NCBI RefSeq assembly: GCF_021442385.1
Contig: NZ_MUZA01000030.1
Location: 1-64,000, forward strand
Direction: 5' to 3'
Source of the DNA: Micromonospora sp. MH99
GTDB lineage: Bacteria; Actinomycetota; Actinomycetes; Mycobacteriales; Micromonosporaceae
DNA length: 64,000 bases
Shown: one piece after another, positions 1 through 64,000 of the stretch
How the letters are laid out: each line of letters starts with the position of its first letter
Position numbering within the stretch: the first letter of the stretch is position 1
Notes under the pieces: model-generated
Database searches by the model: none
The model's input: the letters and a program-made list of their open reading frames with translations, nothing else
Told to the model about the DNA's origin: nothing
Made by a program: the position numbers and the translations under genes

Positions 1-686
1 TGCCGCTGACCGGCGGCGGGCAGATCCTCCGGGCCGGACCGGCGCGACAGCTCACCCGGGCCGGGCGCGCGGGCCGGGGTGGCCGATCCCGAGGGCGTAC
101 CCACCGGCGGCACCGCGTTCCTCGGCGCGGACCGTCCGGACGGCGTCGGGTCCGACGCGGGCGGCGTGGGCGGCGTAAGCGGCATGGGCGGCACGAACCC
201 GGTGGCGGGCGAGCCGTCCCGGCCGGTCGTACCGGCTCTCGATCGGGCCAGCGTCTCGGCCCGCTCCAGCCGGGCGCGGGCGCCCATGGCACGGCCCGGC
301 AGCCGGACGTCCCCACGGGAGAGCTGCGACACGAACCAGGCGGGCAGGTAGCCCTCGACCGGCAACCCGGGGTTGACCGCGAGCCACCACTCGTGGTTGG
401 GCCAACCGAGGGCGAGGTCGGTGAACGGCACGCGCCGGTTGGTGCCGGCGTGTTCACCGAGGCAGGCCCGCAGCGCCGCGGCGGAGGTGAAGGCCAGCAC
501 GTGGGTCCGGCCGCCGGTGGTCCAGGTGCCCCAGCCGGCGGACGACTGGCCGGACGGCGCCGGCGTGGAGACCGGCAACAGCAGATCGGTGCGGGACAGG
601 AGGCGGAAGTAGAGCTCCTGGTCGTTGGCGCGCAGCGCGTCCCGCATCGCCACCTCGGCCTCCGTGGCCGGCTCCCATTCGGTCAC
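1..686 (-). CDS. SseB-domain protein of the type VII secretion locus (3' end missing)
   Basis: The reading frame is open to the left edge, so about 228 N-terminal residues are seen and the C-terminus is lost. I chose the GTG at 686 because a GGAGAGG ribosome site lies 5 bases upstream and the protein then begins MTEWEPATEAEVAMRDAL, as SseB-like proteins do. The SseB-type core covers about residues 1-120 (motifs LLLPVS, LGWPNHEWWLAVNPGLP, LPAWFVSQLSRGDVRLPGR). After residue 140 it turns into a Pro/Ala/Thr-rich linker. SseB-domain proteins are common next to actinobacterial ESX loci; their exact role is not established. It is divergent from the mycosin gene. Confidence 0.75.
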   Translation of the reverse strand, partial: MTEWEPATEAEVAMRDALRANDQELYFRLLSRTDLLLPVSTPAPSGQSSAGWGTWTTGGRTHVLAFTSAAALRACLGEHAGTNRRVPFTDLALGWPNHEWWLAVNPGLPVEGYLPAWFVSQLSRGDVRLPGRAMGARARLERAETLARSRAGTTGRDGSPATGFVPPMPLTPPTPPASDPTPSGRSAPRNAVPPVGTPSGSATPARAPGPGELSRRSGPEDLPAAGQR

Positions 687-838
687 GGCCACCTCTCCTT
701 CCGAGAACAGGCCACAGGTATCGCGTACAACCTACAAGGTGGTATCAAGATCACAATGGCTGGCCGGTGGCGGTCCGCCGGGGCGGCGTCGAGGCGATAA
801 CATCCCGTTCCGGAGCCGACACGATACGGAGGCTGTCG

Positions 839-2062
839 ATGTCCCGGTCGATCGCGCGCCCCGTCCTGGCAGGTCTGGCGGCTGCTCTGCTGACCGCTGC
901 GACCGGTCCGGCCGCCGCCGCCAGCGCCGGGCTGGGGATGGCCCCGGCCTGCGCGACGCCACTGGCGCCCGTCCGGCCGGTCGAGGCCACACCCTGGCCC
1001 CAGCAGCGGTACGACCCCACGCGACTCGCGCCGCTGACCACGGGCGCCGGTGTGACGGTCGCGGTGGTCGACTCCGGAGTCGACCGGGCGCATCCCCAGT
1101 TGACCGGACGGGTGCTGGCCGGCACCGACCTGCTCGACCCGGGTGGGGACGGCAGCCGGGACTGCGCCGGACACGGCACCGGCGTGGCGAGCATCATCGC
1201 CGCGGCGCCCCGGCCCGGTGTCGCCTTCCACGGCCTGGCCCCGGCCGCCCGGATCCTGCCGGTACGGGTGAGTGAGCAGCAGGTGGTGCAGGGTCGGGAG
1301 TCGGGGCGCACGGTGAGCGCCGACGAGTTCGCCGACGCCATCCGCTGGGCCGTCGACCACGACGCCGACGTGGTGAACCTCTCCGTGGTGCTGTACGCCG
1401 ACGACCCGGAGGTCCGCTCCGCCGTGCGGTACGCCGTCGAGCGGGACGTGGTGCTGGTGGCCGCCGTGGGCAACCTGCACGACAGCGGCGACCCGCGCCC
1501 GTTCCCCGCCGCGTACGACGGGGTGCTCGGGGTGGGCGCGATCGGGGCGGACGGTGCACGGGCGACCTTCTCCCAGACCGGCTCGTACGTCGATCTGGTC
1601 GCCCCGGGCAGCGGAGTGCTGGTCGCCGCGCCCGTGCAGGGTCACCAGCAGGTCGAGGGCACCAGCTACGCGGTGCCGTTCGTGGCAGCCACCGCCGCGT
1701 TGCTGCGCGCCTACCGACCCGAGTTGACCGCCGCCGAGGTGGTGGAGCGGATCGTCGCCACTGTCGATCCGGCGCCCGGCCCGGGACACGGCGGCGGGTA
1801 CGGCGCCGGTGTGCTGAACCCCTACCGGGCGGTCACCGAGACGGGCGGCGGCCGGTCGGCCGCCGCGCGGTCGGTTGCCGTACTCGCCGAGGACCGGCCC
1901 GATCCGGCGGTGCTCGCCCGCCAGGCCCGCCGCGCGACCGCCCGGGACCGGGCTCTGGTGGCCGGCGCGGCGATCGGCCTGACGGCGGTCGCCGTGGTGT
2001 TGCTCGCGGTCGTGCTGCCCCGCGGCGCGCGCCGGCGTTGGCGACCGGCCGAGCCGGTCTGA
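839..2062 (+). CDS. mycP: Type VII secretion-associated serine protease (mycosin)
   Basis: This is a subtilisin-family (S8) protease of 407 residues, anchored outside the membrane and associated with ESX secretion complexes. The ATG at 839 follows GGAGG with a 6-base spacer. It has a signal peptide (about residues 1-29), catalytic Asp78 (DSGVD), His112 (GHGTG), oxyanion Asn212 (AVGN) and Ser276 (GTSYAVP), and one C-terminal membrane helix near 375-400 followed by Arg-rich residues facing the cytoplasm. This is the usual mycosin plan. The neighbours (SseB-like protein, WXG100 pair, EccE) support the assignment. Known mycosins stabilise the secretion complex and cleave Esp substrates; the substrate here is unknown. 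Confidence 0.93.
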   Translation: MSRSIARPVLAGLAAALLTAATGPAAAASAGLGMAPACATPLAPVRPVEATPWPQQRYDPTRLAPLTTGAGVTVAVVDSGVDRAHPQLTGRVLAGTDLLDPGGDGSRDCAGHGTGVASIIAAAPRPGVAFHGLAPAARILPVRVSEQQVVQGRESGRTVSADEFADAIRWAVDHDADVVNLSVVLYADDPEVRSAVRYAVERDVVLVAAVGNLHDSGDPRPFPAAYDGVLGVGAIGADGARATFSQTGSYVDLVAPGSGVLVAAPVQGHQQVEGTSYAVPFVAATAALLRAYRPELTAAEVVERIVATVDPAPGPGHGGGYGAGVLNPYRAVTETGGGRSAAARSVAVLAEDRPDPAVLARQARRATARDRALVAGAAIGLTAVAVVLLAVVLPRGARRRWRPAEPV

Positions 2063-2147
2063 CCCGACCGGGTCGCCTCGGTGGCCCTCGTCGGAGGGCG
2101 GCCGGGGCGCCGACGCGGGCACGGTCAGCGCTCCCGGCCCACCGGCG

Positions 2148-2441
2148 TCACTGGAACAGCCCGGTGTTCTTCTTCTCCGTGTCCAGATAGTCGGCCGCAG
2201 AGTCGTCCACCGCCACCTTGATGGCGCGCAGCATCGCCTGCAGGTCCTGCGAGGCGGACCGCCACCGCGCCTGGCGCTGCTCATACGCCTGTCGGGCGTC
2301 ACCCGCCCAGGCCGACACCAGCGGCGCGGCGTCGCGTTCGAGCTGGCCGAGTTGTGAGTCGAGCGTGTTCAGCGCCCGTTGAATGTCCACGCCGGCCTGT
2401 TGCAGCGCGGCGAAGTTGACGACCAGCACACCGTGGTCCAT
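2148..2441 (-). CDS. WXG100 family protein (ESAT-6/CFP-10-like), second gene of pair
   Basis: This is a 97-residue all-helical protein with the WXG turn as Trp-Ala-Gly (VSAWAGDARQAY), the signature of small ESX substrates that form helical hairpin dimers. The C-terminus carries YLDTE, matching the YxxxD/E export signal. The ATG at 2441 follows a GGGAGG site about 8 bases upstream. It lies 20 bases after the other WXG100 gene, so the two should be co-transcribed and form a heterodimer. The gene is convergent with the mycosin gene. Which member corresponds to EsxA or EsxB cannot be fixed from sequence alone, though the C-terminal export motif is typical of the EsxB-type partner. Confidence 0.9.
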   Translation of the reverse strand: MDHGVLVVNFAALQQAGVDIQRALNTLDSQLGQLERDAAPLVSAWAGDARQAYEQRQARWRSASQDLQAMLRAIKVAVDDSAADYLDTEKKNTGLFQ

Positions 2442-2461
2442 CGGAAGTCCCTCCCGGCAGG

Positions 2462-2782
2462 TCAGAGCGGCAGCTGGATGCCGCCGCGGTTGGTGCCGGC
2501 CACCCGGCTGGCCGCCTCGTCGTCCGAGACGTCGTACTGTCGGCCGGCGGTGCGGATGGCCCCGGCGGTCTCCCGCAGGGCCCGGTGCAACGCGGCCTGA
2601 TCCTGTGACCACTGCCGTTTGACCTGCTCGAACGACCGCCCACCGGCGCCGCGCCAGGCCTGCTGCAACACCTCCAGCTCGGCCAGCAGGCCGGTCAGCA
2701 TGGACTGCAACGACTGGTCCACCTGCTCGAACTTCGCGGCGGTCTGCCGCATCACCGCTGCTTCTGCCTGGGTCTGGGACAC
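2462..2782 (-). CDS. WXG100 family protein, first gene of pair
   Basis: This is a 106-residue protein with Trp-Arg-Gly as the WXG turn (LQQAWRGAGGRSFEQV) between two long amphipathic helices, so it is an ESX substrate or chaperone partner. I chose the GTG at 2782 (reads MSQTQAEAAVMRQTAAKF); an AGGTGAT-type site lies about 8 bases upstream. The tail after residue 85 is Gly/Asn-rich and lacks a clear YxxxD/E motif, unlike its downstream partner. It is divergent from the eccE gene, and the 288 bases between them (2783-3070) must carry both promoters. Confidence 0.88.
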   Translation of the reverse strand: MSQTQAEAAVMRQTAAKFEQVDQSLQSMLTGLLAELEVLQQAWRGAGGRSFEQVKRQWSQDQAALHRALRETAGAIRTAGRQYDVSDDEAASRVAGTNRGGIQLPL

Positions 2783-3070
2783 CCGAACATCACCTCGTCT
2801 CCTCGGTCGTGCCTGGCCGGCTGTGCGCCCAGGGGGAGCGCACCTATCGCGTGGCCCGGTCGGCGAGCATGGCTGGACGCGGGTCAGCGATGAACTTCGT
2901 GGCTGACGGTAGCGGCCCGGTAGCAGTTCTGCTACCCCACCGGGCTCCCCTGTGGACAACCACGGCAGCCATCGGTCGCTTACTATGTGCCGCAGCCACG
3001 TCGCGGCGCGTGACGGGCAGTCCCGGGGCGGTCGGCCGCCCGGCACGTCCCAACTGGTCGAGGAGGCGCG

Positions 3071-5074
3071 GTGTCGCCGATCACCACCGGAGGCCCGCAC
3101 CCGGCGAGCCGGCAGGGTTGGGGCCCGGTCCCGGCCGCCGCCGCCCCGACAGCCGGGTCGGGCGCCCCCACCGCCGTGGGAACGTCTGTCGGCACCGCGC
3201 CGGGTGTCGACACCGGAGCGACCGCGACCGAAGCCGTCAGCGCCGCGCCGGCCGCGCTCGGTGTTCCGGGGCCGAGGGCGGCCAGGGACGGCGTACCGGG
3301 TCGACCATCCCGCGGTCGCTGGGCCGCGCTCAGCCGACGCGGCGCGGGGATCCGCGCGGGTCAACTGGTCACCTGGCAGGTCGCCGTCGCGGTCGTCCTC
3401 GCCGCGCTGGGTCGGGGCACGCCGCTCACCGTCGCCGCGCTGCTCATGGCGACGCTCCTGGTCGCGGTCGCCGGCGTGCGGATGCGCGGCAGGTGGCTCT
3501 TCGAGTGGCTGGGCACCGCCGCCGCGCATCTGACCCGGCGGCGCGTGCTGGGTCAGCAGGCCGACCCGGCGGGGTTGCTCGCCCTTGTCGCACCCGGTGC
3601 CGTGGTCCACTCGACGGAGCTGTCGGGCGGGCCGGCGGCGGTGCTGGAGGACACCGGCGGCATGGTGGCGCTTCTGGAGCTCGGCGACCCCGGCGACCTG
3701 CTCGGCGACGCGTCCCGGGAGATCCCCGCGCCGGCCGCGCTGCTGCCGACGCCCGGTCCGGACGTCCCGCCGCTACGGATCCAACTGCTTCTCAGCGGGA
3801 CGCCGGCACCCGTCCCGACGGCGGGTGGCACCGTCGGCACCTCGTACCGGCAGCTCACCGACGGCCGGCTCGCCGGGCGGGAGCGGGCGGTGCTGGCGGT
3901 TCGGGTGCTGCGGGCGGACGGGTGGACGCAGGAGGCCCTGCGTCGGGCGCTCGCCGGCACGGTACGCCGGATCGTCCGCCGACTCGGGCCGCTGACCGCC
4001 CGGCCACTCGGCGTGCCGGCGGCACTGCGCGTGCTGGGCGAACTGGCCCACCACGACGGCCAGCCGGTGCGGGAGTCGTGGCCGCTGCTCCGCTCGGGCG
4101 CACTCGTGCAGGCCACGTTCCGGCTGGTCGACTGGCCGCAGACCGGCGCACCTGCCGCGCGGCGGCTGGTGCCCCGGCTGCTCGCCCTGCCGGCGACCGC
4201 GACGACGGTGTCGCTCTGCGTCGGGCCGCCGGCGGCCGGCGACACCGGGGCCGCGCCGACCGAGATGGCCGTACGCCTGGCCGCCACGTCGACCGCCGAG
4301 CTGACGGTGGCCGTCGACGCGCTGAGTCGACTGGTCGACGGCGTCGGCGGGACGCTGCGCCGACTCGACGGCGCGCACCTGAACGGGCTGGCTGGCACGC
4401 TGCCGGTGGCGCTCACCAGCGCCGGGGGGCAATCGGCTGTGGCGCTGGACGACTGGGAGCTGACCCTGGGCGAGGCGGGGATGATGGTCGGCACCAACCG
4501 GCACGGCGGCGCGGTGACCGTACGGTTGTTCCGGCCGGAGAGCACCAGGGTGATGCTGGTGGGCGGGGTGCGGGCCGCGCAGCTGGTGGCGCTGCGGGCG
4601 ATGGCCCTGGGCGCGCTGGTGGTGGTGCAGACGGCGCGACCCCGTGCCTGGGAGCCGTTCGTGCGGGGTGTGGGCGCTCCGGGCGGAACGATCCCGCTGA
4701 TCCCGCCGGGCCGACCGGTCGCCGACTCGGTGGGCACCGCGCTTCAACCGTTGCTGCTGGTGGTCGACGCCGGGCCGGTGCCGGCCGAGACCGAGCCGGG
4801 TCCGGCGTGGCGGGCCACCCTCGTGGTGCGCGACGAGCTGACCCCGGCCGATGTGGACGCGTTGAGCCGCGCGGATCTGGCCGTGTTGCAGCCGCTGCAC
4901 GGGGCCGAGGCCGCGCTGGCCGGAACGGCGCTGGGGCTGGGCGGCTCGGCCGACTGGCTCACCCGGATCCGGGACGACATGGTGGCGGTGGTGAACCGCC
5001 GAGCCCTGCGCTGGGCGCTGCTCTCCCCCACCCCGATCGAGGCCCAGCTGATCGGCCCGCCGGCACGCGGCTGA
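3071..5074 (+). CDS. eccE: Type VII secretion protein EccE
   Basis: This is a 667-residue membrane component of the ESX core complex. A low-complexity Ala/Gly/Pro/Thr-rich N-terminus of about 90 residues precedes two membrane helices (about 99-114 and 119-136), then the motif GRWLFEWLG and a large cytosolic domain of about 520 residues, the EccE plan. The GTG at 3071 follows AGGAGG with a 4-base spacer. In known ESX systems EccE sits at the periphery of the EccB/C/D/E complex. EccB, EccC and EccD are not in this window and probably lie beyond the left edge. The call rests on domain layout and neighbours; similarity in the cytosolic domain is loose in this family. Confidence 0.85.
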   Translation: MSPITTGGPHPASRQGWGPVPAAAAPTAGSGAPTAVGTSVGTAPGVDTGATATEAVSAAPAALGVPGPRAARDGVPGRPSRGRWAALSRRGAGIRAGQLVTWQVAVAVVLAALGRGTPLTVAALLMATLLVAVAGVRMRGRWLFEWLGTAAAHLTRRRVLGQQADPAGLLALVAPGAVVHSTELSGGPAAVLEDTGGMVALLELGDPGDLLGDASREIPAPAALLPTPGPDVPPLRIQLLLSGTPAPVPTAGGTVGTSYRQLTDGRLAGRERAVLAVRVLRADGWTQEALRRALAGTVRRIVRRLGPLTARPLGVPAALRVLGELAHHDGQPVRESWPLLRSGALVQATFRLVDWPQTGAPAARRLVPRLLALPATATTVSLCVGPPAAGDTGAAPTEMAVRLAATSTAELTVAVDALSRLVDGVGGTLRRLDGAHLNGLAGTLPVALTSAGGQSAVALDDWELTLGEAGMMVGTNRHGGAVTVRLFRPESTRVMLVGGVRAAQLVALRAMALGALVVVQTARPRAWEPFVRGVGAPGGTIPLIPPGRPVADSVGTALQPLLLVVDAGPVPAETEPGPAWRATLVVRDELTPADVDALSRADLAVLQPLHGAEAALAGTALGLGGSADWLTRIRDDMVAVVNRRALRWALLSPTPIEAQLIGPPARG

Positions 5075-5184
5075 GCCGGCGGAGACGCCGACCCGAGTGC
5101 TGCCGGGCGCTCCCGGGGTCGCGTCGTCGTGGATGGTCAACTGGTGGGTTACGCCGGTGAGTGGTCCGTGGCACGATCCCGGCC

Positions 5185-5571
5185 ATGGGTTTTCTGAAAG
5201 GGTTGCTGATTCGGCTGGCCACCACGGCGCTGGCCTTCTGGTTGGCCACACTGCTCATTCCGGGCATCGACCTGGAGTCGACCTCGGCAGTGGAGACGGT
5301 CACCACGCTGATCCTGGTGGCGGTGATCTTCGGCGTCGTCAACGCGGTGCTCCAGCCGGTCATCAAGACCGTCGGCTGCGGCTTCTACCTGCTCACCCTG
5401 GGTCTCATCGCGCTGGTGGTGAACGGGCTGCTGTTCCTGCTCACCAGCTGGATCGCCGACCAGGCCGGGTTGCCGTTCTCGGTGGACGGCTTCTGGCCGG
5501 CCGCCGTGCTCGGCGCCCTGTTCGTGAGCATCGTGACCTGGATCCTGGGCGCCGTTCTCGACCGGGACTGA
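5185..5571 (+). CDS. Phage holin family (holin_4) small membrane protein
   Basis: This is a 128-residue protein with four predicted membrane helices (motifs MGFLKGLLIRLATTALAFWL, VVNAVLQPVIK, GLIALVVNGLLFLL, ALFVSIVTWILG). The NAVLQP motif and four-helix layout match the phage_holin_4 family of chromosomal membrane proteins, whose function is not known. The ATG at 5185 is chosen because the protein then begins with the conserved MGFLKGLLIRL. It ends in a charged DRD tail. It stands alone between eccE and the GNAT gene and is followed by a strong hairpin. Confidence 0.8.
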   Translation: MGFLKGLLIRLATTALAFWLATLLIPGIDLESTSAVETVTTLILVAVIFGVVNAVLQPVIKTVGCGFYLLTLGLIALVVNGLLFLLTSWIADQAGLPFSVDGFWPAAVLGALFVSIVTWILGAVLDRD

Positions 5572-5592
5572 CGGCGACCCACCACCACCGAC

Positions 5593-5629
5593 CCGGACCG
5601 CCCGGCCCCCGATGGGCCGGGCGGTCCGG
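5593..5629 (+). terminator. Hairpin terminator after the holin-like gene
   Basis: A perfect 16-bp stem (CCGGACCGCCCGGCCC at 5593-5608 with its complement at 5614-5629) closes a 5-base loop, 22 bases after the stop codon. There is no T-run, which is common for actinobacterial terminators. Confidence 0.65.
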
Positions 5630-5689
5630 TGACCAGGGTTCGGGAATTGGCGGGCCGGCGAGCCGGTCGGGTTGGTTAGCCTCACAGAC

Positions 5690-6187
5690 GTGTTCTCGCT
5701 GACCCGCTCCGACGGCCACCTGATCAGCACCGACCCCGCCCGGCTCGACCTGGACCGGATCCACCACTGGCTGTCCACCGACGCCTACTGGGCGCTGGGG
5801 CGTGACCGGGAGACGGTGGTGCGGGCGTTCGCCGGGTCACTCCCCTTCGGCGTCTACCGACCCGGGGACGGCCACCAGGTGGCGGTGGCCCGGGTGGTCA
5901 CCGACGGCGCCACCTTCGCCTGGCTCTGCGACGTGTACGTCGACCGTTCCTCCCGGGGCCGCGGGCTGGGCGGTTGGCTGGCCGGCGCGGTCCGCGACCA
6001 CCTGGCCGAGCTGGGCGTACGCCGGATTCTGCTGTCGACCAGCGACGCGCACGAGGTGTACGCGCGGGTCGGCTTCACCCCGTTGGACGTTCCGCAGCGG
6101 TGGATGCAGCTCGACCGGCGCCCACCGGTGACGCCGATCACCGGAAAGGAACAAAGCGGAGGTTCACACCTTACGGTGGAGGCGTGA
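5690..6187 (+). CDS. GNAT family N-acetyltransferase
   Basis: This is a 165-residue acetyl-CoA-dependent acetyltransferase. The acetyl-CoA-binding motif A is visible as VDRSSRGRGLGGWLAGAV (about residues 82-99), followed by the HEVYARVGF segment of motif B. The start is taken as GTG 5690: TAGCCT, a TAnnnT -10 box, lies just upstream at 5677-5682, which suggests a leaderless transcript; a TTG at 5672 is the alternative. The substrate is not predictable. The stop overlaps the start of the next gene (GTGA), so it is translationally coupled to the RarD-like transporter. Confidence 0.85.
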   Translation: MFSLTRSDGHLISTDPARLDLDRIHHWLSTDAYWALGRDRETVVRAFAGSLPFGVYRPGDGHQVAVARVVTDGATFAWLCDVYVDRSSRGRGLGGWLAGAVRDHLAELGVRRILLSTSDAHEVYARVGFTPLDVPQRWMQLDRRPPVTPITGKEQSGGSHLTVEA

Positions 6188-7101
6188 CGCCACTCCGCCT
6201 GGGATACCTCTACGGCATCGGCGCGTACCTGCTCTGGGGTTTCTTTCCGCTCTACTTCAAGCTGCTGCGACCCACCGGCCCGCTGGAGATCCTGGCCCAC
6301 CGGATCGTCTGGTCGGTGCTCTTCGTGGCCCTGCTGCTCGGCGCGCTGCGCAACATCGGCTTCCTGCGGGCGCTGCTACGCCGCCGCCGGACGGTCGCCG
6401 GGATCGTCGCCGCGTCCGCGCTGATCGCCATCAACTGGGGCATCTACATCTACGGAGTCAGCTCCAACCGGGTGGTGGAGACCGCGCTCGGCTACTTCAT
6501 CAACCCCCTCGTGGTGGTGCTGCTCGGGGTGACGGTGCTGCGGGAACGACTCCGCCCGGCGCAGTGGGTGGCGCTGGGCATCGGCGCGTCGGCCGTCGCG
6601 GTGCTCGCCGTCGACTACGGCCGGCTGCCCTGGCTGGCCCTGAGCCTCGCGTTCAGCTTCGCCGGCTACGGCCTGATCAAGAAGCAGCTCGGGTTGCCCG
6701 CCGCCGAGGGGCTCTTCGTCGAGTCGGCGGTGCTGGCGCTGCCCGCGCTGGGCTATCTCGCCTGGCTGAGCCGGCACGGCGGGTTGACCTTCGGGCATGT
6801 CTCCGCCGGGCACACCGCGCTGCTGGTGCTGGCCGGCGCGGCCACCGCGATCCCGCTGCTGCTCTTCGCCGGGGCCGCCAACCGGCTGCCACTGACCGGC
6901 CTCGGCATGATCCAGTACCTGGCGCCGATCCTCCAGCTCGCCTGCGGCGTGCTGATCTTCCACGAGCCGATGCCGCCGGCCCGCCTCGCCGGCTTCGCAC
7001 TGGTCTGGCTGGCCCTGGTCGTCTTCACCGCCGACGCCATTCGCCAGGCCCGCCAGTCCAGAAGCACCCCACGCCTCCCCAGCCCCGTCCCAACCCCCTA
7101 A
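6184..7101 (+). CDS. rarD: EamA family transporter RarD
   Basis: This is a 305-residue inner-membrane protein with ten hydrophobic helices in two EamA repeats. It starts MTPLRLGYLYGIGAYLLWG and contains the RarD-typical PLYFKLL, HRIVWS, YGVSSNRVVETALGYFINPL and LPLTGLGMIQYLAPILQ segments. RarD belongs to the drug/metabolite transporter superfamily; its substrate is uncertain (chloramphenicol sensitivity was the original phenotype). The GTG at 6184 overlaps the stop of the acetyltransferase gene by four bases. The C-terminal tail is Pro/Arg-rich. Confidence 0.92.
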   Translation: MTPLRLGYLYGIGAYLLWGFFPLYFKLLRPTGPLEILAHRIVWSVLFVALLLGALRNIGFLRALLRRRRTVAGIVAASALIAINWGIYIYGVSSNRVVETALGYFINPLVVVLLGVTVLRERLRPAQWVALGIGASAVAVLAVDYGRLPWLALSLAFSFAGYGLIKKQLGLPAAEGLFVESAVLALPALGYLAWLSRHGGLTFGHVSAGHTALLVLAGAATAIPLLLFAGAANRLPLTGLGMIQYLAPILQLACGVLIFHEPMPPARLAGFALVWLALVVFTADAIRQARQSRSTPRLPSPVPTP

Positions 7102-7105
7102 CCCA

Positions 7106-7147
7106 CCCCCGCCCCCGCCCCCGCCCCCGCCCCCGCCCCCGCCCCCG
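7106..7147. repeat. Hexanucleotide microsatellite (CCCCCG)7
   Basis: Seven exact head-to-tail copies of CCCCCG directly follow the rarD stop codon and run into the large inverted repeat at 7147-7218. It is non-coding and probably length-variable by slippage. Confidence 0.9.
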
Positions 7148-7218
7148 CGATCTTGCAGTTTCTGTCGTCGATTTGCGGTTCTTGACCCGTTACGGGACGA
7201 CAGAAAGTGCAAGATCGC
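7147..7218. repeat. 72-bp inverted repeat between convergent genes; likely two-way terminator or palindromic element
   Basis: The 23-base arms at 7147-7169 (from GCGATCTTGC to CTGTCGTC) and 7196-7218 pair at 22 of 23 positions around a 26-base loop. It sits between the convergent rarD and anti-sigma genes. The arms are less GC-rich than the surroundings, which is unlike an ordinary GC terminator here and suggests a dispersed palindromic repeat now used as a terminator. Confidence 0.75.
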
Positions 7219-7237
7219 GGCGAAGGGCGGGGCGGGG

Positions 7238-7957
7238 TTACGGGACTGCGTACGTGAGCAGGGGGGTGCCGTCGGAACGTTGGAGTTCCACGCTGACCAG
7301 CTCGGCGTCGGTGAAGCGGGTGACGCCGGTGAAGCTGAGGTCGTCGCCGGGGGCGGCCAGCCAGGAGCCGATCTGCTCGCTGCTGCCGTTCGGGCCGTGG
7401 GCCACCAGCCGGAACGGGTACGCCTTGCCGTAGCTCGTCCGCGCGTCGTACCCGCAGTGCATGGTCACCTCGGTGCCCCACTTGCTGCCGGCCAGCCCGA
7501 TCTCGGCGTGCACCGGCCCGGCTGTCGCCACCGGCCGCATGGCGACCATCGACACCTGCGGGCCGGGGTGGGTGCCCTGCGCGCCCGGGGTCACCGGTGG
7601 GGCGACCGGTCGGGGCAGCACCGCGGCCGCGCCGACACCCACCACCAGGGCGAGCGCGGCGGCGGCCAGCGTCGTGAGGGCGTACCGCCGACGGGTCGCT
7701 GCGCGCTCGCGGCGCCGGCGGCTCCGGGCCTCCTCGAGCAGCGCGGGCACCCGGGGTGGGGACGGCGGCGGCAGGAACTGCTCCAGACCCGCCGGGTCGA
7801 GACGGCCGAGCAGCCCGGGTAGGACGGCGATCTCGGCGACCGCGTCCCGGCAGGAGGCGCAGCCGGCGAGGTGCCGCTCGTAGGCCGCCCGTTCGGCGGG
7901 GGCCAGGGCGCCCAGCACGTACGCGCCGTCGTCGTGCGCGAACTCGCACCGAGTCAT
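7238..7957 (-). CDS. Zinc-finger anti-sigma factor
   Basis: This is a 239-residue membrane-bound anti-sigma factor. The zf-HC2 type zinc-binding domain is at the N-terminus: His29, Cys33 and Cys36 in ERHLAGCASC, with an earlier Cys4 and His8. An Arg-rich stretch and one membrane helix (about 93-115, ALTTLAAAALALVVGVG) lead to an extracytoplasmic domain of about 120 residues. The ATG at 7957 overlaps the stop of the sigma gene (ATGA), the usual arrangement for a sigma/anti-sigma pair. It should hold the adjacent ECF sigma factor inactive until a signal is sensed; the signal is unknown. Confidence 0.9.
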   Translation of the reverse strand: MTRCEFAHDDGAYVLGALAPAERAAYERHLAGCASCRDAVAEIAVLPGLLGRLDPAGLEQFLPPPSPPRVPALLEEARSRRRRERAATRRRYALTTLAAAALALVVGVGAAAVLPRPVAPPVTPGAQGTHPGPQVSMVAMRPVATAGPVHAEIGLAGSKWGTEVTMHCGYDARTSYGKAYPFRLVAHGPNGSSEQIGSWLAAPGDDLSFTGVTRFTDAELVSVELQRSDGTPLLTYAVP

Positions 7958-8532
7958 CCCGTCACCCCCATCTCGGCCAGGACCAACCGTAGTGAGCGCA
8001 GGGCGTAGTGGGTGCGCGACTTCACCGTGCCCGGCGGTACGCCCAGCCTCGACGCCGCCTCGGCCACCGACCGCCCCTGGTAGAAGCATTCGACAAGCAC
8101 TTCACGGTGGGTGGGACTGAGCCGGTTCAAGGCCTCGGCGACGGTCCACGCCTCCACCGCGCGCTCCGCCTCGTCGACCACCTCGGGCGGCTCGGGCAGC
8201 TCGTCGGTGAACACCTCGCCGACCCGGGTGGACCGTCGCCGCCAGGCGTCGATGGCCAGATTGCGGGCGGTGGTGAACAGCCAGGCGCGTACGGAGCCGC
8301 GTCGCGGGTCGAGGGACTCGGGGTGCCGCCAGGCCCGCAGCAGCGTCTCCTGCACCAGGTCCTCGGCCCGCTGCCGGTCGCCGTTGACCAGCCGCAGGGC
8401 GTGTGCGTACAGCGCCTCCGCGTGCTCGTCGTGCAGCGCCCGCAGCAGTTGGGCGTCATGGTCGCTGATGGCGGTCTCCTCACTTCCGGCGCGCGTCCGG
8501 CGGTGTGTCCGCTCGGGAATACGTGCGGTCAC
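7954..8532 (-). CDS. ECF RNA polymerase sigma factor
   Basis: This is an extracytoplasmic-function sigma factor of at most 192 residues. Region 2 is visible (DLVQETLLRAWRHP, RAWLFTTARNLAIDAWRRR) and region 4 as LSPTHREVLVECFYQGRSVAEAASRLGVPPGTVKSR. The layout resembles the SigK/SigL group paired with zf-HC2 anti-sigma factors. The only canonical in-frame start is GTG 8532, giving an Arg-rich N-terminal extension of 21 residues. A well-placed GAGGAG (8476-8481) sits six bases before an ATC at 8469, where homologous proteins would be expected to begin (ISDHDAQLLRALHDEH), so the true start is uncertain. It is divergent from phoX. Confidence 0.92.
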   Translation of the reverse strand: MTARIPERTHRRTRAGSEETAISDHDAQLLRALHDEHAEALYAHALRLVNGDRQRAEDLVQETLLRAWRHPESLDPRRGSVRAWLFTTARNLAIDAWRRRSTRVGEVFTDELPEPPEVVDEAERAVEAWTVAEALNRLSPTHREVLVECFYQGRSVAEAASRLGVPPGTVKSRTHYALRSLRLVLAEMGVTG

Positions 8533-8540
8533 GCCGAACG

Positions 8541-8600
8541 GTTCAGACCGAGGTCAGACCGCTGGTGCCCGCGCAGGTGTTCACGCCCGGTTCACACTGC
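8541..8600 (+). promoter_or_regulatory. PHO-box-like 11-bp direct repeats upstream of phoX
   Basis: Two abutting 11-mers, GTTCACGCCCG (8579-8589) and GTTCACACTGC (8590-8600), match the direct-repeat form of the actinobacterial PhoP site (GTTCACC core, 11-base period). A second, weaker pair, GTTCAGACCGA and GGTCAGACCGC, lies at 8541-8562. A TAGCGT -10 candidate is at 8628-8633, placing the better pair just upstream of the -35 position of phoX. The repeats could also affect the divergent sigma gene. Confidence 0.6.
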
Positions 8601-8684
8601 GGCCGACGACCGCTCACCACGTCCTCCTAGCGTCCGGCTGGTACGCCGCCTGTCGTGCCACCGACTTTCCTGGAGGCCACTTCC

Positions 8685-10814
8685 ATGAGCGACCGTCCCC
8701 GGCTGCTCCCCCTGTTGACCGGCAACCGTCATGGCACCCGTGACGCCATGACCTGTCTGTACCGCTGCGGCAACGCCTGTGACCACCCCGTCCCGAACAC
8801 GTCGGACAACGCGTACTTCGGGGACGTGGTGAACGCGGAGGTCTCCCGGCGCGGCGTCGTCCGGGCCGGCGCGGTAGGCGCCCTGGTCCTCGGCTTCGGT
8901 GGCGCGGCGGCCGGCGTGCTGGCCGGCGCGGCCCCCGCCGCCGCCGCGTACTCCGCCACCCCGGACGTGCCGGAAAACTTCGGCTTCGGCCGTCCCACCA
9001 CGGGTGTCGGCAGTGGCGCGCTGACCTTCAAGCCGATCCCGCCGAACAAGTTGGACACCCTTGTCGTGCCGAACGGCTACGACCACGCCGTGGTGATCAA
9101 GTGGGGCGACCCGGTGCTGCCGGGGGCGCCGGAGTTCGATCTGCACCACCAGACCGCCGCCGCCCAGTCGAAGCAGTTCGGCTACAACAACGACTTCGTC
9201 GGGGTGCTGCCGCTGGACAAGCAGGGCAGGCGGGCGCTGCTCGTGGTCAACCACGAGTACACCAACGAGGACCTGATGTTCCCCGGCTTCCCCGGCCTGG
9301 ACGGGCTCTCCGTGGAGCAGCTGCGCACGGCGATGGCCGCGCACGGCATGTCCGTTGTGGAGTTGGAGCGGGTCGCCGGCACCGGGCAGTGGAAGCCCGT
9401 GGACAACGGTCGCCGGCCGTACAACCGGCGGGTCACCGCGCTCAGCACCAGGTTCGACCTGACCGGCCCGGCCGCCGGCTCGGCCTGGCTGAAGACCGCC
9501 GCCGACCCCAAGGGTCGTACGGTCGTCGGCACGCTGAACAACTGCTCCGGTGGCGTGACCCCGTGGGGGACGGTGCTCTCCGGTGAGGAGAACTTCAACC
9601 AGTACTTCGTCGGCGCGGACGCCGCTCCGGCCGACCTCAAGCCGAAGCTGGACCGCTACGGCATCACCACCGCGTCCCGCTACCCCAGCGGCAGCCGTAA
9701 GTGGGAGCGCGCCGACGAGCGTTTCGACCTGGCCAAGCACCCCAACGAGGCGCACCGGTTCGGCTGGATCGTCGAGATCGACCCGTTCGACCCGGAGAGC
9801 CGCCCGCGCAAGCACACGGCGATGGGCCGCTTCAAGCACGAGGGCGCGAACGTCATCATCGCCAGGGACGGCCATGTGGTCGCGTACATGGGCGACGACG
9901 AGCGGTTCGACTACCTCTACAAGTTCGTCTCGGACAAGAAGTTCCTCAAGGGCAACTCGTGGGCGGCCCGCAAGCACAACCTCACGCTGCTGGAGTCCGG
10001 CACGCTCTACGTCGCGCAGCTCGACCAGACCAGCGCGGGCGAGATCGACGGCTCGGGCAACCTCCCCGCCGACGGCGCGTTCAACGGTCGTGGTCGCTGG
10101 ATCAAGCTGGTCAGCGGTAACCGCTCGTTCGTCGACGGGATGACCGCCGCGGACGTGCTGACCTTCACCCGGCTCGCCGGCGACAAGGTCGGGGCGACCA
10201 AGATGGACCGCCCGGAGGACGTCGAGCCGAGCCTGCTCACCGGCAAGGTCTACGTGGCGCTGACCAACAACACCGACCGTGGCAAGGCCGGCAAGGCGGC
10301 GGCCGACGAGGCCAACCCGCGCAACGCCAACAAGCACGGGCAGATCCTGGAGCTGGTCGAGGACCGCAACGACAACACCTCGGAGACCTTCGCCTGGTCG
10401 CTGCCGATCGTGTGCGGCGACCCGACCGACCCGTCGACCTTCTTCTCCGGGTACGACAAGACGAAGGTCTCCCCGATCTCCTGCCCGGACAACGTCGCCT
10501 TCGACGCCACCGGCAACCTGTGGATCTCCACCGACGGCAACGCCCTGGGCAGCAACGACGGCCTCTTCGCCACCGCCGTCGAGGGTCCGGAGAAGGGTCA
10601 CCTCAAGCAGTTCCTGACCGTGCCACTCGGTGCGGAGACCTGCGGCCCGTTCATCACCGGCGACAACCGCTCGGTGTTCGTCGCGGTGCAGCACCCGGGT
10701 GAGATCACCGGCGCGTCGGTGGAGAACCCGGCCTCGAACTGGCCGGACGGCGACTACGCCAAGCCGGGCGTGGTGGTCACCTGGCGTCTCGACGGCGGAC
10801 CGATGGGCAGCTGA
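8685..10814 (+). CDS. phoX: PhoX family alkaline phosphatase (DUF839), Tat-exported
   Basis: This is a 709-residue secreted phosphatase that releases phosphate from phosphomonoesters using iron and calcium. The ATG at 8685 follows GGAGG. A long N-terminal region with CLYRCGNACDHP precedes a twin-arginine signal (SRRGVVRAG, Arg55-Arg56) and a hydrophobic stretch ending in APAAAA, which is the PhoX pattern. The DUF839 body runs from about residue 90 to the end (motifs VGVLPL, VVNHEYTNEDLMFPG, NNCSGGVTPWGT, SGEENFNQYF, RPEDVE). The PHO-box-like repeats upstream fit induction on phosphate starvation. A strong hairpin follows. Confidence 0.92.
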   Translation: MSDRPRLLPLLTGNRHGTRDAMTCLYRCGNACDHPVPNTSDNAYFGDVVNAEVSRRGVVRAGAVGALVLGFGGAAAGVLAGAAPAAAAYSATPDVPENFGFGRPTTGVGSGALTFKPIPPNKLDTLVVPNGYDHAVVIKWGDPVLPGAPEFDLHHQTAAAQSKQFGYNNDFVGVLPLDKQGRRALLVVNHEYTNEDLMFPGFPGLDGLSVEQLRTAMAAHGMSVVELERVAGTGQWKPVDNGRRPYNRRVTALSTRFDLTGPAAGSAWLKTAADPKGRTVVGTLNNCSGGVTPWGTVLSGEENFNQYFVGADAAPADLKPKLDRYGITTASRYPSGSRKWERADERFDLAKHPNEAHRFGWIVEIDPFDPESRPRKHTAMGRFKHEGANVIIARDGHVVAYMGDDERFDYLYKFVSDKKFLKGNSWAARKHNLTLLESGTLYVAQLDQTSAGEIDGSGNLPADGAFNGRGRWIKLVSGNRSFVDGMTAADVLTFTRLAGDKVGATKMDRPEDVEPSLLTGKVYVALTNNTDRGKAGKAAADEANPRNANKHGQILELVEDRNDNTSETFAWSLPIVCGDPTDPSTFFSGYDKTKVSPISCPDNVAFDATGNLWISTDGNALGSNDGLFATAVEGPEKGHLKQFLTVPLGAETCGPFITGDNRSVFVAVQHPGEITGASVENPASNWPDGDYAKPGVVVTWRLDGGPMGS

Positions 10815-10876
10815 CGGTGCCGCCGCGGCCGGCGGGCCGCTGACGTTCCCCCAGGCGGTTCGGCGCTGGACCGCCC

Positions 10877-10913
10877 CGAGAGGCCCTCTCCCAGCCCGGG
10901 AGAGGGCCTCTCG
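10877..10913. terminator. Two-way hairpin terminator between phoX and the IclR gene
   Basis: A perfect 16-bp stem (CGAGAGGCCCTCTCCC at 10877-10892, complement at 10898-10913) with a 5-base loop lies between convergent genes; it can serve both strands. Confidence 0.75.
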
Positions 10914-10925
10914 GCATCCGGTGGG

Positions 10926-11708
10926 TCAGTGGTCGGAGGCGATGCCGTCGGCGACCGTGCGGGCGACGGTGAGCAGCTTGGCCCGGACGACGCGCGCGGA
11001 CGTCATCATCTCGCTCGCCGGCAGGGCGCAGGCCAGTACGACCCGGCGTTCCATGTCCTTGTCCGGCGTGACGAGCACCGCCGCGCAGGCCACGCCCTGG
11101 CGGAACTGCCCCAGCTCCAGCTGCATCCCGCGTCGGTCGCCGGCGGCCAGGTCGGCCTCGAACGCCTCGGTGGTGGTCAGCGTGGCGGTGGTGAACGGGC
11201 GCATGCCGTACTCGCGCAGGTAGCGGAAACGCTGCTCGGTGGTGAGGGTGGCGAGCAGGGACTTGCCGAGGGCTGTCGCGTGCGCCCCCTCGTCGAAGCC
11301 GGGGACCAGGTCTTCCAGGTAGGGCGAGCGGTGCCCCTCGGCCACGGCGGTGATGGCGACCTGACCGCCGACGAAGCGGCCCAGGTAGTGGCTGTAGCCG
11401 GTGTCCACGGCGGCCCGGCGCAACGTCTCACCGACCACCGGCGGGCCCCGGAACGCGGTCACCAGCTCGCGGTAGCGGTCGGCCACCTCCAGCCCCACGA
11501 TGTACGTGCCGTCCTCGCGACGGATCACGTAGCCCTCGTAGGCGAGGGTGCGGACCAGGTGGTAGGTGGTGGCCACGGTCAGCTCGCACCGTCGGGCGAT
11601 CTGCTTGACGGTCAGGCCCTTCGGGGCGCGACCGACCGACTCGAGCACCCGCAGGGCTCGGGACACGCTGCGGATCAGATCCGAGGGTTCTGCCAAGGGG
11701 TCGCGCAC
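10926..11708 (-). CDS. IclR family transcriptional regulator
   Basis: This is a 260-residue regulator with an N-terminal winged helix (RSVSRALRVLESVGRAPKGL, KQIARRCELTVATTYHLVRTL, YVIRREDGTY) and a C-terminal GAF-like effector domain (HATALGKSLLATL, GMQLELGQFRQGVACAAV). I chose GTG 11708, which sits 5 bases after GGAGG; the GTG at 11714 overlaps that site. It is divergent from the MFS gene at 11863, which is the likely target, and an inverted repeat lies between them. The effector is unknown. Confidence 0.9.
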   Translation of the reverse strand: MRDPLAEPSDLIRSVSRALRVLESVGRAPKGLTVKQIARRCELTVATTYHLVRTLAYEGYVIRREDGTYIVGLEVADRYRELVTAFRGPPVVGETLRRAAVDTGYSHYLGRFVGGQVAITAVAEGHRSPYLEDLVPGFDEGAHATALGKSLLATLTTEQRFRYLREYGMRPFTTATLTTTEAFEADLAAGDRRGMQLELGQFRQGVACAAVLVTPDKDMERRVVLACALPASEMMTSARVVRAKLLTVARTVADGIASDH

Positions 11709-11745
11709 AACCACCTCCGCCGCCGGGGACTTACACCATATGAAA

Positions 11746-11771
11746 AACAGGCCGGGCGCGAAATGCCTGTT
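11746..11771. promoter_or_regulatory. Inverted repeat in the IclR/MFS divergent promoter region
   Basis: AACAGGC (11746-11752) and GCCTGTT (11765-11771) are perfect arms around a 12-base spacer, midway between the divergent genes. A TATGGT -10 candidate for the IclR gene lies next to it on the minus strand (11735-11740). It is a plausible operator for the IclR protein. Confidence 0.4.
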
Positions 11772-11862
11772 CGGGTCGAGGATGCCAGATCACCATCCAC
11801 TCTTCGTAGGCCGATGGTCACCAGGAGTGGTCTGAGCCTGACTCGCGTAGGTTTGCCGGACG

Positions 11863-13062
11863 ATGACCGACACCGCCCTCACCCCCGCTGAAGACCGCAC
11901 CCGCACCCGCCCGATCCGGGCCAGCGCCGGTGCCGTCGCCACCACCGTGGCCTGCGTACTGCCCGTCTTCCTGCTCGGCGGCCTCGCCGTGCAGATGGGA
12001 GCCGACCTCGACTTCTCCCCGGCCGGGCTGGGCCTGGCCGTGTCCGTCTACTTCGGCGTGAGCGCGCTGGCCTCGGTGCCGTCGGGCCGGCTCGTCGAGC
12101 GGTACGGGCCGGCCATGGTGGCCCGCAGCGGCATCGTGCTGGCCTCCGGGTCCATGCTGGCCGTGGCGGTGTTCGCCCGCTCGTACGAGGTGCTGCTCGC
12201 CCTGCTGGCGCTCAGCGCCGCCGCGAACGCCCTCGGCCAACTGGCCAGCAACGCCGCGCTGGCCCAGCACGTGCCCCCGAACCGGCAGGGGCTGTCGTTC
12301 GGTGTGAAGCAGGCGGCCATTCCGGTCTCCACCCTGCTGGCCGGCGCGGCGGTGCCCACCATCGCGCTCACCGCCGGCTGGCGCTGGGCGTTCGTAGCCG
12401 CAGCGGTCGCGGCACTGATGACGCTGCCGGCCGTACCCCGGCAACTGCCCGGCCGGGACCGACGGGCCGCCGCGGCACGCGCGGGCCGGGCCACGACGGC
12501 CCTGGTGGTGATCGGGGCGGCGGCGACGTTGGCGGCGGGCGCGGCCAACGCGCTGGGCACCTTCCTGGTGGACTCGGCCGCCGCCCGGGGTCTGTCGCCG
12601 GGCCTCGCCGGCCTCACCCTGACGCTGGGCAGCGCGGTCTGCGTGGCCGCCCGGGTGGGCGCCGGCGGACTGGCCGACCGCCGGGCCAGCGGGCACGTCG
12701 CACTCATCGCCGCGATGCTGGTGGTCGGGGCGGCCGGGCTCGGTCTGCTCGCGGTGGCCGGTCCGGTGCCGTTGGTGGCCGGCGTGGTGCTCGGCTTCGG
12801 CCTCGGCTGGGCGTGGCCCGGCCTGGTGAACTTCGCGGTGGTCCGGCTGCATCCGCAGGCTCCGGCCGCCGCCACCTCGATCACGCAGACCGGGGTGTAC
12901 GCGGGCGGCTGCCTCGGCCCGCTGAGCCTCGGCCCACTCGCCGCCCACTTCGGCTACCCGACCATGTGGGTCACGGCGGCGGTGGCGATGCTGCTCGCCG
13001 CCGCCCTGATGCTGATGGGCAGCCGCCTACTGACAGCCGCCGCACCCCCAACCCGCGCGTGA
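11863..13062 (+). CDS. MFS transporter
   Basis: This is a 399-residue transporter of the major facilitator superfamily with twelve predicted membrane helices. The cytoplasmic loop motif after helix 2 reads GRLVERYG. It resembles the small CynX/NimT-like and sugar-efflux-like MFS proteins. No substrate can be assigned. The ATG at 11863 has no clear ribosome site, but a TAGGTT -10 box about 10 bases upstream suggests a leaderless message. It is probably controlled by the divergent IclR regulator. Its stop codon overlaps the first bases of a palindromic repeat. Confidence 0.88.
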   Translation: MTDTALTPAEDRTRTRPIRASAGAVATTVACVLPVFLLGGLAVQMGADLDFSPAGLGLAVSVYFGVSALASVPSGRLVERYGPAMVARSGIVLASGSMLAVAVFARSYEVLLALLALSAAANALGQLASNAALAQHVPPNRQGLSFGVKQAAIPVSTLLAGAAVPTIALTAGWRWAFVAAAVAALMTLPAVPRQLPGRDRRAAAARAGRATTALVVIGAAATLAAGAANALGTFLVDSAAARGLSPGLAGLTLTLGSAVCVAARVGAGGLADRRASGHVALIAAMLVVGAAGLGLLAVAGPVPLVAGVVLGFGLGWAWPGLVNFAVVRLHPQAPAAATSITQTGVYAGGCLGPLSLGPLAAHFGYPTMWVTAAVAMLLAAALMLMGSRLLTAAAPPTRA

Positions 13063-13115
13063 CCATGAAGTTGTTGCCCGATCACACGGCGTGTCGGGGC
13101 GATAGCTTCATGATC
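13061..13115. repeat. 55-bp palindromic repeat, copy 1
   Basis: An imperfect palindrome with CATGAAG / CTTCATG ends and a loop containing CGGCGTGTCG. It matches the element at 62814-62868 at about 47 of 55 positions. It lies between the convergent MFS and polyprenyl synthase genes and can fold as a terminator for both. Confidence 0.8.
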
Positions 13116-13151
13116 AACGGAGTGACGGCCCGGGGTGGGGGCCGGTGGGGG

Positions 13152-14237
13152 TCAGCTGGTGCGGTCGGCGATGTAGTCGCAGAGCGACTCCAGCGCCTGG
13201 CGGGACGCGCTCGCCGGGAGCGGCGCCAGGCGCGCGCGGGCGTCCTCGGCGTAGCTGCGGACGGTCTCCCGGGCGCGCTTGAGCGCCGGGCTCTCCCGCA
13301 GCAGCCCCAGGGCCTCGGCGTGCAGCGCGTCGTCGGTCAACGGGCCGGTCGCCAGGATCTCCCGCAGCCGCACCGACGCCGCGTCGGAGTCGTCGGCCGC
13401 ACGGGCGTAGAGCACCGGCAGCGTCGGGACACCCTCGCGCAGGTCCGTGCCGGGCGTCTTGCCCGACTGCACCGACTCGGACGCGATGTCCAGCAGGTCG
13501 TCGGTGAGCTGGAACGCGACGCCGATCGTCTCGCCGTAACCGGCGAGCGCCTCGACCTGCTCGGCGGGGGCGCCACCGAACATGCCGCCGAACCGGACCG
13601 ACGTGGCGATCAGCGAGCCGGTCTTCTCGGCGATCACGCTCAGGTAGTGCGCGACCGGGTCCTCCCCGGCGCGCGGACCCACCGTCTCCGCGATCTGACC
13701 GTGCACCAGGCGGGCGAAGGTGCGCGCCTGCAACCGGACGGCCTCGGGGCCCAGATCGGCCGCGATGTCCGCGGCGCGGGCGAAGAGGTAGTCGCCGACC
13801 AGGATGGCGACCGAGTTCGTCCAGCGCGAGTTGGCGCTCGGTGCGCCCCGCCGCACGGCGGCCTCGTCCATCACGTCGTCGTGGTAGAGGGTGGCCAGGT
13901 GGGTGAGCTCCATCACCACGGCCGCCGGGACCACCTGCGCGCCCGACGGATCGCCGAACTGTGCGCCGAGCGCCACCAGCAGCGGCCGGAACCGCTTCCC
14001 GCCGGCCTCCAAAAGGTGCCGGGCAGCCTCCGTGACGAACGGGTCGGCGCTGGCCACACTGGCGCGCAGCTCGATCTCGACCGCGTCCAGCAGCCCCAGC
14101 ACGGACGCCTCGACGCGGGGATCGGCAAGATGAAGGCCGAGCGCGCCGAACTGACTCGTGCTCGCCCGACCCCGGCGACCGCCGGAACCGGTGGCACCTG
14201 AACGCTCGCCAGCCGGAATCACCACACCATCAACCAT
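13152..14237 (-). CDS. Long-chain polyprenyl diphosphate synthase
   Basis: This is a 361-residue trans-prenyltransferase that adds isopentenyl diphosphate units to an allylic primer. Both aspartate-rich motifs are intact: DDVMD at 120-124 and DDLLD at 246-250. The residue preceding the first motif by a few positions is small (ELTHLATLYHDDVMD), which fits a long-chain product. The first 35 residues are a Gly/Arg/Ser-rich extension. Lying just downstream of nuo and near menJ and menG, it most likely makes the nonaprenyl-type side chain of menaquinone, as the GrcC1-type enzyme does beside menJ in Mycobacterium tuberculosis. Chain length cannot be read from sequence. Confidence 0.88.
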   Translation of the reverse strand: MVDGVVIPAGERSGATGSGGRRGRASTSQFGALGLHLADPRVEASVLGLLDAVEIELRASVASADPFVTEAARHLLEAGGKRFRPLLVALGAQFGDPSGAQVVPAAVVMELTHLATLYHDDVMDEAAVRRGAPSANSRWTNSVAILVGDYLFARAADIAADLGPEAVRLQARTFARLVHGQIAETVGPRAGEDPVAHYLSVIAEKTGSLIATSVRFGGMFGGAPAEQVEALAGYGETIGVAFQLTDDLLDIASESVQSGKTPGTDLREGVPTLPVLYARAADDSDAASVRLREILATGPLTDDALHAEALGLLRESPALKRARETVRSYAEDARARLAPLPASASRQALESLCDYIADRTS

Positions 14238-14278
14238 GCCACACCCGTTCGACCTGCTCCGGGTCGGGGATACGCAGC

Positions 14279-14310
14279 GGGGGCCGGCACGCGTCCGCGC
14301 GCCGACCCCC
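14279..14310 (-). terminator. Terminator of the nuo operon
   Basis: Arms at 14279-14293 and 14297-14310 form a helix of about 14 pairs 18 bases after the nuoN stop. The two mismatches read as A.C on the plus strand but become G.U wobbles in the minus-strand RNA, so the hairpin is fully paired only in the nuo transcript. Confidence 0.6.
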
Positions 14311-14327
14311 GGTGTCCGAGGTACGTC

Positions 14328-15881
14328 TCACCGCACGAATTCTGCGGCTCCGGTAGCCAGGTCGAGCAGCGGACCAGGGGCGACACCCAGCACCAGGGTG
14401 GCCAGCACGCCGACCATCAGCGCGGCGGACGTGAGGCCGCCCGGCACGGTGACCGTCGGCGTGGACTCGCCCGGCTCGGACAGCCACATCATCACCACGA
14501 CCCGCAGGTACGGGAACGCCAGCACCATGCTGGTCAGCACACCCGCGATGACGAGCCAGGCCTGACCGCCGTCCAGCGCCGGCCCGAAGACCGCGAACTT
14601 GCTGGTGAAGCCGCTGGTCAGCGGGATACCGGCGAACGCCAGCAGGATGAACGTGAACAGCCCGGCGTAGAACGGCGAGCGCCGCCCCAGCCCGGCCCAG
14701 CGGGACAGGTGGGTGGCCTCGCCGTCGGCGTCGCGCACCAGGGTCACCACCGCGAACGCGGCCAGCACCGAGAAGCCGTACGCGACCAGGTAGAACATCG
14801 TGCCGGAGAGCCCGTCCCGGCTCGGCGCCAGCACACCGACCAGCAGGTAGCCGGCGTTGGCGATCGAGGAGTACGCGAGCAGCCGCTTGATGTCCGTCTG
14901 GGTGACCGCCAGCACCGCGCCGACCAGCATGGTCAGCACCGCCACCGCACCGAGCACCGGCGTGAAGTCCCAGCCCCCGCCCTCGAACGCGACGTGGAAG
15001 ACGCGCAGCAGCGCGCCGAACGCCGCGACCTTGGTGCAGGCGGCCATGAAACCGGTGATCGGCGTCGGCGCACCCTGGTAGACGTCCGGCGTCCACACGT
15101 GGAACGGGGCGGCGGCGGCCTTGAAGAGCAGACCGATGGCGAGCAGCGCCATGCCGGCGAAGAGCAGCACCTGGCTGGCCGGCGACTCGCTCACCGCCGC
15201 GTTGACGGTGGCGAAGTCGACACCTGCCGAACGGCCCGGAACACCTGCGGTGAAGCCGTAGATCAGGGCCACCCCGAACAGGAAGAACGCCGAGGCGTAC
15301 GCGCCGAGCAGGAAGTACTTCATCGCCGCTTCCTGGCTCAGCAGACGCCGGCGGCGGGCCAGCGCGCAGAGCAGGTACAGCGGCAGGGAGAAGACCTCCA
15401 GCGCGATGAACATGGTCAGCAGGTCGTTCGCCGCCACGAAGATCAGCATGCCGCCGATCGCGAACGTGATGAGCGGGTAGACCTCGGTGAGCCCGTTGCG
15501 CCCCTCGGCCTGCTTCCGGTCGTCGGCGGACTCGGCGGTCACCGCGGCCTGGGCGACGAACGCGCCGCCCCGCTCGACGGTACGGTCACCGATCAGCAGC
15601 AGCGCCATCGCGGCCAGCACCAGGATGGCGCCCTGGAGGAAGAGCGTCGGCCCGTCCACCGCGATGGCCTGACCGGCCGTGACGAGCCGGTCGTCGGCGT
15701 TGAGGACCACCATGGTCAGCGCGGCGAGGACGGCCAGCAGCGCCAGCGTCAGCTGCACGACGTGCCGCGAGCGCCGCGGCACGAACGCCTCGACGAGCAC
15801 ACCGAGCAACGCGGTGCCCAGCATGATCATGATCGGGGCGAGTGCCGCGTAGTCGAGCGACGGCAATTTCAACTCGGTCAC
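14328..15881 (-). CDS. nuoN: NADH-quinone oxidoreductase subunit N
   Basis: This is a 517-residue antiporter-like membrane subunit of complex I with about 14 membrane helices. It carries the conserved segments VEAFVPRRSRHVVQ, LEVFSLPLYLLCA, KAAAAPFHVWTPDVYQGAPTP and DIKRLLAYSSIANAGY, including the helix-breaking and proton-channel lysines. The GTG at 15881 (MTELKLPSLDYAAL) lies 8 bases after GGAAGG supplied by the intergenic repeat. It is the last gene of the operon and is followed by a hairpin. Confidence 0.96.
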   Translation of the reverse strand: MTELKLPSLDYAALAPIMIMLGTALLGVLVEAFVPRRSRHVVQLTLALLAVLAALTMVVLNADDRLVTAGQAIAVDGPTLFLQGAILVLAAMALLLIGDRTVERGGAFVAQAAVTAESADDRKQAEGRNGLTEVYPLITFAIGGMLIFVAANDLLTMFIALEVFSLPLYLLCALARRRRLLSQEAAMKYFLLGAYASAFFLFGVALIYGFTAGVPGRSAGVDFATVNAAVSESPASQVLLFAGMALLAIGLLFKAAAAPFHVWTPDVYQGAPTPITGFMAACTKVAAFGALLRVFHVAFEGGGWDFTPVLGAVAVLTMLVGAVLAVTQTDIKRLLAYSSIANAGYLLVGVLAPSRDGLSGTMFYLVAYGFSVLAAFAVVTLVRDADGEATHLSRWAGLGRRSPFYAGLFTFILLAFAGIPLTSGFTSKFAVFGPALDGGQAWLVIAGVLTSMVLAFPYLRVVVMMWLSEPGESTPTVTVPGGLTSAALMVGVLATLVLGVAPGPLLDLATGAAEFVR

Positions 15882-15993
15882 TGGGCCAGCCTTCCGTTCG
15901 CGACTGCGCAAGCCTCTGCCCGCGACTGCGGGGCTCGCTTCGCTCTCTCCTCGCGCGGGCGCTGGGGGCTCCGCTTCGCTGCACTCCTCGCGC
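15882..15993 (-). repeat. nuo intergenic repeat, copy A (long form, nuoM/nuoN)
   Basis: These 112 bases fill the gap exactly from the nuoM stop to the nuoN start. On the coding strand it begins GCGCGAGGAGTGCAGCGAAG right after the TGA and ends in CGCGAACGGAAGG, which supplies the nuoN ribosome site. An internal second copy of the GCGCGAGGAG and GCAGTCGCG blocks makes this the long form, like copy C. Confidence 0.88.
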
Positions 15994-17529
15994 TCACCGC
16001 TGCGCCTCCTGGACGGTGCCGCCCACGGACGGGGCCGGGTCGGTTCTGCCGATGTCGTCCATGGTCGCCTGGACGGCCGGGTTGATCACATCGGTGACCG
16101 GCTTGGGATAGAAGCCGAGCAGCACGATCAGCGCGATCAGCGGGGCGACCACCACCTTCTCGCGCAGGTTGAGGTCCCGGCGCATCCCGTCGACCTCGGT
16201 CAGCGCCGGATTGAGCGTGCCCTGCGTGGTGCGCTGCACCATCCACAGCACGTACGCCGCCGCCAGGATGATGCCGACGGTGGCGATGACCGCCACCGGC
16301 TTGTTCACCGTGAAGGTGCCGATCAGCACCAGGAACTCGGAGATGAACGGCGCGGTGCCGGGCAGCGCGAGCGAGGCGAGACCGGCGAAGAACAGCACGC
16401 CGGCGAGCACCGGGACCAGCTTGCCGGCGCCACCGAAGTCACTGATCAACGACGAGCCGCGCCGGGAGATCAGCATGCCGACCACCAGGAACAGCAGGCC
16501 GGTGGCCAGACCGTGGTTGAGCATGTAGAGCACCGCGCCCGTGCCGGCCTGCGTGGTGAAGGCGAAGATGCCCACCCCGATGAACCCGAAGTGCGCGATC
16601 GACGTGTACGACACGAGCCGCTTGAGGTCGTTCTGGCCGACCGCCAGCAGCGCCGCGTAGATGATGCCGATCACGCCCAGCGCCAGCGCCCACGGCGCGA
16701 ACCACTTCGACGCCTCCGGGAACAGCGGCAGGCAGTAGCGCAGGATCCCGAACGTGCCGACCTTGTCCAGCACGCCGACCAGCAGCGCGGCGGCACCCGC
16801 CGGGGCGGCGCCACCGGCGTCCGGCAGCCAGGTGTGGAACGGGAAGAACGGGGCCTTGATGGCGAACGCGAGGAAGAAGCCGAGGAACAGCCACCGCTCG
16901 GTGCCGGTGCTGATGTCCACCTGCGACAGCGCCTGCCAGTCGAAGGTCTTCCCGCCGACCACCCAGAGGCCGATCACCGCGGCCAGCATGAACAGGCCGC
17001 CGACCAGCGAGTAGAGGAAGAACTTCACTGCCGCGTACTGCCGCTGGTGACCTCCGTAGCTGCCGATCAGGAAGTACATCGGCACCAGCATGACCTCGAA
17101 GAACACGTAGAACAGGAAGACGTCGGCGGCCGCGAAGACGCCGATCATCGTGCTCTCGAGGATCAGCAGCAGCGCGAAGTAGACCGGAATGGACCGCTTG
17201 GAGGACTCCGCGTCGTGCCAGGAGGCCAGGATCACCAGCGGCACCAGCACCGCGATCAGCATGAGCATCACCAGCGCGATGCCGTCGGCGGCGAACGTGA
17301 AGCTGACGCCCCAGTTCGGGATCCAGGTGTACGACTCCCGGAACTGGAACCGGTCACCGCCCGCGTTGAAGCTGACCCACATCACCACCGAGAGCACCAG
17401 CACCAGCAGCGACCAGACGAACGCCACCTGCTTGGCCAGCTCCGGCCGGTGGCGCGGCAGGAAGGCCACCACCAGGGCGCCCACCAGCGGCGCCACGGTG
17501 AGCACCGAGAGGAACGGGAAGTTGGACAT
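15994..17529 (-). CDS. nuoM: NADH-quinone oxidoreductase subunit M
   Basis: This is a 511-residue proton-pumping antiporter-like subunit of complex I with about 14 membrane helices. Diagnostic segments are SWHDAE, FYVFFEVMLVPMYFLIG (channel glutamate), AIKAPFFPFHTWLPDA and DLKRLVSYTSIAHFGF. The ATG at 17529 follows GGAGG about 11 bases upstream. A 64-base gap separates it from nuoL. Its stop codon runs directly into intergenic repeat copy A. Confidence 0.97.
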   Translation of the reverse strand: MSNFPFLSVLTVAPLVGALVVAFLPRHRPELAKQVAFVWSLLVLVLSVVMWVSFNAGGDRFQFRESYTWIPNWGVSFTFAADGIALVMLMLIAVLVPLVILASWHDAESSKRSIPVYFALLLILESTMIGVFAAADVFLFYVFFEVMLVPMYFLIGSYGGHQRQYAAVKFFLYSLVGGLFMLAAVIGLWVVGGKTFDWQALSQVDISTGTERWLFLGFFLAFAIKAPFFPFHTWLPDAGGAAPAGAAALLVGVLDKVGTFGILRYCLPLFPEASKWFAPWALALGVIGIIYAALLAVGQNDLKRLVSYTSIAHFGFIGVGIFAFTTQAGTGAVLYMLNHGLATGLLFLVVGMLISRRGSSLISDFGGAGKLVPVLAGVLFFAGLASLALPGTAPFISEFLVLIGTFTVNKPVAVIATVGIILAAAYVLWMVQRTTQGTLNPALTEVDGMRRDLNLREKVVVAPLIALIVLLGFYPKPVTDVINPAVQATMDDIGRTDPAPSVGGTVQEAQR

Positions 17530-17593
17530 TATGCGGCCTTACCTCCGTCGTGGATGCGTGGTCCGCCGGCGGGGGCGGGCGTATTCAGGTCGA

Positions 17594-19519
17594 TCACGCC
17601 AACCACCCCGCCTGCACCGCCAGGAACGCCGCCATCACCAGCAGCGCACCGGCCAGGATCGAGGTGGCGTACGAGCGGACGAAACCGGTCTGCAGCCGCC
17701 GGAGCCGGCCCGAACCGCCGCCGACGCCAGCGGCGAGACCGTTGACCAGCCCGTCGATGCCCCGGTTGTCGAGGAAGACCAGCGCCCGGGTGAGGAAGAT
17801 GCCCGGCTTCTCGAAGACCGCCTCGTTGACCGCGTCGGTGTAGAGGTTGCGGCGGGCGGCGGTGACCAGCACCCCGGCCGGCTGCGACGCGGTGGCCGTA
17901 CCGGCCCGGAACAGGAACCAGGCGAGGCCCGCGCCGAGCACGGTCACCAGCAGCGACAGCGTGGTGATCACGAGGTGCGAGAGGACCGGCTCGTGCTCGG
18001 CGTGCTCACCGCCCAGACCGGCGGTGGAGGTCAGCCAGTCCGGAACGGACGTGGAGAGCAGGAAACCGGCGCCGACCGAACCGACCGCCAGCAGGATCAG
18101 CGGGATGGTCATCAGCTTCGGCGACTCGTGCGGGTGCTCGATGTCCTCGGTCCACCGCTTCGGGCCGTGGAAGGTGAGCACGAACAGCCGCGTCATGTAG
18201 AACGCGGTCAGCCCCGCGCCGAGCAGCGCCGCACCACCGAAGAGCCAGGCCGTCCAGTCGTCCCGCTCGAAGGCGGCCACGATGATCGGCTCCTTCGAGA
18301 AGAAGCCCGAGAACGGGAACATGCCGATGATGGCCAGCCAGCCCATCATGAACGTCAGCCAGGTGACCTTCATGTACGTCGACAGCCCACCGAAGCGGCG
18401 GATGTCCACCTGGTCCTTCATCCCGTGCATGACCGAACCGGCGCCCAGGAACATGTTGGCCTTGAAGAAGCCGTGCGCCAGCAGGTGCACGATAGCCAGC
18501 GCGTACGCGCCACCACCCAGGCCGACGCCGAGGAACATGTAGCCGATCTGGCTGACCGTCGACCAGGCCAGCACCCGCTTGATGTCGTCCTTCGCCGCGC
18601 CGATGATGCAGCCCATCAGCAGGGTGAGCGCACCGACGCTGACCACCACGAGCTGGAGCGTCGAGTTGGCGGAGAAGATCGGGTTCGACCGGGCGATCAG
18701 GTAGACGCCGGCGGTGACCATCGTGGCGGCGTGGATGAGCGCCGACACCGGGGTGGGGCCCTCCATCGCGTCCGGCAGCCACGCCTGGAGCGGGAACTGG
18801 CCGGACTTACCGGCCGCACCGAGCAGCAGCAGCAGGCCGAGCACCAGCACCGTGGTGCCGGTCAGCGCGCCGACACCGTTGAACACCTCGTCGTACTGGG
18901 TGGTGCCCAGGGTCGCGAACATGATGAAGATGCCGATGGCGAGGCCGGTGTCGCCGACCCGGTTCATCAGGAACGCCTTCTTGCCGGCCGTGGCGGCGCT
19001 CGGCCGCCCGTACCAGAAGGAGATCAGCAGGTACGACGCCAAACCGACGCCCTCCCAGCCGAAGTACAGCATCACGTAGTTGTTGCCGAGCACCAGCAGC
19101 AGCATGGCCGCGACGAACAGGTTGAAGTACGCGAAGAACCGGCGGCGACCCGCGTCGTGCGCCATGTACTCGACGGCGTACAGGTGGATCAGGAATCCGA
19201 CGCCCGTGATCAGGAGGACGAAGACCGCGGCCAGCGGGTCGAACAGCAGGCCGAAGTCGACCCGCAGGTCACCGACCGCGATGAAGTCCCAGAGGCTCAG
19301 CTCGGCCGACTTGTTCTCCAGGCCGCGCAGCTGGAAGAAGGACGCCAGCCCGAGCACGAACGCGGCCCCGATGGCCGCGACGCCCAACCAGTGCCCCCAG
19401 CGGTCGGCCCGCCGGCCGAGCAGCAGCAGGATGGCCGCGCTGACCAGCGGGATCGCCACCAGCAGCCAGACGCTGCCGAGCAAGCCCGTGGCCTCTGCGT
19501 ACTGCACAGTCTCTTCCAC
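17594..19519 (-). CDS. nuoL: NADH-quinone oxidoreductase subunit L
   Basis: This is the 641-residue distal antiporter-like subunit of complex I, with about 16 membrane helices and the long amphipathic C-terminal lateral helix. It shows RRFFAYFNLFVAAML, FGWEGVGLASYLLISFWY, GKSGQFPLQAWLPDAMEGPT, HAATMVTAGVYLIAR and DIKRVLAWSTVSQIGYM, all typical. The ATG at 19519 is 11 bases after the nuoK stop. Length is normal for the family. Confidence 0.97.
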   Translation of the reverse strand: MEETVQYAEATGLLGSVWLLVAIPLVSAAILLLLGRRADRWGHWLGVAAIGAAFVLGLASFFQLRGLENKSAELSLWDFIAVGDLRVDFGLLFDPLAAVFVLLITGVGFLIHLYAVEYMAHDAGRRRFFAYFNLFVAAMLLLVLGNNYVMLYFGWEGVGLASYLLISFWYGRPSAATAGKKAFLMNRVGDTGLAIGIFIMFATLGTTQYDEVFNGVGALTGTTVLVLGLLLLLGAAGKSGQFPLQAWLPDAMEGPTPVSALIHAATMVTAGVYLIARSNPIFSANSTLQLVVVSVGALTLLMGCIIGAAKDDIKRVLAWSTVSQIGYMFLGVGLGGGAYALAIVHLLAHGFFKANMFLGAGSVMHGMKDQVDIRRFGGLSTYMKVTWLTFMMGWLAIIGMFPFSGFFSKEPIIVAAFERDDWTAWLFGGAALLGAGLTAFYMTRLFVLTFHGPKRWTEDIEHPHESPKLMTIPLILLAVGSVGAGFLLSTSVPDWLTSTAGLGGEHAEHEPVLSHLVITTLSLLVTVLGAGLAWFLFRAGTATASQPAGVLVTAARRNLYTDAVNEAVFEKPGIFLTRALVFLDNRGIDGLVNGLAAGVGGGSGRLRRLQTGFVRSYATSILAGALLVMAAFLAVQAGWLA

Positions 19520-19530
19520 TCGCTTGCCCC

Positions 19531-19830
19531 TTAGTACTTGAGCAGGTTGGCGTCGTCGACACTCGCCGAGCGCCGGGTCCGGAAGATGGACATGATGATC
19601 GCGAGGCCGACGACGACCTCGGCCGCGGCCACCACCATCACGAAGAACGCCATGATCTGGCCGTTGAGGTCACCGTTGATACGGCTGAAGGTGACCAGCG
19701 TCAGGTTGGCCGCGTTGAGCATCAGCTCGACACACATGAACAGCACGATCGCGTTGCGCCGGATGAGCACCCCGGACGCGCCGATGGTGAACAGCACCGC
19801 CGCCAGCACGAGGTAATGATTGGGCGTCAT
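19531..19830 (-). CDS. nuoK: NADH-quinone oxidoreductase subunit K
   Basis: This is a 99-residue membrane subunit with three helices; the membrane-embedded glutamates are in [15 protein letters not shown] and [11 protein letters not shown]. It takes part in coupling the quinone site to proton pumping. The ATG at 19830 uses the AAAGG of intergenic repeat copy B, with a longer spacer (11 bases) than the other repeat-preceded genes. Confidence 0.97.
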
Positions 19831-19888
19831 CGCTGGGCCAGCCTTTCGTTCGCGACTGCGGGGCTCCGCTTCGCTGCACTCCTCGCGC
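19831..19888 (-). repeat. nuo intergenic repeat, copy B (short form, nuoJ/nuoK)
   Basis: These 58 bases fill the gap from the nuoJ stop to the nuoK start. They read GCGCGAGGAGTGCAGCGAAG then GCCCCGCAGTCGCGAACG and AAAGGCTGGCCCA on the coding strand, nearly identical to the ends of copy A. Confidence 0.88.
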
Positions 19889-20659
19889 TCACCTGTCGGT
19901 CCCCTTCAGCGTGGTCTCCTGCGCGGTCAGCTCGCGGACCGGCAGGATGTCCGGCGTGCTCCGCTCGGTGAGCCGGCCGTCCGGCAACCGTGCCGGGGTG
20001 GCCACCGAGGAGGAGGTGGCGAAGACGCCGGGGCCCGGCTTGGGCCCGGGGTAGTTGCCCGGCGCGAAGCGCGCCCGCATGGTCGACACCTGGTCGACCT
20101 TGTCCTGCTTACGCCGCTCGATGTGCGCGAGCACCATGGCGCCGACCGCCGCGGTGATCAGCAGCGCCGAGGTCAGCTCGAACGCGAAGACGTACTTGGT
20201 GAACAGCAGCCGGGCGATGCCCTGCACGTTGCCCTCGGCGTTGGCCTGGTCCAGGCCGACCGCAGTGGTCTTGTCCATGGCGTTGTAGACGGCGGTGCCG
20301 ACCAGGCCGGCGAAGCCGAGCCCCAGCAGGATCGCGGCGACCCGCTGGCCGCGCAGCGTCTCGATCAGCGAGTCGGAGGAGTCCCGACCGACCAGCATCA
20401 GCACGAACAGGAAGAGCATCATGATCGCGCCGGTGTAGACGATGATCTGCACCATGCCGATGAACGGCCCGGCCTGGAGCACGTAGAACACGCCCAGGCA
20501 GAGCATCGTGAGCACCAGCCAGAGCGCCGAGTGCACCGCGTTGCGGGCCGCCACCATCCCGATCGCGCCGATGAGCGCGAGCGGCGCGAGGATCCAGAAG
20601 GTGACCTCCTCGCCGCCGGACACACCGCCCGCCGCGGCCAGCACCGTAGACGTGGTCAT
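19889..20659 (-). CDS. nuoJ: NADH-quinone oxidoreductase subunit J
   Basis: This is a 256-residue membrane subunit with five helices in the first 180 residues ([45 protein letters not shown]) and a hydrophilic C-terminal tail of about 75 residues, as in other actinobacteria. The ATG at 20659 overlaps the nuoI stop (ATGA). The stop codon continues directly into intergenic repeat copy B. Confidence 0.96.
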
Positions 20660-21297
20660 GCTCCCTCTCCCTTGCCGGCCGCCGCGCGCTGGGCGGCCTG
20701 CTCGGCACCCGGGAACGTCACGCCGGGGTGCTCCTCGACCTGATAGCGGCCGGGACCCATGGGGGACGTCTCGGCACCGGCGGAGGTGCCCGGGTTGTCC
20801 AGCGCGCCGACGTAGTAGTCCTTCTCGCTGTCGCCCAGTCGCATCGGGTGCGGCGGCTGCTCCATGCCCTCGAGCAGCGGAGCGAGCAGCTGCTCCTTCG
20901 TGAAGATCAGGTCCTGCCGGTTGTCCCGGGCCAGCTCGTACTCGTTGCTCATCGTGAGCGAACGGGTCGGGCAGGCCTCGATGCAGAGCCCGCAGAAGAT
21001 GCACCGCGCGTAGTTGATCTGGTAGGTGCTGGCGAACCGCTCACCGGGCGAGAAACGCTGCTCGTCGGTGTTGTCGCCACCCTCGACGTAGATCGCGTCC
21101 GCCGGGCAGGCCCAGGCGCACAGCTCGCAGCCGATGCACTTCTCCAGGCCGTCCGGGTGCCGGTTGAGGATGTGCCGCCCGTGGTAGCGCGGCGCCGACA
21201 CCGGCGGCTTGAACGGATAGTCGGTGGTGACGACCTTCCTGAACATGTGCGAGAAGGTGACACCGAATCCCTTGAACGTTCCGGTGATCGCGCCCAC
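20656..21297 (-). CDS. nuoI: NADH-quinone oxidoreductase subunit I
   Basis: This is a 213-residue iron-sulfur subunit of the peripheral arm. It holds two [4Fe-4S] clusters (N6a and N6b): Cys54, 57, 60, 64 ([12 protein letters not shown]) and Cys99, 102, 105, 109 ([12 protein letters not shown]). The C-terminal 70 residues form a Pro/Gly-rich tail that is typical of actinobacterial forms. The GTG at 21297 is one base after the nuoH stop. Confidence 0.97.
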
Positions 21298-21298
21298 G

Positions 21299-22651
21299 TC
21301 ACACCTCCCTGGAGTCCGAGCCGGCGACGATGTTGGCCGGCTCCCGCTCGGCGACCACGCGCGTGATACGCGGGCTCGGTGGTACCTGTAGATCCATCGG
21401 CGGCAACGGGAAGCTCCCGTACGGCCGGTTGTCGACCTGTTCCTGCGTCGTCGGCGTCGGCTGCGGCTTCCGACTCGGCCAGAAGAGCGTGGCGATCAGC
21501 GCGATGCCGGCCGGAATGCCGACCGCGATCGCCTTGCCCTTCCAGTCCCAACCCTCGATGGAACGCAGGCCCGACAGGACCAGGATCCAGACCAGGTTGA
21601 TCGGCAGCAGCACCTTCCAGCCGAAGCGCATGAACTGGTCGTAGCGCAGCCGAGGCAGCGTGCCACGCAGCCACACGAAGACGAAGACCAGCGCGATCAC
21701 CTTGCCGAAGAACCAGAGCATCGGCCACCAACCGGAGTTGGCGCCCTCCCACAGCGTGATCGGCCACGGCGCCCGCCAGCCGCCCAGGAACAGCGTGGTG
21801 GTGACCGCGGACATGGTCACCATGGCGACGTACTCGCTGAGCATGAAGAGCGCGAACTTCAGCGAGCTGTACTCCGTCATGAAGCCGGCGACCAGCTCCG
21901 ACTCGGCCTCGGGCAGGTCGAAGGGCGCCCGGTTGGTCTCGCCGACGGTGGCGATGAAGAAGATGATGAAGCTGGGCAGCAGCAGGATCGCGTACCAGCC
22001 CGGCGCCGGGATCTCGTAGCCGCCGATGGTCAGCCGGGTGGCGTCACCCTGGGCCGCGACGATCCCGCTCGTGCTCATCGTGCCGGCAGTCATGAAGACG
22101 GCCACGATGGAGAGTCCCATGGCGACCTCGTACGAGATCATCTGGGCGCTCGACCGCAGGCCGCCGAGCAGCGGGTACGTCGAGCCGGAGGCCCACCCGC
22201 CCAGCACGATGCCGTAGACGCCCATCGAGGAGCAGGCCAGCAGCAGCAGCACCGCCACCGGCACGTCGGTGACCTGCAACGGCGTGTGGTGACCGGCGAT
22301 GCTCACCATCGGGCCGAACGGCACCACCGACAGGGCGGTGACCGCGCAGATCACTGAGATCGTCGGGGCGAAGAAGTAGACGACCTTGTCGGCCGCCTTC
22401 GGCAGGATGTCCTCCTTGAAGGCCATCTTGAGGCCGTCGGCGAGGGTCTGCAGCAGGCCGAACGGGCCGACCTGGTTGGGGCCGGGCCGCACCTGCATGT
22501 AGCCCACCACGCGCCGCTCGAACCAGACACCGAGCAGGGTGGCCAGCAGACCGAAGGCGAACGCGAAGACGATCTTGCCAAGGACCAGCCACCACGGATC
22601 CCGACCGAAGTCGGCGAGCGTCGGGTCCTGGGCCAGGAGTGACGGTGTCAC
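21299..22651 (-). CDS. nuoH: NADH-quinone oxidoreductase subunit H
   Basis: This is a 450-residue membrane subunit that forms much of the quinone-binding chamber. It shows [55 protein letters not shown] and [18 protein letters not shown]. The last 50 residues are a hydrophilic extension ([11 protein letters not shown] onward) typical of actinobacteria. The GTG at 22651 overlaps the nuoG stop (GTGA). Confidence 0.97.
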
Positions 22652-25209
22652 TGGTTACCCCCAGTGTTGAGCAGCGGACCCGGGAGACCGGCCTCGTCCG
22701 CCGCGGCCCGCCCGGCCGGAACGGTAGCGCTCGGGCCGGGAACGGAGATCCGGACGACCGTGCCGGATGCCGCCCCGAGGCTGCGCCGCACTGTCGAACC
22801 GGGTGAGTTGGTCGGCAGCCAGACGACGCCGTCCGGCATCTCGGTCAGCTCCGCCGGCAGGGTCAGCGCCCCGCGGTCGGTGCCCACCGTGACCGCGTCC
22901 CCGTCGGCGACACCGAGCGCCTCGGCGGTGCCCTTGCCCAGCCGGACGGCCGGCGGGCGGGCGGTGCCGGCGAGGTGCTCGTCGCCGTCGGTCAGGGTGC
23001 CGAGGTCGACCAGCTGGTGCCAGGTCGCCAGCACTGCCTCCCCGGCACGCGGGTGCGGCACCGTCCCCGGCGACACCGACGGTGCGGACGGCCGGGACGT
23101 GCGCGTGGCGGGCAGCGAGCCCAGCTCGCGACGCACACTCGGCACGTCGGCGGTGCCGAGCCGCACGTCGAGCAGGGCGGCCAGCGCGTCGAGCACCCGA
23201 CCATCGGTCATCGCGGCCGTGTTCAGCACCGCCTCGAACGGACGCAGGCGGCCCTCCCAGTCCAGGAAGCTGCCGGCCTTCTCGACCACCGGCGCCACCG
23301 GCAGCACCACGTCGGCCCGGCGGGTGACCGCGCTCGCGCGCAGTTCCAGGCTGACCAGGAACGGCACCGCGTCCAGAGCGGACTCGGCCAGCCGCGGGTC
23401 GGCCAGGTCGGCCGGGTCGACACCGCCGACCACCAGCGCACCGAGCTGCCCGTTGGCCGCCGCCGCGAGGATGCCGTCGGTGTCCCGACCGGCCTGGCTC
23501 GGGATCACCCCGGCCGGGATGTCCCACGCCTCGCCCAGCTCGGCCCGCGCCGCCGGCTCGGTGACCAGTCGGCCACCGGGGAGCAGGTTGGGCAGGCAGC
23601 CGGCGTCGACAGCGCCGCGGTCACCCGCGCGCCGCGGCACCCAGGCCAGCTTCGCGCCGGTACGCCGGGCCACGTCGGCCGCGGCGGAGAGCCCGCCCGG
23701 CACGGTGGCCAGCCGCTCACCGACGATGAGGATCGCGCCCGGGGCGCTGAGCGCCTCGGTGACCGTGGCGTGCTCGGCGAGCACGCTGGCCTCCTCGCCC
23801 GGCACGACCCGGGCCAGCTTGGCGCCGAGCTTCTCCAGGCCGCGGGTGGCGAACGGCGCCAGCGCGTACACCGTCAGGGTCTTCTTGAGGTACGCCTTGC
23901 GCAGCCGCAGGAAGAGGATCGGGCACTCCTCCTCCGGCTCCAGGCCGACCAGCACCACCGCCGGCGCGTTCTCCACGTCGGTGTAGGTGACGTCGGTGAC
24001 CCCGGCGACCGAGCTGGCCAGGAAGTCGGCCTCCTCGCGGGAGACCGGCCGGGCCCGGAAGTCGATGTCGTTGGTGTTCAGGGCGACGCGGGCGAACTTG
24101 GCGTACGCGTACGCGTCCTCGACGGTCAGCCGACCGCCGGTGAGCACCGCAGTGCCCTGGCCGCCCTCGCGGGCCGCGTGCAGCCCCTCGGCGGCCCGGG
24201 TCAGCGCCTCACTCCAGGACGCCTCCCGCAGCTCACCGGTGTGCTCGTCGCGGACCAGCGGGTTGGTCAGGCGGTCGGCGGCGCGGGTGTACTGGAAACC
24301 CCAGCGGCCCTTGTCGCAGTTCCACTCCTCGTTCACCGCCGGCTCGTCACCGGCGAGCCGGCGCAGCACCTTGCCGCGCCGCCAGTCGGTGCGCTGCCCG
24401 CAGCCGGCCGAGCAGTGCTCGCAGACGCTCGGGCTGGACACCAGGTCGAACGGGCGGGCCCGGAACCGGTACTGCGCGCCGGTCAGTGCGCCCACCGGGC
24501 AGATCTGCACGGTGTTGCCGGAGAAGTAGGAGTTGAACGGCACGTCTCCACCGGCGAAAGCCGGAGCGCCAGCGGAGGCCGAGTCGGTGCGGCCAGCACT
24601 GCCGTCGTCCGCCTTCCCTCCATACGCGTCGTCCCGGTAGATGTTGATCTCCTCGGCGGACGACCGGCCCATCAGGTCGATGAACTTGTCGCCGGCGATC
24701 TCCTCGGAGAACCGGGTGCAGCGCTGGCACAGCACGCACCGCTCGCGGTCCAGCAGCACCTGGCTGCTGATCGCCATCGGCTTCTCGTACTCCCGCTTGT
24801 GCTCGTGGAAGCGCGAGTCGGTGCGGCCGGTGGACATCGCCTGGTTCTGCAGCGGGCACTCGCCGCCCTTGTCACACATGGGGCAGTCCAGCGGGTGGTT
24901 GAGCAGCAGCAGCTCCATCACCCCCTCCTGCGCCTTCTTGGCGACCGGCGAGGTGAGCTGGGTGCGGACCACCATGCCGTCGGCGACGGTCTGGGTGCAG
25001 GAGGCGACAGGCTTGCGCTGCCCCTCCACCTCGACCAGGCACTGGCGGCACGCGCCGGCCGGGGCCAGCAGCGGGTGATCGCAGAACCGGGGGATCTCGG
25101 TGCCCATCTGCTCGGCGGCCCGGATCAGCAGCGTCCCCTTCGGGGCGGTGACCTCGACGCCGTCGATGGTGAGCGTGACGGTTTCGGTCTGCTTGGCTAC
25201 GTCGGTCAT
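22648..25209 (-). CDS. nuoG: NADH-quinone oxidoreductase subunit G
   Basis: This is the 853-residue large iron-sulfur subunit. The N-terminal [2Fe-2S] site uses Cys43, 54, 57 and 71. It is followed by the His/Cys cluster ligands around [13 protein letters not shown] (109-118), [17 protein letters not shown], and a further four-cysteine motif CEHCSAGCG in the molybdopterin-type domain, which would hold the extra N7-type cluster. The rest is the oxidoreductase-like domain, ending in a molydopterin-dinucleotide-binding-like beta domain. Its start overlaps the nuoF stop by one base (TGATG). Confidence 0.96.
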
Positions 25210-26525
25210 CAGTGCGCCCCTACCAGGGTCTTCTCCGACAGCTTGGGTGCGGTACGTCCCTCGATGTAGTCGAGGTAGTCCTGCTTGAAGTACTTCAGCG
25301 ACGAGGTCACCGAGCTGGTCGCACCGTCACCGAGGCCGCAGAACGAGCGGCCGAGGATGTTGTCGCAGGTGTCCAGAAGGGTGTCCAGGTCCTCGTGGGT
25401 GCCCTGACCCGAGAGGATCCGCCGGTAGACCCGGACCATCCAGTAGTTGCCCTCGCGGCACGGGGTGCACTTGCCGCACGACTCGTGGTGGTAGAACTCC
25501 AGCCACCGGTACGTCGCGTAGACCGGGCAGTCCTGGTCGGAGAAGATCTGCGTGGCAGTGGTGCCGAGGATCGAGCCGGCCGCCGCCACCCCCTCGAAGT
25601 CCAGTGGCACGTCCAGGTGCTCGGCGGCGAGCAGCGGGGTGGACGAGCCGCCCGGGGTCCAGAACTTCAGGTTGTGGCCGGGCTGCATGCCACCGGCCAG
25701 CTCCAGCAGTTCGCGCAGCGTGATGCCCATCGAGCACTCGTACTGGCCGGGGTTGTTGATGCGGCCGGAGAGCGAGTAGATCATCGGGCCGGAGGACTTC
25801 TCGGTGCCCATGGTCTTCCACCAGTCGGCGCCACCGAGCACGATCGGCGGCACGCTGGCGATGGTGCCGACGTTGTTGACCACCGTCGGGCTCGCGTACA
25901 GGCCGTGGGTGGCCGGGAACGGCGGGCGCAGCCGGGGCTGACCCCGGAACCCCTCCAGCGAGTCCAGCAGCGCCGTCTCCTCGCCGCAGATGTACGCCCC
26001 GGCGCCGGAGTGCACCACCAGCTCCAGGTCGTAGCCGCTGCGCAGGATGTTCCGGCCGAGGTAGCCCTTGTCGTACGCCTCCTGGACCGCGTTGCGCAGC
26101 CGGCGTGCGGCGTGCACCGCCTCGCCCCGGATGTAGATGTACGCGCGGCTGGCCCGGATCGCGTACGACGCGATGATCACGCCCTCGACCAGCGCGTGCG
26201 GGTCGTGGGTCATCAGCGGCAGGTCCTTGCAGGTGCCCGGCTCGCCCTCGTCGGCGTTGACCACCAGGTAGTGCGGCTTGCCGTCGCCCTGCGGGATGAA
26301 GCCCCACTTGAGGCCGGTGGGGAAGCCGGCGCCACCGCGACCGCGCAGACCGGAATCCTTGATCAGCTGGATCAGGTCGTCCGGGTGTGCCTTGAGTGCC
26401 TTGCGCAGCGCGGCGTAGCCGTCGAGCTGCTCGTACGTGCCGATCCGCCAGGCGTCCGGCGACAGCCAGCGCTTGGTCAGCACCGGCGTCAGCTTGGCCA
26501 GCGTCTCCGGGCGGGGAGTGGTCAC
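25209..26525 (-). CDS. nuoF: NADH-quinone oxidoreductase subunit F
   Basis: This is a 438-residue subunit that binds NADH and FMN and passes electrons to the [4Fe-4S] cluster N3. The nucleotide and flavin motifs [15 protein letters not shown] and [13 protein letters not shown] are intact, and the cluster ligands [12 protein letters not shown] plus a downstream Cys (RSFCGLGDG) are present. The GTG at 26525 overlaps the nuoE stop (GTGA). Confidence 0.97.
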
Positions 26526-27685
26526 TTCTGGGCCCCCGTTTCGCTCGCGTCCGCCGATCCGGCGCCGTCGGCGTCCGTTCCGGCCTTCGCTTCGGTGAGG
26601 TTGCGCTCCTGCGCCCCGGCTTCGTCGCCGGCGGGCTTGCCGTCGCCGGCCGGCGGGTTGGCGGCCGCGCCGGCGGCCTCGGCCGACCGTGCGTCGCCAG
26701 CTTCGGGCGCCGTGCCGGTGCCGTCCACCGGAACCTTGGTGCCAGGAGCGTCCGGCACCGCCGTGCCCGCGTCCGGCTGCCGGGTCTCGGCGGTACGCAC
26801 CTGCGGCGACTTGTCGTCAGGTGCCTTGACGTCAGGTGCGGTGCTGCCGGTGGCGGCCTCCGGCTTCGCCGGCTCGGCGACCCCGGTCGGGGCGGACGCG
26901 CCGTCGCCACCCTTGACCGGTGCCGCGCTGGCCTCAGCGGGCGCCGGCTTGGCGGCCTCCGCCTTCGCCTTCGCCTCGGCGGCGGCCTTGTCGGCCTCGG
27001 CCTTGCTGCGGATCGGGGTGTTCGGGTCGAAGCCCGGCACCGAGACGTTGTGCTCCTGCGCCAGCCGCAGACCCTGCAGGGTCGGCTCGCCCGGCCCGCC
27101 GTCGGCTACCGCGCCGTCGCGCTCGTCGGCGAAACCGGCGAGCTGCACCGCCATCTCCTTGAGCGTGCAGAGCCGCGCCCCGCGCGTCGGCATCGGCCGG
27201 CCACCCGCGCGCAGCTCGTCGACCACGCCGACCGCCGTGGACGGATCCACGCCGTCGAAGAAGTCGTAGTTGACGGTCATCACCGGGCCGTAGTCGCAGG
27301 CCGCCAGGCACTCGGCGTGCTCCAGCGTGATCGTGCCGTCCGCGGTCGTCTCGTCGTGCCCGACACCCAGATGCTCGACGAGGGTGTCGTAGACCTCCTG
27401 GCCGCCCAGCACGTTGCACATCGTGTTGGTGCAGACGCTGACCAGGAAGTCACCGGTGGGCTTGCGCTTGTACATCGTGTAGAAGGTGGCAACCGCGCCG
27501 ACCTGGGCCTTGTTCAGCCCGAGCACCTCGGCGCAGAACGTGACCCCGGCCGGGGACACGTACCCCTCCTCGGCCTGGACCAGGTGCAGCAGCGGCAGCA
27601 GCGCCGAGCGGGACCGGTCCGCCGGATAGCGGGCGATGATCTCGCGTGCCCGCTCCCGCGTCTCATCAGTGAAGACAACACTCAT
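26522..27685 (-). CDS. nuoE: NADH-quinone oxidoreductase subunit E with long Ala/Pro-rich C-terminal tail
   Basis: The first about 225 residues are a normal thioredoxin-fold NuoE with [2Fe-2S] ligands Cys85, Cys90, Cys126 and Cys130 (CTNTMC, CLAAC). The gene then continues for about 160 residues of Ala/Pro/Glu/Lys/Thr-rich sequence without hydrophobic segments, giving 387 residues where about 160-260 is usual. The tail begins with the charged [18 protein letters not shown] stretch and remains in frame and GC-biased. Its function is unknown. The start overlaps the nuoD stop (ATGA), and the stop overlaps the nuoF start. Confidence 0.95.
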
Positions 27686-29007
27686 CGGTCACAACCACCC
27701 ATCACGGGGTCCAGCGAGGCGCCGCCGGCGATCACGTCGGCGATGAGGCCACCCTCGGCCATCGCCGGGAGGGCCTGGAGGTTGACGAAGCTCGGCTCCC
27801 GGTAGTGCACCCGGTACGGCCGGGTGCCGCCGTCGGAGACCGCGTGCACGCCCAACTCGCCGCGGGGCGCCTCGATGGCGACGTACACCTGGCCGGGCGG
27901 AACCCGGAAACCCTCGGTCACCAGCTTGAAGTGGTGGATCAGCGACTCCATCGACTGACCCATGATCTTCGCGACGTGCTCCAGCGAGTTGCCCATGCCG
28001 TCGACGCCGATGGCGAGCTGCGCGGGCCACGCGATCTTGCGGTCGGCGACCATCACCGGGCCCGGCCGCAGCCGGTCCAACGCCTGCTCGACCAGCTTCA
28101 TCGACTCGCGGATCTCGGCGAGCCGCACCTGGTAGCGACCCCACACGTCGCCGTCGGGGTGGGTCGGCACGTCGAACTCGTACGTCTCGTAGCCGCAGTA
28201 CGGCATGGTCTTGCGAAGGTCCCAGGCGAGCCCGGCCGAACGCAGCACCGGACCGGTGATGCCGAGCGCCACGCAGCCGGTCACGTCCAGCACCGCGACG
28301 TTCTTCGTCCGTTCGAGCCAGATGGGCTGACCGGAGAGCAGGTCCTCGTACTCCTTGAGCTTCTTCGGCATCATCTTCAGGAACTCGCGGATCTTGACGA
28401 TCGCCTCGTCCGGCACGTCCTGCGCGACACCGCCCGGGCGGACGTACGCGTGGTTCATCCGCAGGCCGGTGATGGTCTCGAAGATGTCGAGGATGTACTC
28501 CCGCTCGCGGAAGCCGTACAGCATGATCGAGATCGCGCCCAGCTCCATGCCGGTGGTGGCCAGCCAGACCAGGTGCGACGAGATCCGGTTGAGCTCCATC
28601 ATCAGCACGCGGATGGTGGTGGCCCGCTCGGTGATGTCGTCGGTGATGCCGAGCAGCTTCTCGACCGCGAGGGCGTAACCCGTCTCGTTGAAGATCGGGG
28701 CGAGGTAGTCCATCCGGGTCACGAACGTCGAACCCTGGACCCAGTTGCGGTATTCGAGGTTCTTCTCGATGCCGGTGTGCAGGTAGCCGACGACCGAGCG
28801 GGCCTCGCGGACCGTCTCGCCCTCCAGCTCCAGGATCAGTCGCAGCACCCCGTGCGTGGACGGGTGCTGCGGACCCATGTTGACCACGATCCGCTCGTCG
28901 TTGATCGGGTCGGTGCCCGAGACGACAGTGTCCCAGTCCCCACCGGTGACGGTGAAGACCCGGCCCTCGGTGGTCTCGCGTTCGGTCGCGTAGTTCGACG
29001 TGGTCAC
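27682..29007 (-). CDS. nuoD: NADH-quinone oxidoreductase subunit D
   Basis: This is a 441-residue peripheral-arm subunit, related to hydrogenase large subunits, that lines the quinone headgroup site. Motifs include [20 protein letters not shown] (quinone-site His), [30 protein letters not shown], and the C-terminal DPVMGGCDR. The GTG at 29007 uses GGAAGG from intergenic repeat copy C, 8 bases upstream. Reading further upstream in this frame only translates the repeat. Confidence 0.97.
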
Positions 29008-29119
29008 AGCACCGGCCTTCCGTTCGCGACTGGGTGGTCCCCTGCCCGCGACTGCGGGGCTCGCTCCGCTCGCTCCTCGCGCGGGCGGATGGGGCGCCGA
29101 CCTGCTGCACTCCTCGCGC
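29008..29119 (-). repeat. nuo intergenic repeat, copy C (long form, nuoC/nuoD)
   Basis: These 112 bases fill the gap exactly from the nuoC stop to the nuoD start. It has the same length as copy A and the same order of blocks (GCGCGAGGAGTGCAGC, CGCCCGCGCGAGGAG, GCCCCGCAGTCGCGGGCAG, CAGTCGCGAACGGAAGGC), but differs in the segments between blocks. Confidence 0.88.
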
Positions 29120-29857
29120 TCACTGGTACGACCTCCTGCGGTCCGGCGGCGGGATCTCGGCGCCCTTGTACTCGACAGGCACGCCACCGAGCGGGTAGTC
29201 CTTGCGCTGCGGGTGGCCCTCCCAGTCGTCCGGCATGAGGATCCGGGTCAGGTTGGGGTGGCCGTCGAAGACGATGCCGAACATGTCGTACGCCTCCCGC
29301 TCCTGCCAGTCCGCGGTCGGGTAGATGGCGGTGACGCTGGGCAGGTGCGGAGCTTCGACGGAGACCGCGGCCTCCAGCCGGATCCGACGTCGGTAGGTCA
29401 TCGAGGTGAGCAGGTAGACCACATGCAGCCGGCGCTCGTCGGCGCCGAGGTAGTCCACCCCGGACACCGAGGAGCACAGCTCGAAGCGCAACGCCAGGTC
29501 GTCCCGCAGCACCTGGCAGACCTCGGCGATCCGCTCCGGGCGGACGTGCAGGGTCAGCTCGCCCCGGTCGACGACCACCTTCTCGATCGCGTCGCCGAAG
29601 GCCGGGTACGCCTCTTCGAGAGCGTCGCGGACCTCGTCGAAGTAGCCCCCGTACGGGCGGGACGCCTCCTCGATGGGCTGGCGCTGGCGGACCAGGCCGC
29701 CGTAGCCGGACACGTCGCCCGTGCCCTGGTTGCCGAACATGCCGCGCCCCGCCGGGCTGGACGGCGGGTACTCGGCCGGGGCGGTGCCTCTGGCGCCGGC
29801 CGGGGTGACCGGCACCGGCACACCCCCGTCGTTGGTCCTGTCGTTCGGTGCGGTCAC
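29120..29857 (-). CDS. nuoC: NADH-quinone oxidoreductase subunit C
   Basis: This is a 245-residue peripheral-arm subunit of the 30-kDa family. The signature [23 protein letters not shown] is present as [18 protein letters not shown], with [15 protein letters not shown] near the end. The first 75 residues are a disordered Gly/Pro-rich extension that is common in actinobacteria. The GTG at 29857 lies 8 bases after GGAGGG supplied by intergenic repeat copy D. Confidence 0.96.
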
Positions 29858-29912
29858 TGCGCCTGCCCTCCGTTCGCGCCTGCGGGGCTCCGCTTCGCTG
29901 CACTCCTCGCGC
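29858..29912 (-). repeat. nuo intergenic repeat, copy D (short form, nuoB/nuoC)
   Basis: These 55 bases fill the gap from the nuoB stop to the nuoC start. They read GCGCGAGGAGTGCAGCGAAG, then GCCCCGCAGGCGCGAACGG and AGGGCAGGC, almost the same as copy B. Confidence 0.88.
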
Positions 29913-30590
29913 TCACTTGGGGCCCCGCTGCGCGTGAAGGTGGTTCTGGGCGTTCATCCAGTTCTCGATCCGCAACTGCTCCTCGCGCCCCTCGCGGACC
30001 GCCTGGGTCCACTCGGCACGCCGGGCCTTGTCGTTGCGGTACGAGGACGGCATGGAGCCGTACGGCACTACCGGAACGTCGCCGCGCTCCTGGCGGGCCG
30101 CCAGCATCTTGCGACCGTTCGGGCCCAGCGGCTCATACATGATCTTCTCGCGGAGCTTGAGGATCGCGTCGATGAGCATCTCCGGCCGGGGCGGGCAGCC
30201 GGGCAGGTACATGTCGACAGGCACGACGTGGTCGACGCCCTGGACGATCGCGTAGTTGTTGAACATGCCGCCGCTGCTGGCGCAGACGCCCATGGAGAGC
30301 ACCCAGCGGGGCTCGGCCATCTGGTCGTAGATCTGGCGCAGCACCGGCGCCATCTTCTGGCTCACCCGGCCGGCCACGATCATCAGGTCGGCCTGCCGGG
30401 GCGAGGCCCGGAAGACCTCCATGCCCCAGCGGCCCATGTCGTAGTGCGGACCACCGGCGGCCATCATCTCGATGGCGCAGCAGGCCAGGCCGAAGGTGGC
30501 GCCCCACACGGACGACTTCCGGGACCAGTTGACCAGCTTCTCCACCGAGGTGAGCAGGACGCCGGCGGGGAGCTTCTCCTCGATGCCCAT
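29913..30590 (-). CDS. nuoB: NADH-quinone oxidoreductase subunit B
   Basis: This is a 225-residue subunit that holds cluster N2, the last electron carrier before quinone. The ligands are Cys37 and Cys38 (LACCAIEM), Cys103 (GVCASSGG) and Cys132 (GCPPRPE). I chose the ATG at 30590 ([11 protein letters not shown]), 14 bases after the nuoA stop, with GGAACG upstream. The C-terminal 60 residues are a charged extension. The stop codon runs straight into intergenic repeat copy D. Confidence 0.97.
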
Positions 30591-30604
30591 CTGACGTTCC
30601 TTCC

Positions 30605-30970
30605 TCAGTCCCAGTCCAGGCCGCCGCGCCGCCACACATAGGCGTACGCGACGAAGACCGCGACGATGAACAGGACCATCTCCACGAAGCCGAAGATCGG
30701 CAGAGCGTCGAACGAGACCGCCCAGGGGTAGAGGAAGATGATCTCGATGTCGAAGACGATGAAGAGCATCGCCGTCAGGTAGAACTTGATCGGGAACCGG
30801 CCGCCGCCGACCGGCTGGGGGCTGGGCTCGATGCCGCACTCGTAAGCCTCGAGTTTGGCCTTGTTGTAGCGACGTGGACCGGCGAAGCGGGCGGCGCCGA
30901 CAGAGAACAGCGAGAACGCCGCGGCGAGGGCGAACAGCCCGATGATCGGTGCGTAAGGCGAGAGCGACAT
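30605..30970 (-). CDS. nuoA: NADH-quinone oxidoreductase subunit A
   Basis: This is a 121-residue membrane subunit with three helices and the quinone-site loop [11 protein letters not shown]. It is the first gene of nuo. The ATG at 30970 follows AGGAGA with a 6-base spacer. The 135 bases upstream (30971-31105) separate it from menJ on the same strand and should contain the nuo promoter, but no -35/-10 pair is convincing by eye; a TAGTGT hexamer on the minus strand near 31015-31025 is the best -10 candidate. Confidence 0.96.
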
Positions 30971-31105
30971 CGTTTTCTCCTGCTCGTCCTTCCCTGCCCT
31001 CGGTGCTTGACGAAAATCACACTATTCACGTCCCTCGCGGTGGCTGCCGGCGGGGGTCGATCTTTGTCGGCGTCGGGGCTGTGACCAGCACCGATGCCGT
31101 CCTGC

Positions 31106-32383
31106 TTACACAGCTGGCGCGGCCTTCGTCATCGCGTTGATGACCCGGTCCATCGCGTCCCCGCCACGGGGGTCGGTCAGATTGGCCAACAGCTTGAGCA
31201 CGAAACGCATCAGCGTCGGGTGCGGCATGCCGTGTTTGGTGGCGATCCGCATGATCTCGGGGCGGCCGATCAGCTTCACGAAGATGCCGCCGAGCCGGTA
31301 GTAGCCGCCGAGGCGGGCCTTCAGCTCGTTCGGGTACGCCATCAGGGCCCGCTCGCGCTCCGGCCCGGCGGGACGCGCGAGGGCCTGCACCGCCACCTCC
31401 GCGGCCAGCTCGCCGGACTCCATGGCGTACGCGATGCCTTCGCCGTTGAAGGGGTTGACCATCCCGCCGGAGTCGCCGACGAGCAGAACGCCGCGGGTGT
31501 AGTGCGGCACCCGGTTGAAGCCCATCGGCAGCGCGGCGCCGAGGATCGGACCGTCGGCGTTGGCCTCGTCGGTCATGCCCCAGTCGGCGGGCGTGTTCGC
31601 CAGCCAGTCGGTGAGCAGCCGGCGGTAGTTGGTCTTGCCGAACGCGGACGACGAGTTGAGCACGCCGAGGCCGACGTTGACCCGCCCGTCACCGAGGCCG
31701 AAGATCCAGCCGTACCCGGGCAGCAGGTTGTCGCCGCTGTCCTTGCTGCGCAGCTCCAGCCACGACTCCAGGTAGTCGTCGTCGTGCTTCACCGGGGAGT
31801 GGTAGTAGCGGCGGACGGCCACGCCGATCGGCCGGTCCTCCCGCTTGGCAAGCCCCAGCGCGAGCGGGAACCGGCCGGACACCCCGTCGGCCGCCACGAC
31901 CAGCGGGGCGTGGAAGGTGGCGGGCTCCTTGCCGGGCCCCACCTCCGCCTCGACGCCGGTCACCCGGCCGTCGCCGTCGAGCACCGGGCCCAGCACGTTG
32001 ACGTTGGTCCGCAGTTTGGCGCCGGCCGCCACCGCCCGCTGGGCGAGCAGGTCGTCGAAGTCCAGTCGGGTGCGGACCAGGCCGTAGTTGGGGAAGCTGG
32101 CCAGCTCGGGCCAGTCCAGTTCCAGCCGTACGCCGCCGCCGATCACCCGCAGGCCCTTGTTGTGCAGCCAGCCGGCCTCGGGCGAGGTGTCCACGCCCAT
32201 CCGGATGAGCTGGCGCACCGCGCGCGGGGTCAGCCCGTCGCCGCAGACCTTCTCCCGGGGGAACTCGGTCTTCTCCAACACCAACACCCGAACGCCGTGC
32301 CGGGCCAGGTGGTACGCAGTTGCCGATCCACCGGGACCGGCGCCAACGACGATGACGTCGGCGTCGTGTTCCACCGCGGTCAT
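31106..32383 (-). CDS. menJ: Geranylgeranyl reductase family oxidoreductase, likely menaquinone reductase
   Basis: This is a 425-residue FAD-dependent reductase. The dinucleotide fold is at the N-terminus (VIVVGAGPGGSATAYHLARHG); KVCGDGLTPRAV and the second FAD contact GDSGGMVNPFNGEGIAYAM are conserved. The ATG at 32383 follows GGAGGAGG. The family reduces isoprenoid double bonds. Its position between menG and complex I, with a polyprenyl synthase nearby, resembles the MenJ (Rv0561c) neighbourhood of M. tuberculosis, where the enzyme saturates one unit of the menaquinone side chain. Reduction of another prenyl lipid remains possible. Confidence 0.8.
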   Translation of the reverse strand: MTAVEHDADVIVVGAGPGGSATAYHLARHGVRVLVLEKTEFPREKVCGDGLTPRAVRQLIRMGVDTSPEAGWLHNKGLRVIGGGVRLELDWPELASFPNYGLVRTRLDFDDLLAQRAVAAGAKLRTNVNVLGPVLDGDGRVTGVEAEVGPGKEPATFHAPLVVAADGVSGRFPLALGLAKREDRPIGVAVRRYYHSPVKHDDDYLESWLELRSKDSGDNLLPGYGWIFGLGDGRVNVGLGVLNSSSAFGKTNYRRLLTDWLANTPADWGMTDEANADGPILGAALPMGFNRVPHYTRGVLLVGDSGGMVNPFNGEGIAYAMESGELAAEVAVQALARPAGPERERALMAYPNELKARLGGYYRLGGIFVKLIGRPEIMRIATKHGMPHPTLMRFVLKLLANLTDPRGGDAMDRVINAMTKAAPAV

Positions 32384-32437
32384 TCGCGCCTCCTCCCGCA
32401 CGCTCGTGAAATGCTTCACAAGCCAGACGGGACGAGT

Positions 32438-32455
32438 GTATGACCGGCGTCATAC
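32438..32455. promoter_or_regulatory. Perfect palindrome at the menJ promoter
   Basis: GTATGAC and GTCATAC are perfect 7-base arms around CGGC, 55 bases before the menJ start. A TACACT -10 candidate for menJ on the minus strand overlaps the left arm (about 32435-32440). This is a likely operator; the regulator is unknown. Confidence 0.5.
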
Positions 32456-32522
32456 CTGCGCAGGATCAGGGGTACCTAACTCGCCGATGTGACACTTGGC
32501 GACCGTCCACAGCAGGCGACTG

Positions 32523-32747
32523 TCAGGCCGTTCGGGAGGCGTCCAGGCCCGCGTCGACCCGGATCGCCTCCGGCAGATGCTCTCGCAGCGCGCCGCCCGC
32601 CGCCCGGTCCAGCGCGGCCAGCACCTCCGCCACCACCTGCCGGACGTCCGCCGGATCCGCGCCGGCCAGCGCGCGCAACTGCGCGATGAGTTCGGCCGCG
32701 TCGTCGTCGGTGGCGGCCACCGGGTCCGCCGGGTCTGCTCCGGTCAT
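32523..32747 (-). CDS. Small hypothetical protein
   Basis: I do not recognise this 74-residue protein. It is acidic and mostly helical (DDAAELIAQLRALAG, VRQVVAEVLAALDRAAGGALREH), without a signal peptide or membrane helix. The ATG at 32747 is preceded by TACGCT six bases upstream, a -10 box that fits a leaderless message; a TTG at 32768 is the alternative. It lies between menJ and menG on the same strand. Codon use is like its neighbours, which supports real coding. Confidence 0.55.
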   Translation of the reverse strand: MTGADPADPVAATDDDAAELIAQLRALAGADPADVRQVVAEVLAALDRAAGGALREHLPEAIRVDAGLDASRTA

Positions 32748-32815
32748 GCCGACGAGCGTACGGGGCAAAGTGGACTAAAGTCGGATATTCCTGAAAGGCG
32801 TGGCCGTCTCGCGTG

Positions 32816-33526
32816 CTACTGACGGATCCCCCGGTGCAGCGCGACCACGCCGCCGGTCAGGTTGCGCCACGCCACCCGACCCCATCCGGCCGCCGCGACC
32901 CGCCCGGCCAGCGCGGCCTGGTCCGGCCAGGCCCGGACCGACTCGGCCAGGTAGACGTACGCCTCGGGGTTGCTCGACACCGTACGGGCGACCGCCGGAA
33001 GCGACCGCATCAGGTACGACAGGTAGACCGTCCGGAACGCCGGGTTGACCGGGGTGCTGAACTCGCACACCACCAGCCGTCCACCCGGCCGGGTGACCCG
33101 GGCCAGCTCGCGCAGGGCCGCGTCGGTGTCGTTGACGTTGCGCAGAGCGAAGGAGATGGTCACCGCGTCGAAGCTCGCGTCGGCGAACGGCAGTCGCAGC
33201 GCGTCCCCGGCCAGGAGCGGCACCTCGGGCCGGGCGCGCTTGCCCGCGTACAGCATGCCCAGCGACAGGTCGACCCCGACCGCGTACGCCCCGGACTGGG
33301 CCAGCTCGCGCGTCGAGACGCCGGTGCCCGCGCCCACGTCCAGCACCCGCTCGCCCGGCCGCAGCCCGAGCGCCGCCCGGGTGGCCCGACGCCAGGAGCG
33401 GTCCTGGCCCAGCGAGATCACGGTGTTGGTCAGGTCGTAACGCTCGGCCACGCCGTCGAACATCGCGGCGACCTCGTGCGGCTGCTTGTCCAGGCTGGCG
33501 CGCTGACCCTGCGGTGTACGGCTCAC
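32816..33526 (-). CDS. menG: Demethylmenaquinone methyltransferase
   Basis: This is a 236-residue SAM-dependent methyltransferase of the UbiE/MenG family, catalysing the last step of menaquinone synthesis. Motif I is [14 protein letters not shown]; the family signatures [19 protein letters not shown] and [21 protein letters not shown] are present. I chose GTG 33526 ([15 protein letters not shown]) with a G-rich site upstream. Together with menJ and the polyprenyl synthase it supplies the quinone that complex I reduces. Confidence 0.94.
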
Positions 33527-33633
33527 CCGCCCCACTCTGCCAGCCACGTTCAAGCCCTCGGCCGCTGGGTCCGCGTACCCCGTGGCGACCGGAAGCGTCG
33601 ACGCGGCGGACGACCGCGCGGCCCGGCATGCGT

Positions 33634-33663
33634 GAGGGCGGGGTGGTCGTCCACCCCGCCCTC
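33634..33663 (-). terminator. Hairpin terminator after the first LPXTG gene
   Basis: A perfect 13-bp stem (GAGGGCGGGGTGG and its complement) with a TCGT loop lies 50 bases beyond the stop of the LPXTG gene at 33714, before menG. Confidence 0.65.
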
Positions 33664-33713
33664 GCGTCGTGCCTACGTCAGATCGTGCCCACGTCCGTCA
33701 GCTCGTGCCGACG

Positions 33714-34991
33714 TCAGTCGGTCGACTTCTCGTCGCCCGGGGCGACCAGGACGACCTTGCGACGACGGGAGAGCACCAGCAGCGCCCCGCCCGCGAGCAG
33801 GATCAGACCGCCGATGCCGCCGATCAGGCCGGCCTGCACACCGGTCACCGGCAGCCCACCGCCACCGGAACCACCGCCACCGGTGGTCGGCGACGTGGTC
33901 GTGCCCGGCGTCGTCGTGCCGCCCGGCGTCGGAGTAGCCGTCGGGGTGGCCGTCGGCGTCGGCGTGGCGGTCGGGGTCGGGGTCGGGGTCGGGGTCGGCT
34001 GCGCGCTCAGGTCGACGAAGACATCGAACTGCGCGGTGTTGTCCACCTCGTCGGTCTCGGTGAACGCCCGGCGCTGCGCGCTGGAGGCCACCTTCGGCTG
34101 CTCCTCGGGGCTGCCCTCGGCGGCCTCCAGGCCGGCGGCCCAGACGAACCCGGGCCGGAGCACCGGCTCGGTGACGTCGGCGCCGACCTTCACCCGCACG
34201 TCGGCGGTGTAGAACTGCCCCGGCTTCAGCACCACGCCGGTGTCCTCGCAGTACGCGTTCGCGAACCCACCCAGCGGCTGCTGCTCGACGCAGCCGTCCG
34301 GCAGCTCGGCGAAGGTGACGCCCGCCGGGAGGGTGATGCCGTACGCGACGCCGGTCGCCTTGCGGCTGCCGTCGTTGTAGACCGCCCAGTCCAGTGGCGC
34401 GGTCTCGCCGAGCTTGACCGGCTTGAGACCGGCCTCGCCGGCCTCGTCGCCGTCCACCGTCACGTCGGCGTAGACGTCCTGCACCCAGGAGGTCAGGTCG
34501 TAACCGGGCTTGGCGACGGTGATGTCGTGCCGCACGGTGTTGTCGCGCGGATTGGGGTCGGCGGTGGCCGAGCTGATGGTGACCACGAGCGTGCCGGCGT
34601 CACCGCGACCGCCGGTAGAGAAGATCGGGATGCCGAAGTCCTCGGTGGTGCCGGCCGCCAGATCGCCGAGCAGGCAGGTGAAGGTCGTTCCGGTGACGTC
34701 GCACCCGACCGGGATGAGCACGCCGACCTTGCGGTTCTTCAGGCCCTTCGTCTCCACGGTGACCCGGACGTCCTTGGCGTCGACAGTGCTGCGGGTGTTG
34801 TCGACCTGAAACTTGAACGGCTTCGCCTTGGCCGCCTTGACGCCCTGGGCCAGCTCGTAGCTGAGGGGCACCAGGGCCAGGTCGGCCTGGTCGGCGGCCT
34901 GCGCCGGGGCGGCAACGGTGGCCAGGCCACCGGCCGCGAGCAGTGCCACGACGCCGACACGAGCCAGCGTCGAGCGGTGGAAGGCTGTCAT
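33714..34991 (-). CDS. LPXTG-anchored secreted surface protein
   Basis: This is a 425-residue exported protein. It has a signal peptide (about 1-32, ending PAQA), extracellular beta-rich DUF11/CARDB-like repeats with paired cysteines (PVGCDVTGTTFTCLLG), a Thr/Pro-rich stalk (TPTPTPTPTATPTP), a Gly-rich linker, and at residue 380 the sorting signal LPVTG followed by a membrane helix and an RRRK tail. This predicts covalent attachment to the cell wall by a sortase. It shares its layout and the identical LPVTG sorting motif with the next gene upstream. No sortase gene is in the window. Its role is unknown. Confidence 0.82.
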   Translation of the reverse strand: MTAFHRSTLARVGVVALLAAGGLATVAAPAQAADQADLALVPLSYELAQGVKAAKAKPFKFQVDNTRSTVDAKDVRVTVETKGLKNRKVGVLIPVGCDVTGTTFTCLLGDLAAGTTEDFGIPIFSTGGRGDAGTLVVTISSATADPNPRDNTVRHDITVAKPGYDLTSWVQDVYADVTVDGDEAGEAGLKPVKLGETAPLDWAVYNDGSRKATGVAYGITLPAGVTFAELPDGCVEQQPLGGFANAYCEDTGVVLKPGQFYTADVRVKVGADVTEPVLRPGFVWAAGLEAAEGSPEEQPKVASSAQRRAFTETDEVDNTAQFDVFVDLSAQPTPTPTPTPTATPTPTATPTATPTPGGTTTPGTTTSPTTGGGGSGGGGLPVTGVQAGLIGGIGGLILLAGGALLVLSRRRKVVLVAPGDEKSTD

Positions 34992-35111
34992 CAGTCCCCC
35001 GGGGGGTAGGGAAGAAAGAATGGGTTGCGGAACGAGCGGACGTTATCGAAGGTCAAACTCCCCCGCCAGCCTGGGCGATGAAGTTCAACCGTCCGGACTG
35101 GACCGGGCAAA

Positions 35112-35149
35112 CGGTACGGGCGGGATGGTCACCCATCCCGCCCGTACCG
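35112..35149 (-). terminator. Hairpin terminator after the second LPXTG gene
   Basis: A perfect 17-bp stem (CGGTACGGGCGGGATGG and complement) with a 4-base TCAC loop lies 45 bases beyond the stop at 35195, so the two LPXTG genes are probably transcribed separately. Confidence 0.7.
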
Positions 35150-35194
35150 CCGTGCGTTATATGAACGGCCCGCCTGGGCCGATGGAGGACCTTC

Positions 35195-36406
35195 TCAGGC
35201 GGTCGGCCTCTCGTCGGCCGGCGCCACCAGGACCACCCGACGCCGCCGGGCGATCAGGAACATCACACCACCCGCGAGCAGCACGGCCACGCCGATTCCA
35301 CCGATGAGACCCGCCTTGGCGCCCGTCACCGGGAGGCCGCCGTCGCCGCCGCCGGTGCCGCCGCCGCCGTCGCCGCCGCCGGTGCCGCCCTTGGCGGCCA
35401 CGAGCACCGCGTACGCGTCGGTGTTGTCGGTGTCGTCGATGTCGCGCACCGCCGTGGCCTGCGCGGTCGTGGCGGCCTTGAGGAACGACGGGAGAGCCGA
35501 CTTCCGGGCGGCGAGGTTGGCGTTGGTCGCCGGCAGTTGGCCGATCGCGGCGACGGTGCCGTTGCCCCCCTGGAGAGCGACCGGCGCCTTGACGTTCGCG
35601 GCGACCTTGACCGGGAAGACGCCCACGAGAACATCCTGCGGCCCCAGCTGGATCAGCGGTGCGGGGCAGTTCGCGATCCGGCGGTCCGGCGAGTACGTGC
35701 ACTCCCGCAGGTCCTCAGTGAAGGTGACGCCGTTCGGCAGGGTGAGGTCGAGCTTGACGCCGTCGGCGATCACGTCGCCCTGGTTGATGATCTCGACGAG
35801 CACCTCGGTCTCGGTGCCGGGCGTGAGCAGCGGGGGCTGCTCCGACGGCGAGACCTGGAACTTGACGTCCGGCACGACGATGCCCATGTCGACGCCGCTC
35901 TCGTCGGTCAGCACGAGGTCGGCGGACGCCGCGTTGTTGCCCGGCGTGGTGTCGTCCTCGGATTCGAGCGCGAACGTGAGCGGAGCCGTGTACGGCAGCT
36001 CAGCGCCCTGCTCGGCCTTGAACATGATGATCGGGATCTCGATGGTCTCACCGGGAGCGGGGACCTCGTCGTCCTGGATGCGGCAGGTGATGTTCACCGG
36101 ACGCTCGGCGCCGTCGATGGTGCACGGCGTGTCGGCCAGCGGCACCACCTCGACGCGGTCGAAGTCGACCTTCGAGACGTCGAGCTTGATCAGGAAGTTG
36201 CTCGGGGTGCCGGGCCCGTTGTTCATGATCTTGGCAAACGCCACCTTGGCCTCGGCGCCCGCCGCGACTTTGGTGCCTGCCAACGCGACCGACAGGTCGG
36301 TGGGGGTGCCGGCGGCGTGCGCCGGGACCCCAAAAGCGGTGAGAGCGCAGGACGCGAGGAGCGCCGCCGCGCCGAGCCGCGCCAGCGGCCGGTTACGGTA
36401 GATCAT
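35195..36406 (-). CDS. LPXTG-anchored secreted surface protein, paralogue
   Basis: This 403-residue exported protein resembles its downstream neighbour: a signal peptide (1-32), two CARDB/DUF11-like beta domains with cysteine pairs (TPCTIDGAERPVNITC, RECTYSPDRRIANC), a Gly/Asp-rich linker, LPVTG at residue 358, then a membrane helix and RRRR. The C-terminal 46 residues are close to those of the 33714-34991 protein (GLIGGIG, LLAGG, RRVVLVAP), showing duplication. The ATG at 36406 has only a weak ribosome site. The ligand or role is unknown. The 217 bases upstream, to the mqnC stop, hold no recognised feature. Confidence 0.82.
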   Translation of the reverse strand: MIYRNRPLARLGAAALLASCALTAFGVPAHAAGTPTDLSVALAGTKVAAGAEAKVAFAKIMNNGPGTPSNFLIKLDVSKVDFDRVEVVPLADTPCTIDGAERPVNITCRIQDDEVPAPGETIEIPIIMFKAEQGAELPYTAPLTFALESEDDTTPGNNAASADLVLTDESGVDMGIVVPDVKFQVSPSEQPPLLTPGTETEVLVEIINQGDVIADGVKLDLTLPNGVTFTEDLRECTYSPDRRIANCPAPLIQLGPQDVLVGVFPVKVAANVKAPVALQGGNGTVAAIGQLPATNANLAARKSALPSFLKAATTAQATAVRDIDDTDNTDAYAVLVAAKGGTGGGDGGGGTGGGDGGLPVTGAKAGLIGGIGVAVLLAGGVMFLIARRRRVVLVAPADERPTA

Positions 36407-36623
36407 GAAGGGTCCGCCCGTGAGTGAAGGATGGGTTCGGGCGGGGACGTTAGCGGGCCTCGATCAACCCCGCAGCCCCGAACCCGGCTTATCCGGGCGC
36501 GGCGGCGCGAGCGAATCGAGAATTGTCCAGATTGATGGCGGCTGTGGCCCCCGATCGGCGACAGCTGTCGGGGCAACGTTCACCCAATCGATACCTGTGG
36601 ACCTGGCCCGATCACCCGAACGG

Positions 36624-37808
36624 TCAACGGGCGTCGACAAGTGGCAGCGATTTCCCGGCGCCGCCGCCGGGCAGCGCGATCGAGGAGAAGTGCGAGACCA
36701 CGCGCTCGTCGGTCGGGTCGTCGGCAGGCGTGTGGTGCACGGCGAGCCGGTTGTAGAGGGTGTCCCGCTGGGCCGGGATCCGGTCGGCGGAGCGGATCAT
36801 GCCGATCAGCTCGTGCAGGTTGGAGCGGTGCCGGGCGCCGGCCGAGGAGATGACGTTCTCCTCCAGCATGATCGAGCCGAGGTCGTCCACGCCCATGTGC
36901 AGCGACAACTGCCCGACGTCCTTGCCGGTGGTCAGCCAGGACGCCTGCAGGTGCGGCACCGTCTCGAAGAAGAGCCGGGCCACCGCGACCAGGCGCAGGT
37001 ATTCCAAGGTGGTCGCCTGGGTGCGGCCCTTGAGGTGGTTGTTCTCCGGCTGGTACGTCCACGGGATGAACGACCGGAACCCACGGGTGCGGTCCTGCAC
37101 GTCGCGGATCATCCGCAGGTGCTCGATCCGCTCGGCGTGCGTCTCACCGGTGCCCATCATCATGGTCGCGGTCGACTCGACGCCCTGCCGGTGGGCCAGC
37201 TCCATGACCTCCAGCCAACGCTCACCCGACTCCTTGAGCGGGGCGATGGCCCTGCGCGGGCGCTCGGGCAGCATCTCCGCACCGGCGCCGGCGATGGAGT
37301 CCAGGCCGGCGGCCTTGATCCGGGCGATGGCCTCGTCCAGGCTCACGCCGGAGACCTTGGCCATGTGCAGGATCTCGCTCGGCCCGATCGAGTGGATGAC
37401 GAGCTGCGGGTACGCCTGCTTGACCGAGGAGAACAGCTCCTCGTAGTACTCGACGCCGTAGTCCGGGTGGTGGCCGCCCTGGAGCATCACCTGGGTCGCG
37501 CCCAGCTCGACCGCCTCGCCGCAGCGACGCAGGATCTCCTCGGTGGGGTGGGTCCACCCCTCGGCGTGCTTCGGCGTCCGGTAGAACGCACAGAACTTGC
37601 ACGCCGTCACGCAGACGTTCGTGTAGTTGATGTTGCGGTCGATCAGGTACGTGACGACGTTGTCCGGGTAGCGCCGCCGGCGCACCGTGTCCGCCGCCTC
37701 GCCCAACGCGTGGAAGGGCGCCTCGGTGTAGAGCAGCAGGGCCTCCTCGGGCGTGATCCGCCCGCCGTCCGCGCCACGCTGCAGGATGTCGTCGATCTCC
37801 CGGCTCAC
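36624..37808 (-). CDS. mqnC: Cyclic dehypoxanthinyl futalosine synthase
   Basis: This is a 394-residue radical SAM enzyme of the futalosine route to menaquinone; it cyclises dehypoxanthine futalosine. The [4Fe-4S] motif is Cys66, Cys70, Cys73 (CVTACKFC). QVMLQGGHHPDYGVEYYEEL, SGERWLEVMELAHRQGV and TMMMGTGET segments fit MqnC rather than MqnE. I chose GTG 37808, which follows GGAGG with a 7-base spacer. Together with mqnA (44174) and mqnE (right edge) it shows that this organism makes menaquinone from chorismate by the futalosine pathway. Confidence 0.95.
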   Translation of the reverse strand: MSREIDDILQRGADGGRITPEEALLLYTEAPFHALGEAADTVRRRRYPDNVVTYLIDRNINYTNVCVTACKFCAFYRTPKHAEGWTHPTEEILRRCGEAVELGATQVMLQGGHHPDYGVEYYEELFSSVKQAYPQLVIHSIGPSEILHMAKVSGVSLDEAIARIKAAGLDSIAGAGAEMLPERPRRAIAPLKESGERWLEVMELAHRQGVESTATMMMGTGETHAERIEHLRMIRDVQDRTRGFRSFIPWTYQPENNHLKGRTQATTLEYLRLVAVARLFFETVPHLQASWLTTGKDVGQLSLHMGVDDLGSIMLEENVISSAGARHRSNLHELIGMIRSADRIPAQRDTLYNRLAVHHTPADDPTDERVVSHFSSIALPGGGAGKSLPLVDAR

Positions 37809-38006
37809 CGTCACGCCTCCGAGCCTACGCCCGCCCCGCGCCCTCTTCCGGACGGGTGCGGACTGCTGTGATGCGCTCCGCACACCCCGGGTTCGGGGGC
37901 CAGCGCGCGGCGCGGCCGTCCTGACTGCCCCGTCAGTGGGGCAGTTCGACAGGCTCTGCATCGACCGTGGACCGTCCGGCACCCCGCCCGGTCCGCGGGC
38001 CGACCG

Positions 38007-39116
38007 TCAGGCGTCGTAGTCGACCGTGAGCCTGTCGGTGGTCGGGCTGGACTGGCAGGTCAGCACGTAGCCGGCGGCCAGCTCGTCGGGCTCCAGGGCG
38101 TAGTTGCGGGCCATCGTGACCGCCCCGTCGACGACCTTCGCCTTGCAGGTCGAGCAGACACCACCCTTGCAGGCGTACGGCAGCTCGCCGCGCACCTTGA
38201 GCGCGGCGTCCAGCACCCGCTCCTCGCGGCCCATCGTGAAGCTCGACGACCGGCCGTCGAGCACGATGGTGACGTCCGTCCCGGTGCCCGGCTGGTCGGC
38301 GGGGCGGGCCACCGGCTCCGGTGGCGCGTCGACGTGGAACAGCTCCGTGTGCACCGCGGACTCCGGCAGCCCGCGCGCGGTCAGCACGTCCCGGGCGTCG
38401 ACCACCATGCCGTACGGGCCGCAGAGGAACCACTCCTCGATGACCTCGCCCGGCACGATGGTGCCCAGCAGGCGCTCCAGCCGGTCGGCGTCGATCCGCC
38501 CGGACAGCAACGGCGACTCACCCTGCTCCCGGGACAGCACGTGGACCAGGTGCAGCCGGGTCGGGTAGCGGTCCTTCAGGTCGGCCAACTCCTCGGCGAA
38601 CATGACCCGGTTGGCCGTGCGGTTGCCGTACACCAGGGTGAAGGTGCTGGCCGGCTCGACGGCCAGGGCCGTCCCGACGAGCGCGAGCACCGGGGTGATG
38701 CCCGAGCCGGCGACGACCGCGCCGTAGTGCCGCACCCGGTCCGCCGCGAACGCCGTGGTGAAGGTGCCCAGCGGCGTCATCACCTCGACGGTGTCGCCGC
38801 GGCGCAGCGCGCCGCAGGCGAACGCCGAGAACGCGCCGCCGGGAATCTCCCGCACCCCGATCCGCAGCCGGCCGTTCCGGGCCAGGTCGTCGGGGGTGGA
38901 GCAGATGGAGTACGACCGGCGCACGTCGTCGCCGTCGTCGGTCACCCGCCGCACGGTGAGATGCTGACCGGCGCGGAACGCGAACGCCTCCCGCAACTCC
39001 TCCGGCACGTCGAAGGTGACCGCTACCGAGTCGTCGGTGAGCCGGTCGACTGCGGCGACGGGCAGCGGGTGGAAGGCCGGCCGGCGGCGGACCGGGCGGG
39101 AGATGGTGACTGTCAC
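38007..39116 (-). CDS. paaE: Phenylacetyl-CoA epoxidase reductase subunit PaaE
   Basis: This is a 369-residue NAD(P)H-dependent flavoprotein that feeds electrons to the PaaABC di-iron epoxidase. An FAD-binding domain (RRSYSICSTP), an NAD-binding domain (VVAGSGITPVLALVGTAL, LCGPYGMV) and a C-terminal plant-type [2Fe-2S] domain with Cys316, 321, 324 and 354 (CKGGVCSTC) are present in order. The GTG at 39116 overlaps the paaD stop (GTGA). It is the last gene of paaABCDE. Confidence 0.95.
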   Translation of the reverse strand: MTVTISRPVRRRPAFHPLPVAAVDRLTDDSVAVTFDVPEELREAFAFRAGQHLTVRRVTDDGDDVRRSYSICSTPDDLARNGRLRIGVREIPGGAFSAFACGALRRGDTVEVMTPLGTFTTAFAADRVRHYGAVVAGSGITPVLALVGTALAVEPASTFTLVYGNRTANRVMFAEELADLKDRYPTRLHLVHVLSREQGESPLLSGRIDADRLERLLGTIVPGEVIEEWFLCGPYGMVVDARDVLTARGLPESAVHTELFHVDAPPEPVARPADQPGTGTDVTIVLDGRSSSFTMGREERVLDAALKVRGELPYACKGGVCSTCKAKVVDGAVTMARNYALEPDELAAGYVLTCQSSPTTDRLTVDYDA

Positions 39117-39589
39117 AGCGCCTTCAGGTGGTCGAAGGGTTCGGAGCAGGAACGGCAGCGCCACAACGCCTTGCACGCGGTCGAGCCGAACCGGCTGACC
39201 TGCTCGGTCTCCGGCGAGCCGCAGAGCGGGCAGCGGACCGCGAGGGTCAACGCCACCACGCCCGGGGCGGGCGCCGGCGACGGCGGGGCGATCCCGGCGG
39301 CGGCCAGCTTGGCCCGCCCGACATCGGAGATCCAGTCGGTGCTCCACGGTGGGCTGTAGACCGTCCGCACCTCGGCGTCCGGATAACCGGCCCTGGCCAG
39401 CGCGCGCCGGACGTCGGCCCGGATCACGTCCATGGCGGGGCAGCCCGTGTACGTCGGGGTGATGGTGACGGTGACCCGCCCACTGGCCCGGTCCTCCTCG
39501 ACCGCACGCAGGATCCCCAACTCGTCGATGGTGATCACCCGGATCTCCGGGTCCACCACGCTCGCCGCCGCCAGTCGCGCGTCGGTCAC
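39113..39589 (-). CDS. paaD: Phenylacetate degradation protein PaaD (iron-sulfur assembly type)
   Basis: This is a 158-residue protein with an N-terminal MIP18/DUF59 domain (VVDPEIRVITIDELGILR, TPTYTGCPAMDVI) and a C-terminal zinc-ribbon-like part (CPLCGS and CKALWRCRSC). PaaD is needed for phenylacetate catabolism and probably matures the cofactors of the epoxidase. The GTG at 39589 overlaps the paaC stop; a GTG one codon earlier is also possible. Confidence 0.93.
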   Translation of the reverse strand: MTDARLAAASVVDPEIRVITIDELGILRAVEEDRASGRVTVTITPTYTGCPAMDVIRADVRRALARAGYPDAEVRTVYSPPWSTDWISDVGRAKLAAAGIAPPSPAPAPGVVALTLAVRCPLCGSPETEQVSRFGSTACKALWRCRSCSEPFDHLKAL

Positions 39590-40311
39590 CACTGCGCCCC
39601 GGGGTGCGCGCGGTGCAGCACCTGCATCTCGGCCAGCAGGTAGGACAGGTGCTCGGTGTGCACGCCCTTGCGCCCTCCCGTCGGCGCCCAGCCGCGCTCC
39701 GGGCGGGTGAGCGTCGCCTCGGCCAGCACCGGGCCGACGGTCTCGTCGAACGCCGCCCGCAGGCCCGCCGGGTCGACCGGCGCCGCCGGGTCCGCGGCGA
39801 ACAGCTCGTGGGTGTACGGCCAGACGTGGTCGACGGCGTCCTGCATCCGGCGGTGCGACTCCTCGGTGCCGTCGCCGAGCCGCCTGACCCACAGCGCGCC
39901 GTGGTCCAGGTGGTACGCCGACTCCTTACGCGCCTTCGCTCCGATGGCGGCCAGCCGCTCGTCCGGGCAGGACGCGAGCGCGGTGTAGAGCGGCAACTGG
40001 TACGCCGCGAGGAAGAACAGCTTCGCCATGGTCACCGCGAAGTCGCCGTTGGGCAGCTCGACCAGCAGTGCGTTGAGGAACTCGCGGTCGTCACGCAGGT
40101 ACGCCAGCGCGTCCTCGTCCCGACCTGCCGCCTCCAGCTCACCCGCGTACGACAGCAGCAGGCGGGCCGCGCCGAGCTGGTCGAGGGCGATGTTGGCGAG
40201 CGCGATGTCCTCTTCCATCTCCGGCGCACGGGTCGTCCACTCGGCCAGCCGCTGTGCGGCGATCAGCGCGTCGTCACCGAGGCCGAGAGCGAAGGCGAAG
40301 GGGCCGTTCAC
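39586..40311 (-). CDS. paaC: Phenylacetyl-CoA epoxidase structural subunit PaaC
   Basis: This is a 241-residue ferritin-like subunit that pairs with PaaA but lacks a working metal site. Segments such as LGDDALIAAQRLAEW, DIALANIALDQLGAAR and KARKESAYHLDHGALWVRRLGDG are conserved. The GTG at 40311 overlaps the paaB stop (GTGA). Confidence 0.95.
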   Translation of the reverse strand: MNGPFAFALGLGDDALIAAQRLAEWTTRAPEMEEDIALANIALDQLGAARLLLSYAGELEAAGRDEDALAYLRDDREFLNALLVELPNGDFAVTMAKLFFLAAYQLPLYTALASCPDERLAAIGAKARKESAYHLDHGALWVRRLGDGTEESHRRMQDAVDHVWPYTHELFAADPAAPVDPAGLRAAFDETVGPVLAEATLTRPERGWAPTGGRKGVHTEHLSYLLAEMQVLHRAHPGAQW

Positions 40312-40595
40312 AGGTGCGCCACCCCGTCCGGCACCTCGTAGAACGTGGGGTGGCGGTAGACCTTGTCGGCGGCCGGGTCGAAGAAGGAGTCCTTCTCGTC
40401 CGGGCTGGACGCGGTGATCGCTCCCGCCGGCACCACCCAGATCGACACGCCCTCCTGCCGGCGGGTGTAGAGGTCGCGGGCGTTGCGCAGGGCCAGCTCG
40501 GCGTCCGGGGCGTGCAGGCTGCCGACGTGGGTGTGCGACAGCCCGCGCCGCGCCCGCACGAAGACCTCCCACAGAGGCGAGTGCTCGTTGCTCAC
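40308..40595 (-). CDS. paaB: Phenylacetyl-CoA epoxidase subunit PaaB
   Basis: This is a 95-residue subunit that links PaaA/PaaC dimers in the epoxidase. It starts [31 protein letters not shown], with [12 protein letters not shown] and SIWVVP, all typical. The GTG at 40595 overlaps the paaA stop (GTGA). The length is normal. Confidence 0.95.
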
Positions 40596-41671
40596 GCGGC
40601 CACCTTCTCCCTCTTGTCGGCCCGCTTGGCGGCGTACGCCGCGGCGGCCTCGCGTACCCATGCGCCGTCGGCGTGGGCGGCCCGCCGGTGCGCCATCCGC
40701 TCCCGGTTGCACGGCCCGTTGCCCTTGATGACCTGCATCAGCTCGTCGTAGTCGGGCTGCGTGTAGTCGTACGCCCGCCGTTCCTCGTTCCAGCGCAGGC
40801 CGTCGTCGGGGATACGCAGCCCGAGGATCTCCGCCTGCTGGACGCACATGTCGACGAAGCGCTGCCGCAGGTCGTCGTTGGAGAAGCGCTTGATCTTCCA
40901 CGCCATCGACTGGGTGGAGTGGGTGGAGTCGCCGTCCGGCGGGCCGAACATGGCCAGCGACGGGTACCACCAGCGGTCCACCGCGTCCTGGGCCATGGCC
41001 TGCTGCTCCGGGGTGCCGTGCGCCAGGGTGTGCAGGATCTCGTAGCCCTGACGCTGGTGGAACGACTCCTCCTTGCAGACCCGGATCATCGCCCGCGCGT
41101 ACGGGCCGTAGGAGCACCGGCACAGCGGCACCTGGTTGACGATCGCCGCGCCGTCCACCAGCCAGCCGATCGCGCCCACGTCAGCCCAGGTCAACGTGGG
41201 GTAGTTGAAGATCGAGCTGTACTTCTGCTTTCCGTCGAGCAGCAGCTGGACCAGTTCGTCGCGGCTGATGCCGAGGGTCTCGGCGGCGGCGTAGAGGTAG
41301 AGGCCGTGGCCCGCCTCGTCCTGCACCTTGGCCAGCAGGATCGCCTTGCGCTTGAGCGAGGGCGCCCGACTGATCCAGTTGCCCTCCGGCTGCATGCCGA
41401 TGATCTCCGAGTGGGCGTGCTGGGCGATCTGCCGAATCAACGTCCGGCGGTACGCCTCGGGCATCCAGTCGCGCGGCTCGATCTTCTGCTCCGCGTCGAC
41501 CACTTCGGTGAAGTACGCGGCCAGGTCCTCGTCCGGTGCGGGGCCGCCGCGGCGCTCGCGCGCGGCGGCGGCACGCAGCTCCGCCTCGGCGGCCTCGACC
41601 TCGCCGAGCAGGCCGGCGCCGGGCATGTCGTCCGGTGCGTCGCCAGGGGCGGAGAAGTCGTTGCCATACAT
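40592..41671 (-). CDS. paaA: Phenylacetyl-CoA 1,2-epoxidase catalytic subunit PaaA
   Basis: This is the 359-residue di-iron monooxygenase subunit that epoxidises the aromatic ring of phenylacetyl-CoA. The metal-ligand motifs [14 protein letters not shown] and [13 protein letters not shown] are present, as are [15 protein letters not shown] and [15 protein letters not shown]. The ATG at 41671 is chosen as the conserved start (MYGNDF). It is the first gene of the operon; inverted repeats immediately upstream (41681-41719) suggest repressor control. The phenylacetate-CoA ligase and later ring-cleavage genes are not in the window. Confidence 0.96.
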
Positions 41672-41680
41672 GCGGACAAG

Positions 41681-41719
41681 TGTTACAGCTTGCACCTCGA
41701 TGCACCAGGGGGTGTAACA
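41681..41719. promoter_or_regulatory. Inverted repeat at the paaA promoter
   Basis: TGTTACA (41681-41687) and TGTAACA (41713-41719) are perfect 7-base arms 25 bases apart, ending 10 bases before the paaA start. Between them TGCACC occurs twice. On the minus strand the TAACAC in the proximal arm could serve as a -10 box. A second pair, CGTGAC (41770-41775) and GTCACG (41795-41800), lies further upstream. Confidence 0.45.
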
Positions 41720-42042
41720 GGAAACCCGAATGACGTTCCGTCACCGATGGGCAGTTCCTGGTTACGAGTCGTGACAACGACTTGTATGACTTGGGTCACG
41801 GGGAGAAGATGAAACCTCCCAGAAGCCGCATACCAGCGGGATTTTCCACCGATTTCGCACGTTGCCTGGTGTCGAACTCTGGTGCCCGGCCTGTCCGGAC
41901 GTAGACTTCTGCCGGTCACACGATCGGCTGCCCCCACGCCGTCTCCACAGAGGCCACCTCCCCCGGCCTTGGCGAACGCACCGGTCGCCCCGGACAACAC
42001 AGCCGGTCCCCCCGGCCCTGACATCTGGAGCTCACCCAACTC
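41720..42042. other. Intergenic region between paaA and the serine hydrolase pair
   Basis: About 320 bases without a supportable gene. The paaA-proximal half holds the CGTGAC/GTCACG pair described with the operator. The other half leads to the hydrolase gene; a TAGACT hexamer near 41903-41908 is a possible -10 box for it. Nothing else is evident. Confidence 0.5.
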
Positions 42043-43032
42043 ATGCGATCTCGCGTGACCATGGTGTTCGCCGTCGTGGCAGTTCTTCTCGGTGGCGTCC
42101 TGCTGGTCCCCACCGCGTACGCCCGGCTCTCCACCGACGACAGCACTGGCGGCAGCGGTGGCGGGGCCAGCGTCGCCGCGCCCAAGCCGACTCCGCCGCC
42201 ACCGCCCACGCTGGCGGCTGGCCGGGTATCGGTGAGCTTCAAGGGCGATTTCTTCTCCTGGGCGTTGATGGACCGGCAGACCGGCAAGATCTCCGGGTCG
42301 TCGAACATGACCGCGACCAGCTCCACCGAGTCGATGATCAAGGCGTGGATCGTCTCGGACTATCTGCGCCAGCTCGGCCCCAAGAAGCAGCCGACCGCCG
42401 CGCTGAAAGAAGCGGCTCGGCTCGCCATCATCGACAGCAACGACACCGCGGCCAACCTGGTGCACAGGGCCGCCGGCGGTTCGTACAAGGCGTCGAAGAG
42501 CAGCATCCCCGACGCGGTGATCCAGCGGGCGATCAAGATCTGCGGACTGACCGACACCAAGCGCGGCAACGTCGAGCCCTACACGGGCTGGTGGAGCTTC
42601 ACCCGCATGTCGCCCCGCGACGCGGTCCGGCTCGGCGACTGCATCGCCGACGGCAAGGCCGCCGGCCCGACGTGGACCAAGTGGGTGCTGGATCAGATGA
42701 GCAAGGTCCGGGGCAGCACCGCGAAGAAGGACCAGAAGTCGGAGTACGGCGGTGGCCGCTGGGGCATCATCGACGGTCTGCCGAAGTCGATCACCGCTCA
42801 GGGTCCGGTCAGCATCAAGAACGGGTGGACCCCGATCAGCTACGACGGCAACTGGCACGTCAACTGCCTCGCCGTCAACGACAAGTGGAGTCTCGCGGTG
42901 ATGCTGCGCTACCCGATCAGGAGCGGCCTGGACTACGGCGCGCAGGTCTGCGCCAGCGTGGCCACCCAACTGGTCACCCCGCAGCCGGGCGCCGCGCTCA
43001 AGGTGCCGCAGCAGCCGGTCGGAAAGCTCTGA
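42043..43032 (+). CDS. Exported serine hydrolase, beta-lactamase/PBP fold, first of tandem pair
   Basis: This is a 329-residue protein with an N-terminal signal or anchor helix (about 7-27), a Ser/Gly/Pro-rich linker, and a class A beta-lactamase-like domain. The catalytic motifs are SMIK (Ser97, Lys100), SND at 132-134 in place of SDN, and KNG at 259-261 in place of KTG. The missing canonical Glu-region and changed motifs suggest a D,D-peptidase or an inactive or different esterase rather than a true beta-lactamase. Its stop overlaps the next gene (TGATG), which is a paralogue, so they form an operon. Confidence 0.8.
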   Translation: MRSRVTMVFAVVAVLLGGVLLVPTAYARLSTDDSTGGSGGGASVAAPKPTPPPPPTLAAGRVSVSFKGDFFSWALMDRQTGKISGSSNMTATSSTESMIKAWIVSDYLRQLGPKKQPTAALKEAARLAIIDSNDTAANLVHRAAGGSYKASKSSIPDAVIQRAIKICGLTDTKRGNVEPYTGWWSFTRMSPRDAVRLGDCIADGKAAGPTWTKWVLDQMSKVRGSTAKKDQKSEYGGGRWGIIDGLPKSITAQGPVSIKNGWTPISYDGNWHVNCLAVNDKWSLAVMLRYPIRSGLDYGAQVCASVATQLVTPQPGAALKVPQQPVGKL

Positions 43033-43994
43033 TGGCCGGCAACCGGCGTGCCGACCGGCGCGGCGCGGGCGAGACCTCGCCGCTGCGCCTGATCGCTGTC
43101 GCGGTAATCCTCATCGGGCTGGTCCTGGTGTCGCTCCGCCTCCTGCCCGGGTCGCCGTTCGAGTCGGCAGCCGCCGCGAAGTGGGGTGACTCCGAGGCGA
43201 CGACCAGCGACCGGTCCACCGGCGCGGCCACCGACCGCAGCGCCCGTCAGCCGGCCCCGCCGTCGCCGAGCCCCAGCGCCGCCCTGGAGCCGCTGCCGTT
43301 CCAGGCCAAGGACCTCAACCTCGACATTCAGGGTTGGTACTCCTGGAGCGTGCTCGACCGCCGGACCGGAAAGATCATCGGTTCGAAGAACATGGACGAG
43401 ACCAGCACCACCGCGTCGATGATCAAATCCTGGATCGTCGCCGACTACCTGCGTCGCGCGGCCGACGCCGGCGAGACGCCGAGCGACGCGAAGCTCGCCG
43501 ACGCCACCCGGATCATCCGGGACAGCGACAACACCCGGGCCGAACAGTTCTACAACTCGGTCGGCCGGGACGCCTCGATCAAGCGACTGCTCTCCATCTG
43601 CAAGCTGACCGACAGCAGCGTCGCCCCCGACAAGGGGTGGTCCCGCACGGCCCTCTCCCCCCGCGACACCGCCCGCCTGGGCAACTGCATCGCCACCGGC
43701 ACCGCCGCCGGTCCGAAGTGGACCAAGTGGCTGCTCAACGAGATGAAGCTCGTTCGCGGCGCCGGTGACTTCGGCATCCGCAAGGCGTTCCCGGCCGCCG
43801 AGCAGAAGCAGATCGCCATCAAGAACGGGTGGATCGACCGGACCAAGGAGCAGGAGATGCACATCAACTGCCTGGCCATCGGCGACACCTGGACGATGGG
43901 CGTGATGGTCAAGTACCCGATCGGCATGGGCTACGACTACGGCATGAAGAACTGCGAGAAGATCACCGAGGCGCTGCTGCGCCCCGGCACCTGA
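43032..43994 (+). CDS. Exported serine hydrolase, beta-lactamase/PBP fold, second of tandem pair
   Basis: This 320-residue paralogue of the preceding gene has a membrane anchor (about 18-38), a Pro/Ser-rich linker, then the same domain with SMIK (Ser129, Lys132), a canonical SDN at 165-167 and KNG at 264-266. Shared segments include DRxTGKIxGSxNM, SMIKxWIVxDYLR, AAGPxWTKWxL and a C-terminal YDYG/DYGxxxC region with paired cysteines. The ATG at 43032 overlaps the upstream stop, indicating coupling. The substrate is unknown; cell-wall peptide is the natural guess. Confidence 0.8.
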   Translation: MAGNRRADRRGAGETSPLRLIAVAVILIGLVLVSLRLLPGSPFESAAAAKWGDSEATTSDRSTGAATDRSARQPAPPSPSPSAALEPLPFQAKDLNLDIQGWYSWSVLDRRTGKIIGSKNMDETSTTASMIKSWIVADYLRRAADAGETPSDAKLADATRIIRDSDNTRAEQFYNSVGRDASIKRLLSICKLTDSSVAPDKGWSRTALSPRDTARLGNCIATGTAAGPKWTKWLLNEMKLVRGAGDFGIRKAFPAAEQKQIAIKNGWIDRTKEQEMHINCLAIGDTWTMGVMVKYPIGMGYDYGMKNCEKITEALLRPGT

Positions 43995-44011
43995 TCAACT
44001 GCCGACCGCGG

Positions 44012-44137
44012 GCTGTCGGCTCGGCCCGACGGTCGGCTCGGCCCGGGGCTGCCGGCTCGGCCCGGCGGTTGGCTCGGCCCGGGGCTGTCGGCCTCGCCCG
44101 GGGCTGTCGGCTTGGCGCGGGCTGTCGGCCTGGCCCA
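44012..44137. repeat. Degenerate 18-bp tandem repeat
   Basis: About seven head-to-tail copies of an 18-19 base unit close to GGCTGTCGGCTCGGCCCGG lie between the convergent hydrolase and mqnA genes. Translation in any frame is low-complexity, and it is judged non-coding. Confidence 0.8.
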
Positions 44138-44173
44138 GCGGTCAGCGGGTCGCGGCAGGCTCGCGCCGGCTGC

Positions 44174-46610
<2,437 letters not shown>

Positions 46611-46629
<19 letters not shown>

Positions 46630-46658
46630 ACTTCGAAAATAATCCTTCACAACTGGTC
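46611..46658. promoter_or_regulatory. 16-bp perfect inverted repeat operator at the MFS promoter
   Basis: Arms GACCAGTTGTGAAGGA (46611-46626) and its exact complement (46643-46658) flank a 16-base AT-rich spacer. The spacer contains the TATTTT -10 box of the MFS gene on the minus strand and the leaderless start lies at its edge. A dimeric regulator bound here would block transcription; the ArsR-like protein encoded 15 bases away is the obvious candidate. Confidence 0.7.
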
Positions 46659-46672
46659 AGCACAACCCCCGT

Positions 46673-47251
46673 CTATGCCAGCGGCACCGTCCGGTACTGC
46701 ACGGCGACGGAGCGCGCGTCCGGCGGCACCTCCGTGCGGTGCCGCGGGTAGTACGGCCTCAGCAGCGCCAGGACCGCTTCGTTGAGGGCGGCCAACTCCT
46801 CCGCCGTGAGCACGAGCAGCGCCTCGTTGAACAGCGCCGTGTCGTACCACTCAGGAGGTTCATCCCCGGCGCGGCGCAACCAGTCCCGGGTCCGCTCCAT
46901 GGCGCGCGCCGCATGCGCCTCCACCAGGGCCTGTTCCGCGGCCCGTGCCTCGGGCCCGGCCTCGCGGCCCGCGTCGACCATCAGGCTGGGGTTCGACGTG
47001 CGCCACACCCGCTCCCGGGCGTCCCCTCGGCTCGGCGCCTGCTCCACCAAGCCGAACTTCGCCAACGCCCGCAGGTGATAACTGGTCGCGCTCGGTGACA
47101 GCCTGACGATCTCCGCACACTCAGTGGCGGTGCTGCCATCGACATGGCTGTGGAGATACTCCATGATCGCGATCCGGGCCGGATGGGCCAGCGCCCGCAT
47201 CACCTGCGGGTCACTGACCATCCGAAGCGGCTTGGGACGGGCCTCGGTCAT
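46673..47251 (-). CDS. ArsR-like winged-helix transcriptional regulator
   Basis: This 192-residue protein has an N-terminal winged helix (MRALAHPARIAIMEYLHSH, TATECAEIVRLSPSATSYHLRALAKFGLVEQAP, ERVWRTSNPSLMV) and a helical C-terminal half probably used for dimerisation (ALVEAHAARAMERTRDWLRRAG). No metal-binding cysteines are present, so it is not a metal sensor of the classical ArsR kind. The ATG at 47251 begins MTEARPKPLRMV. It lies directly upstream of the MFS efflux gene on the same strand and is likely to repress it through the palindrome between them. Confidence 0.87.
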   Translation of the reverse strand: MTEARPKPLRMVSDPQVMRALAHPARIAIMEYLHSHVDGSTATECAEIVRLSPSATSYHLRALAKFGLVEQAPSRGDARERVWRTSNPSLMVDAGREAGPEARAAEQALVEAHAARAMERTRDWLRRAGDEPPEWYDTALFNEALLVLTAEELAALNEAVLALLRPYYPRHRTEVPPDARSVAVQYRTVPLA

Positions 47252-47549
47252 GCCTCCATGATCCCGGCCGCCCACCCGACCCGCCATCACCCCGCACATC
47301 CCGCCACGTCGGACGCCCGGCGCAGGCACTGTGCCGCGATCATCCGACAGCCGGCCGACCGCCTCGAAGGTCGAACCCGGGGTCGCGAGCTGCGTCGACG
47401 CCAGTGGCGGCCCGCCTCCGCGTCCCCGAGCCCGGGTTCGCTCATTTCGCCCGGGAGCCGGCTGCCAGGTGTCGCCGCCGGGAGCCGCGTACCCCGTATT
47501 GGCGGATTGGCTGAGCCGGGCCGGAGAGTCATCCGGCAGTGCAAAGTTG
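47252..47549. other. Intergenic region between the regulator and the HNH gene
   Basis: About 300 bases between divergent genes. No gene, repeat or hairpin of note is seen; open frames here give Arg/Pro/Gly-rich translations typical of non-coding GC-rich DNA. The promoter of the HNH gene, with its LexA-like box, starts at the right end. Confidence 0.5.
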
Positions 47550-47565
47550 TCGTACACCTGTTCTA
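47550..47565. promoter_or_regulatory. SOS (LexA) box upstream of the HNH gene
   Basis: TCGTACACCTGTTCTA matches the actinobacterial LexA consensus TCGAACRNNYGTTCGA at 14 of 16 positions. It ends 10 bases before the ATG at 47576 and overlaps a TATCGT -10 box (47564-47569) suited to a leaderless message, so LexA binding would block initiation. Confidence 0.65.
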
Positions 47566-47575
47566 TCGTGGCTTC

Positions 47576-48826
47576 ATGTTGGGGGCGTTGGCACAGGCGA
47601 GCGGTGCCGTCGACGACTGCGTCGAGGCTGCGGCGTGGGCCCTCCCCGACAACGAACTGCTCGCCTCGCTCGACGCAGCTCACCAGGTGGCGCAGCGATT
47701 GGCCGCCGTCCAGCTCGGTCTGGTGCGCGAGCTGGACGCCCGAGGTCTGGCCGTCGCCGAAGGCGCCTCGTCCACCGCGGTCTGGTTGCGGGATCGCCTC
47801 CGGCTCTCCAGCCGGTCCGCCCGCCAGCTCGTTCAGCTCGCGGCCACCCTCGACGCCGCGCCACCAGCGGTCCGCGCTGCCGTGCACGCCGGCACCATCA
47901 CCGTGGAGCAGGGCCGGGTGCTGGCGGAGACCATCGCCGCCCTGCCCGTCGAGGCCGGGCCGGAGGTGGCCGACAAAGCCACCGAGCTGCTGATCACGTG
48001 GGCCGATCGGTTCGATCCGGCCACCCTGAGCCGCCTCGGGGAGCGCGTCCTCGCACACGTCGCGCCCGACGTGGCCGACCAGGCAGAGCTGGCAGCTCTC
48101 AAGCGGGCCACCGAGCGAGCCGAGGCCCGCCGGCACGTCACCCTCTCCGACCAGCAGGATGGTCAGGTACGTCTGAGCGGCACCCTCGACACCGAAACCG
48201 CGAGCCTGCTGCGCGAGGCCATCGATCCGCTCTGCGCCCCGGCCGGTGAGCACGACGAGCGCAGTCCCGGTCAACGCCGGGCGGACGCACTCGGTGAGAT
48301 CTGCCGGCTGGCACTGCGCACCGGCGACCTGCCCGACAACGGTGGGGACCGCCCCCAACTGGTGGTCACCATGTCACTGGACGCGCTGGTCAACGGCGTA
48401 CGCGCAGGCACCCTGGAAACCGGGGTGCGCCTCACACCGGGCGCGGTCCGCCGCCTGGCCTGCGACTCCTCGGTTCTCCCGGCCGTGTTGGGCGGCAACA
48501 GCCAGATCCTGGACGTCGGGCGTCAACGCCGACTCTTCACCGGCCCACTGCGGCGCGCGCTGGTGCTGCGCGACGGTGGCTGCGCCTTCCCCGGCTGCGA
48601 CCGGCCATCCCGTTGGTGCGACGGCCACCACGTCCGCCACTGGGCCGACGGCGGCACGACGACGCTGAGCAACGCGGTCCTGCTGTGCGGCCACCATCAC
48701 CGGCTCCTTCACCAGGGTGACTGGATCGTCCGCATCGCGCCGGACGGCCAGGCCGAATTCCTCCCGCCCGACTGGATGGACCCGCTCCGCACCCCACGGC
48801 GCAACCTCTACCACCGGCGCTGCTGA
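47576..48826 (+). CDS. DUF222/13E12 family HNH endonuclease protein
   Basis: This 416-residue protein combines an N-terminal helical DUF222 domain (about 1-290) with a C-terminal HNH nuclease domain (about 325-395). Cys336 and Cys341 (CAFPGC), the CDGHHVRHWADGG motif and CGHHHRLLHQGDW provide the zinc and catalytic residues. Proteins of this kind (13E12 repeat family in mycobacteria) are frequent and often multi-copy; their function is unclear, though several are DNA-damage-inducible. The ATG at 47576 fits a leaderless promoter overlapped by a LexA box. It stands alone. Confidence 0.88.
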   Translation: MLGALAQASGAVDDCVEAAAWALPDNELLASLDAAHQVAQRLAAVQLGLVRELDARGLAVAEGASSTAVWLRDRLRLSSRSARQLVQLAATLDAAPPAVRAAVHAGTITVEQGRVLAETIAALPVEAGPEVADKATELLITWADRFDPATLSRLGERVLAHVAPDVADQAELAALKRATERAEARRHVTLSDQQDGQVRLSGTLDTETASLLREAIDPLCAPAGEHDERSPGQRRADALGEICRLALRTGDLPDNGGDRPQLVVTMSLDALVNGVRAGTLETGVRLTPGAVRRLACDSSVLPAVLGGNSQILDVGRQRRLFTGPLRRALVLRDGGCAFPGCDRPSRWCDGHHVRHWADGGTTTLSNAVLLCGHHHRLLHQGDWIVRIAPDGQAEFLPPDWMDPLRTPRRNLYHRRC

Positions 48827-48934
48827 GACCGGCCAAGCTCACTCATCGCGAACCGGCCGAGCCCAGCAACCAAGCCCGGCGGCCCGTTCGCCCACGCCTA
48901 GCCAGGCCCCCCGACGCGCCGGCCCGCCCGGCTG

Positions 48935-49165
48935 ACCCGGCCCACGTCGGACCCCGGCCCCGCTCGGGTGCGCCTGGCGCTACCCCGCGGATAGGCCCGG
49001 CCGGCCCGGCCCACGTCGGACCCCGGCCCGGCTCGGGAGCGCGTGGCGCTACTTTGCGGATAGGCCCGGCCGGCCCGGCCCGGCCCAGGTCGGACCCCGG
49101 CCCGGCCCGGGTGCGCCCGGCGCTCCCTCGCGGATAGGACCGGCCGGCCCGGCCCAGGTCGACCC
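48935..49165. repeat. Tandem repeat, about 69-74 bp unit, more than three copies
   Basis: The marker CCCACGTCGG / CCCAGGTCGG recurs at 48941, 49010, 49084 and 49153, and GGATAGG at 48989, 49058 and 49132, so the period is 69 or 74 bases. Copies differ by point changes and a 5-base GGCCC insertion. It lies in the 700-base gap (48827-49526) between the HNH and helicase genes. The rest of the gap holds nothing recognised apart from the helicase promoter region. Confidence 0.85.
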
Positions 49166-49526
49166 GCCCTGCCTACCTGCCCAACACCGGCCCGTGGATA
49201 CCCCCGCGAGGTAGCGCCCGCAACACCAGGGCAGCCGCACGCGATGATCCCGCGTCGCTCAGCACCGACGGCCAGACGAAGACCGACGGGACCAGCACCA
49301 GACCCGCGCAGTGCGCGCCCAGCGCTACGTCGTTCTGCGCCACGCCAACGCGAACGGGTGGTCTGGTCGGTAATTCGGTGGAAGGGGTCCTCGGGAGGGC
49401 GTAGGGTTGCAGCCCGCTTGACGGCCGAGGTGAGCTGCACCGGAACGGACGTCACCGCGCCGGGCGGGCGGCCATCCGCCACCGGACACGCGAGCGCGCA
49501 GCAGATGTGAACGATGGGACGTCAGC

Positions 49527-51824
49527 ATGCCCGCACCTGACCTGGACACCCACCCCGAAACGGATCTGGTCGCCGAACGCGCCCATCTGGCCACCTCGCG
49601 CGTGGCGCTGCGCCGGATGCGGGAGCGGGCCGAAGCCCTCTTCTCGACCGGCGACCAGGTGGCCGGCGACCCGTACGCGGCGGAGATGCTCGGCCGTACG
49701 CTGGCCCGCCGGGTGGCCGAACTGGCCGACGACCCCACCACGCCGCTGTTCTTCGGCCGCCTCGACTTCGGTGGAACCACGAGCGACGACAAGACGGCCA
49801 CCGGACCCACGACCAGCGCCACCACGACCAACGCCACCACGACCAACGCAGCCACCACCAGCGCAGGCACCGCCACCAGCAGCACGACCACGACCAGCGC
49901 CAGCGAGGCAAGCGGAGGCAGCGGCAGCGAAGGCAGCACCGGACGCAGCGGCAGCGAAGGCAGCGGCAGCGGCAGCGGCAGCGGCAGCGGCGATCATCAC
50001 GGTCGGCGGTATCACGTGGGGCGGCGGCATGTCACCGACGAGCACGGCGAGCCGCTGGTGCTGGACTGGCGGGCACCGGTTTCCCGGTCGTTCTACCGGG
50101 CCAGCGCGCGCGATCCGCAGGGAGTGGCGGTCCGGCGGCGGTTCGGGTTCAGCAACGGGGTGTTGACGAGTTTCGAGGATGAGCGGCTGGACCGGGGCGA
50201 GGAACTGGGCACGGCCAGTCGGATCCTCACCTCCGAGATCGAGCGACCGCGCGTCGGGCCGATGCGCGACATCGTCGCCACGATCCAGCCGGAGCAGGAC
50301 GAGCTGGTCCGGGCCGACCTGGCCGACTCGATCTGCGTGCAGGGGGCGCCGGGCACCGGCAAGACGGCTGTCGGCCTGCATCGGGCCGCGTACCTGCTCT
50401 ATCTGCACCGGGAGCGGTTGCGGCGGGCGGGCGTGCTGATCGTCGGGCCGAACAGGGCGTTCCTGTCGTACATCGCGGCGGTGCTGCCGGCGCTCGGTGA
50501 GGTCGAGGTCGAGCAGGCCACCGTGGAGGAGCTGATTTCACGGGTGCCGGTGCGGGCGGTGGAGGCGCCGGCCGTGGCGGCGCTCAAGCACGACGCGCGG
50601 ATGGCGAGCGTCCTGCGGCGCGCGGTGCAGACACGGATCGGTACGCCGAGCGACTCGATCACCGTCTCGGACGGTTCGTTCCGGTGGCGGATCGGGCTGG
50701 AGCCGCTGCACCGGATCGTCGAGGAGACCCGTCGGGAGGGGCTGCCGTACGGCACCGGCCGGGAGCGGGTGCGGGCGCGCGTGGTGAGTCTCCTGCAACG
50801 GCAGGCCGAGGCACGGCGAGCGGAGTCGCCCAGCGACGCGTGGCTGCGCCGGATGAGCCGGTGCCGGCCGGTGGTGGACTTCCTGGACGCGGTCTGGCCG
50901 GCGCTCACCCCGGAGGGGCTGGTACACGGTCTGCTCTCCGACCCGGCCCGACTCGCCACGGCTGCGGACGGGTTGCTCAGCGACGCCGAGCAGGCGCAGC
51001 TGCTCTGGGCGAAGCCGGCCCGTACGCCGAAGGCCGCCCGCTGGACCGCCGCCGACGCGGTGCTTGTCGACGAGGCTGCCGGGCTGCTGGAGCGCCCCTC
51101 CGGGTTCGGGCACGTGGTGGTGGACGAGGCTCAGGATCTCTCCCCCATGCAGTGTCGGGCCATCGCCCGCCGCAGTGAGCACGGCTCGGTCACCCTGCTC
51201 GGTGACCTCGCGCAGGGCACCGCGCCGTGGGCGGCGACCGACTGGCGGGAGTCCCTGACCCACCTGGGCAAGCCGGACGCCGTGGTGGTGCCGTTGACTG
51301 TCGGTTTCCGGGTACCCGCCGCGGTGGTCGCGTTCGCCAACCTGCTGCTGCCGGCGCTGGCGGTGGACGTACCGCCGGCCGAGTCGCTGCGTCACGACGG
51401 CGGCCTGGAGGTGCGTACCGTGGCCGATCTGACCGCCGCGACGGTGGCCGAGGTGCGGGCGGCGCTCGCGCACGACGGCTCGGTAGGTGTGATCGCCGCG
51501 GACGACGCGGTCGACGAGCTGCGCGCGGCGCTGGCCGCCGCGGGCGTGGCCACCGCGACCGCCGACGACGTCGCCGCCGCGGAGCGGGTCACAGTGGTGC
51601 CCGCGACGCTGGTCAAGGGTCTGGAGTACGACCACGTGGTGGTGGTCGAGCCGGCCGCGATCGTCGCGGCCGAGCCACGCGGGCTGCACCGGCTGTACGT
51701 GGTGCTCACCCGCGCGGTGTCCCGCCTCTCGGTGCTGCACAGCGAACCGCTGCCCGCGCCACTGCTGCCCGCGCCGTCGCAGACGCCGTCGCAGGCCGCA
51801 CCACTGGAGCCGGCGCCGCTGTAG
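49527..51824 (+). CDS. HelD-like superfamily 1 helicase/ATPase with low-complexity insertion
   Basis: This 765-residue protein resembles HelD, an ATPase that removes or recycles RNA polymerase; class II forms occur in actinobacteria, and some relatives confer rifamycin tolerance. A helical N-terminus (1-70) leads to LFFGRLDF and YHVGRRHVTDEHGEPLVLDWRAPVSRSFY. Walker A is GAPGTGKT (273-280), Walker B HVVVDEAQDLSPMQ, with later GDLAQGTAPWAATDW, TLVKGLEYDHVVVVEP and LYVVLTRAVSRL motifs. Residues 84-155 are a Thr/Ser/Ala- then Ser/Gly-rich stretch inserted between two conserved strands, absent from typical HelD. The C-terminus is Pro/Ala-rich. The ribosome site is weak. Confidence 0.88.
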   Translation: MPAPDLDTHPETDLVAERAHLATSRVALRRMRERAEALFSTGDQVAGDPYAAEMLGRTLARRVAELADDPTTPLFFGRLDFGGTTSDDKTATGPTTSATTTNATTTNAATTSAGTATSSTTTTSASEASGGSGSEGSTGRSGSEGSGSGSGSGSGDHHGRRYHVGRRHVTDEHGEPLVLDWRAPVSRSFYRASARDPQGVAVRRRFGFSNGVLTSFEDERLDRGEELGTASRILTSEIERPRVGPMRDIVATIQPEQDELVRADLADSICVQGAPGTGKTAVGLHRAAYLLYLHRERLRRAGVLIVGPNRAFLSYIAAVLPALGEVEVEQATVEELISRVPVRAVEAPAVAALKHDARMASVLRRAVQTRIGTPSDSITVSDGSFRWRIGLEPLHRIVEETRREGLPYGTGRERVRARVVSLLQRQAEARRAESPSDAWLRRMSRCRPVVDFLDAVWPALTPEGLVHGLLSDPARLATAADGLLSDAEQAQLLWAKPARTPKAARWTAADAVLVDEAAGLLERPSGFGHVVVDEAQDLSPMQCRAIARRSEHGSVTLLGDLAQGTAPWAATDWRESLTHLGKPDAVVVPLTVGFRVPAAVVAFANLLLPALAVDVPPAESLRHDGGLEVRTVADLTAATVAEVRAALAHDGSVGVIAADDAVDELRAALAAAGVATATADDVAAAERVTVVPATLVKGLEYDHVVVVEPAAIVAAEPRGLHRLYVVLTRAVSRLSVLHSEPLPAPLLPAPSQTPSQAAPLEPAPL

Positions 51825-51874
51825 ACCGCGCTGTCCACGGCCAGCTCGCCGGTGCTCGCGGCGGGTCGGGCGGG

Positions 51875-52486
51875 TCAGCGGCCGGTGAGGGCGGCGGCGA
51901 TCTCGCGCAGTGGCTTGCCGGGCTCGGCGATCGGCACCGTGAACGCCAGCCACGAGCCGTCGGTGAACTCGATCCGCAGCCGCTTCGGGTTGAGCCGGTG
52001 CCAACCCACCCGGGCGTCGGCCACCGCCGGCCGGGGCACGGACCAGACGATCCGGGTTGCGGCGGCGGCCCGCTCGTCGTCGGCCCGGCTCGACCAGATT
52101 GTCATCGGCCCGGACGCGCACACGAGCAGCCGCCGGTCGGTGACCGCGAGGACGGTGTCCTCGATCGAGGTCACCGGAGGCACCGGCCGCCGGGCGTACC
52201 GCAGCGTGGAGGCGGCCGAGCCGGGGGTGCCCCGGCCGGCGACCCCGAAGGCCACGCGGTCGACGATCCGGTCGCCCGCCGAAAAGGACAGCAGCGGCAC
52301 GAGCAGGTTGAGCAGCACCCCGGAGACGACGCCAGCGGCACGGGACGCTGCAGGGCGGTCAACGGCGGGCGGATCGGCGGCGGGCGGATCGGCTGGCCCG
52401 ACGCCCTGGGCGACCTCCGCCTTCGCGACGGCGAGCAACTGTTCGTCCGGCTCGACGAGGTCGGTCAGCCGTTCCTGGTAATTGAT
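51875..52486 (-). CDS. Uncharacterised protein with hydrophobic segment and PH-like C-terminal domain
   Basis: I do not recognise a named family. Starting at ATC 52486 gives 203 residues (INYQERLTDLVEPDEQLLAVAKAEV first). A Pro/Ala/Asp-rich linker precedes a hydrophobic stretch (GVVSGVLLNLLVPLLSF) and a beta-rich domain (TVLAVTDRRLLVCASG, KRLRIEFTDGSWLAFTVP) resembling bacterial PH-like domains. AGGAGG sits 6 bases before the ATC and no ATG, GTG or TTG occurs between the upstream stop (52511) and TTG 52438, which is the canonical alternative start (187 residues). It is divergent from the ABC operon. Confidence 0.7.
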   Translation of the reverse strand: MNYQERLTDLVEPDEQLLAVAKAEVAQGVGPADPPAADPPAVDRPAASRAAGVVSGVLLNLLVPLLSFSAGDRIVDRVAFGVAGRGTPGSAASTLRYARRPVPPVTSIEDTVLAVTDRRLLVCASGPMTIWSSRADDERAAAATRIVWSVPRPAVADARVGWHRLNPKRLRIEFTDGSWLAFTVPIAEPGKPLREIAAALTGR

Positions 52487-52590
52487 GCCGGCCCTCCTGT
52501 CCTGTGCGACGGGTCAGCCACAGACGACTCCCACCGTAGGCACTCCGCGCCGCTGTCGGGTACCCGCCACGGGAGCGGGGCACACGGCTT

Positions 52591-52611
52591 CAACTTTGCG
52601 CCGTAAAGTTG
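52591..52611. promoter_or_regulatory. Palindromic operator at the ABC operon promoter
   Basis: CAACTTT (52591-52597) and AAAGTTG (52605-52611) are perfect 7-base arms around a 7-base spacer. The TAAAGT -10 box (52604-52609) lies in the right arm and the GTG start is 7 bases further, so the message is probably leaderless and repressible. The winged-helix protein encoded in the same operon is the likely ligand. Confidence 0.55.
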
Positions 52612-52616
52612 TTTGC

Positions 52617-53255
52617 GTGGAACACGACGACGATCGACCGCCCGCCGACGCCGCGACGGCACTCCAACTGATCCGCGACCAGCGGGCGGCCACGGTCTCC
52701 CGGCTGGAACCCGACGCCCGGCTCATCTACTGGCCGTGGGGCGTGGCGTGGCTGGTCGGCTTCGGGCTGTTCTTCCTGCGCTACTCCCCGGACGGGCGGG
52801 TGCTGGTCCGGTTGCCCGACTGGCTGCCCCTGACCGCGCTCTTCGCCCTGCTGGTGGCCGCCGGCGCGATCCAGGCCGTGGCCGGCGCGCGGGCGTACGG
52901 CCAGGTGACCGGGGACTCGGCCCGGCGCGGCCGGTGGTACGGGTGGGCCTGGGCCCTGGGGTCGGTGAGCGTGTACGCGGCGGTCGGCCGGGTCTCGGAA
53001 CACCTGCCGCACGATCTGGCGGCGCTGCTCTGGTCCGCCGCCGCCGTGGGGTTGACCGGGGCGTTGCACCTGGCGGGCGGCGCGATCTGGCTGGACCGGG
53101 ACCTCTTCCGGCTGGGCGTCTGGATCAGCGTGATCAACGTGCTCGGGGTGATCGCCGGGCCGGGCTGGCACGCCCTCGTCATCTCGGTGGCCGGCGGGGC
53201 CGGGATCCTGATCGCCGGAACCATCGCCCGGCTGCGACAGCGACGCCGGTCATGA
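52617..53255 (+). CDS. Integral membrane protein of the ABC transporter operon
   Basis: This 212-residue protein has a short charged N-terminus (MEHDDDRPPADAATALQLIRDQ) and about five to six membrane helices (WGVAWLVGFGLFFLRY, LTALFALLVAAGAIQAVAG, WYGWAWALGSVSVYAAVG). The family is not known to me. The GTG at 52617 fits a leaderless start after TAAAGT. Its stop overlaps the start of the regulator gene (ATGA), and it heads a four-gene operon with the regulator, ATPase and permease, so it probably belongs to the same transport or sensing function. Confidence 0.8.
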   Translation: MEHDDDRPPADAATALQLIRDQRAATVSRLEPDARLIYWPWGVAWLVGFGLFFLRYSPDGRVLVRLPDWLPLTALFALLVAAGAIQAVAGARAYGQVTGDSARRGRWYGWAWALGSVSVYAAVGRVSEHLPHDLAALLWSAAAVGLTGALHLAGGAIWLDRDLFRLGVWISVINVLGVIAGPGWHALVISVAGGAGILIAGTIARLRQRRRS

Positions 53256-53574
53256 CCGACCTCGACCCGGTCATCCACGCCCAAGCGCGGCTGCGGGTCG
53301 TCGCCGCGCTCTCCGCGCTCGGCGACGGGGACCGGATCACCTTTCCCCGACTCCAGGAACTGCTCGCGATGACCGCCGGCAACCTATCCGTCCACCTGCG
53401 AAAGCTTGAGGACGCCGGATACGTCGAGATCAGCAAGACCCATCGTGGACGTACCCCGGCCACCCTGATCCGGCTCAGCCGGCGGGGCCGGCTGGCGTTC
53501 GAGGAGTACACCGAAGCCATCCGCACCCTGCTCGATCCCTCCCAGCTCGGCCCCACCCCGTCGAAGGAGCAGTC

Positions 53575-53578
<4 letters not shown>
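53252..53578 (+). CDS. Winged-helix transcriptional regulator
   Basis: This 108-residue protein is a single winged-helix domain (HAQARLRVVAALSALGDGDRIT, FPRLQELLAMTAGNLSVHLRKLEDAGYVEI, TLIRLSRRGRLAFEEY) of the DNA-binding MarR/ArsR-related type that accompanies ABC exporters. It is coupled by ATGA overlaps to both neighbours. It is likely to repress its own operon through the CAACTTT palindrome at the promoter. The inducer is unknown. Confidence 0.88.
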
Positions 53579-54528
<950 letters not shown>

Positions 54529-54539
54529 GGAGGCGCACC

Positions 54540-55277
54540 GTGCAGCTCGCCCTGGTTCACGCCCGCTACCAACTTCTGGAGATCATCCGGATCCCGGTGG
54601 CCGTCGTCGGCAGCGCTTTCTTCCCCGCCGCCGCCATGATCTTCTTCGTGGTGCCGTTCACCGGTGACGACGCGGTCGGCGCCACCTTCGCCACCGCGTC
54701 GATGATCACCTTCTCGGTGATGAGCGCCAACATCTTCCAGTACGGCGTCGGCGTCGCCGAGGACCGCGACCAGCCGTGGAACCCGTACACGCGGACTCTG
54801 CCGGCCGGACCCGCGCCGCGCTTCGCGGGTCGGGTGCTGGCCGGCCTCGCGCTGACGTACCTCTCGCTGATCCCGGTCGTGGTGATCGGCGCGACGCTGA
54901 CCCCGGCCCGGGTCACCCCGCTGGCGTTCCTGGTGACCGCCGTGACGGTGGCCGTCATCTCGGTGCCGTTCACGCTGATGGGGCTCGCCATCGGCTACTC
55001 GCTGCCCAGCAAGGCGGCGGTCGTGGTGGCGCAGGTCGTCTTCCTGCCGCTCGCGTTCGGCGGTGGGCTGCTCTCCGCACCGGGAGACGCGCCCGGGTTC
55101 ATCGAGACGATCGCGCCGTACCTGCCCACCCGGGGCGCGGCCGAACTCATGTGGTCGGCGGTCGGGGACTACCGGATCGAGCCGCTGGCGCTGATCATGC
55201 TCGGCGTCTGGGTCGTGCTGCTCGCCTCCCTCGCCGCCTGGGCCTACCGACGGGACGAGGGTCGCCGGTTCAGCTGA
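54540..55277 (+). CDS. ABC-2 type transporter permease
   Basis: This 245-residue membrane protein has six predicted helices and the ABC-2 architecture (MITFSVMSANIFQYGVGVAEDRDQPWNPYTRTLPAGP, LPLAFGGGLLSAP, APYLPTRGAAELMW). The GTG at 54540 follows GGAGG with a 7-base spacer, 11 bases after the ATPase stop. With the ATPase it should form an exporter for lipids, a drug or a peptide; the substrate is not predictable. Confidence 0.92.
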   Translation: MQLALVHARYQLLEIIRIPVAVVGSAFFPAAAMIFFVVPFTGDDAVGATFATASMITFSVMSANIFQYGVGVAEDRDQPWNPYTRTLPAGPAPRFAGRVLAGLALTYLSLIPVVVIGATLTPARVTPLAFLVTAVTVAVISVPFTLMGLAIGYSLPSKAAVVVAQVVFLPLAFGGGLLSAPGDAPGFIETIAPYLPTRGAAELMWSAVGDYRIEPLALIMLGVWVVLLASLAAWAYRRDEGRRFS

Positions 55278-55371
55278 CGATTCGTCCGTTTCCGCCCCGT
55301 GCGACGGCGGGACGGTGCCAGGATTCCGGCAGGGGGGCCGCCCGTGGCCGCCGGCCGAGAGGGGTCTTGAC

Positions 55372-56145
55372 GTGAGCACCGTCCCGCCGGGTACGCCGTG
55401 CTGGGCCGACCTGGCAACCCCGGACCTGACCGACGCGCGCCGCTTCTACCCCGAACTCTTCGGCTGGACCGGACGGGTGACACCGGAGCCCGAGGCCGGC
55501 GGCTACACGGTCTTCCTGCTCGACGGCCGGCCGGTGGCCGGTGTCGGCCCGCCGGCCATTCCCGACCAGGTGCCGATCTGGTCGACGTACGTCGCCACCG
55601 ACGACGCGGAACTGGCCGCCGGGCGCGTCGAACGCGCCGGTGGGCAGGTAGTGGTGCCGCCGTTCGAGGTCTTCGACCGGGGCCGGATGGCGGTGTTCGC
55701 CGACCCGGCGGGCGCCACGTTCAGCGTCTGGCAGCCACTGGCGATGCCCGGCGCCGAGGCGTTCAACGTGCCCGGCGCGATGAGCTGGAACGAACTGGTC
55801 ACCCCCGACCCGGACGGGGCGAAGGTCTTCTACGAGCTGGTGTTCGGGTGGCAGCCGGACGAGCAGCCGGTCGGCGGCATGACGTACACCGGGTGGCGGC
55901 TCGGCGCGCGGATCGTCGCCGGAATGATGCCGCCGCTCGCCGACGACTTCCCGGCCGACCTGCCGGCCTACTGGACGGTGTACTTCGCGGTTACCGACGC
56001 GGACGCCGCCGCCGCCCGCGCCGCCGAACTCGGCGGAACCATCCTCGTGCCACCCCGTGACATCCCGACCGGCCGGTTCGCCTCCCTCCGCGATCCCCAG
56101 GGCGCACTCTTCTCGGTCATCGACCTGGGTGACGACGGGAGTTAG
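55372..56145 (+). CDS. VOC family protein, two tandem glyoxalase-like domains
   Basis: This 257-residue protein has two vicinal-oxygen-chelate modules, about 5-120 (GTPCWADLATPDLTDARRFY, VFADPAGATFSVWQP) and 132-255 (MSWNELVTPDPDGAKVFYELVFGW, LRDPQGALFSVIDLG). Members are metal-dependent lyases, dioxygenases or resistance proteins; the substrate cannot be told. The GTG at 55372 follows GAGAGGGG. The gene overlaps the convergent btuD gene by 29 bases at the 3' ends. Confidence 0.88.
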   Translation: MSTVPPGTPCWADLATPDLTDARRFYPELFGWTGRVTPEPEAGGYTVFLLDGRPVAGVGPPAIPDQVPIWSTYVATDDAELAAGRVERAGGQVVVPPFEVFDRGRMAVFADPAGATFSVWQPLAMPGAEAFNVPGAMSWNELVTPDPDGAKVFYELVFGWQPDEQPVGGMTYTGWRLGARIVAGMMPPLADDFPADLPAYWTVYFAVTDADAAAARAAELGGTILVPPRDIPTGRFASLRDPQGALFSVIDLGDDGS

Positions 56146-56962
56146 GGCGGACGGGAACCACCAGCGGGCCGTTGGTGCCGGCGACCACCCGGACGCTGGC
56201 CCGGTAGTGGGTGGCGAGGAGGTGTTCGGTCAGCACCTCGTGCGGCGTCCCGGTCGCCACCACCCGACCGCCGGCCAGCAGCACCATCCGGTCCGCGTAC
56301 TCCCCGGCCAGGGAGAGATCGTGCATGGTGGCGAGCACCGTCAGACCGTGCGCGCGACGCAGCTGGTCGACCAGTTCCAGCACCTCCTGCTGGTGGCCGA
56401 TGTCCAGCGCGCTGGTCGGCTCGTCGAGCAGCAGCAGCGTCGCGCCCTGGGCGAGCGCGCGGGCGAGGAAGACCCGCTGTCGTTCGCCCCCGGAGAGGGT
56501 TGCCAGCTCGCGGCGGTGAAAGCCGGTGAGGTCCAGGCGGTCCAGCACCTCCTGCACGGCGGCGATGTCCGCTGTCGACTCCCGACCCAGCGGCGGGATG
56601 TAGGGGGTGCGGCCGAGCAGCACGTAGTCCAGCACCGACATGCCGGGCGGCACCACCGGGGACTGCGTCACCGTCGCCACCACCCGGGCGCGGTCGCGGC
56701 GGCGCAGCGCGGTGCTCGGCGTACCGAACAGGGTGATGGCCTCCGGCGCGGGCAGCAGGCCGCCGACGGCGCGCAGCAGGGTGGATTTGCCGGCGCCGTT
56801 CGGGCCGATCACGGTGACCCATTCGCCGGCCGCGACGGTGAGGTCGACGCCGGTGAGGATCGGCGTGCCGTCCAGACTGACGTGCAGACCCCGCACCTCG
56901 ACGGCCGGCACGCCGGCCGGCCCGGGAGCCGGCACGCCCACCGGCCCGGGTTCGGGGCTCAC
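56117..56962 (-). CDS. btuD: ABC transporter ATP-binding protein, cobalamin/iron-chelate type
   Basis: This 281-residue importer ATPase has Walker A GPNGAGKST, signature TLSGGERQRVFLARALAQGA, Walker B LLLLDEPTSALD and switch His ATMHDLSL. A Pro/Gly-rich N-terminal lead of about 20 residues precedes the domain. The GTG at 56962 overlaps the permease stop (GTGA). With the permease and binding protein it forms a type II importer; the cobalamin riboswitch ahead of the operon points to vitamin B12 or a precursor as substrate. Confidence 0.9.
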   Translation of the reverse strand: MSPEPGPVGVPAPGPAGVPAVEVRGLHVSLDGTPILTGVDLTVAAGEWVTVIGPNGAGKSTLLRAVGGLLPAPEAITLFGTPSTALRRRDRARVVATVTQSPVVPPGMSVLDYVLLGRTPYIPPLGRESTADIAAVQEVLDRLDLTGFHRRELATLSGGERQRVFLARALAQGATLLLLDEPTSALDIGHQQEVLELVDQLRRAHGLTVLATMHDLSLAGEYADRMVLLAGGRVVATGTPHEVLTEHLLATHYRASVRVVAGTNGPLVVPVRPNSRRHPGR

Positions 56963-58074
56963 GTGAGCACCCGTCGGGCGGTGCGCAGCACGAGGACGAA
57001 GAACGGGCCGCCGAGCAGTGCGGTGACCACGCCGATGGGCACCTCGGCCGGGGCGGCGGCGGTACGGGCCACCACGTCGGTCAGGGCCAGGAAAGCGGCC
57101 CCGAACAGCAGTGACAGCGGCAGGATCACGCGGTAGCTCGACCCGGCGAGCAGCCGGACGGTGTGCGGCACGATGATGCCGACGAAGCCGATGAGCCCCG
57201 TCGCGGAGACCGCCGCGGCGGTGCCCAGCGACGCTGCGGCGATCAGCAGGTAGCGGGAGCGCTGCGGGTGCAGGCCGAGGCTCCTCGCCTCGTCGTCGCC
57301 GACCGCGAGGACGTCCAACTCGCGGCGGTGCAGCAGCACCACCACCGTGGTCAGGGCGGCGTACGGCAGCACCAGCAGCACGTCGTGCCAGCCGGCGGTG
57401 GCCAGCCGGCCGAGCAGCCAGGAGTAGACCGGCTGGATGCTGTCGGAGTGCCGCTGAAGCAGGTACGTCTGCCCGGCGGAGAGGAAGGCGGAGACCGCGA
57501 CGCCGGCCAGGATCAGCATCGCCGGGGACCTGCTCCGCCCGCCGGCCGCGCCGAGCAGGTAAGTCATCGTCACGGCGAGCAGCGAGCCGACGAACGCGGC
57601 CAGCGGGATGGTCAGCGGCAGCCCGGAGATCGCGCCCTGCCGACCGGCGCCGCCGAGGGCGATCACCGCGGTGACCGCGAGGCCCGCGCCGGCGGCGACG
57701 CCGAGCAGGTACGGGTCGGCCAGCGGGTTGCGGAACACACCCTGGTAGCAGCCGCCGGCCAGAGCGAGCAGGCCGCCGACGAGGAGGCCCAGCACGACGC
57801 GGGGCAGCCGCAGTTCGGTGACGATGGCGATCTCCCGCTCGCTCAGCCCGCTGTCGAGGTGCACCCCGGGGATCAGGTTGAGCAACTCGGCGGCGACGCT
57901 GCCCGGCGGCAGGCTCACCGGCCCGAGCGACACCCCGGCGAGGAGCGCGACGAGCACCGCGAGGACGCCGGCGACCACCCAGCCTTTGCGCAGCCCGGCG
58001 GGGCGGGACGCGCGAGGCGTACCGGCCGGCCGGGTGGCGGGTGCTCCAGCGGTCATCTGCGACGTTCCGGTCAC
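56959..58074 (-). CDS. btuC: ABC transporter permease, FecCD/BtuC family
   Basis: This 371-residue permease has ten predicted membrane helices, with the family segments LPRVVLGLLVGGLLALAGGCYQGVFRNPLADPYLLG and ATGLIGFVGIIVPHTVRLL. The first 30 residues are a hydrophilic lead; GTG 58074 is taken as the start, but the ATG at 58056 is also possible. It is the membrane channel of the B12-type importer. Confidence 0.92.
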   Translation of the reverse strand: MTGTSQMTAGAPATRPAGTPRASRPAGLRKGWVVAGVLAVLVALLAGVSLGPVSLPPGSVAAELLNLIPGVHLDSGLSEREIAIVTELRLPRVVLGLLVGGLLALAGGCYQGVFRNPLADPYLLGVAAGAGLAVTAVIALGGAGRQGAISGLPLTIPLAAFVGSLLAVTMTYLLGAAGGRSRSPAMLILAGVAVSAFLSAGQTYLLQRHSDSIQPVYSWLLGRLATAGWHDVLLVLPYAALTTVVVLLHRRELDVLAVGDDEARSLGLHPQRSRYLLIAAASLGTAAAVSATGLIGFVGIIVPHTVRLLAGSSYRVILPLSLLFGAAFLALTDVVARTAAAPAEVPIGVVTALLGGPFFVLVLRTARRVLT

Positions 58075-58087
58075 TGACGGACGACCG

Positions 58088-59017
58088 TCACGCGGGCACC
58101 TTGGCGACCGCGTCGATGATCACCCGGAGCAGGTCCACGACCCGCGGGCCCCACCGGGAGGCGGTGTCGTCGTCCAGCGCGACGACCTGGTTGTTCTTCA
58201 CTGCGGTGATTCCGGACCAGCCGCTGCGGGCCTTGACCGAGTCGCCGTTCTGCTGGCAGCACTTGGAGTCGGCCAGGAACACGAAGTCCGGGTCGGCCTT
58301 GACGATGAACTCCTGGGACAGCTGCGGGTAGCCGCCGTTCTTGCCGTCGGCGTCGGCCGCGTCGGCGATGTTGGTCAGGCCGACCAGGCCGTAGAGCGAG
58401 CCGATGAAGGTTGTGCTGGTCGCGCTGTACAGCTCCGGGCCCAGCTCGTGGTAGTAGGTGAGCTTCTCGGTGCGCTGCGGCAGGTCCTTGACCAGCTTGG
58501 CGATGTCGTCCTTCATCCGGCCGGCGACGTCGGTGGCCTGGTCGGCGTGCCCGGTCAGGGTGCCCAGCTCGGTGATCTGCCGGTACGAGTCGTCAAGCGT
58601 GCTGGCCGCCGGGGTCAGATACACCGGGATCTTCAGCTTGCCGAGCTGGTCGACGATCTTGTTGATGTCGTTGGAGAGCACCACCAGGTCGGGGTTCTTG
58701 CCGGCGATCGCCTCGGCGTTGGGCTGGAAGCCGGACAGGTCCGTCTTGGGCGCGTCGGCCGGGTAGTTGGACTGGTCGTCGACCGCGGTCACCTGCGGGC
58801 CGGCACCGATCGCGAAGAGCATCTCGGTGGCGCTGGGCGAGAGCGACACGATCTTCTCGGGACGCTTGTCGAGGGTCAGCGCGCCGACCGTCACCGGGTA
58901 GCTGGCGGCGGCGGTGCCCGCGCTCGGCTTGTCGTCGGTCTTCTCGGCGCAGGCGCCGAGAGCGAGCGCGGCGACCGCGAGGGTCGCGGCGAGGAGCCGG
59001 GGGGTACGTCTGGACAT
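58088..59017 (-). CDS. btuF: ABC transporter substrate-binding lipoprotein, BtuF-like
   Basis: This 309-residue lipoprotein has a signal peptide with lipobox LGAC (Cys23) and a type III periplasmic-binding fold (RPEKIVSLSPSATEMLFAIG, NPDLVVLSNDINKIVDQLGK, CCQQNGDSVKARSGWSGI). Residues such as AVDDQSNYP fit cobalamin binders of the BtuF type. The ATG at 59017 follows AGGAGG with 6 bases between. It is the first gene of btuFCD and lies just downstream of the riboswitch. Confidence 0.9.
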   Translation of the reverse strand: MSRRTPRLLAATLAVAALALGACAEKTDDKPSAGTAAASYPVTVGALTLDKRPEKIVSLSPSATEMLFAIGAGPQVTAVDDQSNYPADAPKTDLSGFQPNAEAIAGKNPDLVVLSNDINKIVDQLGKLKIPVYLTPAASTLDDSYRQITELGTLTGHADQATDVAGRMKDDIAKLVKDLPQRTEKLTYYHELGPELYSATSTTFIGSLYGLVGLTNIADAADADGKNGGYPQLSQEFIVKADPDFVFLADSKCCQQNGDSVKARSGWSGITAVKNNQVVALDDDTASRWGPRVVDLLRVIIDAVAKVPA

Positions 59018-59099
59018 GGGGGCCTCCTGTCGGTCGAGGAGTGTGGTGCTTCGCCGACAGGACTCGTACGCCCGCCCACGAGGCGCCCTTCCTCGAGAG

Positions 59100-59225
59100 C
59101 GCGTGTCGCGACCCCTCCGCAGGCGACCTGGCTCGTCCCCGCCGTCGGGCGGGGCATCACAGTTGCGGGACAGCGCCGGTTTCGCACCGGCTTCGCTGCG
59201 GAGTGGTCGGTAAGACGGTAGCGCA
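59100..59225 (-). ncRNA. Cobalamin riboswitch
   Basis: Read on the minus strand, the leader contains the conserved core of this class in order: GAAGCCGGTGCGAAACCGGC (stem P4 region, 59175-59195), GTCCCGCAACTGTGATGCC (59153-59171) and the B12 box GAGCCAGGTCGCCTGC (59119-59134). It ends about 85 bases before the btuF start. Binding of a cobalamin should lower expression of btuFCD. The outer limits are approximate. Confidence 0.92.
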
Positions 59226-59333
59226 CCGCGAGGACGTGCCGGATCGATCAAGTGTTGATCAGCACTCGTCGATCGGCACGACGGTCACCGGGGCGGCATA
59301 TGTCCCGGATCTGGAGGCTCGGGAGCGGGTGGC

Positions 59334-59363
59334 GGGGCCCCGCCGGGGGCGGAGCGGGGCCCC
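59334..59363 (-). terminator. Hairpin terminator after the M14 peptidase gene
   Basis: GGGGCCCCGC (59334-59343) pairs with GCGGGGCCCC (59354-59363), starting 6 bases past the stop codon of the peptidase on the minus strand. It also separates that gene from the cobalamin leader. Confidence 0.65.
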
Positions 59364-59369
59364 ACCCGA

Positions 59370-61247
59370 TCAGGAGGCGGTGATGGTGACGTTGTCCACA
59401 GCCGCCTCCACGAGGCTCGCACCGGAGGCGTCCGCCGCCTCGACGAGGATCCGCACGGACTGACCGGCGTACGGGGTGAGGTTGAGGTTCGCCACCGCCC
59501 AGGTCCCGTTGCGGTTGGCGGCCGCGCCGGCCTGGGTGAGCAGGGCCGTGGTGCCGCCGTTGTGCACCACGCTCACCCGCAGGTAGTCGGCCGACGAGGC
59601 GTTCGAGCCGTGTGCCAGGTACCAGGCCAGCGAGAGGGTCAGCGTGCCGGACGACGGCAGGGTCACCGCCGGGGACCGAGCGCTGGTCACCCCACCGTCG
59701 AGGTCGTAGTCACCCGCCGCCGAGCCCGCGAGCCGGCCGGTCACCAGGTCGTTGGATCCGGCGTACGGGGTGAGCTGCTTGGCGCCGGAGGACGTGGTGG
59801 CCTGGGCGGCACCCCGTTCGAAGACCCCGAGGGTCGCGGTGTCGGTGCCGGACGGGTTGATCGTCCAGCCGGTGGCGGTCTCGAAGGTGTCCGACCAGAC
59901 CGTGGTGCCGCCGCCACCGCCGCAGTACTGCGACTGCTTGCCGATGGCCCGGTACGGGCAGTCGGCGTACTCGCTGAGCAGCAGCACCGCCTCCCGGTTG
60001 CGCGTGGTCTGCGCGGTGATCACCTCGTCGGGCGGGTAGAAGCCGCCGCCGCCGGACGAGCCGGGGTACATCTCGAACGTGTACGCCCAGATGTTGTGGG
60101 TGGCCCACATCCAGTCGAGGCTGTCCCCGTCGGTGATGTAGAGGTCGCTGGACTGCTCCGGGGTGTAGTTGTTGGTGGCCGCCATCTGCTGGCCGATGGT
60201 GGCGAAGGTGTTGTACTGGTCGGCGCTCATCCCGGTGGCGGTGTTCGCGGTCGTGTAGCCGTACGGCCAGAGCACCAGCTCCGAGTAGGTGTGGAAGTCG
60301 ATGTTGGCCTTGATCTGCTGGGTGCCGCCGACGACGCGACTGTTGACGAAGTTGCGCAGCGCCTGCGTCTCGGGCGCGGAGAACGCGGACGGGCCGCGGT
60401 AGGTCTCCGACGACGTCGACCCGGAGGAGCCGCCGCAGCAGCCCCAGTTGTAGCCCCAGTTGCGGTTCAGGTCGGTGCCGACGTTCGACGAACCGCTGTT
60501 GGGCTGCCGGTTCTTGCGCCAGGACCGGTACGAGCCGGTGGCGATGTCGTACTCGCTGCCGTCCGGGTTGACCGTCGGCACGATCCAGATCTCCCGGCTG
60601 TTGACGATGTTGGTGATCCGGGAGTCGCTGCCGTAGCTGTCGGTGAAGAGGTTGAGCAGGTAGATCGCCATCTCGACGGTCAGGTGCTCGCGGGCGTGCT
60701 GTTGGGCGTTGAACAGGATCTCCGGCTCGTTCTCGTCGGTGCCGACGTTGTCGGAGATCTTCACGGCCATCAGGTCGCGGCCCTCGTACGACGTACCAAT
60801 GCTGATCTTGCGGGCGATGGCCGGGTGGTCGGCGACGGCCTGGTTCACGACGGCGGTCAGTTCCGCGTAGTCGTGGTAGTTGGAGTCGGCGGGCGGGAAC
60901 GCCAGCGTGCCCATCTCACCGGCGCCGCGTTCGGCGTTCGGTGGTGGGGCGAGCGGTTCCAGCCGGAAGCCGAGCTTGCCGATGGCGGCGGCCTCGCCGG
61001 CGGTGGCCGAGACGTGCAGGACGCCGTGTTCGGAGTAGTCGATGGCGGCCCCGGTGCGGGCCACCGCGTTGCGGTCGGCGAGGGTCCGGGGCCCGAGCAC
61101 CCGGTAGCCGGCGGCGAAGGGCTCGGCGGTGCGGTCCGGCGCCGGTTGGGCGGCGACCGGTCCGGCGGCGACGGTGACGATTCCCAGCCCGGTGACGACG
61201 ACGAGCACCAGGAGGCGACGGAGAGGGTGGGGTCTGCCCAGGGTCAT
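59370..61247 (-). CDS. Secreted zinc carboxypeptidase, M14 family
   Basis: This 625-residue exported metallopeptidase has a signal peptide (about 1-34), a propeptide-like region to about 120 and an M14 domain to about 430. The zinc ligands are His184 and Glu187 (HAREHL) and His319 (DFHTYSEL); the catalytic Glu is 392 (FEMYP), and NPDG and TDLNRNW provide substrate-binding residues. After a Gly-rich linker comes a C-terminal beta-sandwich of about 160 residues, likely a cell-surface or substrate-binding module. It would cleave C-terminal residues from peptides outside the cell. The ATG at 61247 follows GGAGG with 6 bases between. Confidence 0.93.
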
Positions 61248-61281
61248 GGACTACCTCCTCGGAGGGCGGGATGTCCCGCTC

Positions 61282-61328
61282 GGTGAAGCACACTTCACCA
61301 TCAGTCACATGGTCATATCAATATTGAT
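61282..61328. promoter_or_regulatory. Palindromes in the divergent promoter region of the two peptidase genes
   Basis: GGTGAAG-CACA-CTTCACC (61282-61299) and the 12-base perfect palindrome ATCAATATTGAT (61317-61328) lie close together in an AT-rich patch between the divergent M14 and C39-like genes. Either may be an operator that controls both. Confidence 0.45.
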
Positions 61329-61460
61329 CGCTGCCTTATGCATCCCAGGTTGACCATCGCTGCGGCAAAGATTTTCTGCCGCTGAACATCTGGCGAAACT
61401 TCCCTCCAAGCGGAACACTGACCAGCGACGATGCCCCCACTCGACACCCGCGGAGCACCC

Positions 61461-62798
61461 ATGGCCTCCTCCCGCCTGCACGCGGCCGCCCTCGCCGGCG
61501 TCAGCGCGCTCACCCTGCTCGCCACCGCGACCCCCGCGGCGGCGGCCCGGCCGCCTGCCCCCACCCACGACGAGCAGATCACCTTCCAGGACTGGTCCGG
61601 CCCCGCCGACTGGCACCGGGGCAGCCGGGACGGCACCCGCGTCGTGCCCGGCGCGCGGGCGGGCGTCACCCTGGCCCGCCCGGCCGGCACCATCGAGTAC
61701 GCCGACCCGCACACCGGCACCACCCGCACCTGGGAGTACGGCACCTGGACCTCGCCGGTGACCCGGATCGGCTTCGACGCGACCGAGCTGATCGCCTCCT
61801 GGAACGCGGAGACCCCCGCCGGCACCTGGATCCAGGTGGAGATGCAGGGCAGCTACACCAGCGGCGACCAGACCCCGTGGTACGTCATGGGCCGCTGGGC
61901 CTCCGGCGACACCGACATCAAGCGGACCAGCGTCAACAAGCAGGGTGACCCCTGGTCGACGATCTGGACCGACACCTTCAGCATCGACGACGCCGACGCC
62001 GGGGTGCTGCTGCGGTCGTACCAGCTGCGGCTGACCCTCTACCGCGCGCCGGGGCAGACCGCCGCGCCGGTGGTGCGGATGCTCGGCGCGATGAGCTCCA
62101 CCGTGCCGGACCGGTTCACCGTGCCGCCGAGCGCCGGGCACATCGCCTGGGGTGTCGAGCTGCCGGTGCCGCGCTACTCGCAGAACGTCCACAAGGGCCA
62201 CTACCCCGAGTACGACGGCGGGGGCGAGGCCTGGTGCTCGCCCACCTCCACCGAGATGGTCGTCGAGTATTGGGGGCGCAAGCCCTCGGAGGCCGACACC
62301 TCCTGGGTGGACCCGACCTACCCGGATCCGACGGTCAACCACGCCGCCCGGATGACCTTCGACTACGCGTACGACGGCGCCGGCAACTGGCCGTTCAACA
62401 CCGCGTACGCGGCCAGCTTCCCCGGCCTGGAGGGTCGGGTGACCCGACTGCACTCGCTGGACGAGCTGGAGCGCTTCATCGCCGCCGGCATCCCCGTGGT
62501 GACCAGCCAGTCCTTCCTCGCCAGCGAGCTGGACGGGGCGAACTACGGCACCTCCGGGCACCTGTTCGTGGTGGTCGGCTTCACCGCCGACGGTGACGTC
62601 ATCGTCAACGACCCGGCGTCGTCCAGCAACGACGTCGTGCGCAACGTCTACAAGCGGGCGCAGTTCGAGCAGATCTGGCTGCGGACCAAGCGCACCAACG
62701 CCACCGGCGGAGTCTCCGGCGGCTCCGGCGGCGTCGCGTACCTGATCAAGCCCCTGTCAAAGCCCTGGCCCAAGGTCCCCGGCTCCACCAACTGGTAA
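61461..62798 (+). CDS. Secreted C39-like cysteine peptidase family protein
   Basis: This 445-residue exported protein has a signal peptide (about 1-29), an N-terminal beta-rich region of about 200 residues and a peptidase_C39_2-like papain-fold domain. The catalytic triad is Cys259 (GGEAWCSPTS), His367 (SGHLFVVVGF) and Asp384 (VNDPAS). I chose the ATG at 61461 (MASSRLHAAALAG) with GGAG 5 bases upstream; ATG 61431 is the alternative. It lies divergent from the M14 peptidase gene, and the two may serve extracellular peptide use together. Confidence 0.88.
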   Translation: MASSRLHAAALAGVSALTLLATATPAAAARPPAPTHDEQITFQDWSGPADWHRGSRDGTRVVPGARAGVTLARPAGTIEYADPHTGTTRTWEYGTWTSPVTRIGFDATELIASWNAETPAGTWIQVEMQGSYTSGDQTPWYVMGRWASGDTDIKRTSVNKQGDPWSTIWTDTFSIDDADAGVLLRSYQLRLTLYRAPGQTAAPVVRMLGAMSSTVPDRFTVPPSAGHIAWGVELPVPRYSQNVHKGHYPEYDGGGEAWCSPTSTEMVVEYWGRKPSEADTSWVDPTYPDPTVNHAARMTFDYAYDGAGNWPFNTAYAASFPGLEGRVTRLHSLDELERFIAAGIPVVTSQSFLASELDGANYGTSGHLFVVVGFTADGDVIVNDPASSSNDVVRNVYKRAQFEQIWLRTKRTNATGGVSGGSGGVAYLIKPLSKPWPKVPGSTNW

Positions 62799-62813
62799 CC
62801 CCAGACCGCCGTT

Positions 62814-62868
62814 GATCATGAAGTTATTGCCCGACCGCCCGGCGTGTCGCGGCAATAACTTCATGATC
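62814..62868. repeat. 55-bp palindromic repeat, copy 2
   Basis: Perfect 18-base arms, GATCATGAAGTTATTGCC (62814-62831) and its complement (62851-62868), enclose a 19-base loop with CGGCGTGTCG. It belongs to the same family as 13061-13115 and again sits between convergent genes. Confidence 0.85.
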
Positions 62869-62894
62869 CACGCTCGTATCCACGACCGCAGGCC

Positions 62895-63173
62895 CTACGG
62901 CTGTCGCCGCTCCGGCTCGTCCGGCTGGTCGTCGTCGCCGGCCAGGGCCGCGCGGAGGCGTTCCTTCTCGGTGCGGCGGCGTTCGGCGGCACTGGCCATC
63001 TCCCCGGCCATCTCGTCGCGCCAGCCGCGCAACAGGAAGAAGGAGAGCGCGGCGGAGAAGACCAGCGCCAGCATCAGCTTCAAAAACACGTTCATGTCGA
63101 CCAGCCAGAGACCCGCCAGCACGGCGACGAACAGCCCGATCCGGCCCAGCGTGTACTTGACCGCCGCGCTCAC
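62895..63173 (-). CDS. DUF4229 family small membrane protein
   Basis: This is a 92-residue protein with two membrane helices (IGLFVAVLAGLWLV, LMLALVFSAALSFFLL) followed by RGWRDEMAGEM and a charged cytoplasmic tail rich in Arg and Glu. The layout matches actinobacterial DUF4229 proteins, often encoded near mqnE/menaquinone genes; function unknown. I chose GTG 63173 with GGAAG 8 bases upstream; GTG 63182 is possible. Confidence 0.8.
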   Translation of the reverse strand: MSAAVKYTLGRIGLFVAVLAGLWLVDMNVFLKLMLALVFSAALSFFLLRGWRDEMAGEMASAAERRRTEKERLRAALAGDDDQPDEPERRQP

Positions 63174-63235
63174 CTGCACCACTTCCGTTCTCTCCGTCAG
63201 CCGCCGGTGCCGGCGGAAGAGTCAACCTGGTCGGG

Positions 63236-63673
63236 TCAGCCGGTCCGGCGGGCCAGCCAACGGACGCCGGGAAACCAGACCAGCGCGTACACCACGGTGA
63301 ACGCCGCCGCCCCCAACGCCCCGGACAGCAACGGCGGGAACCCGGCAGCCAGCCCGGCGACCAGCAGCCCCACGAGCACCGCGACCGCCAACGCGACGAA
63401 CGCCGCCGCCACCCGGGCCGCGCCGAAGTCCCAGGCCCGGAAGTCGTCCCAGAACAGCCAGGCCGGCAGGATCACCGCCAGCCAACCGTTGGTGTGGCCA
63501 AAGTCGCCGGCACCGAACGAGGCGAACGCCCACTCGAACAGCACGAGCGCCAACACGCCGATGACCAGGCCGGCCAGGCACACCCCGAGCAGGTCGCCCA
63601 GGGTACGCACGCGCCCCTCGGCGTCCCGACGGGGAAACCCACCCTGCTGCCCGGATTCGCGTTGCTCGGTCAT
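63236..63673 (-). CDS. Uncharacterised membrane protein
   Basis: This 145-residue protein has about four membrane helices (LGVCLAGLVIGVLALVLFEW, VAAAFVALAVAVLVGLLVAG, LGAAAFTVVYALVWF) after a hydrophilic start (MTEQRESGQQGGFPRRDAEG). I do not recognise the family. It lies 23 bases after the mqnE stop on the same strand and may be co-transcribed with it and with the DUF4229 gene downstream. Confidence 0.75.
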   Translation of the reverse strand: MTEQRESGQQGGFPRRDAEGRVRTLGDLLGVCLAGLVIGVLALVLFEWAFASFGAGDFGHTNGWLAVILPAWLFWDDFRAWDFGAARVAAAFVALAVAVLVGLLVAGLAAGFPPLLSGALGAAAFTVVYALVWFPGVRWLARRTG

Positions 63674-63696
63674 CGACTGCGAGGGTACGTGGTGCC

Positions 63697-64000
63697 TCAG
63701 GCCCAGACCTGCTGCGGCTCGGCGCGGCGCTCGGCCAGCGACGGCGCCTTGTCGTACTCCCGGACCACGTTGTAGCGGGTGTCCCGCTCGACCGGCTGGA
63801 ACCCGGCATCCCAGATCAGGTGCAGCAGGTCGTCGCGGTGCATGGTGTTCGGGGTGCCGTACGAGTCGGCGTCGTGCGTGATCTTGTATTCGACCACCGA
63901 GCCGTCCAGGTCGTCCACACCGAAGTTCAACGAGAGCTGGGCCACCGAGAGACCGTGCATCACCCAGAAGTTCTTCAGGTGCGGCACGTTGTCGAAGAGC
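63697..64000 (-). CDS. mqnE: Aminofutalosine synthase MqnE (5' part missing)
   Basis: The C-terminal 101 residues of a radical SAM enzyme of the futalosine pathway are seen; the frame is open to the right edge (LFDNVPHLKNFWVMHGLSV at the edge). NFGVDDLDGSVVEYKITHDAD and the final DAGFQPVERDTRYNVV segment fit MqnE, which joins 3-enolpyruvylbenzoate to SAM. The cluster-binding cysteines lie beyond the window. It completes, with mqnA and mqnC, the evidence for futalosine-type menaquinone synthesis. Confidence 0.9.
   Translation of the reverse strand, partial: LFDNVPHLKNFWVMHGLSVAQLSLNFGVDDLDGSVVEYKITHDADSYGTPNTMHRDDLLHLIWDAGFQPVERDTRYNVVREYDKAPSLAERRAEPQQVWA

What the first reader, a model, noticed from the sequence alone, without database searches (positions are those of the whole stretch)
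15882..29912. One related sequence fills four gene junctions of the nuo operon from stop codon to start codon
The gaps nuoB/C (29858-29912, 55 nt), nuoC/D (29008-29119, 112 nt), nuoJ/K (19831-19888, 58 nt) and nuoM/N (15882-15993, 112 nt) all begin with GCGCGAGGAGTGCAGC immediately after the TGA and end with GCAGTCGCGAACG plus a GGAAGG/GGAGGG/GAAAGG ribosome site (GCAGGCGCGAACG in copy D) 8-11 bases before the next start. Two copies are short and two are long forms of equal length with an internal extra unit. All other nuo junctions are overlaps or short unrelated gaps. This looks like a small intercistronic element that has spread or been copied by recombination and now supplies the translation start of nuoC, nuoD, nuoK and nuoN. 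It may set subunit ratios or fold as an mRNA spacer. It also explains spurious N-terminal extensions that could be annotated for these genes.
Basis: seen in the sequence. Interest (0 to 1): 0.72.

Follow-up and report, generated by a model that had tools for sequence, protein, structure and literature searches.

The report
Start-codon-hopping repeat in Micromonospora operons
A roughly 59-letter repeat has inserted itself again and again between neighbouring genes in Micromonospora, at the point where one gene stops and the next starts, and it appears to carry a tiny reading frame that hands ribosomes from one gene to the next so that the insertion does little harm.

Summary
The four nuo gaps (B/C, C/D, J/K, M/N) hold one element of a dispersed family: 41 exact left ends in this genome, 6-55 in each of 38 same-genus genomes (this one included). 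A longer pattern is absent from 131 genomes of other families of the order. Named hits (80 of 118 listed) are mostly Micromonospora. In 61 nuo operons seven junctions are polymorphic. Empty alleles are mostly NTGA stop/start overlaps (4 nt; 1 nt at F/G). Filled alleles carry the element between stop and start and add 2 mod 3 nt in 114 of 133 instances. This makes a mini-ORF that overlaps the upstream stop and the downstream start by 4 nt each. The register is kept although the core is read in two frames, so coupling seems to be kept, not a peptide. In young copies the sequence between core and start is a 13-15-nt direct duplication of the target's own Shine-Dalgarno (SD) region and start codon; unduplicated sites survive in relatives. 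No conserved RNA fold and no linked Y1 transposase were found. It works like the mycobacterial MIRU. Sequence kinship was not tested, and the mobiliser is unknown.

The parts
29854..29916 (-). nuoB/C copy, short form: mini-ORF of 21 codons including stop ([20 protein letters not shown]) from the GTG overlapping the nuoB stop to the TGA overlapping the nuoC start; gap 29858-29912
29004..29123 (-). nuoC/D copy, long form: 40-codon mini-ORF overlapping the nuoC stop and nuoD start by 4 nt each; gap 29008-29119
29034..29090 (-). nested 57-nt related unit inside the nuoC/D copy (ends approximate)
   Evidence: coordinates counted by hand
19827..19892 (-). nuoJ/K copy, short form: 22-codon mini-ORF overlapping the nuoJ stop and the nuoK ATGA start; gap 19831-19888
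15878..15997 (-). nuoM/N copy, long form: 40-codon mini-ORF overlapping the nuoM stop and nuoN start; gap 15882-15993
15908..15964 (-). nested 57-nt related unit inside the nuoM/N copy (ends approximate)
   Evidence: coordinates counted by hand
29913..30590 (-). nuoB (PF01058), upstream of the first copy
29120..29857 (-). nuoC (PF00329), flanked on both sides by copies
27682..29007 (-). nuoD (PF00346)
19889..20659 (-). nuoJ (PF00499)
19531..19830 (-). nuoK (PF00420)
15994..17529 (-). nuoM (PF00361)
14328..15881 (-). nuoN (PF00361)

Best explanation
This is a short mobile, MIRU-like repeat that lands at translation start sites. SHOWN: (1) A body of about 44-46 nt, GCGCGAGGAGTG...GCAGTCGCGAAC(..), sits directly after an NTGA where the upstream stop overlaps the downstream start. 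(2) In five clean young copies the 13-15 nt ending in that NTGA, i.e. the target's own SD region, spacer and start codon, is repeated on the right of the body; the net insertion is 59 bp in all five. (3) The upstream gene keeps its stop, the downstream gene keeps a start codon with an SD-like sequence, and a mini-ORF of about 20 codons fills the gap with 4-nt overlaps at both ends. (4) Net length is mostly 2 mod 3 although two core variants are read in different frames, so linker length compensates. INFERRED: ribosomes ending the upstream gene re-initiate on the mini-ORF and then on the downstream gene, so coupling survives and the insertion is tolerated. The element is mainly selfish, moved by an unidentified transposition-like or template-switching process that prefers initiation sites. 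Tandem arrays arise by unit duplication or re-insertion, and junction polymorphism by gain, loss and exchange between related genomes.
For: At B/C, C/D and M/N all 47, 41 and 29 alleles scored as empty are 4-nt NTGA overlaps; at J/K 39 of 45 are, the other 6 overlap by 1 nt. Filled alleles put the element exactly between TGA and start. 69 of 79 filled copies at these four junctions hold one open mini-ORF ending on the TGA that overlaps the next start. Net insertion is 2 mod 3 in 114 of 133 filled nuo instances, and in 89 of 108 last units of named loci (0 mod 3: 16; 1 mod 3: 3; five more had no next NTGA). Linker is 17 nt with core offsets 25/28 (39 of 51 units); with offset 30 it is 15 or 18 nt, which keeps the register, in 55 and 14 of 100, and 16 nt, which is in frame, in 24. 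In 112 scored arrays of named loci the upstream coding frame ends at the element's TGA in 94, the downstream gene starts on the overlapping NTGA in 94, both in 76; the downstream strand agrees in 111. Sampled control NTGA sites: both in 30 of 1484 GTGA and 35 of 612 ATGA. Left/right duplication: exact match of 8 nt or more in 7 of 123 arrays, shuffled mean 0.116, maximum 2 in 1000; five of the seven are clean, each 59 bp apart. Unduplicated site: bioF/bioD of a relative with 98% identical BioD, and pyk/tesB empties. At least 83 state changes over seven nuo junctions in 61 operons.
Against: Most copies no longer show the duplicated linker, and by eye none of the window's four does; they are inferred to be old. 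Several other filled alleles of bioF/bioD and pyk/tesB lack it too. At nuoD/E the left base is G and the right start ATGA in 21 of 22 filled alleles, which a plain target-site duplication does not predict without a later change; six D/E alleles scored as empty (-13) and five J/K ones (ATGG) show no NTGA in my reading. 37 of 166 units stand at the in-frame distance to the next NTGA instead of closing on it. In 15 arrays from other genera only 6 met both position criteria; several of these are chance matches of the 15-mer without the core. In relative L261 a copy lies inside the 3' end of nuoE, read through in frame. No mobiliser was found. No translation data were available. Filled alleles of one junction share their linkers across species, so the counts are not independent.
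Confidence: 0.8

Rival explanations
1. Regulatory spacer: the element is kept because it weakens or tunes translation of the downstream subunit (nuoC, D, K, N), not because it is a tolerated parasite.
For: In filled nuo alleles the right-hand SD is weaker than the SD of empty alleles at G/H (-5.7 against -9.7), M/N (-6.0 against -10.3) and slightly J/K (-6.0 against -7.0 kcal/mol), so an effect on nuoH or nuoN is possible (five G/H start calls are uncertain).
Against: Presence changes at least 7-16 times per junction among 61 genomes, and sister operons L237 (none filled) and L245 (five filled) differ widely. The same element sits in many unrelated operons, e.g. bioF/bioD and pyk/tesB. At B/C, C/D and D/E the right SD is about as strong as the empty-site SD.
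Confidence: 0.15
2. The mini-ORF is a real small gene family whose peptide is selected.
For: It is open and in register in most copies.
Against: The same nucleotide core is read in frame 0 in 111 and frame 1 in 55 of 166 units, giving unrelated peptides (VSARSEPGLRAPQSR.. or VSARSELASPAVAN..). Tandem periods fall into a closing and a fusing register (30 and 21 of 53).
Confidence: 0.03
3. Spread only by homologous or microhomology-driven recombination (gene conversion, template switching between GTGAGCGCG starts), without a transposase.
For: No mobiliser found. Some gene starts resemble the element's left end: GCGC follows the right NTGA in 17 of 105 copies. The right junction falls at purine-rich SD sequence (by eye). 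Units duplicate locally with their linker (by eye).
Against: Net length of exactly 59 bp in all five clean young insertions and duplication ending at NTGA look like a defined insertion reaction. One copy with a perfect 15-nt duplication (L300, argC/argJ) lies in a genus code (g38) whose 11 sampled genomes have 0-1 copies each.
Confidence: 0.3
4. REP/RAYT-type element moved by an IS200/IS605-like Y1 transposase.
For: Short, extragenic, high copy number; GGAG lies near the left end (recalled REP feature).
Against: Y1_Tnp (PF01797) was found in 13 of 41 genus genomes and not in this one, which has 41 exact copies; 24 of 24 Y1 loci carry no exact core or left end within the fetched flank of at most 1.5 kb a side. 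No conserved hairpin. Co-directional with the downstream gene in 111 of 112 arrays, not in alternating orientation.
Confidence: 0.03
5. Transcription terminator, RNA processing site or other structured RNA.
For: G+C-rich inverted pieces (CGCGA...TCGCG) can pair.
Against: z-scores -0.13 to +1.72 against shuffles. RNAalifold finds three pairs with no change on both sides. No Rfam match at gathering score in 15000-31000.
Confidence: 0.05

Closest known systems
MIRU, mycobacterial interspersed repetitive units (Supply et al. 1997, Mol Microbiol 26:991; known here through passages of the review PMC12548453 and of PMC4213456, the original paper not read)
   Same: Short repeat, apparently mobile, inserts at start codons so that an internal ORF is coupled to the gene at -4 nt (review passage). 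Several units side by side in one intergenic region, 77 and 53 bp long (PMC4213456 passage); both lengths are also 2 mod 3.
   Different: Other family of bacteria. Unit mostly 56-62 bp against 53/77 bp. Sequence not compared, because no MIRU sequence was at hand. Seen here and not known to me for MIRU: 13-15-nt duplication of SD and start, linker-length compensation between core variants, nested long form.
REP elements and their RAYT transposases
   Same: Short dispersed extragenic repeat without its own transposase gene
   Different: No conserved hairpin, one orientation relative to genes, no linked Y1 transposase
MITEs / non-autonomous IS derivatives
   Same: Duplicated target sequence; a short imperfect end repeat (CGCGA / TCGCG) by eye
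   Different: Body of only about 45 nt; no parent element identified; landing site nearly restricted to gene starts in transcription direction

Membership tests
MIRU | inserted at DTGA / start codon, overlapping stop and start | tested here: met
   DTGA wording recalled, start-codon wording from PMC12548453
MIRU | internal small ORF coupled at -4 nt to the neighbouring gene(s) | tested here: met
   69 of 79 filled copies at four nuo junctions; sequence architecture only, translation not measured
MIRU | local tandem arrays | tested here: met
   41 of 112 scored arrays have 2-4 units; periods 54-62
MIRU | mobility: filled and empty sites | tested here: met
   no movement observed in real time
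MIRU | sequence homology to the mycobacterial consensus | not tested
   no MIRU sequence obtained; the exact long pattern is absent from 131 of 131 other-family genomes of the order, whose names are unknown
REP/RAYT | imperfect palindrome | tested here: not met
   tested indirectly by folding:
REP/RAYT | cognate Y1 transposase in the genome, flanked by copies | tested here: not met
   absent from 28 of 41 genus genomes, this one among them; 0 of 24 Y1 loci with a copy in the fetched flank
MITE / IS derivative | target-site duplication | tested here: met
   13-15 nt in five clean young copies; excess over shuffles; not visible in most copies
MITE / IS derivative | terminal inverted repeats shared with an autonomous element | tested here: inconclusive
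   CGCGA/TCGCG seen by eye only; no parent sought beyond Y1

The most novel reading that the evidence does not exclude
The element moves by a reaction that recognises translation initiation sites themselves and duplicates them: SD, spacer and start codon are copied to the far side of a 45-nt body, so each insertion builds a ready-made coupled leader ORF of the right register. Target choice for SD plus NTGA in the sense direction would be intrinsic, perhaps made on mRNA or on DNA opened during expression, rather than only the survivors of selection.
Probability: 0.25. Interest if true: 0.88.

Novelty: new variant of a known kind. Interest (0 to 1): 0.66.

Why it matters
It gives a genome-wide natural experiment on translational coupling. 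The same operon junctions occur empty and filled in dozens of related species, and the kept register implies that ribosomes pass through the insert. It suggests that MIRU-like coupling repeats are not peculiar to mycobacteria. It also shows a footprint of how such a repeat enters, a duplicated ribosome-binding site, that could lead to the unknown mobiliser. In practice it marks a source of wrong start calls and of variable-number loci for typing.

Tried and rejected
RNA fold: single copies and a 57-sequence alignment gave nothing; that alignment held 57 of the 84 distinct nuo sequences listed, the other 27 left out by me as near-duplicates. Rfam: none at gathering score in 15000-31000. Y1 transposase: not linked. 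Viral contigs: 0 exact matches. Plasmids: one match, M. terminaliae pLB1, 81% identity.

My first working idea, that the element brings its own SD and decouples the genes, was dropped. A second idea, that the left GTGA belongs to the element and only the right NTGA to the target (based on nuoD/E), remains possible for that junction but is not the general picture.

The tallies 'ELEMENT' at E/F (1) and L/M (18) came from a loose core pattern and are not counted; my notebook calls them false positives. On re-checking, L261 does hold a clear long-form copy inside the 3' end of nuoE, which my junction scoring had read as an empty overlap. Eleven other nuoE ends and 14 L/M gaps resemble the core only weakly (up to 3 mismatches in 17) and may be decayed relics.

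Rows dropped: 11 of 123 arrays at contig edges; 49 arrays with a decayed unit within 75 nt upstream, which left another set of 123 (13 own, 80 named, 30 other); units without the exact core. Of the seven long duplications, L031 and L163 have unit-like left flanks and are not called clean. Junction states neither element nor overlap were left out of the tree counts: two at B/C, one each at C/D, F/G and G/H. Five G/H starts (GTGG) are probably set too early by the alignment.

Literature: (terms on Micromonospora with intergenic, palindromic, interspersed or tandem repeats, MIRU, DTGA, translational coupling). No listed title or abstract start describes this element, but lists were capped (20 of 215, 20 of 60, 15 of 40, 8 of 92), and subscription papers and preprints are not in that library. 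Seen as passages: PMC12548453 and PMC4213456; all others as search listings only. Supply et al. 1997 is cited from that review's reference list and from recall.
Full report
OBSERVATION. The four gaps are as described. The 16-mer GCGCGAGGAGTGCAGC occurs exactly four times in the window, each time directly after the TGA of nuoB, nuoC, nuoJ or nuoM, and 13 times in the whole genome against 0 for the reversed pattern. Pfam confirms the nuo genes on both sides of the gaps.

A DISPERSED FAMILY. With the shorter left end TGAGCGCGAGGAGTG this genome has 41 exact copies plus 2 with one mismatch. In a family-wide draw of 200 genomes all 38 of the same genus (this one included) have it, 6-55 copies each, with no reversed-pattern control hit. 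Of 162 genomes of other genera 43 have any, mostly 1-5, with 6-24 in 6 of 7 genomes of code g54 and in g58 and g59; single hits outside the genus are partly chance, since the reversed pattern also hits once in 14 of these genomes. A longer pattern was found in 15 of 15 same-genus, 1 of 4 same-family and 0 of 131 other genomes of the order. That the window itself is Micromonospora is an inference from this. The middle of the unit has several versions: CAGCGMAGCGGA as in the window, AGCTTGCGA, AGCCGGNNTTGCGA and AACGAGCGNAGCGAGTGA. The long form carries a related 57-nt unit at one place; 17 of 21 hits of that subtype in the held loci were nested.

EMPTY AND FILLED SITES. Seven junctions are filled in some and empty in others: B/C 12 filled, C/D 19, D/E 22, F/G 14, G/H 18, J/K 16, M/N 32 of 61. 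The empty state is mostly a 4-nt GTGA or ATGA overlap of stop and start. At F/G it is a 1-nt overlap (TGATGA or TAATGA), six J/K alleles also overlap by 1 nt, and six D/E alleles were scored at -13. A/B, H/I, I/J and K/L showed no copy. One relative (L261) has a long-form copy inside the 3' end of nuoE at E/F, read through in frame. On a FastTree of six nuo genes (8988 columns) at least 7, 16, 13, 10, 11, 13 and 13 changes are needed, 83 in all. Sister operons L237 and L245 differ at five junctions. Recombination within nuo would inflate such counts, and the counts do not tell gain from loss.

MINI-ORF AND REGISTER. In 69 of 79 filled copies at the four junctions of the finding, the GTG (twice ATG) that overlaps the upstream stop opens a frame that ends on the TGA overlapping the downstream start. 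In 166 units of named loci, 119 close this way, 37 stand at the in-frame distance to the next NTGA, 5 are in the third register and 5 have no next NTGA nearby. Last units: 59 nt (67), 56 (11), 60 (11), 62 (10) and others; 89, 16 and 3 of 108 in the three registers. Tandem periods: 30, 21 and 2 of 53. The conserved core is read in frame 0 in 111 units and frame 1 in 55. The linker is 17 nt in 39 of 51 units of the latter kind, and 15 nt in 55 of 100, 16 in 24 and 18 in 14 of the former. So total register, not the peptide, tends to be preserved. Shared ancestry makes formal p-values meaningless, but the compensation between variants is hard to explain otherwise.

POSITION. In 112 scored arrays of named loci the upstream coding frame ends at the element's TGA in 94, the downstream coding frame starts on the overlapping NTGA in 94, and both in 76; the downstream gene is on the same strand in 111. 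The coding-frame score was trained on the 14 nuo genes of the window. Many exceptions are in-frame fusions. Of 15 arrays from other genera 7, 8 and 6 met these criteria; several are chance matches of the 15-mer. Sampled control NTGA sites meet both conditions in 30 of 1484 (GTGA) and 35 of 612 (ATGA). In this genome 29 arrays in held loci were scored: 25, 22 and 18. A public annotation (M. terminaliae plasmid, 55-nt gap between an acyltransferase gene and a glycerol-3-phosphate dehydrogenase gene) agrees with the position.

HOW IT ENTERS. The 14 nt left of the first NTGA and the 14 nt left of the last NTGA resemble each other more than re-paired ones: 6.20 of 14 identical against 5.18 (sd 0.14, maximum 5.63 in 1000 shuffles), and exact matches of 8 or more in 7 of 123 arrays against a mean of 0.116. 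Five clean cases (argC/argJ, a cysteine desulfurase/TusA-like pair, bioF/bioD, pyk/tesB and an oxidoreductase-like pair; gene names by eye from the translations) each show a 13-15-nt direct repeat ending in GTGA, 59 bp apart. For bioF/bioD, the nearest relative (98% protein identity) has GAGTGTGCGCC only once and no body, though with a 9-nt repeat of its start region. For pyk/tesB, two filled genomes each carry their own version of the repeat and many relatives are empty. Several other filled alleles of these two junctions do not show the repeat. So in these young copies the sequence between core and start is a copy of the target's SD, spacer and start; that older copies began the same way is inferred. 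SD-like pairing is similar on both sides (-7.3 left, -6.7 right, -3.1 kcal/mol at random places).

MECHANISM. Shown: insertion point, duplicated initiation site in young copies, kept stop, kept start, mini-ORF and register. Inferred: translation of the mini-ORF and termination-reinitiation at both ends, which makes the insertion nearly silent. Unknown: the mobiliser. The Y1 family is unlikely to be it. Both transposition and template switching remain open.

COMPARISON WITH WHAT IS KNOWN. The review PMC12548453 says of MIRUs that they appear mobile and insert at start codons, with an internal ORF coupled at -4 nt, likely with minimal impact on expression. By its anatomy this element works the same way in another family of actinomycetes. 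Whether it is a MIRU by descent was not tested. The duplicated initiation site, the frame compensation and the nested long form are, as far as my searches reach, additional features; the original 1997 paper was not available to check.

VERDICT. Real, widespread and mechanistically informative. It is best filed as a MIRU-like variant, not as a regulatory RNA spacer.

Noticed in passing
window 17530-17593 (minus strand): The 64-nt nuoL/M gap recurs with the same length in many of the 61 operons and can be read as a small frame from the GTGA at the nuoL stop to a TAATG overlapping nuoM (VIDLNTPAPAGGPRIHDGGKAA*). In 14 relatives its 3' half resembles the element's core with up to 3 mismatches in 17, so it may be an ancient decayed copy.
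   Followed up: partly
L261 (nuoE/F boundary) and 11 other nuo loci: A long-form copy has become the in-frame 3' end of nuoE in L261; eleven others show only a weak core resemblance in the same place.
   Followed up: partly
window 48921-49165: Tandem array of about 3.3 copies of a 69-74-bp unit.
   Followed up: no
window 44009-44143: Tandem array with 17/36-bp periods, 3.7 copies of the 36-bp unit.
   Followed up: no
L237 and L245 (nuo operons of sister genomes): One sister has no filled nuo junction, the other five; suggests rapid precise loss or exchange.
   Followed up: no
L264, L245, L276, window 29034-29090 and 15908-15964: The long form has the extra 57-nt unit (a multiple of 3) at the same internal point (CCCC / GCAG), at several junctions, as if it were a composite subfamily of its own.
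   Followed up: partly
L300 (G231:C23, argC/argJ): A single copy with a perfect 15-nt duplication in a genus code whose 11 sampled genomes have 0-1 copies each; looks like a recent entry into another genus.
   Followed up: no
L121, L144, L192 and others among named loci: Copies at the in-frame distance would fuse the mini-ORF to the downstream protein and may mislead start calls.
   Followed up: no
L417 (M. terminaliae plasmid pLB1): A 24.9-kb plasmid record carries the element between two chromosomal-type genes, and the acyltransferase gene is listed twice with the same protein accession.
   Followed up: no
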